From positions 6,384,501 through 6,448,500 of the forward strand of contig NC_092616.1 in assembly GCF_047663525.1 (NCBI RefSeq): a DNA stretch of 64,000 nucleotides, in the 5' to 3' direction. The position numbers and the translations under genes were made by a program. The notes under the pieces were generated by a model that worked only from the letters and a program-made list of their open reading frames with translations, had not been told where the DNA came from and did no database searches. Position 1 is the first letter of the stretch. Each line of letters starts with the position of its first letter. The DNA is from Anas platyrhynchos. Its lineage: Eukaryota; Chordata; Aves; Anseriformes; Anatidae. This document shows positions 1 through 64,000 of this stretch, one piece after another.

Positions 1-630
1 AGTTTGGGAGGAAATGGGGAAAATTGGGGGAATTTGGGGAAAATTCAGGGAATTTAGGTAAAACTTGAGGAATTTGGGGAGAAATGGGGGAAATTTGGGG
101 AAAATGTGGGGACAATAGGGGAAATTGGGGAAAATTAGGGAAAACTGGGGAAATTTAGGGGATTTGGAGAAAATTAGGAAAATTTGGGGAAAATTGAGGG
201 GATTTAGGGAGAATTGCAGGAAAAATGGGGAAAATTAAGGAAAAAATGGGAGAAATTTAGGGAAAATTGGGGGAATTTGGAGAAATTGGGAAAAAAATGG
301 GGAAAAAAATGGGAAATGGGGGAAAATTGGGGAAAATTTAGAGAATTAAGAGAAAATAGGAGTAAATTGGGGAAAAACAGGGAAATTTGGGGAAAATCAG
401 GAAAAATTGGAGAAAAATGGGGGAAATTAGGGAAATTTGGGGGAATTTAGGGAAAATTGGGTGGATTTAGGGAAAATTGGGGGAAAATTTGGGAAATTTT
501 GGGGAAAATCAGGGAAAATTAGGGAAAAATAGGGAAAAATGTGGGAAATTTGGGGAAAATTGGGGAAATTTTGGAAAAATTGGGAAAATGGGGAAAATTG
601 GGGAAAATTTGGGAAAATTGGGGGGTGGGG
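1..630. repeat. GGGGAAAATT array downstream of CD19
   Basis: Irregular units of GGGGAAATTTGGGGAAAATT. Purine-rich on the plus strand; the strand composition flips at the CD19 last exon. Confidence 0.85.
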
Positions 631-636
631 GCGTGG

Positions 637-707
637 TCAGGGCGGGGCCATGTCCTGAAGCTCCGCCCCCAGCCCCGCCCCCGCCATGTTCTCATAGGAG
701 CCGGCGT
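637..707 (-). CDS. CD19: CD19 last coding exon with PI3K site YENM and stop
   Basis: DAGSYENMAGAGLGAELQDM then APP and TGA (637-639). Mammalian CD19 ends with DADSYENM plus a short glycine-rich tail. No AATAAA or ATTAAA is visible on the minus strand between here and base 1. Confidence 0.96.
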
Positions 708-3700
708 CTGGGGGGGGGGGGGGGAAACGTGTCACACGGCCCCAAAATCGCCCAAATTCACCCCAAAATCCCCACACCCCCCAAATCCCCTCAAAATTCC
801 GCCCAAAGCCCCTCAAATTGCACAAAATCCCCAAAATTCCCCCAATATCCCCAAATTCCCCCCAAACCCCTTAAATTCCCCCCCCAAAAAAACTAAATTC
901 CCCCAAATTCACCCCCAAAATCCCCCAAAATCCCCCAAATTACCCCCAATCCTCCCCAAATTTCCCAAAATTCCCCAAATTCACCCCAAATCCCCCAAAT
1001 ATCTCCCAAATCCCCTAAATTCCACCCAAAACCCCCTAAATTCCCCCAAATCCCCCCAAATTCTCCCAAATCCCCTAAATTCTCCCAAACCCCCCCCAAA
1101 TCCCCTAAATTCCACCCAAAACCCCCTAAATCCCCTAAATTACCCCAAAATACCCCCCAAATTCCCCCAAATCCCCTAAATTCCACCCAAAACCCCAAAT
1201 CCCCCAAATTACCACCAATCCTCCCCAAATCCCCCCAAATCCCCCAAATTTCCCCCAAATTCCCCTGAATCCCCTTAATTCCCCCAAATATTCCCCAAAT
1301 TTCCCCAAATTCACCCCCAAATCCCCCAAATTTTCCCCCAAGTCCCCCAAAATTCCCCCAAATTCCCCAAATTCCCTAAATTTTCCCCAAAATCCCCCCC
1401 AAATCCCCCAAATTTCCCTCCAAATCCCCCCAAAATGCCCCCAAATCCCCCAAATTTTCCCCAAATCCCCCAAATTTTCCCCAAAATCCCCCAAACTCCC
1501 CAAAATCCCCCAAAATGCCCCAAAATGCCCCAAATCCCCCCCTCACCGTCCTCGGGTGCCGGCGCTCTCCCGGGGGCCGATCTCGGGGCCCCTCCCCCCC
1601 CCATGTCCTCGTAGGGCTGAGAGCCTGGGGGGGGGGGGGGGGGCACCGTGACCCCGTGACCCCTCCATGACCCCCCCATGACCCCATGACCCCCCATGAC
1701 CCCTCTGTGACCCCTTGACCCCTCCATGACCCCATAACCCCCAATGACCCCATAACTTCCCATGACCCCTTAACCCCAACTTGACCCCGTGACCCCTCCC
1801 TGACCCCATGACCCCTCCGTGACCCCATGACCCCCCCATGACCCCATGACCCCTCCGTGACCCCATGACCCCTCTGTGACCCCGTGACTCCCCCATGACC
1901 CCATGACCCCTCCATGACCCCGTGACCCCTCCGTGACCCCGTGACCCCCCCGTGACCCCATGACCCCTCGTGACCCCATGACCCCTCTGTGACCCCATGA
2001 CACCCCCATGACCCCATGACCCCTCCATGACCCCATGACCCCCCCGTGGCCCCATGACCCCTCTGTGACCCCGTGACCCCTCCATGACCCCATAACCCCC
2101 AATGACCCCATAACCTCCCATGACCCCTTAACCCCAACTTGACCCCGTGACCCCTCTGTGACCCCGTGACCCCTCCGTGACCCCGTGACCCCCCCGTGAC
2201 CCCTCCGTGACCCCGTGACCCCTCGTGACCCCGTGACCCCTCCATGACCCCATGACCCCTCCGTGACCCCATGACCCCTCTGTGACCCCATGACCCCCCA
2301 TGACCCCTTAACCCCTCCGTGACCCCGTGACCCCTCCATGACCCATGACCCCTCGTGACCCCTCCATGACCCCGTGACCCCTCCGTGACCCCATGACCCC
2401 TCCGTGACCCCATGACCCCTCCATGACCCCCCCGTGACCCCATGACCCCTCCATGACCCCATAACCCCCAATGACCCCATAACCTCCCATGACCCCTTAA
2501 CCCCAACTTGACCCCGTGACCCCTCTGTGACCCCATGACCCCTCATGACCCCGTGACCCCTCCATGACTCCCCCATGACCCCTCCGTGACCCCGTGACCC
2601 CTCCGTGACCCCGTGACCCCTCCGTGACCCCATGACCCCCCGGTGACCCCGTGACCCCCCCGTGACCCCGCTCACCGGCCGAGCCCTCGCTCCTCCCCTC
2701 CAGGCGCTCGCCCGCCCCCCGCAGCACCCGCTGCAGCCCTGCGGGATTTGGGGTCAATTCGCGGGATTTTGGGACATTCGGGGGGATTCGGGGTTTGGGG
2801 GACATTTGGGACATTTGGGGTTCCATTTTGGGGCCATTTCAGGGATTTTTGGGGCCATTTCAGGGATTTTTTGGGGCCATTTAGGGGATTTTGGGGCCAT
2901 TTGGGGGAATTTGGGGTCATTTTGGGGCATTTTAAGGGATTTTGGGGGCACTAAGAGGATTTTTGAGGTCATTTGGGGCCATTTTGGGGATTTTGGGGGC
3001 CTTTTGGAGGATTTCGGGTTCCATTTTGGAGCTGTTTCAGGGATTTGGGGGCCATTTAGGGGATTTTGGGGTCCATTTTGGGTCCATTTAGGGGCTTTTG
3101 GGGCCATTTGGGGGAATCTGGGGTCATTTGGGGGCCATTTAGGGGATTTGGGGGCTCATTTTGGGGCCATTTAGGGGATTTTTGGGGCCATTTAGGGGAT
3201 TTTTGGGTCCATGTAGGGGCTTTGGGGGCCATTTGGAAGGATTTGGGGGCTCATTTTGGGGCCATTTCAGGGATTTTTGGGGCTATTTAGGGGATTTTTG
3301 GGGCCATTTAGGGGATTTTTGGGGCCATTTAGGGGATTTTGGGGTCCATTTCGGGGCTTTGGGGGCCATTTGGAAGGATTTGGGGTCATTTTGGGGCCAT
3401 TTCAGGGATTTTTGGGGCCGTTTAGGGGCTTTTGGGGCCATTTGGAAGGATTTGGGGTCATTTTGGGGCCATTTCAGGGATTTTTGGGGCCATTTAGGGG
3501 ATTTTTGGGTCCATTTAGGGGTTTTTGGGGCCATTTAGGGGATTTTTGGGCTCATTTTGGGGAATTTGGGGCTCATTTTGGGGCAATTTCGGGGATTTTT
3601 GGGGCCCCTCACCTGCCAGCAGCCGCACAGCTCCGGGCCCGAGCTGACCCCGATCCCCCGGGGGGCACCCGGCACCTTGGGGGGGGGGGGCACTTGTGGG

Positions 3701-6700
3701 GCAGCCCCACAGCGCCCCCCCCCCCAGGCCTTGGGGGGCGTCTATGGGGCAGCTCTGCCCCATAAGTGCCCCCCCCCCCCCCGAGTTACCTGCCCCATAG
3801 CGCCCCGCGGCCGCCTCCGGCTCGTTCTCGTAGCTCCCTGGGGGGAGGTTGGGGGTCAGGGGGTGCTATGGGGCACGCTATGGGGCAGCTATGGGGCAGC
3901 TATGGGGTGCTAGGGGGTGCTATGGGGTGTTATGGGGTGCTGTGGGGTGCTATGGGGCAGGCTATGGGGCGCTATGGGGTGCTGTGGGGCACGCTATGGG
4001 GTGCTATGGGGCAGGCTATGGGGTGCTATGGGGTGCTATGGGGCAATATAGGGTGCTATGGGGCACGCTATGGGGTGCTATTGGGCAGGCTATGGGGCGC
4101 TATGGGGTGCTATGGGGCAGGCTATGGGGCGCTATGGGATACTATGGGGCAGGCTATGGGGCGCTATGGGGTGCTATGGGGCAGGCTATGGGGTGCTATG
4201 GGGCGCTATGGGGCAATATAGGGTGCTATAGGTTGCTATGGGGCAGGTTATGGGGTGCTATGGGGCGCTATGGGGCAGGCTATGGGGTGCTATGGGGTGC
4301 TATGGGGCAGGCTATGGGGTGCTATGGGGTGCTATAGGGAAGGTTTTGGGGTGCTGTGGGGCACGCTATGGGGTGCTATGGGGCAGACTATGGGGCGCTA
4401 TGGGATACTATGGGGCAGGCTATGGGGCGCTATGGGGTGCTGTGGGGTGCTATGGGGCAGCTATGGGGCAGCTATGGGGCAGGTTATGGGGCACTATGGG
4501 GTGCTATGGGGCAGGCTATGGGGTGCTATGGGGTGCTATGGGGCAGCTATGGGGCAGGTTATGGGGCACTATGGGGTGCTATGGGGTGCTATGGGGCAGG
4601 TTATGGGGCGCTATGGGGCACTATGGGGTGCTATGGGGCAGGCTATGGGGCAGCTATGGGGCAGCTATGGGGCAGAGGTTACCAATGGAGCTCCGCGCCG
4701 TGGGCACCGCCAGCTCGTTCTCATAACCATCTGTGGGGCAGGGGATCAGTGGGGCTGGCCCCACAAGTGCCCCCCAGCCCCATAAGTACCCCCCAGCCCC
4801 ATAAGTACCCCCCTGCCCCACATCTCACCGCTGGGGCTGTCGCTGTCGGGGTCCTCGTAGCCTTCCTCCTCCTCCTCCTCCTCCTCCCCCTCTTCCTCGG
4901 GGCCCCAGCCCCACGGCGGCGTCACCGGGGGCTGCGCCGTGGGGCTGGCAGGACCCACGGCGGGGGCTGTGGGGCAGGTGTGGGGCAGGATGGGTCGGTT
5001 ATGGGGCAGGTGTGGGGCAGGGCTGAGGTTGTGGGGCAGGTGTGGGGCAGATGTGGGGCAGGATGTGGGGCAGGATGGGTTGGTTATGGGGCAGGATGGG
5101 GGATATGGGGCAGGTGTGGGGCAGGATGTGGGGCAGGTGTGGGGCAGGATGGGTTGGTTATGGGGCAGGTGTGGGGCAGGGCTGAGGTTGTGGGGCAGGT
5201 GTGGGGAAGGATGTGGGGCAGGATGGGTTGGTTATGGGGCAGGTGTGGGGCAGGACGGGAGATGTGGGGCAGGATGGGGGATGTGGGGCAGGTGTGGGGC
5301 AGGATGTGGGGCAGGATGGGTCGGTTATGGGGCAGGGCTGAGGTTGTGGGGCAGGACAGGAGATGTGGGGCAGAACAGATTGGGGTCACGGGGCAGGTGT
5401 GGGGCAGGGCTGAGGTTGTGGGGCAGGGCAGGGGATGTGGGGCAGATGTGGGGCAGGTGTGGGCAGGATGTGGGGCAGACTCACCGGGGGCAGCCGTGGG
5501 GCCGAGGACGTTCCCGTAGCGCCCGGGGGAGTCGGGGGCCGTCACCCGAAAGAACCTGGGGGCAGCGGGGTGAGCAGTGGGGCCTGCCCCATAGCGGCCC
5601 TGCCCCATAGATAACACCCCCTGCCCCATAGATGCCCTGCCCCATAGATATCCCGCCCCATAGCTGCTGTGGGTCACGGCTACCCCAATCCCATAGGGAC
5701 CCACGCCCCATAGATTCTCCCGCCCCATAGATCTCCTGCCCCATAGATCTCCCACCCCATAGATCTGCCCCATAGATCCCCTGCCCCATAGATTTCCCTG
5801 CCCCACACCTGCGGTCCCAGAGCTGCTGCTGCTGCCGCCTGCGTCTCCGCCGAGCTGTGGGGCAGAAATGGGGGGGGGGGGGCACAGTTGGGGGTCCTGA
5901 GCGCCCCACATCCCCCCTGCCCCACACATCCTGCCCCACAACCGCCCCCTGCCCCACATCCCTGCCCCATATATCACCCCCTTCCCACCCCACATCTCCC
6001 AGCCCACACCCCTCCAGCCCCACACCCCCAGCCCCACATCCTGCCCCACGCCCCCCAGCCCCACACATTCTGCCCCACACATTCCCTGCCCCACATCCTG
6101 CCCCACAACCACCTCCAGCCCCACATCTCCCACCCCACACCCCCAGCCCCACAACCACCCCCAGCCCCACACATTCCCTGCCCCACATCCCAGCCCCACA
6201 CCCTCAGCCCCACACCTCCAGCCCCACAACCACCCCCTCCCACCCCACACCCCAGCCCCACACATTCTGCCCCACACCCCCAGCCCCACACATCCCTGCC
6301 CCACACATCCCAGCCCCACATCTCCCACCCCACACCCCCCAGACCCACACATCCTGCCCCACAACCACCCCCCTGCCCCACACATTCCCAGCCCCACACC
6401 CAGCCCCACAACCACCCCCCTGCCCCACACATCCCAGCCCCACAACCACCCCCTGCCCCACATCTCCCACCCCACACCCCCAGCCCCACACCCAGCCCAC
6501 AACCACCCCCAGCCCCACACCCCCTGCCCCACACCCCCAGCCCCACACATCCCAGCCCCACACCCCCCACCCCACACATCCCCCCCCCACCTGCACACCC
6601 CCTGAGCCCCACGAGGACGCCGCCCCCCAGCAGGAGGTAGAGCAGCCCCACGGCCGCCACCGGGCCCCCACGGCCCCACTGGGACGGCCACAGCCCTGGG

Positions 6701-9700
6701 GGGGGAAATGGGGGGGGGGTCAGGGACACCAGGACAAACCCACAGCCCCCAGAACCCCCCCCGTGACCCCCCCATAACCCCATAGCCCCCCCATAACCCT
6801 ATAACCCCCCCGTGACCCCATGACCCCCCCCATGACCCCCCTTGACCCCATAACCCCCCCATAACCCCCCCGTGACCCCCCCTTGACCCCATAACCCCCC
6901 CTTGACCCCCCCATGACCCTATGACCCTCCCCATAACCCCATAACCCCCCCTTGACGTCCCCATAACCCCCCCGTGACCTCTGACCCCCCCCGACCCCAT
7001 AACCCTCCTTGACCCCCCTTGACCCCAAATGACCCCATGACCCCCCCCGTGACCCCCCCGACCCTATAACCCCCCATGACCCCCCCATGATCCCGTGACC
7101 CCCCCATGACCCCAAGACCCCCCCTGTGACCCCAAATCCCCCCATAACCCCCCCTTGACCCCCCCATAACCCCATAACCCCCATGACCCCGTGACCCCTC
7201 TTGACCCTATAACCCCCCCTTGACCCCATAACCCCCTCCGACCCTATAACCCCCCCATTCCCCCCATTTCCCCCCATAACCCCCCCATGACCCCCCTTTA
7301 ACCCCCCATAACCCCAAGACCCCCCCCATGACCCCCCCGGCCCCATAACCCCCCCATAACCCCCCCATAGCCCCCCTTTACCCCCCCATAACCCCATGAC
7401 CCCAAATGACCCCTATGACCCCCCCGTGACCCCCCCGTGACCTCTGACCCCCCCTTGACCCCATGACCCCCCCATGACCCCCCTTGACCCCATAACCCCC
7501 CCATTCCCCCCCCTTGACCCCCCATAACCCCATGACCCCATGACCCCATGACCCCCCCGTGACCCCCCCGTGACCTCTGACCCCCCCTTGACCCCATGAT
7601 CCCCCCATGACCCCCCCATGACCCCCATGACCCCAAATGACCCCATGACCCCCCCCGACCCTATAACCCCCCATAACCCCCCCTTGACCCCCCATGACCC
7701 CATGACCCCATGACCCCCCCGTGACCCCATGACCCCCCCATGACCTCTGACCCCCCCTTGACCCCATGACCCCCCATGACCCCCCATGACCCCAAATGAC
7801 CCCATAACCCCCCCCTGACCCTATAACCCCCCCCATAACCCCCCATAACCCCATGACCCCATGACCCCCCCGTGACCCCATGACCCCCCGTGACCTCTGA
7901 CCCCCCCCCGACCCCAAATCCCCCCCCCTCACCGTCCGGCCCCACCACCTCCAGCTCCACGTCCCTCCAGCCGCTGCCGTTCCCGGGGGGGGGCTCCCAA
8001 ATTTGGGGGTCCCCCCCCCCCTCCTCCCCCCACCCCCCCACCCCTCCCACGCCCCCCCCCCCCCAACCTCCCAGGGCCCCCCCCCCTCCTCCAGGCCGCC
8101 CCCCCCCAAAACGAGGGGGGGTCCCGAAAAAAGGGGGGGTCCCGAAAAGGGAAGGGGGGGCCCGGAATTCGGGGGGGGGGTCCCAAATTTCGAGGGGGGG
8201 GGCCCAAATTTTGGGGGAGGGGGCCCGGGTTTCGGGGGGGTCCCAAATTTTGAGGGGGGGGTCCCAGATTTTTTGGGGGGGGTCACAAATTTTTCGGGGG
8301 GGTCCCAGATTTCGGGGGGGGGTCCCCAAATTTTTTCGGGGGGGGCTCCCCGCCTTTTGGGGGGATCCCGGATTTTTCGGGGGGGGTCCCAAATTTTTTG
8401 GGGGGGGTCCCAAATTTTGGGGAGGGGGGAGAAGGGAGGGGGGGGTCCTCGTCGAACCCCCCCCCCTCCCAAAATTGGGGGTCCCAGAGCTGGGGGGGGG
8501 GGTCCTCGAAGGGGTCCTCCCCGGGGGGGGGGGGGTCGGGCCCCGCCCCCCCCCCCCAAAAACAGCGGTACCCCCCCCCCTCCCCCCACGTGACCCCCCC
8601 CAGGGCCAGGGCCCCCCCCGGGCCGAGCCCCGCCCCCGGCGCCGCCCACCCCCGGAGGAGGGGGGGGGGGGGTTGGGGGTCCCCCCCCCTCCTCCCCCCC
8701 CCCCCCCAGGCGCCACCACGTGACCGAGGTGGGGGGGGGAGGGGTGGGAATTTTTTTGGGGGGGGGGGGTCCCAATTTTGGGGTGGCCGCAGGGGAGCTC
8801 GGCCCAGCCCCCCGGGGGGGCCCAAACTTGGACGGCGCCTGCAAAAAAAAAAAAGGGGGGGGATTTTGGGGAGAAAAAAGGGGAAAATGGGAAAAAAAAA
8901 AAGAGGGGGTGAGAGGGGGCAAAGGGACCCGAATCGCCCCAAATCAGCCCAAAATGAGCCCAAATCCTCCCAAAATGACCCAAAATGACCCCAAATTCGC
9001 CAAAATTCCCCCCAAAAATGACCCAAATTCTCCAAAATGCCCCCAAATGGCCCCAAAACCACCCTAAATGACCCCCAATCCTCCCAATACCCCCCAACTC
9101 CCCCTGAAATGACCCCAAATTCTCCAAAATCCCCCCAAAATGACCCCAAATGACCTCAAATCCTCCCAATACCCCCCCCAAAATCCCCCAAATCCCCCCC
9201 AAACCCCCCAAATTCCCCCCAATACCTTCAAAATCTCCCCAAAATGACCCAAATCCTCCAATAGCCCCCCAAATGACCCCAAATTCTCTGAAATTTCCCC
9301 AAAATGACCCGAAATTCTCCAAAATCCCCCCAAAATGACCCCAAATCCTCCCAAAATGCCCCAAAATGACCCTAATTCCCCCCAAAATGACCCAAAATTC
9401 TCCGAAATGCCCCCAAAATGCCCCCAAATGGCCCCAAAACCGCCCTAAATGCCCCCAAATCCCCTCAAAAGCCCCCAAAGCGACCTGAAATGACCCAAAA
9501 CACCCCAAAATCCCCCAAAATGACCCCAAATGACCCCAAATCCTCCCAATACCCCCCAAATCCCCCCCGAAATGACCCCAAATTCTCCAAATCCCCCCAA
9601 AATGCCCCAATGACCCCCCCAAACACCCCCAAAATCCTCCAAATCTCCCAAAAAGGCCCCCAAAATGCCCCAAAATCCCCCCAAATCCCCCAAAATGCCC

Positions 9701-12700
9701 CAAATCCCCCCAAAATGACCCCAAATCTCCCCAAGTCTCCCAAAATGCCCCCAAATCTCCCCAAACGCCCCCCAAAACCCCCCAAAATTCCCCCCAAATC
9801 CCCCAAAATCTACCCAAATTGCCCCCAATACCTGAAAATTCTCTCCAAAATGTCCTAAATCCCCCCAAAATGCCCCGAAATCCCCCAAAATTACCCCCAA
9901 ACCCCCCAAATCCTCCCAAAATCCCCCCCAAAATCCCCACATTTCACCCCCAAATCCTCCCCAGTCCCCTAAAATCCCCCCAAATGCCCCCAAATCTCCC
10001 TAAATCCACCCCAAATATCCTCAAATGTCCCCAAATCTCCCCAAATTCCCCCCAAATCCCCCCAAATGACCCGAAATCCTCCTAAATCCCCCCCAAAATC
10101 TCCCCAATCCCCCCAAATCCTCCCAAGTGACCCAAATTCCCCCCAAAAAGACCCAAAATTCTCCAAAATCCCCCCCAAAAAACAAAAAGGCCCCCAAAAC
10201 ACCCCAAATCCCCCCCAAATGCCCCCAAAATCCCCAAAATCCCCCCCTAAATCCCCCAAACCCCCCAAATCCCCAAAATTCCCCCAAGATCCCCAAATTT
10301 ACCCCCAAATCCCCCGAAAATTTCCCCAAAATGCCCCAAAACCCCCCAAAATCCCCCCAAAATTCCCCAAAATTCCCCCAAATCCCCCCAAAATCCCCCC
10401 AAAATCCCCCCAATTTCCCCAAAATCCCCCAAAATCCCCCAAAATCCCCCAAAATCCCCCCAAAATCCCCCCAAAATCCCCACATTTCCCCCTCAAATTC
10501 TCCCCAAACCCCAAAATCCCAAAATCCCCCCAAAATCCCCCCAAAACTCCCCCAACCCCCCAAATCCCTCTTTAGCCCCGCCCCTTTAAGCCCCGCCCCC
10601 TCCAGGCCCCTTCCCCTGGCCCCGCCCCCTCCAGGCCCCGCCCCCTTTAGGCCCCGCCCCTCACCTCCCAGCATCACGTGCACGGTGCCGCCCCTCCCCC
10701 CGCCCCCCCCGCAGTCGTAGCGCCCGGCCTGGCCCCGCCCCACGTGACGCAGCCGAAGCTCCGCCCCTTCCGGTCGGGGGCGGAGCAAGGGGCGGCCCTG
10801 GTGGAACCAGCGCGGGGGGGGCGTGGCCAAGCCGCCGGGGGGCGGGGCCAGGCGGCGGGGGGGCGTGGTCAGGTTCCCGGGGGGCGTGGTCTCGTTGCCG
10901 GTGGGCGGGGCCTCAGGGGGCGTGGTCGCGGAAGGGGGCGGGGCCACCGGGCAGCGCAGGGTGAGGGAGGAGCCCGGGGAGACGGCGACGTACTGGGTGC
11001 CTGCGGACCAGTATAAACCAGTAAGGACCAGTATGGACCAGTATAAACCAGTATAAACCAGTATAAACCAGTATGGACCAGTATAAACCAGTACGGGTCT
11101 GTACGGGTCAGTACGGGTTGATATGGACCAGTTAAACCAGTATAAACCAGTATACACCAGTATAAACCAGTATGGACCAGTACGGGTCTGTATGGGTCAG
11201 TATGGGTCAGTACGGGTCAGTACAGGCTGATATGGACCAGTATAAACCAGTAAGGACCAGTATAAACCGGTATGGACTGGTATGGGCCAGAATGGATATA
11301 GGCCAGTATTAACCAGTATAAACCAGTATGGACCAGTAAGGGTCAGTACGGGCTGATATGGACCAGTATAAATCAGTATAAACCAGTATAAACCAGTATG
11401 GACTGGTATGGACTGGTATGAGCCAGCATGGGTATAGGCCAGTATAAACCAGTATGGGCCAGTATAAACCAGTATGGGCCAGTACGGGTCAGTACGGGTC
11501 AGTATGGGCTGATATGGACCAGTTAAACCAGTAAGGACCAGTATGGACCAGCATGGGTATAGGCCAATATAAACCAGTATAAACCAGTATGGACCAGTAC
11601 GGGTCAGTATGGGCTGATATGGACCAGTATAAACCAGTAAGGACCAGTATAAACCAGTATAAACCGGTATGGACTGGTATGGGCCAGAATGAGTATAGGC
11701 CAGTATAAACCAGTATCAGCCAGTATAAACCAGTATTTACCAGTATGGGTTAGTATAGGCCAGTATGGACTGGTATGGACCAGTATAAACCCGTAAGGAC
11801 CAGTAAGGACCAGTATGGACCAGTACGGGTCAGTACAGGTCAGTACAGCTCAATACGGGCTGATATGGACCAGTATAAACCAGTATGGACCAGTAAGGAC
11901 CAGTATGGACCAGTATAAACCAGTATAAAAAATTCCCCCCCTCCCCAATTACCCCCCTTTTACCCCTCCCAACCCCCCTCATTTCCCCCCTTACCCCCCC
12001 AATTCCTTTTATCCCCCCCCAAATTTTTTACCCCCCCAAATTATTTTTTCCCCAAATTTTTTTGTCCCCCCCCAATTTTTTTTTCACCCCCCAAAATTTT
12101 TTTTACCCCCCCAAATTTTTTCCCCCCTTCAAATTTCCCCCCCCCAAATTTTTTTCACCCCCAAATTTTTTTCACCCTCCCCAAATTTTTTTTACCCCCC
12201 CCCTTTTTATTTTTTCCCCCCAAATTTCCCCCCCCAATTTTTTTTCACCCCCCCAAATTTTTTTTTTAGCCCCAATTTTTTTACCCCCCCCAAATTTCCC
12301 CCCCCCCAATTTTTTCCCCCCCCAATTTTTTTACCCCCCTAAATTTTTTAATTTTTTTTACCCCCCCCAATTTTTTTTACCCCCCAATTTTATTTCCCCC
12401 CCTCCCCAAATTTTTTTACCCCCCCCCAAATTTTTTTCACCCCTCCCCAAATTTTTTCTTCCCCCCCCTAATTTTTTTTTTCCCCCCAATTTTTTTTCAC
12501 CCCCCCATTTTTTTTATCCCCAATTTTTTTCACCCCCCAAATTTTTTAATTTTTTTCACCCCCCCCAATTTTCCCCCCCCCCAAATTTTTTTACCCCCCC
12601 CAAATTTTTTTTGACCCCCCCAATTTTTTACCCCCCCAAATTATTTTTTTCCCCTTTTTTTTTCACCCCCCCAAATTTTTTAATTTTTTTCACCCCCCCC

Positions 12701-15609
12701 CCAATTTTTTCCCCGCCCCCCCCAAATTTTTTGACCCCCCCCCAAATACTCACGGCTCCCCCCGACGTTGAGCAGCGCCCGGTGCCGCCCCCCCCCCGCC
12801 CCCCCGCAGACGTAGACCCCGGCCTGGGGGGGCCCCACCCTGGGCAGCAGCAGCGCCCCCCCTCCCCAACCCCACCCCCCCCCCCCCCCGCCAGGGCCAG
12901 CAGGGGGGGGCCCCACCACCCCCCCTGACCCCCCCCTGACCCCCCCTGACCCCCCCCGGGCCCCCCCCCCCGGCGCACCCAGAGGATGCGGGGGGGGAGG
13001 GGGCGGGGGGGGAGGGGGGGGAGGGGGGGGCAGGGGGGGGGTCGAAGCAGGGGAGGAGGACGGGGTGGGACACTGGGGGGGTAATTAGGGGTAATTAGTT
13101 AATTAGGGGGGGTAATTAGGGTGATTAATTAATTAAGAGGGTTAATTAGGGTCATTAATTAGGGTCATTCATTAATTAGGGTCATTAATTAGGGTGATTA
13201 ATTAATTAAGAGGGTTAATTAGGGTCATTAATTAGGGTCATTCATTAATTAGGGTCATTAATTAGGGTGATTAATTAATTAAGAGGGTTAATTAGGGTCA
13301 TTAATTAGGGTCATTCATTAATTAGGGTCATTAATTAGGGTCGTTGATTAATTAGGGTCGTTAATTAGGGGTGATTAGGGTCGTTAATTAGGGTAATTAA
13401 TTAATTGGGGTGATTAATTAAGGTAATTAGTAAAGGTTATCGATTAATTGGGGTCATTGATTAGGTGGTTAATTAATTAGGGGTCATTAATTGGGGTCGT
13501 TGATTAATTAGGGTCGTTAATTAGGGGTGATTAGGGTCGTTAATTAGGGTAATTAATTAATTGGGGTGATTAATTAAGGTAATTAGTAAAGGGTATCGAT
13601 TAATTGGGGTCATTGATTAGGTGGTTAATTAATTAGGGGTCATTAATTGGGGTCGTTGATTAATTAGGGTCGTTAATTAGGGGTAATTAGGGTCGTTAAT
13701 TAGGGTAATTAATTAATTGGGGTGATTAATTAAGGTAATTAGTAAAGGGTATCGATTAATTGGGGTCATTGATTAGGTGATTTATTAATTATGGGTCATT
13801 AATTGGGGTCGTTGATTAATTAGGGTCGTTAATTAGGGGTGATTAGGGTCGTTAATTAGGGTAATTAATTAATTGGGGTGATTAATTAAGGTTATTAATT
13901 AAGGTTATCGATTAATTGGGGTCATTGATTAGGTCGTTAATTAATTAGGGTCGTTAATTGGGGGGGTAATTAGGGTCGTTGATTGATTAGGGGAGTTAAT
14001 TAGGGTCATTAATTAGGGTGGTTGATTAGGGTCGTTAATTGATTAGGTTCATGAATTGATTATGGTTATTCATTAGGTTGGTTAATTAGGGTCATTAATT
14101 AATTTTGGTTATGAATTGATTAGGGTCATTAATTAATGGGGGGTCATTAATTGATTAGGTGGTTAATTAGGGTCATTAATTAGGGTCGTTAATTGATTAG
14201 GGTCATTAATTGATTAGGGTCATTAATTGATTAGGGTGGTTGATTAGGGTCATTAATTAATTATGGTCGTTAATTAATTAGAGTCATTAATCGATTAGGG
14301 TCATTAATTGATTGGGGTCATTAATTAGGGTGGTTAATTAGGGTCGTTAGTGAGGGGTGATTAAATGGGGGGGTGATTTTGGAGCGTAATTGGTGGGTTC
14401 ATTAGGGTAATTAATTAATTAGGGTGGTTAATTAGGGTGATTAATGGGGGTGGTTAATTAGGGTCGTTAGTGAGGGGTGATTAAGTGGGGGGGTGATTTT
14501 GGGGGGTAATTGGGGGGGTTAATTAATTGGGGGGTTAATTAGGGTAATTAATTAGGGGGTTCAATTGGGTAATTAATTAGGGGGTTAATTGGGGTAATTA
14601 ATTGGGGGGAATTAATTAGGGGGGGTAATTGGGGGAGGGGGGAAAAAATGGGGGGGGAGAGAGAAAGAGGGGCAGGAGGTCAGGGGGCTGGGGCGAGACC
14701 CCCAAACGGGCCCCCAGCCCCAAAAACCCCAAAACTGACCCAAAAACGACCCCAAAAACCCAAAACCGACCCCCAAAATCCCCCAAACCCCCAAATCATC
14801 TCCAAAATCCCCCAAACCCCCAAATCGACCCCAAAACCCCACGAATGACCCCAAAACCCCATAACCGAACCCCAAAATCCCCCAAACCCCCAAATCGACC
14901 CCAAAATCTCCAAAACCCCATAAATGACCCCAAAACCCCATAACCCCCCCCGGCCCTATAACCGACCCCAAAACCCCATAACCGACCCCAAAAAAACAAA
15001 ACTGACCCCAAAAACGCCCCCCAGAACCCCAAAGCACATAACCGACCCCAAAATCCCAAAATTGACCCCAAAAATCCCCAAAACAACGTAAATGACCCCA
15101 AAAACCCATAACCACCCCCAAAACCCTATAAACGACCCCAAAACCCATGACCCTGTCCCGGGGGGTCCCAATCTCCCCGCCCCCCACCCCACAACCCCCT
15201 ACCCCAAATCCCAACACCCCCAAACCCTAAAACCCCGTAAATCACCCCAAAACCCTATACCCGCCCCAAAAAAACCATAATTGACCCCAAAACCCCATAA
15301 ACAACCCCAAAATCCCACAAATCACCCCAAAACCCGTGACCCTGTCCCGGGGGGTCCCAATCTCCCCGCCCCCCACCCCACAGCCCCGTCCCCCAAATCC
15401 CAACGACCCCAAACCCTAAAACCCCATAAATCACCCCAAAACCCTATAACCGACCCCAAAACCCCATAATTGACCCAAAAACCCCATAAATCACCCCAAA
15501 ACCCTACAAACGCCCCCGTACCTGTGACCTTGACCCTCAGCACCCCCGGGGGGGTCCCGGCCCCCAGCCCCAAAACCAGGAGGGCCCCCAGGACCCTCGC
15601 GGCCGCCAT
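637..15609 (-). CDS. CD19: CD19 B-lymphocyte antigen gene, about 14 coding exons
   Basis: CD19 is the type I membrane signalling subunit of the B-cell co-receptor (with CD21/CD81), lowering the B-cell receptor threshold by recruiting PI3K, VAV and LYN. Exons read from high to low coordinates: signal peptide, Ig-like exons, a transmembrane exon (GLLYLLLGGGVLVGL), a basic stop-transfer exon (RRRRRRQQQQ), then small cytoplasmic exons. Family-specific matches to mammalian CD19 as I know it are FFRVTAPDSPGRYGNVL, an acidic GPEEE...GYEDPDSD exon, DGYENE, GSYENE, GSQPYEDM and the terminal DAGSYENM. Almost every junction is phase 1 GT-AG, and the frame joins across all cytoplasmic exons. YEDM and YENM fit the p85 SH2 consensus. 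Two extracellular exons have length problems in G/C runs. Three Ig-like exons are seen where mammals have two. The cytoplasmic half is near certain; extracellular details are provisional. Confidence 0.93.
712..1545. repeat. CCCCAAATCCCC array in CD19 last intron
   Basis: Units such as CCCCCAAATTCCCCCAAAAT. The same family appears at 8930-10560 and 47465-48975. Confidence 0.85.
1547..1624 (-). CDS. CD19: CD19 cytoplasmic exon with PI3K site YEDM
   Basis: 78 nt, phase 1 to 1: GSQPYEDMGGGGAPRS then APGRAPAPEDG. Mammalian CD19 has GSQSYEDM at this point. YEDM fits the YxxM consensus of p85 SH2 domains. Confidence 0.96.
1632..2668. repeat. CCCCGTGACCCCTC array in CD19 intron
   Basis: A 9-bp base unit (ATGACCCCT) grouped as about 18 bp. 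A longer block with CCCATAACCCCCAATGACCC recurs near 1730, 2090 and 2460, so a higher-order repeat of about 365 bp is present. Confidence 0.85.
2676..2738 (-). CDS. CD19: CD19 small cytoplasmic exon GLQRVLRG
   Basis: 63 nt, phase 1 to 1: LQRVLRGAGERLEGRSEGSA between CCCGCAG and GTGAGC. There is no tyrosine and no clear mammalian counterpart. It is accepted from splice sites, phase and position. Confidence 0.7.
2745..3606. repeat. GGGGCCATTTAGGGGATTTT array in CD19 intron
   Basis: Unit of about 20-22 bp. The G-rich strand is plus, opposite to the preceding intron. Confidence 0.85.
3613..3675 (-). CDS. CD19: CD19 small cytoplasmic exon without tyrosine
   Basis: 63 nt, phase 1 to 1: AGCPPGDRGQLGPGAVRLLA. 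It is placed by its splice sites (CAAG acceptor, GTGAGG donor) and preserved phase. It may correspond to the TQPVARTMDFLSP region of mammals, but similarity is slight. Confidence 0.7.
3790..3837 (-). CDS. CD19: CD19 cytoplasmic exon GSYENE
   Basis: 48 nt, phase 1 to 1: GSYENEPEAAAGRYGAG. It corresponds to the mammalian ESYENEDEEL exon, and a second tyrosine (RYGA) lies near its end. Confidence 0.92.
3842..4676. repeat. GCTATGGGGCAG / GCTATGGGGTGC array in CD19 intron
   Basis: 11-bp-scale unit. The same unit family fills TUFM and ATXN2L introns (25245-26895, 34641-35460, 43020-45050 in complement). Confidence 0.88.
4683..4730 (-). CDS. CD19: CD19 cytoplasmic exon DGYENE
   Basis: 48 nt, phase 1 to 1: DGYENELAVPTARSSIG. 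It parallels mammalian DGSGYENPED. The acceptor is CCCCACAG and the donor GTAACC. Confidence 0.93.
4829..4966 (-). CDS. CD19: CD19 cytoplasmic acidic exon with YEDP
   Basis: PAVGPASPTAQPPVTPP precedes GWGPEEEGEEEEEEEE and GYEDPDSDSPSG. It corresponds to the mammalian GPEEEEGEGYEEPDSE exon, whose tyrosine is a VAV-type site. The glutamate tract is longer here. Confidence 0.95.
4971..5478. repeat. TGTGGGGCAGGA array in CD19 intron
   Basis: Units of about 11 bp, with TGGGTTGGTTATGGGGCAGG recurring in a longer period. Confidence 0.85.
5485..5555 (-). CDS. CD19: CD19 cytoplasmic exon FFRVT...YGNVL
   Basis: FFRVTAPDSPGRYGNVLGPT matches the mammalian FFKVTPP...QYGNVLSLPT exon closely. Length 71, phase 2 in and phase 1 out, both consistent with neighbours. 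It is one of the most diagnostic exons. Confidence 0.96.
5565..5800. repeat. CCCCATAGATC array in CD19 intron
   Basis: CCCCATAGAT units of about 15 bp. Confidence 0.8.
5809..5854 (-). CDS. CD19: CD19 basic stop-transfer exon
   Basis: 46 nt encoding six arginines, four glutamines, then LWDR. It corresponds to the mammalian LRRKRKRM...PTR juxtamembrane segment. The last two bases join the next exon to give RRFF-type spacing. Confidence 0.9.
5885..6588. repeat. CCCCACACCCCCAGC array in CD19 intron
   Basis: Units mixing CCCCACACATC, CCCCACAACC and CCAGCCCCACA. Confidence 0.85.
6591..6695 (-). CDS. CD19: CD19 transmembrane exon
   Basis: 105 nt, phase 1 to 1. LWPSQWGRGGPVAAVG runs into LLYLLLGGGVLVGLRG, matching the juxtamembrane tryptophans and the ...LAYLI...LVGIL pattern of mammalian CD19. 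Confidence 0.92.
6720..7925. repeat. CCCCATGACCCCCC / CCCCATAACC array in CD19 intron
   Basis: Mixed CCCCATAACCCCCC and CCCCTTGACCCC units. It is shared with the ATXN2L intron at 39260-39975. Confidence 0.85.
7933..8838 (-). CDS. CD19: CD19 membrane-proximal Ig-like exon, possibly containing an unrecognised intron
   Basis: Acceptor TTTGCAG is followed by GAVQVWAPPGGWAELPCG (cysteine at 8789-8791). TSVTWWRLG lies near 8720, VTWGEGGGYRCFW has its cysteine at 8572-8574, and NGSGWRDVELEVVGPDG precedes the GTGAGG donor. The outer parts share one frame over 906 nt, but the middle Ig pieces lie in the other frames. About 500 bases between the second cysteine and the last strand are a G-run repeat (AAATTT + G7-8), either a coding expansion or an intron. 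Confidence 0.6.
7990..8470. repeat. G7-8 + TCCCAAATTTT array inside the CD19 membrane-proximal exon
   Basis: Units of about 25-30 bp (GGGGGGTCCCAAATTTTG). All frames are open by composition, so openness does not prove it is coding. Confidence 0.75.
8842..10658. repeat. CCCCAAAATGACCCCAAATC array in CD19 intron
   Basis: The first 80 bases are A/G homopolymer-rich. The rest is built of CCCCAAATCC and CCCCAAAATGACC units. The last 90 bases are CCCCGCCCC-rich. Confidence 0.85.
10665..11000 (-). CDS. CD19: CD19 exon 3: second Ig-like domain with Pro/Thr insert
   Basis: The frame is open and phase 1 at both ends (336 nt). TQYVAVSPGSSLTLRC leads to a proline/threonine-rich stretch with two N-x-T sequons (NET, NLT), then RWFHQG, LRLRHVGRGQAGRYDC and VHVMLGG. 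It resembles the mammalian CD19 segment with APGSTLWLSC and DAGKYYC. The long insert between the first cysteine and the tryptophan is unusual. Confidence 0.85.
11008..11930. repeat. CCAGTATAAA 10-bp array in CD19 intron
   Basis: CCAGTATAAACCAGTATGGA units, with GGTCAGTACGGG variants. It is unlike the other arrays in having no G/C runs, and its 10-bp period equals one helical turn. It contains many TATAAA cores. Confidence 0.88.
11931..12745. repeat. CCCCCCCAAATTTTTTT array in CD19 intron
   Basis: Unit of about 15-18 bp of alternating C and T runs joined by AAA. Confidence 0.85.
12754..13072 (-). CDS. CD19: CD19 exon 2: first Ig-like domain (frame interrupted)
   Basis: Acceptor CCCCCAG and donor GTGAGT flank an Ig-like segment: SHPVLLPCF (B-strand cysteine), RILWVRRG (core tryptophan) and LLLPRVGPPQAGVYVCGG (F strand with G-x-Y-x-C), ending LLNVGGS. 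These pieces lie in different frames. The length of 319 is one more than a multiple of three although both junctions are phase 1, so one net indel sits in the long G runs. Confidence 0.75.
13076..14640. repeat. TTAATTAGGGTCATTAATT array in CD19 intron 1
   Basis: Base unit of about 11 bp. It has two higher-order blocks: one of about 70 bp repeated three times near 13090-13330, and one of about 150 bp (with GTTATCGATTAATTGGGG) repeated four times near 13340-13930. Confidence 0.88.
14700..15515. repeat. CCCCAAAACCCCATAA array in CD19 intron 1
   Basis: Units of CCCCAAAACCC with CATAACCGA. A block with GACCCTGTCCCGGGGGGTCC recurs at about 15147 and 15338, so part is a duplication of about 190 bp. 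Confidence 0.85.
15522..15609 (-). CDS. CD19: CD19 exon 1: signal peptide
   Basis: It encodes MAAARVLGALLVLGLGAG then TPPGVLRVKVT, a classic secretory leader. It ends in phase 1 at a GTACGG donor. I chose the ATG at 15609 because it opens directly on the hydrophobic leader. An in-frame ATG at 15651 would add 14 residues that weaken it. Confidence 0.85.
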
Positions 15610-15774
15610 CACGGCCCTAAAAACCCCGGAACGGCCCCAAAAACTCGTCACGGCCCCAAAAAAAACCCAAAACCGCCTCCCCGGGGACCCCGCAGGTGGC
15701 GCCTGCGAAGGAGGGGGGGGGCGGGGAGGTTTTGGGGTGGATCGGCCTTTTTGAGAGGCGGAGGCCCTATAGGG

Positions 15775-18180
15775 GTTTTGTAAGGCCCTGTAGGGTTTTT
15801 GGAGGTTTTATAGGGTTTTTTAGGCCTTTTAGGGTTTTTTAGGCTTTTTAGGGTTTTTTAGGCCTTTTAGAGTTTTTGGTAGGCCTTATAGGTTTTTTTG
15901 GGCCTTTTAGGGGTTTTTAGGGCTTATAGGATTTTTTGGTAGGCCTTATAGGGTTTTGGGTAGGTTTTATAGGGTTTTGGGTAAGCCTTTTAGGTTTTTT
16001 TAGGCCTTATAGGGTTTTTTAGGCCTTTTAGGGTTTTTTAGGCCTTTTAGGGTTTTTTAGGCCTTTTAGAGTTTTTGGTAGGCCTTATAGGGTTTTTTAG
16101 GGCTTATAGGATTTTTTTGGTAGGCCTTAGGGTTTTTGTGAGGTCCTATAGGATTTTGGGTAGGTTTTATAGGGTTTTAGGTAGGTTTTATAGGGTTTTT
16201 GTAAAGCCCTATAGGGTTTTTGGTAGGTTTTATAGGTTTTTTTTTAGGCCTTTTAGGGGTTTTTGGTAGGCCCTATATGGTTTTTTGGAGGTTTTATAGG
16301 GTTTTGGGTAGGCCTTTTAGGGTTTTTTAGGCCTTATAGGATTTTTTTAGGCTTTATAGGTTTCTTTTTAGGCCTTATAGGGTTTTTGGTAAGCTTATAG
16401 GGTTTTTGGTAAGCCTTTTAGGTGTTTTTTTTTTAGGCCTTTTAGGGTTTTTGGTAGGCCTTATAGGGTTTTTGTGAGGTCCTTTAGGGTTTTTGTACAG
16501 CCCTATAGGGTTTTGGGCAGGTTTTATAGGGTTTTAGGTAGGTTTTATAGGGCTTTTTAGGCCCTTTAGGGTTTTTGGTAGGCCTTATAGGGTTTTTAGG
16601 CCTTATAGGGTTTTTTAGGCCTTATAGTTTTTTTTAGGCCTTATAGGGTTTTTAGTAGGCCTCATAGGGTTTTTGTGAGGCCCTATAGGGTTTTGGGTAG
16701 GTTTTATAGGGCTTTTTAGGCCCTTTTGGGTTTTTGGTAGGCCTTACAGGTCTTTTTAGGCCTTATAGGGTTTTTGGTAGGCTTTATAGGGTTTTGGGTA
16801 GGCCTTTTATGTATTTATTTATTTATTAGGCCTTTTAGGGTTTTGCTAGGCCTTACAGGGGCTTTTTAGGCCTTATAGTGTTTTTTTAGGCCTTATAGGA
16901 TTTTTGGTAGGCCTTATAGGGTTTTTGTGAGGTCCTTTAGGGTTTTTGTACAGCCCTATAGGGTTTTGGGCAGGTTTTATAGGGTTTTTGCAAGGTTTTA
17001 TAGGGCTTTTTGGGCCCTTTAGGGTTTTTGGTAGGCCTTATAGGGTTTTTAGGCCTTATAGGGTTTTTTAGGCCTTATAGTTTTTTTTAGGCCTTATAGG
17101 GTTTTTAGTAGGCCTCATAGGGTTTTTGTGAGGCCCTATAGGGTTTTGGGTAGGTTTTATAGGGCTTTTTAGGCCCTTTTGGGTTTTGGTAGGCCTTACA
17201 GGTCTTTTTAGGCCTTATAGGGTTTTTGGTAGGCTTTATAGGGTTTTGGGTAGGCCTTTTATTTATTTATTTATTTATTAGGCCTTTTAGGGTTTTGGTA
17301 GGCCTTACGGGGCTTTTTAGGCCTTATAGTGGTTTTTAGGCCTTATAGGGTTTTTGGTAGGACGTATAGGGTTTTTTAGGCTTTATAGGGTTTTTTAGGC
17401 CCTATAGTGTTTTTGTAAGGCCCTATAGGGTTTTGGGTAGGTTTTATAGGGTTTTTACAAGGTTTTATAGGCTTTTTAGGCCTTATAGGGTTTTTAGGCC
17501 TTATGGGGTTTTAGGCCTTTAGGGATTTTTTTTAGGCCTTATAGGGTTTTTTAGGCTTTATAGGTTTTTTTAGGCCCTATAGTGTTTTTGTAAGGCCCTA
17601 TAGGGTTTTGGGCAGGTTTTGGAGGGTTTTTGCAAGGTTTTATAGGGCTTTTTAGGCCTTATAGGGTTTTTAGGCCTTATGGGGGTTTTAGGCCTTTTAG
17701 GGATTTTTAGGCCTTATAGGGTTTTTTTTAGGCCTTTTAGGGTTTTTTGGTAGTTTTATAGGGTTATTGGTAGGCCTTACAGTTTTATTTTAGGCCTTTT
17801 AGGGTTTTTGTACGACCTTATAGGGTTTTTGGTAGGCCTTTTAGGGCTTTTTAGGCCTTATAGGATTTTTTAAGCCTTTTGGGATTTTTTTAAGCCTTAT
17901 AGGATATTTATTTGGAGGCCTTTTAGGGTTTTTGGTGGTTTTATAGGGTTTTTGGAAGTTTTATAGGGTTTCTGGTGGTTTTATAGAGTTTTTGGAAGTT
18001 TTATAGGGTTTTTTGTAGTTTTATAGGGTTTTTGGTGGTTTTATAGGGTTTTTGGAAGTTTTATTGATTTTTTTGTAGTTTTATAGGGTTTTTGGAAGTT
18101 TTATAGGGTTTTTGGTAGTTTTATAGGGTTTTTGGAAGTTTTATAGGGTTTTTGGAAGTTTTATAGGTTTTTTGTTCACC
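15775..18180. repeat. TTTTTAGGCCTTATAGGG array between CD19 and TUFM
   Basis: Unit of about 16-20 bp. A higher-order duplication of about 450 bp is visible: the ATTTATTTATTTATT block at about 16807 and 17261 and the AGTAGGCCTCATAGGG block at about 16650 and 17105. Confidence 0.88.
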
Positions 18181-18291
18181 CCTATAGGATTTTTGCCCCC
18201 GATTTTCAGGATTTCCCCTCCCCCCTTTGTTTTTTAACCTATTTGGGTTTTTTTTTGGGTCCCCCCATGGGATTTTTGTTCCCCCCGGTGA

Positions 18292-18299
18292 TGACGTCA
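18292..18299 (+). promoter_or_regulatory. Isolated CRE TGACGTCA in the CD19-TUFM intergenic region
   Basis: TGACGTCACTTCC lies in a short non-repetitive island (about 18180-18330) between two arrays. It could be an upstream TUFM or CD19 element. Confidence 0.4.
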
Positions 18300-18329
18300 C
18301 TTCCCCCCTCCCCCCCGGGGCCATTTTCC

Positions 18330-19145
18330 TGGGGTGGGGGTTGGGGTTTTGGGGCCGTTTATGGGGTTTTGGAGGGTTTTGGGGGTTTATGGGGTTTTGG
18401 GGCGTTTTGGGGGGATTTGGGGTTTATGGGGTGGGTATGGGCAATGGGGTATTTTGGGGTATTTTATGGGATTTTGGGGTATTTTGGGGGGATTTGGGGT
18501 TTATGGGGTGAAGAGAGTTATAGGGTTATGAGGTCAGTGAGGGATTTTGGGGTGATTTTGTGGGATTTTGGGGTGATTTTGTGGGACTTTGGGGCATTTT
18601 GGGGGGATTTGGGGTTTATGGGGTGAGGGGGGTTATAAAGTTATGAATTCTGTGAGGATTTTGGGGTGATTTTGTGGGATTTTAGGGGTATTTTGTGGAT
18701 TTTTGGGGTATTTTATGGGATTTTCGGGGATTTTGTGGGATTTTGGGGTATTTTGGGGGGATTTGGGGTTTATGGGGTGAAGAAGGGTTTTAGGGTAATG
18801 GATATTGTGGGGGATTTTGGGGTGATTTTGTGGAATCTTGGGGGCATTTTATGGAATTTTGGGGTGATTTTGTGGGATTTTGGGGTATTTTATGGGATTT
18901 TGGGGTGATTTTGTGGGATTTTGGGGTATTTTATGGGATTTTGGGGTATTTTGTGGGATTTGGGGGCATTTTATGGGATTTTGGGGTGATTTTGTGGGAT
19001 TTTGGGGTGATTTTGTGGGATTTTGGGGTATTTTATGGGATTTTGGGGTGATTTTGTGAAATTTTGGGGGTGATTTTGTGGAATTTTGGGGCATTTTATA
19101 GGATTTTTGGGTATTTTGTGACATTTTGGGGCATTTTGGGCTATT
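18330..19145. repeat. GGGGTGATTTTGTGGGATTT array upstream of TUFM
   Basis: Units of about 20 bp, ending about 165 bp before the ETS-site array. From 19145 to 19260 the sequence is unique, with GACGAATTATGAC-like segments. Confidence 0.82.
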
Positions 19146-19310
19146 TTTGAGGCGATTATGACAGATTTGGGTGCAATTACGACGAATTATGACAAACTTT
19201 GACGTGATTACGATGAATCTTGAGGCAAATATGACAAATTTTGGGGCAATTCCGTGGGATTTTGGGGCTTTTACGGGGGGTCTGGCGCCCTATGGGGGGG
19301 GCTTGGGGCC

Positions 19311-19508
19311 CCTTCGGCAACTTCCGGCACCCCCGGGGCCCTTCGGCAATTTCCGTCGTCCCTCGGAGCCCCTTCGGGCATTTCCGCCACTCCTCGGCGC
19401 CCCCTTCGGCAACTTCCGGCTTCACTCGGGCCCCTTCGGCAACTTCCGCCCCTCCTCGGCTCCCCCCTTCGGCAACTTCCGCCCCCGCTCGGGTCCCCTT
19501 CGGCGATC
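19311..19508 (+). promoter_or_regulatory. TUFM promoter array of CTTCGGCAACTTCCG units
   Basis: About seven copies of CCCTTCGGCAACTTCCG spaced roughly 29-34 bp. At least two contain ACTTCCGG, the ETS/GABP core in reverse; others read ACTTCCGC or TTTCCG. GABP (NRF-2) controls many nuclear mitochondrial genes, so the array is a plausible enhancer of TUFM. Confidence 0.7.
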
Positions 19509-19533
19509 CGCCCCTGTGCGGAAGCGGGCGGGC

Positions 19534-19541
19534 TGACGTCA
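19534..19541 (+). promoter_or_regulatory. CRE TGACGTCA in TUFM promoter
   Basis: A perfect CREB/ATF palindrome 25 bp before the ATG, directly followed by ACATCCGG (ETS) at 19541-19548. Confidence 0.75.
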
Positions 19542-19565
19542 CATCCGGCGCGGGCGGCGGGCAAG

Positions 19566-36882
<17,317 letters not shown>

Positions 36883-36889
36883 GTTAGGG

Positions 36890-38065
36890 GGGGACAACCA
36901 CGGGGACGACACCGCCACGGGGACAACAACACCGGGACGGGGACACTGGGACACTTAGAGCACCGTGATGGGGACAGCACCGTGACCATGACACCCTGAC
37001 AGTGACACCAGGACAACGACACCGTGACAATGATGACACCGTGATGGGGACAACACCGTGACAGTGACACCGGGACAGAAATGGTACCAGGACAGTGACA
37101 CCCTGACAGTGACAATGCCATGATAGTGACAACACCGTGACGGTGACACCCTGACAGTGATGGTACTGTGATGGTGACACCGTGACAGTGACACCGTGAC
37201 ACTTAGAGAACCATGATGGGGACACCTTGATGGTGACACCATGATGGTGACAACACCGTGACGGTGACACCCTGACAGTGACACTGGGACACTTAGAGCA
37301 CTGTGATGGGGACAACACCGTGACCATGACACCGTGACAGTGACACCATGACAATAATGACACCATGATGGTGACAACACCATGACAGTGACACTGGGAC
37401 AGCAACGGTACTGTGACAGTGACACCGTGACACTTACAGCACCATGATGGTGACACCCTGACAGTGACACTGTGATGGTGACAATACCATGATGGTGACA
37501 CCAGGACACTTACAACACCGGGACAGTGACACCCTGACCATGATGATACTGTGATGGTGACACCGTGATGGGGACACCAGGACAGTGACACCGTGACACT
37601 TAGAGAACCATGATGGGGACACCGTGACGGTGACACTGTGATGGTGACAACGCCGGGACCGTGACACCGTGACAGTGACACCCTGACATCAACGGTACTG
37701 TGATGGTGACACCACAGCAGTTAGGACACCGTGATGGTGACACCACAATGGTGACAACACCGTGACAGTGACACCCTGACAGTGACAATGCCGTGATGGT
37801 GACACCGCGATGGTGACACCATGATGGTGGCAACACCATGACAGTGACACCAGGACAGGACACCATGACGGTGACACTGTGATGGTGACAACACCATGAC
37901 AGTGACACCGACACCCTGACAGTTAGGACACCAGGACAGTGACAACACCACGAGGGTGACACCGTGACAGTGACAGCAGTGACACCATGTCATGACATTG
38001 TGACAGTGACCCCGCGACGGTGACAACACCCCGACGGTGACCCCGCGACGAAGACCCCCCCCCCC
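36890..38065. repeat. GTGACAGTGACACCGTGACA array in TUFM 3' UTR
   Basis: Units of 6-12 bp (GTGACA, GTGACACC, ATGGTGACA) over nearly 1.2 kb, transcribed in TUFM mRNA if the 38218 poly(A) signal is used. It ends in a short C run. Confidence 0.88.
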
Positions 38066-38108
38066 CCCCCCCAACGACACCGTGGACGGTTTAAGTTTAG
38101 TTGAAGGT

Positions 38109-38114
38109 TTTATT
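38109..38114 (-). terminator. ATXN2L poly(A) signal AATAAA
   Basis: Minus-strand AATAAA about 300 nt after the stop, followed by GGTGTCGTTGGGG, a GU-rich downstream element. Cleavage is expected near 38090. Confidence 0.7.
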
Positions 38115-38217
38115 AATTATTTTTTTTTTGCCTTTTTTTTTTTTCCTTTTTTTAAAGTTTTTTCTCTTTTTTTGCATTATTTTTTTGAATTTTTTTTTTC
38201 TTTTTCCTCCTGAACGG

Positions 38218-38223
38218 AATAAA
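38218..38223 (+). terminator. TUFM poly(A) signal AATAAA
   Basis: Plus-strand AATAAA preceded by a long T-rich tract. TGGTGGTTTGTGGTGG about 30 nt downstream is a good GU-rich element. It is the only canonical signal seen between the TUFM stop and the ATXN2L stop. Confidence 0.75.
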
Positions 38224-38224
38224 A

Positions 38225-38417
38225 AGTCCCAGAGCGCGGCGGCAGCGGCGGCTCCCTGGTGGTTTGTGGTGGAGGGGTGCCCCCAAAATCCCTCGTTTTT
38301 CACCCATTTCTTTCCTCCTCCTCCCCGCCCTCGTTTTGGGGCGGTTTCCCTCCCTTTTGCTAATTCTTATAAATAATAGAAAAGGCGGCGGGGCCGCGGC
38401 GCTGCCCGGAGCCGGCG
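38225..38417 (-). other. ATXN2L: ATXN2L 3' UTR, proximal part
   Basis: Unlike its surroundings this stretch is not repetitive. It includes a TATTATTTATAAG segment (38369-38381 area), an AU-rich element-like sequence in the sense strand of ATXN2L. Confidence 0.6.
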
Positions 38418-38458
38418 TCAGTTCCCCGGGGGGTGGAACGGGAGCTGCTGGGACTGCA
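38418..38458 (-). CDS. ATXN2L: ATXN2L last coding exon
   Basis: The split valine codon is followed by QSQQLPFHPPGN and TGA (38418-38420). It corresponds to the short alternative ATXN2L C-terminus. Confidence 0.95.
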
Positions 38459-40033
38459 CTGGGGGGGGGGAAAAAAGGGGGAGGGGTGAGTGTGGGGCTG
38501 CCCCATAGCGCTGTGGGGTGCCCCATAGCGTGGGGTGTGGGGCACCCCATAGCGCCCTGGGGGACCCATAGAGCTGTGGGGCACGGTGTGGTGCTGTGGG
38601 TGGGGTGCCCCACGGCGCAGTGGGGTGCCCCATAGCACCACAGCCTGCCCCATAGTGCTGTGGGGTGCCCCATAAGTGCCCCAGGCTGCCCCATAAGTGC
38701 CCCAGGCTGACCCATAAGTGCCCCAGACTGCCCCATAAGTGCCCCAAACTGCCCCATAGCGCCATGGGGCTGCCCCATAAATACCCCAGGCTGCCCTATA
38801 GCACTATGATGTGCCCCATAGCACCATGGGGCTGCCCCATAAGTGCCCCAGACTGCCCCATAAGCCCCCCAGGCTGCCCCATAGCACCATGAGGCTGCCC
38901 CATAAGTCCCCCAGACTGCCCCATAGCACCGTGGGGCTGCCCCGTATCACCATAAGGCTGCCCCACAAGTCCCCCAGCCTGCCCCACAGCGCCGTGGGGC
39001 GCCCCCCGGCCTCACCTTGGTGGTGCCCGATGTAGGTGTAGGGGGCGGGGGTGGAGGCGGGCAGGGCCGGGACCCCCCCTCCCTGGGGGACCCCGGCCTG
39101 GGGGGGCCCCGCGTGGCTCTGGGGGGGGTGCAGCAGCATCACCTGCGGGGGGTGGGGGGCGCCCGCGTGGGGGGGCGGCGCTGGGGGCAGCCCCGGCTGC
39201 ACGTGGGCCTGGGGGGGGGGGGGAGGAAAAATTGGGGGGTGGGGGGGACCCCAAGGTCAGCAGGGGGGTGGGGGGGCGTTATCACCCCCATAACCCCCCC
39301 CATGACCCCATAACCTCCCCCATAACCCCCCTGTGCCCCCCTGTGACCCCATAACCCCCCATAACCTCTCGACCCTATACTGACCCTATGACCCCCCCGA
39401 CCCCATAACCCCCCCAATAACCCCATGACCCCCCCCCATGGCCCCATAACCCCCCTATAACCCCCCCATGACCCCAATGACCCCCCATAACCCCATGACC
39501 CGCAATGACCCCACGACCCCCCCATGACCCCACAACCTGCCAATGCCCCCCCTGGACCCCATAACCCCCCCAATGGCCCCATAATCCCCCCCCCATGACC
39601 CCACAACCCCCCCCCCGACCCCATAACCCCCCCATGACCCCCCCCATTCCCCCCCATAACCCCATGACCCCCCCACAACCCCCAATGACCCCCCATAACA
39701 TCCCCTTGCCCCCATAACCCCCAATAACCCCATAACCCCCCCCGACCCCATAACCTCCCCCTGACCCCCCCCCGACCCCATACCCCCCCATGACCCCATA
39801 ACCCCCCCATAACCCCCCCGCGCCCCCCCCGACCCCATAACCCCCCCATACCCCCCTGTGCCCCCCCATGACCCCATAACCCCCCTGACCCTGTAGTGAC
39901 CCCATAACCCCCCCATGACCCCATAACCCCCCCCCGACCCCATAACCCCCCCGTGCCCCCCCCTTGCCCCCCCCGTGCCCCCCACCTGCCCGACGTGGGC
40001 CATGCCCCCGTAGCCCAGCCCGTGCAGCGCGTA

Positions 40034-40068
<35 letters not shown>

Positions 40069-43000
40069 TGGGGGGGGGGGGGGGACCCCCAAAACCCCCC
40101 CCTGAGGGGACTGAGCCCCGGGGGGGGCCCCGGGGGGGGGCGGCGCCGGGGGGGGCCCCGGGGGGGCAGGGCCGGGGGGGTCCCGGCCACGTGGAACAAA
40201 CCCTGCTGGGCCTGAGCCCCCCCCTGAGGCTGGGGGGGGGGGGGAAAAAAGGGGGGGGGGTCAAGGGGGGGGGTAATATTTGGGGGACCCCCCCCGGAAA
40301 AATTTGGGGAGGACCCCGAAATGTTTGGGGGCCCCCCCCTGAGATTTAGGGGAGCTGCATAAAGTTTTGGGGGCCCCCCCTGAAATATTTGGGACCCCCC
40401 CTTAAATATTTGGGACCCCCCCTTTATTTTTGGGACCCCCCCAAAATATTTGGGACTCCCCCTTATTTTTTGACCCCCCCCAAATATTTAGGGACCCCCC
40501 CACACCCTTTTGGGGACCCCTCCCAAAATATTGGGGACCCCCCCCACCAATATTTGGGACCCCCCCTTATTTTTGGGACCCCCCCCCAAATATTTGGGCC
40601 CCCCCTTAAGCCCTTGAGACCCCCCCTAAAACTTAAGAGCCCCCCCAAAAAAATTTTGGGACCCCCTTTAAGTACCTGGACCCCCCCTCAAATATTTGGG
40701 AACCCCCTTTAAAATTTTCGGGACCCCCCCACAAAATTTTGGGACCCCCCCTCAAATACTTGAGGTCTCCTCCCCAATTTTAGGGACCCCCCCCTATTAT
40801 TTAGGACCCCCCCAATACTATTTGGGCCCCCCCCCATTATTCCAGCCCCCCCCAAATTTTTGGGACCCCCCCCAAATATTTGGGCCCCTCCCCAATTTCA
40901 GGCCCCTTCCCCCAATTTTTTGGACCCCCCCCCAATTCCAGGACCCCCCCCATTATTTGGGACCCCCCCCAACTTCAGGACCCCCCCCCCAATTTTTGGG
41001 ACCCTTTCAGGACCCTCTGAATTTCAGGACCCCTCAAATTTCAGGACCCCCCCCCCCGCACCCCCCCCCCAAATTTTGCCCCCCCCCCCCGGTACCTGCA
41101 CGGGGCTGGCTGCGTGCGGCGGCGGCGGGGGGGCCGCGGGGGGGGCTGGGGGGGCTGCGAGGCCGAGGGGCGCGGAAGCCCCCGGGGGGGGCGCGGGGGG
41201 CAGGGGGGGCGTGGGGGGAACGGCTGCGGCACCGCGGCTGCGGGGAGGGGGGCGTTAATTAGGGGGGGGCGTTAATTAGGGGGGGGGTAATTAAAAGGGG
41301 GGTTGGGGGGGGGGAAAGGGGATTGGGGGGGGTTGGGGGGGCTGGGGGGTCATAGGGGGGATTGGGGGGTCGGGGGGGGTTAGGAGGGATTTGGGGGGAT
41401 TTGGGGGGGTCGTGGGGGGGTAAATGGGATGGGGGGGTCCTGGGGGGGTCCTGGGGGGGATTTGGGGGGTCCTGGGGGGGTCTGGGGGGGCTAAAGGGGA
41501 TTTGGGGGGGTCTGGGGGGGTCTGAGGGGGTCTGGGGGGTCCTGGGGGGGATTTGGGGGGGTTTTGGGGGGGGTAAAGGGAATTGGGGGGGGCTGGGGGG
41601 TCCAAGAAATATTTGGGGGGGTCTTGGGGGGCTAAAAGGGTCTGGGGGGGTCTTGGGGAAATTTGGGGGGTCTGGGGGGCTAAGAGAAATTGGGGGGGTC
41701 CTGGGGGGTCTTGGGGGGGGTCCAAGGGAGATTTGGGGGGTCTGGGGGGGTTTGGGGGGCTAAAAGGGATTGGGGGGGGTCAAAAGGGATTTTGGGGGGG
41801 CTGGGGGGTTGGAGGGAAATTTGGGGGGGGTCTGGGGGGGTTTGGGGGGGACTGGGGGGGTTCTTGGATTTTGGGGGGGGGGGCTAAAAGGGTCTGGGGG
41901 GGGGCCAAAGGGAATTTTGGGGGTCCTGGGGGGTCCTGGGGGGTCTGGGGGGGATTGGGGGCGTTTTGGGTGATTTTGGGGGATTTTGGGTCAATTTTTG
42001 GGGATTTTGGGTGGATTTCGGGGGATTTTGGTCACTCACCGTAGAGCGCGGGGGGGCGCTGGGCTCGGCGGGGGACGGGGGGGCGCCGGGGTAGAGCCGG
42101 GGGCTGCCGGGGAGGAGGGGGGCGAACACCTGGGGGGGGGGGATGACGTCATTAGGGGGGGGATGACGTCATTAAGGGGGTGCCCCCCCCCCCCCCCCCC
42201 ATCGGTTTTTTTCCGTTTCCGCCCCCCAAAACCCCCCCAAAACGCCCCAAAACTGCCCCAAACCCCCCCTAACCCCCCCCAGGACCCCCCCCCCAGACCC
42301 CCCCAGCCCCTCCCACCTCTCGCGCCCCCCCCCAAACCCCCCCATTTCCCCCCCCCGACCCCCCCCAAACTCCTCCAAGACCCCCCCAAGACCCCCCCAG
42401 GACCCCCCCAATCTCCCCCTTAACCCCCCCCAAAAACCCCCTCCGCCCCCCCCAAGACCCCCCAACCCCCCCCCACGACCCCCCCTAGACCCCCCCAGCC
42501 CCATTTCCCCCCCCAACCCCCCCAAATCCCCCCTAGACCACCCATTCCTCCCTGAACCCCCCCCATGCCCCCCCCCTGGACCCCCCCAGCCCCATCTCCC
42601 CCCCCCAGGACCCCCCCAACCCCCCCTAAAGACCCCCCCCGACCCAATTTCCCCCCCAACCCCTCCAACCCCCCATTTCCCCCCAGGACCCCCCCCAGCC
42701 CCATTTCCCCCCCCAATTTCCCCAATTCCCCCCCGACGACCCCCCCAGCCCCCCCCCCGTGCCCCCCTCGGACCTGCGAGGCGTAGGGGGCGAGGGGCTG
42801 GACGAGGGGGCTGCGGGAACTGCTGGGGGGGGGCCGTAGGGGCCGGGAGGGGGGGGGCGGGTACGGGGGGGGTGGTGGGGGGAGGGTGGGGGGGGCGGGG
42901 CCGCCACCAGGGGGGGGGAGGGGCGGCCGCCAAAAAGGGGGGAGAGGGGAGAGGCTCGAGCGGGGGGGGGGGGCAGCGAGCCGGGGGGAGAAAAAAAGGG

Positions 43001-46000
43001 GGGGGGTTAGGGAGGGGGTCCTGCCCCATAAAGTGGGACCCATAAGTGGCCCCCCCCACCCCAGGGGGCCGCCCCATAGCGGGTGGGGGGCTGGGGCCCC
43101 ATGGCCTGCCCCATAGCATGGGGCGCTGGGACCCCCAGCCTGCCCCATAGCGGGTGGGGGGCTGAGACCCCATAGCCTGCCCCATAGCGTGACCCATGGC
43201 CTGCCCCATAGAATGTTGGGGGTCTGAGACCCCATAGCCTGCCCCATAACTGCCCCATAGCGTGACCCATAACCTGCCCCATAGAAGGTTGGGGGTCTGG
43301 GACCCCATAGCCTGCCCCATAGCACATGTGGGGCTGAGACCCCGAAGCCCTGCCCCATAGCATGACCCATAACCTGCCCCATAGCGGGGTTTGGGGGCGT
43401 GGAACCCCATAGTCTGCCCCATAGCTGCCCCACATCCCTGCCCCATAGCATGTGGGGGGGCTGAGACCCCATAGCCTGCCCCATAGCACATGTGGGGGGC
43501 TGAGACCCCCAAGCCCTGCCCCATAGTGTGACCCATAACCTGCCCCATAGCTGCCCCAACATCCCTGCCCCATAGCGGGTGTGGGGCTGGGACCCCATAG
43601 CGACCCCATAGCTGCCCCCCCAGCCCCTATAGCCACCCACAGCCACCCACATCTCTCTCTCTCTCTCATTCTCACAACAGATGCGATCCTTTATCAATAG
43701 TTCCCTGCCCCACGTCCCCACACCCCCCCGACCTCACCCCCGCCCCATAGCGCTGCCCCATAGCTGCCCCCACACCCCATAGCCACCCCACAACCCCCCT
43801 GCCCCACACCCTGCCCCTACACCCACCCCATAGCCCCCCCAGCCCCATAGCCACCCCATAGCTGCCCCACATCCCACCCCACACCCCCCCGCCCCATAAC
43901 TGCCCCATAGCCCCCCCAGCCCCATAGCCACCCCACGGCCCCCCCACCCCATACCCTGCCCCACAGCGTGCCCCACAGCGTGCCCCATAGCATCCCCTAT
44001 AGCCACCCCAACACCCCCTGCCCCACACCCACCCCACAACCCCCACCCCATACCCTGCCCTATAGCTGCCCAACACCCCACCCCACCCCATACCCTGCCC
44101 CATAGCTGCCCCTATAGCCCCACCCCATACTGCCCCATAGCTGCCCCACATCCCACCCCACACCCCCCCGCCCCATAACTGCCCCATAGCTGCCCCATAG
44201 CACCCCCCCACCCCATAGCCCCCCCTGCCCCACATCCCTGCCCCACACCCACCCCATAGCCCCCCCAGCCCCATAGTGTGCCCCATAGCGTCCCCACACC
44301 CCCCACCCCACACCCCCCCGCCCCATAACTGCCCCACAGCCGCCCCACAGCCCCCCACCCCACATCCCTGCCCCATAGCGTCCCCCCTGCCCCACACCCA
44401 CCCCATAGACCACCCACCCCACACCCTGCCCCATAGCGTGCCCCATAGCACCCCCCCACCCCATAGCGCCCCCTGCCCCATAGCTGCCCCATAGCCCCCC
44501 CCCCCCCACACCCTGCCCCATAGCACGCCCCATAGCCCCCCCACCCCATACCCTGCCCCATAACCTGCCCCATAGCCCCCCCCAGCCCCATAGCTGCCCC
44601 ATAGCTGGCCCCATAGCCCCCCCCACCACATACCCTGCCCCATAACCTGCCCCATAGCCCCCCCAGCCCCATACCCTGCCCCATAGCTGCCCCATGGTCA
44701 TCCCGCCCCATACCCTGCCCCATAGCTGCCCAACACCCCACCCCACACCCCCCGCCTGACATCCCTGCCCCATAGTGTGCCCCATAGCCCCCCCCCAGCC
44801 CCACACCCCCCGCCCCACATCCCTGCCCCATAGCTGCCCCATAGCTGCCCCATAGCTGCCCCACAGGCCCCCGCCCCATAGCTGCCCCATAGCCCCCCCC
44901 CCGCCCCATACCCTGCCCCATAGCCCCCACCCCATACCCTGCCCCATAACCTGCCCCATAGCACCCCCCACCCCATAGCGCCCCCTGCCCCATAGCTGCC
45001 CATAGCTGCCCCACAGCCCCCCGCCCCATAGCTGCCCCACAGCCCCCCCCGGCCGTACCTTTCTGCTCCCCGGTACTTCCCCTGCTGCACGGAGCCGCAT
45101 GGGGTAGGGGAACACCTGGGGGGCCTGCGGGAACAGGGGGGGGCAATATTGGGGCATTTTTGGGGTCCCGGGGGGATTTTTGGGGTGGGGGGCTTGTGGG
45201 GCCGGGGGGGCTTTTTTGGGAGGGGGGGATTGGGGGAAGTTGGGAGGATTTTTGGGGTGGGAGGGGATTTTGGGGGGGAATGGGGGGGAATTTTTGGGGG
45301 GTAATTTTTGGGGTGGGGGGGGCCCGGGGGGGATTTTTGGGGTGTGGGGGGGTTTGGGGGGGATTTTTGGGATGGGGGGTCCCAGGGGGAGGTATAGGGA
45401 GGTTTTTGGGGGTTTTGGTGGGGCTTTCGTGGCGGGGGGGGTCCCGGGGGCATTTTTGGGGTCCCAGGGGGGATTTTTGGGGTGGGGGGGTCCCGGGGGG
45501 AGGTTTTGGGCAGGTTTTTTGGGTTTTGGGGGGATTTTGGGGGTTTTGGGGGGCTTTTTGGGGTTTTGGGAGGATTTTGGGGTTTTGGGGGGGATTTGGG
45601 GGTTTTGGGGGGATTTTGGGGTGGGGGGGTCCCGGGGATGGTTTTGGGGGGGATTTGGGGGTCGGGGGGTCCCGGGGGGGTCATTTTGGGGTGTTGGGGG
45701 GGGTTTTTGGGGTTTTGAGGGCCTTTTTGGGTTTTTGGGGGGGATTTTGGGGTGGGGGTGTCCCGGGGGGTCATTTTTGGGGTGTGTTTTTTTTGGGGGG
45801 GATTTTGGGGGGTTTTTGGGGTGGGGGGGTTGGGGGGTCATTTTGGGGGTGTTGGGGGTGAATTTTGGGGCTTTTGGGGGGATTTTGGGGCGGGGGGGTC
45901 ATTTTGGGGTGTTGGGGGGGATTTTGGGGGGGATTTTGGGGGTTTTGGGGGGGATTTTGGGGCGGGGGGGTCATTTTGGGGTGTTTTTTTGGGGGGGGTC

Positions 46001-49000
46001 TCACCTGCAGGGCGGGGCTGACGTGCAGCTGGGGCAGGTAGGAGATGTAGGGGGGCCGTAGACGCCCCCCCCCTGGGGCAGCACCGGCACTGGGGGGGCG
46101 CCGACGTGGGCGGGGGCCGGAGGGGGGCGCCGCCGGCCTTGCTCTGGGGGGGGGAGAAAAAAGAGGGGGGGTTAATTAGGGGGGGGTGAGGATCTGATTG
46201 GGGTGGGGGTGAAATTAATGGGGGGGGTCTAAAAATTAATGGGGGGGGCTGAAATTAATTGGGGGGGGGCTGAAATTAATTGGGGGGGGTCCCTGAATTA
46301 ATTGGGGGGGGGTCCCTGAATTAATGGGGGGGGTGAAATTAAACGGGGGGGGTCCCAAAATTAATGGGGGGCTGAAATTAATTACTGGGGTCTGACAATT
46401 AGGGGGGGTCCCTAAATTAATGGGGGGTCCTGAATTAATTGGGGGGTGTTCCCTATGTTAAGGGGGGGGGTTCCAAAATTAAGGGGGGGTCCTGAATTAA
46501 TTATTGGGGTCCTAAAATTAAGGGGGGGTCCTTAAATTAATTGGGGGTCCTAATTAATGGGGGGGCTTAAATTAAGGGAGGAGTCCCAAAATTAAGGGGG
46601 GGGTCCCTAAATTAATTGGGGGGGGCTGAAATTAAAGGGGGGGGTCCAATAATTAATTATTTGGGGGTTCAAAAATTAAATGCGGGGGGGCCTCAAATTA
46701 AAGGGGGGTCCCGGATTAATTGGGGGGGTCCGAAATTAATTGGGGGGGCTGAAATTAAAGGGGATGTTTGAAATCAAATGGGTGTTTCTTAATCTAATGG
46801 GGGGGCCCTAATTAAGGGGGGTCAACGCCCTAATTTAAGGGGATTTCTCCCATTGGGGGCTTCTCTTAATTATGGCAGGATCCCCTAATTAGGAGGGGTC
46901 CCTTAATTAGGGGGGGTTCCCTAATTAGGAAGGGTCCCTAATTAAAGGGGATTCCTCCCATTTGGGGGGGATTCCCCTAATTGGGGGGATTCCCCTAATT
47001 AGGAGGGGTCCCTCCTAATTAGGGGGGTCCCTAATTAGGGGGGGGTCCCTAATTAAGATTAGGTCCCTAATTAAGGGGATTTCTCCCATTTGGGGGAGTT
47101 CCCCTAATTGAGGATTCCCTTAATTAGGGGGGGCTCCTAATTAAGGGGGGTGTTCCCCTAATTAGGGGGGGGTCCCTAATTAAGGGGGGGTCCCTAATTA
47201 GGGGGGGTCCCTAATTAAGGGGGTGGTCCCTAATTAAAGGGGGGTTCCAATTAAGGGGGTTTCTCCCGATTAGGGGGGGTTTCCCTTAATTGGGGGGCTG
47301 TCTCCTAATTAGGGGGGGTCCCTAATTAAGGGGGGGGGCCCCTAATTAGGGGGGGGTCCCTAATTAGGGGGGGTTAATTAGCCCCTACCACGGCCAGCAG
47401 CGGCTTCCCGGGGCTGAACTCCTTGGCGTTGGGGTTCAGCGTCGACTTCTTCACCTGCCTGCGGGGACACCCCAAAAACGCCCAAATTCCACCCAAATCC
47501 CACCCCAAAAATCCCAAATCCTACCCCAAAAACCCCAAATCCCACCCCAAAGCCCCCAAGTTGGCCCCAAAAGCCCAGGTCTGACCCCTAAAAGCCCCAA
47601 ATTGGCCCCCAAAACCACCCCAAAAGTCAAAATCCCACCCAAAAGCCCAAAGATCCAGCCCCAAAAACCCCAAATCTGACCCCAAAAACCCCAAATCCCA
47701 CCCCAAAAACCCCAAAAGACCACCCCAAAGCCCCAAATTGGCCCAAAAATGCCAGGTCTGACCCCAAAAGGCTCCAAATCGGCCCAAAAGCTCAAATCCC
47801 CACCCAAAAACCCAAATCTCACCCCTAAATCGACCCAAAAAACCCCAAATCCCACCCCAAAAAAAACAGATCCCACCCCAAAAAAACAGATCCCACCCCA
47901 AAGCCCCGATCAGCCCCAAAAGGGCCCCAAATTGGCCCCCAAAACTGCCCTGAAAGCTCCAATCCCACCCAAAACCCCAAATCCCACCCCCAAAACCCCT
48001 AAATCCCACCCCAAAAAACCCCAAATCCCACCCCAAAAAACCCAAATCCCACCCCAAAGCTCCCAGTCGGCCCCAAAAGCCCAGGTCCGACCCCAAAAAG
48101 GCCCCAAAAACCGCCCCAAAAGCTCAAATCCCACCCAAAAACCCAAATCTGACCCAAAATCTGACCCCAAAAACCCCAAAATCCCACCCCAAAAAAACAG
48201 ATCCCACCCCAAAGCCCCGAGTTGGCCCCAAAAGCCCAGGTCTGACCCCAAAAAGGCCCCAAATCAGCCCCCAAAACCACCCCAAAAAGCTCAAATCCCA
48301 CCCAAAAACCCAAAGATCCAGCCCCAAAAACCCTAAATCTGACCCCAAAAACCCCAAATCCCACCCCAAAAACCCCGAAGACAGCCCAAAGCCCCCAAAT
48401 CGGCCCAAAAATGCCAGGTCTGACCCCAAAAGGCTCCAAATCGGCCCCGAAAAACCAAAATCCCACCCAAAAGCCCAAAATCCACCCCAAAATCTGACCC
48501 AAAAACCCAAAATCCGACCCCAAAAGGCCCCAAATCCACCCCAAAACCCCGAATTGGCCCAAAAGCCCAGGTCTGTCCCCAAAAAGGCCCCAAATCGGCC
48601 CCAAAGCTCAAATCCCACCCAAAAACCCAAGATCCAGCCCCAAAAACCCCAAAATCCCACCCCAAAAACCCCAAATCCCCCCAAACGCCCCCAATTTCCC
48701 CCCCAAAAGCCCCAAATCCCCTGAACTCCCCCTAAATCCCCCCAACCCCCCCAAAAAAGCCCCAAAATCCCCTGAATTCCCCCAAAATCCCCCAAATCCC
48801 TCGAGTACCCCCCCCCCCAAAGCCCCAAAATCCCCAGAATCCCCCCCAAAATCCCCCCAGCCCCCCCCCAAACCCCCCCAGCCCCCCCCCCAAAGCCCCA
48901 AAATCCCCCAATCCACCCCAAAATCCCCCCCAGCCCCCCCAAAGCCCCAAAATCCCCGAATTCCCCCCAAAAATCCCCCCCCCCATACTCACTCGGGGTC

Positions 49001-52000
49001 GCCCCCCCGCTCCTTGTCGCCGCCCCCCCCCTTGGCCGGGGGGGGGGTTCCCGGGGGGGGCTCTCGGTGCGGGGGGGTCGGGTTCGGGTCCCCCCCCCCT
49101 CCCCCTCCCCCTCCCCCCCCCCGGCTCCTCGCCATGGGGGGGGGGCGGCGCCTCCGGGGGGGGGGGCGGGGGCGGGGGGGGGGCGCTGGGCTGAAGCTGG
49201 GGGGGGGGGGAAGAAAGGGGGGGGGGTCAGGGCCTGGGGGGCATATGGAACCCTATAGGGCCCCCCCCAACCCCAAAATCCCCCCCCCACCCTATAGGGC
49301 CCCCCCCAACCCCAAAATCCCCCTGCCCCCATAGGGACCCCCCCCCAACCCCATAGGGCCCCCCCCAACCCCATAACCCCCCCCCACCCTATAGGACCCC
49401 CCCCCAACTCCATAGGACCCGCCCCCCCACCCCATAACCCCCCCCCACCCTATAGGGCCCCCCCCCACCCTAAATCCCCCCCCACCCTATAGGACCCCCC
49501 CCACTTTATAGGGCCGCCCCCCCCTTTTTGGGGCCCCCCCCCACCAAAATCCCCCCACCCTATAAGACCCCCCCCCACTTCATAGGGTCGCCCCCCCCTT
49601 TGGGGCCCCCCCCCACCCCATAGGACCCCCCCCACCCCATAGGGGCCCCCCAACCCCAAAATCCCCCTGCCCCCTATAGGGCCCCCCCCCCGACCCAAAA
49701 TCCCCCCCCACCCTATAGGACCCCCCCAACCCCTATAGGGCCCCCCCACCCTATAGAGACCTCCTACCCCATAGAGCCCCCCCCAACCCCAAAACTCCTC
49801 CCGCCCCTGATAGGGCCCCCCACCCCATAGGCCCCCCACCCTCATAGGGCCGCCCCCCCTTTGGGGCCCCCCACCCCATAGGCCCCCCCACCCCATAGGG
49901 ACCCCTCCTACTCTTTTTTAGGGTCCTGCCCCTCCCTCCCGGGGGGCTCCACCTTGAAGTGCGCCCCGAAATCCCGCAGCTCCTCCAGTGGCTCCGCGCC
50001 TGCCTGGGGGGCACCAAAATTCGCCCAAAATCCCCCGAAATTCACGCAAAACCCCCCCCCCTTAAAAACTCACGCTTTCTGGGGCTCCAAAATGGGGGGA
50101 GGGGGGGGGGGGGCCGGGGCTTCGGGGGGGCCCCCCCCACGGCGTCTTCTGGGGGGGGTCCTGGGAGGAGGGGGGGGGGCACGGAGGGGGGGGGGGCGGA
50201 GGGGGGCAGAGGGGGGAGGGGGGAGGGGGGAGGGGCGGGGGGTTCTCCCCCGAAACCAACATAATGAGGGGGGGGGGGTCCGGGGGGGGGCGGTTTGGGG
50301 GGGCGGGGGGGAAGGAGCGGGCTGGGGGGGGGGAAAATTTAGGGGGGGGGAAAAAATTTGGGGGGGGGGAAAATTTGGGGGGGTTAAAAAAAAATTTGGG
50401 GGGAAAAAATTGGGGGGGGAAATTTGGGGGGAAAATTGGGGGTAAAAAAAAATTGGGGGGGGTCAAAAAAAAGGGGGGGTCAAAAAAAATTTGGGGGAAA
50501 AAAATTTGGGGAAATCGAAAAATTTGGGGTAAAAAATTAAAGGGGGGGGCCAAAAAAATTGGGGGGAAGAAAAATTGGGGGTAAAAAAATTGGGGGGAGA
50601 ATTTTGGGGGGTAAAAAAAATTGGGGGTAAAAAATTAAGGGGGGGTCAAAAAATTGGGAAAAAGGAAAAAATTGGGGTAAAAAATTAAAGGGGGGTAAAA
50701 AAAAAATGGGGGGAATTGGGGCAAAAAAATTGGGGGGTTAAAAAAATTTGGGGGAAAAAGGAAAAAATTGGGGGTAAAAAATTAAGGGGGGTCAAAAAAA
50801 TTTGGGGGGGGGTCAAAAAAATTGGGGGGGAATTGGGGGTAAAAAATTAAGGGGGGTCAAAAAAATGGGGGAAAAAAAAATTTGGGGGGGCCGAAAATAA
50901 TTGGGGGGCAAAAAATTGGGGGTAAAAAAAAATGGGGGGGGGGCAAAAAAATGGGGGAAAAAAATAAAAAAAAGGGGGTGAAAAAAATTGGGGGGGTCAG
51001 AAAATTGGGGGGAATTGGGGTAAAAAATTAAAGGGGGGGGTAAAAAAAATTGGGGGGTTAAAATAAATTGGGGGGGGTAAAAATGGGGGAGGGGCACAAG
51101 GAGCCCCCCCCCCCCCCGAAATTTTGGGAGTTTTGGGGGTTTTTGGGACTTACCTGGAGGCGGGGGGGGGGGCGTCGGGGGCGCCCCCCCAGCACCGAGG
51201 TTTTGCCCCCCCGGGAGGGGCGCTGGGATTTGGGGGAGGTGCGGGGGGGGGCTGAGGGTTTTGGGGTGAAAAACGGGGATTTTGGGGTAAAATGGGGGTG
51301 AAAAAACAGGGGGAAGGGGGAGGAAGGGGTTTGGGGGAAAAAGGGGGATTTGGGGTAAAAATGGGGGGGAATGGGGGAAAAGGGGGTTGGGGGGGAAAAG
51401 GGTTTGGGGGAGAAGAGAGATTTTGGTTAAAAGGGGTGATAAAACGGGGAGGAGGGGGAAGGGGGTTTGGGGGGAAAAAGGGGATTTTGAGGTAAAAAAA
51501 TAACAAGGATTTTTGGGGAAAAAGGGAGAAATTTGGGGAAAAAGGAGGATTTGGGGGAAAAGGGGTTTGGGGAGAAAAAGGGGCAATTTGGGAAAAAAGA
51601 GAGGTTGGATAAAAGGGATTTGGGGTTAAAATGTGGGATTTTGGGGTTAAAAACGTTGGATTTGGTGAAAAAAGTGAGATTTTTAGGTAAAAAAGCGTGT
51701 TTTGGGGTAAAGAGGGATTTTGGGTTAAAAAAAGAAGGATTTTGGTTAAAAAATGGAATTTGGGCTAAAAAGGGGACTTTGGGGTTAAACAAGGGGGAAT
51801 TTTGGGGTAAAAAGCGGGATTTGGGTGAAAAAGCAGGACTTTGGGGTAAAAACAGGATTTTGGGGTAAAAAGTGGTCTTTGGGGTGAAAAAGCATGATTT
51901 TGGCTTAAAAAAGTGGGATTTGGGGTCGAAAAAGTGGGATTTTGGGGTAAAAAGGGGGGAATTTTGGGGTGAAAAGGGGGGATTTTGGGGTGAAAAAGCA

Positions 52001-55000
52001 GGATTTGGGGTGAAAACTGGCCGTTTGGGGTCAAAAAGCGGTCTTTTTGGGTTAAAAAGCATGAGTTAGGGTAAAAAAAAGTGATACTCGGGGGTTAAAA
52101 AAAAGCGGGATTTGGGTTAAAAAGGTGGGATTTAGGGGTTAAAAAGAGCAGACCCAAGATTTGGGGGTAAAAAGGGATTTGGGGAAAAAATAGGATTTGG
52201 GGGTAAGAAGGGGATAATTTTGGGTGAAAAAGCAGGATTTTGGGGTAAAAAAAGGGGATTTGGAGATGAAAAAGCAGGATTTGGGGGAAAAAAGCAGGAT
52301 TTGGGGGTAAAAAGGGGGGTTTTGGGGCAAAAAAGTGGGATTTGGGGGTAAAAAAGCGGGATTTTGGGGATAATAAGGGGGATTTTGGGGTGAAAAAGCA
52401 AGATTTTGAAAGCGGGATTTGTGGATAATAAGGGGGATTTTGGGGTGAAAAAGCAAGATTTTGGGGTAAAAAAAGGGGGGATTTGGGGGTGAAAAAGCAG
52501 GATTTTGGGGTAAAAAAAGTGAGATTTGGGATAAGGGGGATTTTAGGGCGAGAAGGGTGAATTTTGGGGTGAAAAAGCAGGATTTTGGGTGCGACTCACC
52601 GCCGTTGACTCCGCGCTGCTCGGGGCGGCCTCGTGGGGGGGGGTCCCCGCGGGGGGCAGCGAGGCCCCGGCCCCTCCCCCCCCTCCCCCCTCCCCTCCCC
52701 TCCCCCCCACCCGGGGGGGGCCGGGGGCCGCGGGGGGGGGGCCCCGGGGGGCAGCAGCGCGGCCCCGCCCCCGCCCCACGGCCCCCCCCCCGCGCCGGGG
52801 GGAATTGGGGTCCTGGGGGGGAAATGGGGGGGGGGCAGGGGGGTAAATGGGGGGCCTGAGGTGCCCCACGGAGCCCCCCCACCCCATAAGGGCCCCCCAG
52901 ACCCTAAATGTGACCCCCCAGACCCTATAGGTGCCCCCCCACCCCATAAGTGCCCCCCCAGACCCCATATGCGCCCCATAGACCCCATAAGTGCCCCCCG
53001 CCCCATAAGTGCCCCCCCAGACCCTAAATGTGCCCCCCCTGACCCTATAGGTGCCCCCCCGCCCCATAAGTGCCCCCCCCAGACCCCGTATGACCCCCAG
53101 ACCCATAGGTGCCCCCCCTGCCCCATATTTGCCCCATAGACCCATAAGTGCCCCCTGACCCCATAAGTGCCCCCCCCAACCCCATATGTGACCCCCCACC
53201 CCATAACTGACCCCCCCGACCCCATAAGTGCCCCCCCCAGCCCCATAAGGACCCCATAGGTGCCCCCCAGACCCCATATGTCCCCCATACCCCCCCCCAG
53301 CCCCTATAGCCCCCCATAGGTGCCCCCCAGCCCCTATAGGTGCCCCTCAGACCCCACACACCCCCCATATGTGCCCCATAGGCGCCCCATAGCCCCCTCC
53401 CAGCCCCTATAGGTGCCCCCCAGCCCCCCTAGGTGCCCCCCCAGCCCCTATAGCCGCCCCACATCCCCCCCCCAACCCCTATAGGCGCCCCATACACGCC
53501 CCATAAATGCCCAGTATGTGCCCCCCCAGCCCCTATAGATACCCCATAGGTGCCCCCCAGCCCCTATGGGTGCCCCCCAGCCCCTATAGGCACCCCATAG
53601 GTGCCCACAGCCCCTGTATGCCCCATATGTGCCCCCCAATGCCCCCATACACCCCCACAGCCCCCCCAGAGCCCCCATAGGTGCCCCCCAGCCCCTATAG
53701 ATGCCCCCCACACACCCCATAGGCGCCCCCCCAGACCCCTATAGATGCCCCATACACCCCCTATAGCCCCCCCCAGCCCCTATAGGTGCCCTCCATACTC
53801 CATAGCCCCCCCCAGGCCCTATAGGTGCCCCTCAGACCCCACACACACCCCCCATACGTGCCCCATAGGAGCCCATAGCTCCCTCCTAGGCCCTATAGAT
53901 GCCCCCCCAGACCCCATATATTCCCCGGGTACCCCATACACATCCCATATGTGCCCCATAGATGCCCCCCCAGCCCCTATAGGTGTCCCCCCAGCCCCTA
54001 TAGATGCCCCATACACACCCCATAGGTGCCCCATAGGAGCCCCATAGCCCCCCAGAACCCCTAGATGTGCCCCATAGGTGCCCCCAGACCCCATACACGC
54101 CCCATAGGGTGCCCCCCACTCCCTATAGGTACCCCATATGTGCCCCATAGCCCCTGTATGTGCCCCATAGACGCCCCCCAGACCCCATACGCACCCCATA
54201 GGTGCCCCCCAGACCCCTATAGATGCCCCATACATGCCCCATAGACGCCCCATACACCCCACAGACGCCCTCCTCAGCCCCTATAGGTGCCCCCCAGACC
54301 CCATACACATCCCATAGATGCCCCATAGGTGCCCCCCAGCCCCCTGTAGCTGCCCCATAGGTGCCCCCCATGCCCCATACACACCCTATAGGTGCCCTAT
54401 AGATGCCCCCCAGACCCCATATGCCCCCCATAGCCCCCCAGCCCCTATAGGTGCCCCCCCAGACCCCACACACACCCCATAGGTGCCCCCCCAGACCCCT
54501 ATAGATGCCCCATACACACCCCGTATAGCCCTCCTCAGCCCCTATAGGTGCCCCTCTAGACCCCACATAATCCCCCATATGTGCCCCATAGGAGCCCTAT
54601 AGCCCCCCCCAGCCCCTATAGGGTGCCCCTCCAGACCCCATACCCCCCCCCAGCCCCTATAGGGCCCCGTACCCGCCGCGCCCCCTGCTTGTGTCGTCCC
54701 GCGTGCGTGGCCTCCATCTCCCGAGCCAACTGCGCCGCTCCGCGCCTCCCGCTGCCGGAACCCACTGAGTCCTCGCGGCGGAGGGGGACCCTGGGGGGCA
54801 AAAAAGGGTCTGGGGGGTCTGGGGGTCATAGGGGGGCTATGGGAAAAATTGGGGGAAGATTTGGGGGAATTTGGGGGGGTTATAGGGGGATTGGGGGGGT
54901 AAAAGGGGGGATTGGGGGATTTGGGGGGGTTATGGGGGGGTTTGGGGGGCTATGGGGGGGTTATGGGGGGTTAGGGCGCCTCCCGCTGCCGGAACCCCAC

Positions 55001-58000
55001 TGAGTCCTCGCGGCGCAGGGGGACCCTGGGGGGGCAAATGGGGGGGTCACGGGGGGTAAATGGGGTCTGGGGGGGTCATAGGGGGGCTGGGGGGTTATAG
55101 GGGGTTATAGGGTCATTTGGGGGCTATGGGGCGGTTATGGGGGGTAAAGGGGGATTTGGGGGGTTATGGGGGGTTATGGGGGGCTATGGGGGCTTGGGGG
55201 CTATGGGGGGATTTGGGGGGTAAAAGTGGGAATTGGGGGATTTGGGGGGCTATGGGGGGATATAGGGGGATTTGGGGCGTAAAAGAGGGAATTGGGGGAT
55301 TTGGGGGGCTTATGGGGGGGTCGGGGGGGTCATAGGGGGGCTGGGGGGGATTTGGGGGGGCTATAAGGGGATTTGAGGGGCTTATGGGGGAGCTATGGGG
55401 GGTTATGGGGGGATTTGGGGGGTAAAACGGGGAATTGGGGGAAATTGGGGGGCTATGGGGGGGTTATGGGGGGTTATAGGGTCATTTGGGGGGGCTGGGG
55501 GGTAAATGGGGGATTTGGGGGGGCTATGGGGGGATTTGGGGGGATTATAGGGGGATTTGGCGGAGTAAGGGGGGAATTGGGGGATTTGGGGGAATTGGGG
55601 GGTTATGGGGGGACTTGGGGGGGTCATAGGGGGGCTGGGGGGGGTCATAGAGGGGTTGGGGGGGTTATAGAGGGGTTACGGGGGGATTTGGGGGGGTTAT
55701 GGGGGGGTAAAAGGGGGATTTGGGGGGTTTCTGGGGTGATTCCAGGTGTTTTGGGGACAATTTGGGGTGATTCAAGGTGACTTTCGGATGATAGGGATGA
55801 ATTTGGGGTGATTTGGAGGTACTTTCTGTTTTTTTCTGGGTGTTTGTATTTTTGTTTCTTGGTGTGTCTTTTGGGGTGATTCAGGGTAATTTGGGGATGA
55901 TTTGGGGTATTTTTTGTGTTTATTTGGGGTATTTTTGGGGTATTTTTGCAGTGATTTAAGGGTACTTTTTGGGAAATTTTTGTTTTTTTTGGGGTGTTTT
56001 TGGGGTGATTCAGAGTATTTTTGGGGTGATTTGGTGGTTTTTTTTTTTTTGAATATTTATGATTTTTTGGTGTGGTTTTGGAGTGATTCAGGATATTTTT
56101 GGGGTGATTTAGGGGTATTTTTGTGTGTTTGTGTGTTCTTGGGGTGCTTGGGGTATTTTGGGGGCAATTGGGGATGTTTTGGGGATATTTTTGGGGGTAC
56201 TTTTGTTTTCCTGAGAGTATTTTTGGGATGACGAGGATGATTTTGGGGTGTTTTGGGGTATCTTTGGGGTACTTCTGTCTTTCTGAGAGTGTTTTTGGGG
56301 TGATTCGGGTATTTTTGGGGTGATTCCGGGTGATTTCGGGTACTTTTGGGGTGATTTTGGGGTATTTTTTGCTTTTTGGGGTACTTTTGGTTTTTTTTGC
56401 GTGCTTTTGGGGCGATTCGGGGTATTTTGGGGTATTTTTGGGGTACTTTTGTTTTCCTGTGGTGTTTTGGGGTGATTCGGGGTATTTTTGGGGTGATTTT
56501 GGGGTGTTCCGGGTGTTTTGGGGTACTTTTGTTTTCCTGAGGCTGCTTTTGGGATAAGGACGGTTTTGGGGTGAATTGGGGTGATTTTGGGGCTCCCCGC
56601 ACGTGTATGCGGCCAGGCTGCTGTCGTAGGTGGAGGTGAGCCGCACGTCTCCTCGTGTCTGAAGCGGGAACATTCCTCGGCCGCGTCCCAGCTCGTTGGA
56701 TTTGCAAATGGGGTGCGGAATGGCACTTTCGGCATTTCGGCGAAAAATGGGGAAATTTTGGGGTAAAATAGGGAAAAACGGGGGAAAAAGGGGGAAAAAG
56801 GGGGAAAAAGGGGGGAAAAAGGGGGGAAAATGGGGGGAAAAAGGGGGAAAAAAGGGGAAAAAAGAAAATTGGGGGAAAAATGGGGGAAAATGGGGGAAAA
56901 AAGGGGAAAAAGGGGGAAAAAAGGGGGAAAAAAGGGGAAAAAAGAAGAAAATTGGGGGAAAAATGGGGAAAATGGGGGAAAAAAGGGGAAAAAAGGGGGA
57001 AAAAAGGGGGAAAAAGGGGGAGAAAAAGGGGGAAAAGGGGGAAAAGGGGGAAAAGGGGGAAAAGGGGGAAAAGGGGGGAAAAAGGGGGAAAAAGGGGGAA
57101 AAAGGGGGAAAAAGGGGGAAAAGAGGGAAAAAGGGGGAAAAGGGGGAAAAGGGGGAAAAAGGGGGAAAAAGGGGGAAAAAGGGGGGAAAAAGGGGGAAAA
57201 AAGAAGAAAATTGGGGAAAAAGGGGGAAAAAGGGGGAAAAATGGGGAAAATTGGGGGAAAAAGGGGAAAAATGGGGGAAAAATGGGGAAAAACGGGGAAA
57301 CGGGAAAAACGGGGAAAAAGCCCAAATTAACTGGGGGGGGGGGAGGAGCAGCACAAGCCCCGCCCACGTTGAAGCCACGCCCCCCAGAGCCCCGCCCACC
57401 TCAAAGCCCCGCCCCTGAGACCCTAAGCCCCGCCCCGGCTCCCGAAGCCCCGCCCACCTAAGCCCCGCCCATGCCACGCCCCCTCAGACTCCACCCCTCA
57501 AGCCCCGCCCCCTAGGCCCCTCCAAGCCCCGCCCCCTTTCCCCTCCCCGACCCCACCCCTTCAGCCCCTGCCCCCGACCCCACCCCTCAAGCCACGCCCC
57601 CAGACCCCAAACCCCGCCCCTTTTCCCACCTCTTTCCCTCCCCTACCCCTCCCTGACCCCACCCCCTAAGCCCCGCCCCCTCCAGACCCCACCCACTTAA
57701 GCCCCGCCCCCGACCCCAACCCCGCCCCCTCCCCTTCCCTCCCTCCCTCCCAACCCCTCCCTGACCCCTCCCAACCCCACCCCAGCCCCCACCCCATTAA
57801 GCCCCGCCCCCTCCTGACCCCACCCACTTAAGCCCCGCCCCCAAACCCCCGAAACTCCGCCCTCTTCCCTCCCTTCCCTCTTCCCACCCCCAACCCCTCC
57901 CTGACACCCACCCGGCCCCTCCCCAACCCCAACCCCCTCAAGCCCGCCCCCCGCTACCCCACCCACTTAAGCCCCGCCCCCTTTTCCCTAAACTCCGCCC

Positions 58001-61000
58001 CTTTCCCCCTCTTCCCACCCCTTTTCTCCCCCAATCCCTCCCCACCCCCACCCCAACCCCTTCCTGACCCCACCCCAGCCCCTCCCCAGCCCCCACCCCT
58101 CTTAAGCCCCGCCCCCCTAGGACCCCTCCCCTTTAAGCCCCGCCCACCATGTCGGCCTCCAGCTCGTCGTGCTCGTCGTCGCCCCCCTCCCAGCGCTGCA
58201 GCTCCTTCTCGCGGGGTCCCCGTGGGCCTTGCACCCCCCGGCGATGGCCGCTCCGCCAACTTGTCTGGAAAGGACCCAAAATCCTCGTTCTTCGCCCTCG
58301 AAACGGCTACTAAAAGGGGAAGGGGGGGTACCTCTGGTGGCGAAGGCGAAGTCGACGTTGCGGAAGCGCACGAAGGCGACGTCGTGGCGGCAAACCATCG
58401 TGTCCACGATGTCCTCGCGCCGGGGGGCCGCGACGTCCTCGCCGGTGAACCGCGTCCACCGCCAGCTCCGACTGGGGCGAAAGGGACACCCCCCAGTTAA
58501 TTAGGGGCACCCCCGGTCAATTAGGGACCCCCCTGTCTCGTTAGGGGCACCCCCTAATTTATTACGGACCCCTCCAGTTAATTAGAGGCACCCCCGGTTA
58601 ATTAGGAGCACCCCCTGGTTAATTAGATGTACCCCCGGGTTCACTAGGGGCACCCCTGGTTAATTAGGATCCCCCCCCGGTTAATTAGGGGTACCCCCAC
58701 ATTCGTCAGGGGCACCCCCGGTTCATTAGGAACCCCCCCGGTTAATTAGGAGCACCCCATGGTTCGTTAGGGGCACCCCCAGTTAATTAGGAGCACCCCC
58801 AGGTTCATTAGGGGCACCCCTGGGTTTCTTAGGGACCCCCCTGGTTAATTAGGGGCACCCCTGAGTTTATTAGGGGCACCCCCAGTTAATTAGGGGCACC
58901 CCCGGTTAATTAGGGGCACCCCCGGTTAATTAGGGGCAACCCCTGGTTCGTTAGGGGCAGCCCAGGGTCCGTCAAGGGAGCACCCCCTAGTTAATTAGGG
59001 GCACCCCCAGTTAATTAGGGGTACCCGACACATTCATTACGGCACCCCGTCTTGTTAGGGGCACCCCTGGTTCATTAGATGCACCCCCAATTAATTAGGG
59101 ACACCCCCAGTTAATTAGGGACACCCCTGGTTAATTAGGAGCATCCCCAGGTTCATTAGGAGCACTCCCAGTTAATTAGGGACTCCCCGTCTTGTTAGGG
59201 GCACCCCCTAATCCATCAGGGACCCCTCCAGCCTAATTAGGGGCACCCCCTACTTCGTTTGGGACCCCCAAGCCCCATTAGGGACCCCCTGGTTATATGA
59301 GGGGCACCCCCAGGTCCGTTAAGGACGCCCCTGCATTTATTAGGGACTCCCCCGGTTAATTATGGAGACCCCTGACTAATTAGGAGCACCCCAATCTATT
59401 AGGGACCCCCCGGTTAATTAGGAACACCCCCTGGTTAATTAGGGACCCCCCCAGTTGATTAGGGGCACCCCCAGTTAATTACAGACCTCCCCAGTTAATT
59501 AGAGGCACCCCCGGGTTTGTTAGGGGCACCCCCCAGTTAATTAGGAGCACCCCCTAATTTATTAGGGACCCCCCTGGTTAATTAGGGGCACCCCCAGTTC
59601 ATTAAAGACCCCCCCAATTCATTATGGGCCCCCCCGACTCATTAGAGACCCCCTCTGGTTCATTAAGGACCCCCCCAATTAATTAGGGACCCCCTCCCAC
59701 TCATTAGGGACCCCCCAGTTAATTAGGGACCCCCCCAGTTCCATGCCAGCCCCCCCCCCCAATTTGTCAACTGTCCCCCCCAGTTCATCAGAAGTGACCC
59801 CCCCAAATTTTTTTGGGGTGCCCCCCCCCATTTTTTGGGTTGTTCCTCCCAATTTTGGGGCACCCTTCTCCCCAATTTTTGCCCCCCCCCTATTTTGAAC
59901 CCCTCTTTTTGGGGTCCCCCCCCCATTTTTTGGGGTTCCTCCCCCTTTTTGGGGTGCCCCCCCCCTTTTGGGGTCCCCTTTTCCCCAATTATGCCCCCCC
60001 CATTGATCAGCCCCCTTTTTGGGGTGCCCCCCCCATTTTTTGGGGTTCCCCTCCCCCATTTTTGGGGTGCCCCTCCCCCTTTTTGGGGTTCCCTCCCCTA
60101 TTTTGGGGTTGTTCCCCCTATTTTTGGCAGCCCCATTTTCGGGGTGGTCCCCCCCATTTTTGGGGTCCCCCTCCCCCCTTTTTTGGGGTTCCCCCCCCCC
60201 TGTTTTCGGCGCCCCCCCCCGACCTTGGAGCTGAGCGTCTCAAACATGCCTCGAAGGTGCAGCCGCGGCGCACCCGAACGTCGCACGGCGAGCCTGGGGG
60301 GCAGACCGATAAGTGGGGGGCCGGACCCATAAGTGGGGGGCCCGGACCCATAAGTGGGGGGCCCGGACCCATAAGTGGGGGGCTCGGACCCATAATAGAA
60401 CATCCTGGCCCATAAGTAGGGACCCAGACCCATAGCACGGGGTCCTAGACCCATATGTCGGGGTCCAGACCCATAAGTGGGGGCTCAGACCCATGGGAGA
60501 GGGTCCCAGACCCATAAGTGGGGGTCCTGGACCCATAAGTGGGGGCCCAGACCCACATGTGGGGGGCTCAGACCCATAAGTGGGGGGCCCGGACCCATAA
60601 GTGGGGGTCTCAGACCCATAGAGAGACATCCTGGCCCCATAAGTAGGGACCCAGACCCATAGCACGGGGGTCCCAGCCCACATGTGGGGGTCCAGACCCA
60701 TAAGTGGGGGCTCAGCCCCATAGCGGGGGTCCTGGCCCCATAAATAGGGAGCTCAGCCCCAGTCGCCCCCAGTAGCCTCCAGCCCCACAAGGCCTGCCCC
60801 CAGCCCCATACTCGATCCCCAGCCCCATAAGCCGCCCCCCTAGCCCCATAAGCCGCCCCCCCAGCCCCCCAAGTGCCCCCCCCAGCCCCATAAGCGGCCC
60901 CCCCAGCCCCCCAAGTGCCCCCCCCAGCCCCATAAGCGGCCCCCCAGCCCCATAAGTGCCCCCCCAGCCCCATAAAAGCGGCCCCCCCAGCCCCCCAAGG

Positions 61001-63391
61001 GCCCCCCAGCCCCCATAAGTGGTCCCGCAAGCCCCTAAGTGCCCCCCAGGCCCCATAAGTGGCCCCCCGAGCCCCCCAAGTGCCCCCCCCAGCCCCATAA
61101 GTGCCCCCCCCAGCCCCACTGACCACGACAGCAGTGAGGGTAAGCCAGCATGCGCGAGTTGTTGTAGACGCCCTCAAACGCCTGGGGGGGGCAGCAAAAT
61201 TGGGGTGAAAAGGGGGAATTTTGGGGGCAAAAAGGAAATTATGGGACAAAAAGGTGAGAATTGGGGGCAAAAAGGGGGAATTTTGGGAGGAAAAGGGGGA
61301 ATTTTGGGGTGAAAAGGGGCAATTTTTTGGGGTGAAAAAGGGGAATTGGGGGCCAGGGAACAATTTTAGGGTGGGGGGGATTTTTTGGGGGGGGGCACTC
61401 ACCGGGGCACTGGGGGGGGCCCTTCCCTGTGCTCTGGCCCCTAAAGGGGGGAAATGGGGTTGGGGGGGGGGCAGGACCCCCTAAGACCCCCCCCAACCTC
61501 CCCAAATCCCCCTTAAAAGCCCCCAAATCCCCCCAAACCCCCTCCAACATACACCTCAGAGACCCCCCCAGACCCCGAAATCCCCCCCAAATCCCTTCCA
61601 CACACCTCAAGGACCCCTTCAAGCCTCCGAATCCCCCCCAAATCCCTCAAAAACACCCCCCCAAATCCTCCAACCCCCCCCCAACACCTCTCAGAGACCC
61701 CCCCAGACCCCTAAAGCCCCCTCAAATCCCCCCAAATCCCCCAGACACCCCCAAAATTCCCCCCAAACTCCTCAGAGACCCCCCCAGACCCCCAAACCCT
61801 CCCCAAACACCCCTCAGAGACACCCCCAGACCCCGAAACCCCCCAAAATCCCCCCAAATCCCCCAGACATCCCCCAAATCCCCCCAAACCCCCTCCCCAG
61901 ACACCAAGACCCCCCCAAACCCCCAAATCCCCCCCAAATCCCCTCCCCAGACACCAAGGACCCCCCGAGGCCCCCACAAACGCCCACAAGATCCCCCCCA
62001 AATTTCCCCAAATCACCCAAGACCCCCCCCCAAATCCCCCCAACACCCCCAGAGACCCCCCCAGCCCCCAAATCCCCCCCAAATCCCCCCAGACACTCCC
62101 CCAAATCCCCCCAAACTCCCCTAAACCCCCCCCAAACCCCCTCCCCAGACACCAGGGACCCCCCCCAGCCCCAAAAACCCCCCCAAATTCCCCCAACACC
62201 CCCCCAACAACCCCCCCAGGCCCCCAAAATCCCCCCAAATACCCCCAAATCCCCCAGAGCCCCCCAAATCCCCCCCAAATCCCCCCAAACCCCCTCCCCA
62301 GACACCAAGGCCCCCCCCAGACCCCCAAATCACCCCCAGAACCCTCCAGACCCCCTCAGAGACCCCCCCCAGACTCCAAAAACCCCCAAATCCCCCCCAA
62401 ATCCCCCAGACACCCCCCAAATCCCCTCCCCAGACACCAAGGACCCCCCGAGGCCCCCCCAAATCCCACAAACACCCCCAAATTTCCCCAAATCACCCAA
62501 GACCCCCCCAAAACCCCCAAGACCCCCTCAAGACCCCCCAGGCCCCCAAATCCCCCTCAAAACCCCCCAAAACCCCCAAGACACCCCCAAATCCCCCAAA
62601 CTCCCCTCAGGCCCCCCAAACCCCCTCCCCAGACACCAAGGCCCCCCCCAGACCCCCGAAACCTCCTAAATCCCCAGATCTCTCCCAGACCCCAAAACCC
62701 CCCAAATCTCCCCCAAATCCCCCTACGACCCCCAAATCTCCCCCAAACCCCTCAACACCCCTCAAGAACCCCCCAGACCCCAAATCCCCCTAAAACCCCT
62801 TCACACCCCCCAAGGCCCCCAAATCCCCCAGAGACCCCCAAACCCCTTCGAAAAACTCCCCAAGATGCTCAGAGACCCTCCCCAGACCCCGAATTCCCCC
62901 AAATACCCCCAAATTCCCCCCAAACCCCCTCCCCAGACACCAAGGACCCCCCCAGACCCCCAAATCCCCCCCAAACCCCTCACACACCCCTCAAGACCCC
63001 CCCAGCCCCCCCCCAAATCCCACCAACACCCCCCAAACCTCCCCAAATCACCGAAGACCCCCCCAAAACCCTATACACCCCCCCAAATCCCTCAAACCCC
63101 CCAAACCCCCCCCCCCAGACCCCACAAACCCCCCCAACCCCCCCCAAATCTCTCTCCCCCTCACCTTCCCCTCCTCCCCCCCACCTCCTCCCTCCCTCCG
63201 CCGTCCCTCCCCCTTCCCCGCCCCCCCCGCCCCTCCCCCTCCTCCCCCTCCCCCTCCCCCTCCGGGGCTGGGGGCGGAGGGGGGGGTCCGGGGGGGGGTC
63301 TGGGGGGGGGGGGGGCCGGGGTCTTGCGGCTGGGGGGGGCGGGGGGGGAGGGGGCGCTGGGGGGGGGCGGCGGCGGCGGCGGCTTCAGCAT
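38418..63391 (-). CDS. ATXN2L: ATXN2L, ataxin-2-like RNA-binding protein, about 22 exons
   Basis: ATXN2L is a cytoplasmic RNA-associated protein of stress granules and P-bodies. The N-terminal MLKP and GQSTGKGPPQ lead to the LSm core (FEGVYNNSRML, CDVRVRRG, SELAVDAVHR, EDIVDTMV, RFRNVDFAFAT), then the LsmAD start (KELQRWEGGDDEHDELEADM, TYDSSLAAYT, AAQLAREME). QVKKSTLNPNAKEF is a PAM2 motif that binds the MLLE domain of poly(A)-binding protein. PYASQVFAPLLPGSPR and APHPPQVMLLHPPQSHAGPP are specific to ATXN2L as I know it. The end is QSQQLPFHPPGN-stop. Many exons carry single-base frame breaks in G/C runs, so the conceptual protein cannot be read through from this assembly. Exon borders marked approximate below are where this matters most. 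Confidence 0.95.
38495..39005. repeat. GCCCCATAAGTGCCCCAGGC array in ATXN2L last intron
   Basis: Unit of about 20 bp in the CCCCATA family. Confidence 0.87.
39016..39208 (-). CDS. ATXN2L: ATXN2L penultimate exon
   Basis: AHVQPGLPPAPPPHAGAPHP, PQVMLLHPPQSHAGPP, ASTPAPYTYIGHHQ. 193 nt, phase 0 in and 1 out, fully in frame. It is among the best conserved parts of the gene. Confidence 0.98.
39260..39975. repeat. CCCCATAACCCCCCCATGAC array in ATXN2L intron
   Basis: Same family as 6720-7925 in CD19. Confidence 0.86.
39986..40229 (-). CDS. ATXN2L: ATXN2L exon with polyalanine tract
   Basis: PQGGAQAQQGLFHVAGTPPA (mammals: QPQQNLYHPGALTGTPPSLP), then proline/glycine, about ten alanines and VYALHGLGYGGMAHVGQ (mammals: AVYAIHHQ..NMAHVTQ). 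The polyalanine is a pure GCC/CGG triplet run near 40036-40068. Confidence 0.92.
40036..40068. repeat. CGG/GCC triplet run encoding polyalanine
   Basis: Ten to eleven uninterrupted triplets in the ATXN2L exon ending MAHVGQ. Confidence 0.9.
40250..41085. repeat. GGACCCCCCCAAATATTTGG array in ATXN2L intron
   Basis: Unit of about 20-25 bp; each unit is nearly palindromic around AAATATTT. Confidence 0.87.
41096..41237 (-). CDS. ATXN2L: ATXN2L exon AVPQPFPP...HAASPVQ
   Basis: AVPQPFPPR at the 5' end and PPPHAASPVQ at the 3' end (mammals: HAAPSPVQ), in different frames across C runs. GCAG acceptor and GTACCG donor. Confidence 0.85.
41265..42030. repeat. GGGGGGTCTGGGGGGGATTT array in ATXN2L intron
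   Basis: G runs with TCT, TCC or ATT spacers. Starts with two GCGTTAATTAGGGGGGG units. Confidence 0.86.
42040..42129 (-). CDS. ATXN2L: ATXN2L exon VFAPLLPGSPRLYPG
   Basis: VFAPLLPGSPRLYPGAPPSP, AEPSAPP, then ALY in the shifted frame at GTGAGT. It matches VFAPMLQSNPRML...SAEQPTPQALY. Confidence 0.92.
42144..42171. promoter_or_regulatory. Two tandem CREs in an ATXN2L intron
   Basis: TGACGTCAT occurs at 42144 and 42164, 20 bp apart, next to the VFAPLL exon. They may be functional or simply a two-copy repeat. Confidence 0.35.
42185..42765. repeat. C-run CCCCCCCAGACCCCCCC array in ATXN2L intron
   Basis: C runs with AAGA, AGCC and AATT spacers. Confidence 0.84.
42774..42981 (-). CDS. ATXN2L: ATXN2L exon GSLPP...LVAAP...QPLAPYASQ
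   Basis: Pieces in different frames: GSLPPPP, LVAAPP, YGPPPQQFPQ, LVQPLAPYASQ. They follow the mammalian order SLPPQ..LVAATPY..NPQQFPGQP..MAHYPSQ. The 5' edge is approximate, because the bases before GSLPP read CCCCCCGG rather than an AG acceptor. An alternative AG lies at 42823-42824. Confidence 0.75.
43020..45050. repeat. CTGCCCCATAGC array in a 2-kb ATXN2L intron
   Basis: CCCCATAGCCTGCCCCATAG units. The 43020-43600 part has a higher-order period of about 120-130 bp. A short unique island with CTCTCTCTCTCATTCTCAC and ATGCGATCCTTTATCAATAG sits at 43650-43705. Confidence 0.88.
45059..45115 (-). CDS. ATXN2L: ATXN2L exon VFPYPM...QQGKYRGAE
   Basis: 57 nt between CCCCAG and GTACGG. VFPYPM is in one frame and SVQQGKYRGAE in another; mammals have MYPYPVSNSVPGQQGKYRGA. 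Confidence 0.85.
45130..46005. repeat. GGGGGGATTTTTGGGGTGGG array in ATXN2L intron
   Basis: Units of about 20-30 bp with TCCCGGGGGG spacers. Confidence 0.87.
46015..46143 (-). CDS. ATXN2L: ATXN2L exon ...YISYLPQLHVSPALQ
   Basis: SKAGGAPLRPPP at the start, LPQGGGVYGPP, then one C short, then YISYLPQLHVSPALQ at GTGAGA. Mammals have YISYIPQIHMGPAVQ. Confidence 0.92.
46160..47380. repeat. TTAATTGGGGGGGTCCCTAA array in ATXN2L intron
   Basis: Same TTAATTA + G-run family as 13076-14640 and 58490-59735. Confidence 0.88.
47389..47458 (-). CDS. ATXN2L: ATXN2L PAM2 exon
   Basis: QVKKSTLNPNAKEFSPGKPL then LAV, 70 nt, phase 2 in and 0 out. STLNPNAKEF is the canonical PAM2 core for the poly(A)-binding protein MLLE domain; both key residues (Leu and Phe) are present. 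Confidence 0.97.
47465..48975. repeat. CCCCAAAAACCCCAAATCCC array in ATXN2L intron
   Basis: Higher-order blocks of about 170-190 bp marked by GGCCCAAAAGCCCAGGTCTG, repeated about six times. CD19-family C4A4 arrays are related. Confidence 0.88.
48993..49196 (-). CDS. ATXN2L: ATXN2L exon LQPS...KERGGDPE
   Basis: Begins LQPSAPPPPP, passes through polyproline and Gly/Glu runs, and ends DKERGGDPE across the GTGAGT donor. The length is off by one for the required phase, in long C/G runs. Confidence 0.85.
49230..49930. repeat. CCCCACCCTATAGGGCCCCC array in ATXN2L intron
   Basis: Units of about 18-22 bp with TATAGGGCC; each CCCTATAGGG core is a palindrome. Confidence 0.87.
49953..50003 (-). CDS. 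ATXN2L: ATXN2L exon EPLEELRDFGAHFK
   Basis: 51 nt, phase 0: AGAEPLEELRDFGAHFK, matching mammalian QLEELRKFGAQFK. The GTGGAG donor is weak, but the next exon starts LQPS as the family does. Confidence 0.9.
50074..50321 (-). CDS. ATXN2L: ATXN2L proline-rich exon (approximate)
   Basis: C-rich coding potential (PPNRPPPDPP...SSQDPPQKTP) between a CCCAG acceptor and a strong GTGAGT donor. It lies where mammals have a long Pro/Ser-rich stretch. The exon is supported mainly by splice sites and position. Confidence 0.55.
50330..51115. repeat. TTGGGGGGTAAAAAAATTGG array in ATXN2L intron
   Basis: Alternating G runs and A runs. Confidence 0.87.
51154..51251 (-). CDS. ATXN2L: ATXN2L exon 10: SPKSQRPSRGGKT
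   Basis: 98 nt, phase 1 in and phase 0 out. RTSPKSQRPSRGGKTSVLGG matches mammalian SPKAQRPLRGAKT. Good GTAAGT donor and CCTCAG acceptor. Confidence 0.9.
51260..52585. repeat. GGATTTTGGGGTAAAAAGCG array in ATXN2L intron
   Basis: Unit of about 17-20 bp. Purine-rich on plus. Confidence 0.87.
52600..52812 (-). CDS. ATXN2L: ATXN2L exon 9: ...EQRGVNGG
   Basis: A very G-rich exon ending EQRGVNG at GTGAGT, matching mammalian EARGINGG. The 5' part is Gly/Arg-rich low complexity. The acceptor CCCCCAG at 52813 is plausible but not unique. Confidence 0.75.
52850..54660. repeat. CCCCATAAGTGCCCCCCAGA array in ATXN2L intron
   Basis: Two halves: CCCCATAAGTGCCCCCC units (52850-53290) and CCCCTATAGGTGCCCCCCAG units (53300-54660). 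The latter has longer blocks with CCCCATACACACCCC about every 60-80 bp. Confidence 0.88.
54673..54790 (-). CDS. ATXN2L: ATXN2L exon 8: VPLRRED / AAQLAREME
   Basis: VPLRREDSVG, FRQREARS in a shifted frame, then GAAQLAREMEATHAGRHKQG. Mammals have VPLEKDNSEEFRQRELRAAQ. A GGG here is GGGG in the partial duplicate at 54976-55033, which restores the frame. Confidence 0.92.
54800..55735. repeat. TTATGGGGGGATTTGGGGGG array in ATXN2L intron
   Basis: Units of GGGGGGCTATGGGGGG and GGGGGATTTGGGGG. It contains the partial exon 8 duplicate. Confidence 0.87.
54976..55033 (-). pseudogene. Partial duplicate of ATXN2L exon 8 with its acceptor
   Basis: A 58-base copy of 54742-54798, about 235 bp away, including the CCCCAG acceptor and coding for VPLRREDSVGFRQREAP, then TAA. 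It differs by an added base (GGGG) and a G-to-C change. It has no donor. Confidence 0.9.
55736..56590. repeat. GGGGTGATTTTGGGGTATTT array in ATXN2L intron
   Basis: Units of about 15-20 bp with TTTTTGTTTTCCTGAG blocks. Related to 18330-19145. Confidence 0.86.
56603..56700 (-). CDS. ATXN2L: ATXN2L exon 7 (approximate 5' edge)
   Basis: SN at the start, SWDAAEE and RFRHEET in one frame and TSTYDSSLAAYT in another. It matches mammalian SNGWDPNEMFKFNEENYGV..TYDSSLSSYT. The expected acceptor reads GCAAA instead of an AG, so the 5' edge is uncertain. Donor GTGCGG. Confidence 0.85.
56750..57325. repeat. GGGGGAAAAA array in ATXN2L intron
   Basis: Nearly pure purine for about 570 bases, unit 10-11 bp; homopurine mirror-type sequence. 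Confidence 0.9.
57340..58140. repeat. AAGCCCCGCCCCC array in ATXN2L intron
   Basis: AAGCCCCGCCC, GACCCCACCC and CCACGCCCCC units, dense in SP/KLF-type GC boxes. They resemble the boxes in the promoter at 63690-64000. Confidence 0.85.
58148..58264 (-). CDS. ATXN2L: ATXN2L exon 6: LsmAD start
   Basis: DKLAERPSP after a TTTCCAG-type acceptor, later EKELQRWEGGDDEHDELEAD and M at GTGGGC. It corresponds to mammalian KEKVLQRWEGGDSN..LESDM. Frame changes inside. Confidence 0.9.
58332..58471 (-). CDS. ATXN2L: ATXN2L exon 5: end of LSm domain
   Basis: SELAVDAVHR, then RREDIVDTMVCRHDVAFVRF and RNVDFAFATR. Two frames are used; the switch lies in a C/G-rich stretch near 58425-58440. GAG|GTACCC donor. 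Confidence 0.92.
58490..59735. repeat. GGTTAATTAGGGGCACCCCC array in ATXN2L intron
   Basis: Unit of about 20-22 bp repeated over 50 times. Confidence 0.9.
59760..60215. repeat. CCCCCCATTTTTTGGGGTTC array in ATXN2L intron
   Basis: Unit of about 20-25 bp. Leads straight into the exon 4 donor side. Confidence 0.86.
60224..60293 (-). CDS. ATXN2L: ATXN2L exon 4: LSm core (one base short)
   Basis: SPCDVRVRRGCTFE, then one G missing, then MFETLSSK in the next frame. Mammalian sequence is STCDVKVKNGTTYEGIFKTL. Donor GTCGGG is weak. Confidence 0.9.
60300..61115. repeat. GACCCATAAGTGGGGGGCCC array in ATXN2L intron
   Basis: First half GGACCCATAAGTGGGG units (with a longer block of about 240 bp duplicated near 60380 and 60600). 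Second half AGCCCCATAAGTGCCCCCCC units. Confidence 0.88.
61124..61181 (-). CDS. ATXN2L: ATXN2L exon 3: first LSm strands (frame break)
   Basis: FEGVYNNSRML is followed by GCTTACCC and bases that spell LTAVV in the next frame, so one extra base (a C-run) intervenes. Donor GTCAGT. Confidence 0.9.
61190..61395. repeat. GGGGGAATTTTGGGGCAAAA array in ATXN2L intron
   Basis: Short purine-rich array, unit of about 17-20 bp. Confidence 0.83.
61403..61440 (-). CDS. ATXN2L: ATXN2L exon 2
   Basis: A 38-nt exon, CTTTAG acceptor and GTGAGT donor: GQSTGKGPPQCP. Mammals have RGQSTGKGPPQSPVFEG here. Confidence 0.9.
61450..63150. repeat. CCCCCAAATCCCCCCAAACC array in ATXN2L intron 1
   Basis: Higher-order blocks carry CCCCTCCCCAGACACCAAGG, recurring about every 200-400 bp (about 61885, 61940, 62140, 62290, 62420, 62625, 62925), plus CAGAGACCCCCCCAGACC. 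Confidence 0.88.
63165..63391 (-). CDS. ATXN2L: ATXN2L exon 1: MLKP, polyproline, Gly/Arg/Glu-rich
   Basis: It starts [20 protein letters not shown] as in the mammalian MLKPQ... start. It ends in a GR/GE-rich tract at AAG|GTGAGG. Its phase (two bases over) joins exon 2 to give R-GQSTGKG, which supports both ends. Confidence 0.88.
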
Positions 63392-63436
63392 CGCGGGGCC
63401 GCGGCTCCGCGCGGAGGGAGACGGCGCCTGAGCGGC

Positions 63437-63446
63437 GCGCATGCGC
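63437..63446. promoter_or_regulatory. NRF1 site 1, GCGCATGCGC
   Basis: Perfect NRF1 palindrome about 50 bp upstream of the ATXN2L ATG. Confidence 0.8.
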
Positions 63447-63616
63447 ATCGTTGGCGCCCTCTCACACTTTTCTCCCATTTTTCTCCATTTTACCTCACGA
63501 AACCTCATTTTTTTATGGGTGCATCAGGAGGTGGTGACACAGATTATATGTTTGGGGGCGGTGGGGTGAAGAGAGAGGCGGAAGGAGACGTGGAGGGGAA
63601 AGAGCCCGCGTGGGGC

Positions 63617-63626
63617 GCGCATGCGC
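63617..63626. promoter_or_regulatory. NRF1 site 2, GCGCATGCGC
   Basis: Perfect palindrome, 180 bp from site 1. Confidence 0.8.
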
Positions 63627-63664
63627 GGCGGCGCCACAAGGGGCGCAGCGGCGGCGGCGGCGCT

Positions 63665-63674
63665 GCGCATGCGC
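63665..63674. promoter_or_regulatory. NRF1 site 3, GCGCATGCGC
   Basis: Perfect palindrome, 48 bp from site 2. Confidence 0.8.
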
Positions 63675-63689
63675 GGGGGGCTGGAGCCG

Positions 63690-64000
63690 CTTAAGCCACG
63701 CCCCCTTCCCTTAAACCCCACCCCCTTCCCTTAACCACGCCCCCTTCCCTTAAGCCACACCCACAACCCCTTAACCACACCCCCTTCCTCAAACCACGCC
63801 CCTAACCATCAGCCACGCCCCCTCATCAGCATAGCCGCGCCCTCATCATCATAACCACGCCCCCTAACCGTAACCACGCCCCCTCCGCTAACCCCCACCA
63901 CACCCCTCTTTAAACCCCGCCCCCTCCCTCCCCGACCCCGCCCCCCCTCCCCATAACCCCGCCCCCCTCCCCGCGCATGCGCACTTCCTCCCCCGCCCTC
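63690..64000. repeat. CCACGCCCCCTTCCCTTAA array upstream of ATXN2L
   Basis: About a dozen CCACGCCCCC/CCCCGCCCCC boxes with CTTAA or ATCA spacers. Runs to the window end. Confidence 0.8.
63973..63982. promoter_or_regulatory. NRF1 site 4, GCGCATGCGC
   Basis: Perfect palindrome followed by ACTTCC, an ETS-like core. Confidence 0.7.

Follow-up and report, generated by a model that had tools for sequence, protein, structure and literature searches.

A probable CD19 orthologue in GC- and repeat-rich DNA of the duck Anas platyrhynchos

Human CD19 is one of the closest described systems. Like the duck locus described below, the human gene has a signal peptide, a membrane exon 5 and a tail that is spread over several exons, and its immunoglobulin (Ig) exons have putative counterparts in duck. 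In both species the tail reads RRFF[KR]VT, YGNVL, GYE[ED]PDS and YENE, followed by YEDM and YENM, and in both the neighbours include TUFM, ATXN2L, SH2B1 and ATP2A1. The duck tail has 7 tyrosines and the human tail has 9; SYGNP and one YEN motif of the human protein are missing in duck, whereas both YxxM motifs are kept. The duck gene also differs from the human gene in its arginine and glutamine runs and in a 21-nt repeat in exon 4, and its exon 3 looks Ig-like, whereas human exon 3 is a linker.

The record of CD19 in birds is scattered over several studies. A 2025 study of chicken regulatory T cells extended its reference with a chicken CD19 cDNA (GenBank OR836571) and counts CD19, with FOXP3, BST2, LAT, TNFA and EPO, among six chicken genes whose annotation is incomplete (PMC12716188). 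If the OR836571 record is right, at least one bird transcribes CD19. The chicken cDNA is likewise an avian CD19; it comes from a different species and is known here by citation alone, the accession being cited only in PMC12716188 within the literature searched, where a paper describing the gene was not found. A 2020 study speaks of no more than hints that chicken has CD19 (PMC6967738), and a chicken study of 2024 refers to the lack of markers such as CD19 (PMC11617357). In goose, CD19 mRNA is reported from spleen (PMC10935305), and in a 2026 review CD19 figures as a B-cell gene of mammals (PMC12916377). A search of titles and the starts of abstracts found no description of an avian CD19 gene; a duck annotation may exist in GenBank or RefSeq. 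The original prediction had implied that avian CD19 was unrecorded. This does not hold, as a chicken CD19 cDNA was already in GenBank (PMC12716188). The duck locus adds a well-located gene to a known family; it is not the first avian CD19.

Other avian genes have a similar history. LAT is like CD19 a GC-rich lymphocyte signalling gene, and it was missed in birds because of its GC content (PMC10079008). Unlike CD19, it is a T-cell adaptor without Ig domains, and its Pfam model finds no match in the whole duck genome, a result that does not by itself show that LAT is absent. Further hidden genes, described in PMC4539667 and PMC5913325, are GC-rich and hidden from assemblies like CD19 and belong to different families. 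Mallard Chr30 is named among the chromosomes with clusters of recovered "missing" genes (PMC11745021). The main text of three hidden-gene papers (PMC4290089, PMC12954441 and PMC11745021) does not mention CD19.

The duck locus is very probably the orthologue of CD19, apparently present as a single copy, whose product would be a B-cell membrane protein of type I, with breaks in exons 2 and 4 that most likely reflect the lengths of G/C runs. It adds exon coordinates, neighbours and repeat structure, which should help in the design of primers and antibodies and in single-cell annotation, and it shows that two PI3-kinase motifs have been retained.

Exon layout and the cytoplasmic tail

The window is the whole 64-kb stretch of DNA that was analysed (C30:6384501-6448500, C30 being the name used here for the contig). 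Globin genes of this genome support the bird origin that the original prediction had guessed. An adult-type beta chain is identical to PDB 3eok_B, a duck haemoglobin, at 146 of 146 residues, and the three chains listed next differ from it. For the alpha-A chain, the best match among single-globin chains is 3eok_A (306.6 bits), ahead of the greylag goose chain 1faw_A (299) and the bar-headed goose chain 1a4f_A (290.5); six fused two-globin chains have higher summed scores. The CD19 locus lies on the minus strand from 15609 to 637 and comprises 14 exons (Table 1). The first encodes the signal peptide, the next three show Ig landmarks, the fifth spans the membrane and the remaining nine are cytoplasmic. 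The exon positions of the original prediction were correct: the ATG begins at 15609, and the TGA stop ends at 637. The signal peptide and a single membrane segment are both present, as read directly from the translation by eye. The GC- and repeat-rich setting that had been described is also borne out: the GC content of the exons is 62-84 % (76.7 % over 2380 nt) and the introns consist mostly of tandem repeats. An array of a 21-nt unit (about 120 copies, 2.4 kb, window 15762-18195) starts about 150 bases upstream of the start codon.

Table 1. Exons of the duck CD19 locus and neighbouring genes in the window (positions are those of the window)
Feature	Position	Strand	Description
CD19 exon 1	15522..15609	-	start codon, then signal peptide MAAARVLGALLVLGLGAGTPPGVLRVKVT as read by eye; exon end in phase 1
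CD19 exon 2	12754..13072	-	first Ig-like exon; its landmarks fall in three frames
CD19 exon 3	10665..11000	-	Ig-like exon with one open frame; Pfam Ig_3 at E 0.00056, short of the curated cut-off
CD19 exon 4	7933..8838	-	Ig-like exon; landmarks in three frames; contains 21-nt repeat
CD19 exon 5	6591..6695	-	transmembrane segment
CD19 exon 6	5809..5854	-	basic juxtamembrane stretch
CD19 exon 7	5485..5555	-	RRFFRVT...YGNVL
CD19 exon 8	4829..4966	-	acidic run and GYEDPDSD
CD19 exon 9	4683..4730	-	GYENE
CD19 exon 10	3790..3837	-	SYENE
CD19 exon 11 (tentative)	3613..3675	-	63 nt; tail stays in frame with or without this exon
CD19 exon 12	2676..2738	-	in frame; without tyrosine motif
CD19 exon 13	1547..1624	-	PYEDM (YxxM)
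CD19 exon 14	637..707	-	SYENM (YxxM) and stop codon
TUFM	22505..35624	+	exon-bearing frames identified only at 22505-22888 and 35370-35624
ATXN2L	47377..58500	-	Pfam PAM2 in 47377-47520; second exon 58120-58500 by eye only, no Pfam family

Exons 5-14 form a single open frame that runs to the final TGA, and every internal junction has an AG acceptor and a GT donor. Of the introns among these exons, the one that separates exons 6 and 7 is in phase 2 and all others are in phase 1. It had been proposed that the six exons with tyrosine motifs are consecutive and have matching phases. These exons do share one frame, but they are not strictly consecutive, as exon 12 and the tentative exon 11 intervene.

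The tail of CD19 is characterized by the ordered motifs YGNV, GYE[ED]P, YEN, YEDM and YENM, and this series is present in the duck locus. The two PI3-kinase YxxM motifs lie near the C-terminus, PYEDM at 1613 and SYENM at 696. A scan of all six frames of the 64-kb window for Y[EG][NDE] gave 13 matches, of which five are YE[NDE], one is YGN and seven are YGE or YGD. All five YE[NDE] matches and the only YGN match of the window fall in CD19 exons. None of the seven YGE/YGD matches does so, and two of them (6935 and 6965) are within a CD19 intron.

A working of the duck protein can be proposed by analogy with mammals. The outer part may join a co-receptor complex with CD81 and a complement receptor (CD21). 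Engagement of the B-cell receptor would lead Src-family kinases to phosphorylate the tyrosines of the tail. PYEDM and SYENM would then be expected to recruit PI3-kinase and GYEDP to recruit Vav, and their recruitment may lower the threshold for B-cell activation.

The outer immunoglobulin-like exons

The outer exons are less straightforward to read. When exons 1, 2 and 3 are spliced at their best sites, the sequence as assembled meets a stop at 10915 in exon 3, because exon 2 shifts exon 3 out of its Ig-like frame. The original prediction does not mention that exons 2 and 4 fail to read in a single Ig frame. One frame is found through exons 5-14, and the gene as assembled does not keep one frame from start to stop. 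The Ig landmarks of exon 2 are distributed over three frames, with VLLPCFD in frame 2, ILWVRR in frame 1 and LLLPRVGPPQAGVYVC in frame 0. In both exon 2 and exon 4 the landmarks, which were identified by eye, are separated by G/C runs of 8-15. Homopolymer runs of at least 8 number 11 in exon 2 and 26 in exon 4, and runs of at least 6 take up 45 % of the bases in exon 2 and 41 % in exon 4, a share that does not exceed 12 % in any of the remaining 12 exons. Exon 4 also has an internal 21-nt repeat of about 12 copies at 8173-8418. The sequences of both exons were analysed unaltered, with no base changed. Alternative splice sites of exon 2 were considered within 60 bases of each of its ends, and two forms keep exon 3 in frame; their donors, GTCTGC and GTCGGG, are poor and the Ig end of exon 2 is lost.

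Is the gene still alive? It could be argued that CD19 is dead in the duck lineage, the outer exons having lost their frame and the tail being a recent relic. The stop in exon 3 as assembled and the spread of the landmarks of exons 2 and 4 over three frames would both be expected of a dead gene. This explanation is nevertheless improbable, as the ten downstream exons retain their frame, splice sites and motifs, and the breaks occur only in the two exons that are so rich in runs of at least 6. These exons are where sequencing and replication both slip. Because the run-poor exons read through, a cause that lies in run length is favoured over gene death, and exons 2 and 4 probably lose their frame through run-length errors or variable run lengths.

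Exon 3 is Ig-like in one frame with weak Pfam support (Table 1). Exons 2-4 were translated in three frames and aligned locally with three human Ig-region exons, giving 27 comparisons that are uncorrected for their number. The best of the 27 is weak: exon 3 in frame 2 scores 48 against human exon 4, and 2 of 300 shuffles score at least as much. The alignments of exon 2 in frame 0 with human exon 4 (matched by 9 of 300 shuffles) and of exon 4 in frame 0 with human exon 3 (25 of 300) are also weak. A PDB search with exon 3 did not return CD19 and its matches were weak and unrelated, and an AlphaFold2 model of exon 3 alone was poor (pLDDT 54). The middle of the Ig-like domain of exon 3 (10860-10945) is stretched by CCACGCCCC-like repeats, which encode a Pro/Thr-rich sequence that includes the sequons NET and NLT.

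A tentative and rather doubtful extension of these observations is that the outer part of avian CD19 consists of three Ig-like domains and that the human inter-domain linker exon is a decayed Ig domain. On this reading, G/C runs and minisatellites are enlarging the outer exons, and the signalling tail remains constrained. If this is true, birds retain CD19 signalling with an outer part that changes fast.

Similarity of the tail and copy number

The reference for human CD19 was a sequence of 557 letters; the database entry has 556 letters. The membrane and tail region of the duck locus scores 199 against this reference. In 2000 shuffles the mean score was 51 (sd 8.7) and the best 95, and in a further 1000 shuffles the best was 110. 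The other two frames of the joined tail exons score 57 and 52 against human CD19. With runs masked, the duck tail still scores 167 against human CD19, and none of 1000 shuffles is as high.

Short motifs of the YENx kind are found in several lymphocyte adaptors, and exon 3 scores weakly as a generic Ig domain. The locus could for these reasons be some other Ig receptor or tyrosine adaptor that resembles CD19, an explanation that is very unlikely. Against LAT the duck tail scores 62, a value that 20 of 1000 shuffles reach, and against LAT2 it scores 46 (118 of 1000), compared with 199 for CD19, and the neighbours, described below, fit CD19. When runs are masked the score is 68 for LAT, with 1 of 1000 shuffles as high, and 46 for LAT2, with 27 of 1000. 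These masked scores are read as a common acidic and YEN composition. A PDB search with the membrane and tail region did not return CD19 and gave weak, unrelated matches (best E 0.076, Notch1), and a Pfam search gave no family for the tail or for exon 2. The original prediction was to be given up if another Ig-receptor family matched better than CD19. This was answered in part: LAT and LAT2, which are tail adaptors without Ig domains, fall far below CD19, and the PDB and Pfam searches with the tail were weak or empty. That the exons are a chance reading of GC-rich repeat DNA with few stops is extremely unlikely. Open frames do tell little here because of the DNA composition (1766 stop-free stretches of at least 15 codons in the six frames of the window), but the clustering of six motifs in CD19 exons, the shuffles and the other frames all argue against it, as does the best single stop-free stretch outside 637-15609, which scores only 60 against the CD19 tail (75 for the best inside the gene).

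The identification as CD19 is supported by the alignment of the tail, the exon phases, the order of the motifs, the neighbours and the fact that no second copy was found. The last of these comes from a search of the whole genome (1.26 Gb, 42 contigs) with a tail query made up of exons 7-10, 13 and 14. With E values allowed up to 10 there were 16 matches. The top five are CD19 exons 8, 14, 13, 7 and 9 (E 1.4e-20 to 0.0235) and the next has an E of 0.67; exon 10 did not score in this search. Among Ig matches in the genome, none of the 150 scored (from 801 candidates) is on C30.

Neighbouring genes

TUFM, ATXN2L, SH2B1 and ATP2A1 are neighbours of human CD19 in 16p11.2. NFATC2IP and LAT are further neighbours, LAT belonging to the same human region. 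In the duck window, TUFM is represented by fragments of Pfam GTP_EFTU and GTP_EFTU_D3, which give 74.6 bits to 1d2e and 74.5 bits to the mitochondrial EF-Tu 1xb2, compared with at most 33.7 bits to bacterial EF-Tu. A 155-nt unit is repeated about 10 times at window 30975-32577, within the span of TUFM. The PAM2 motif of ATXN2L has an E of 1.6e-6.

Two more genes lie beyond the window. A Phe_ZIP domain of the SH2B family is found at C30:6451694-6451822 (52 bits), 3.2 kb past the end of the window. The Phe_ZIP profile has two better matches, on C20 and C16, and the gene beyond the window is taken as SH2B1 by its position. ATP2A1 is identified by 220 bits to SERCA1 compared with 193 to SERCA2. 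The order of genes around duck CD19 appears locally rearranged relative to 16p11.2. The family accessions used in these searches were PF15234, PF11976 and PF08916. For NFATC2IP, the Rad60-SLD model has 14 matches in the genome and none on C30. Head-to-tail matches to the same model at C20:4097188-4098540 and C16:4086711-4087607 are apparently polyubiquitin genes.

Two exons were also seen before the window. About 5 kb before it is a WD40 repeat exon (L019:4631-5056), which may belong to THOC6; a PDB search does not single out THOC6. About 34 kb before the window, also on C30, is an exon with a RabGAP-TBC domain (L022:5956-6306, E 1.1e-16), which may belong to TBC1D10B.
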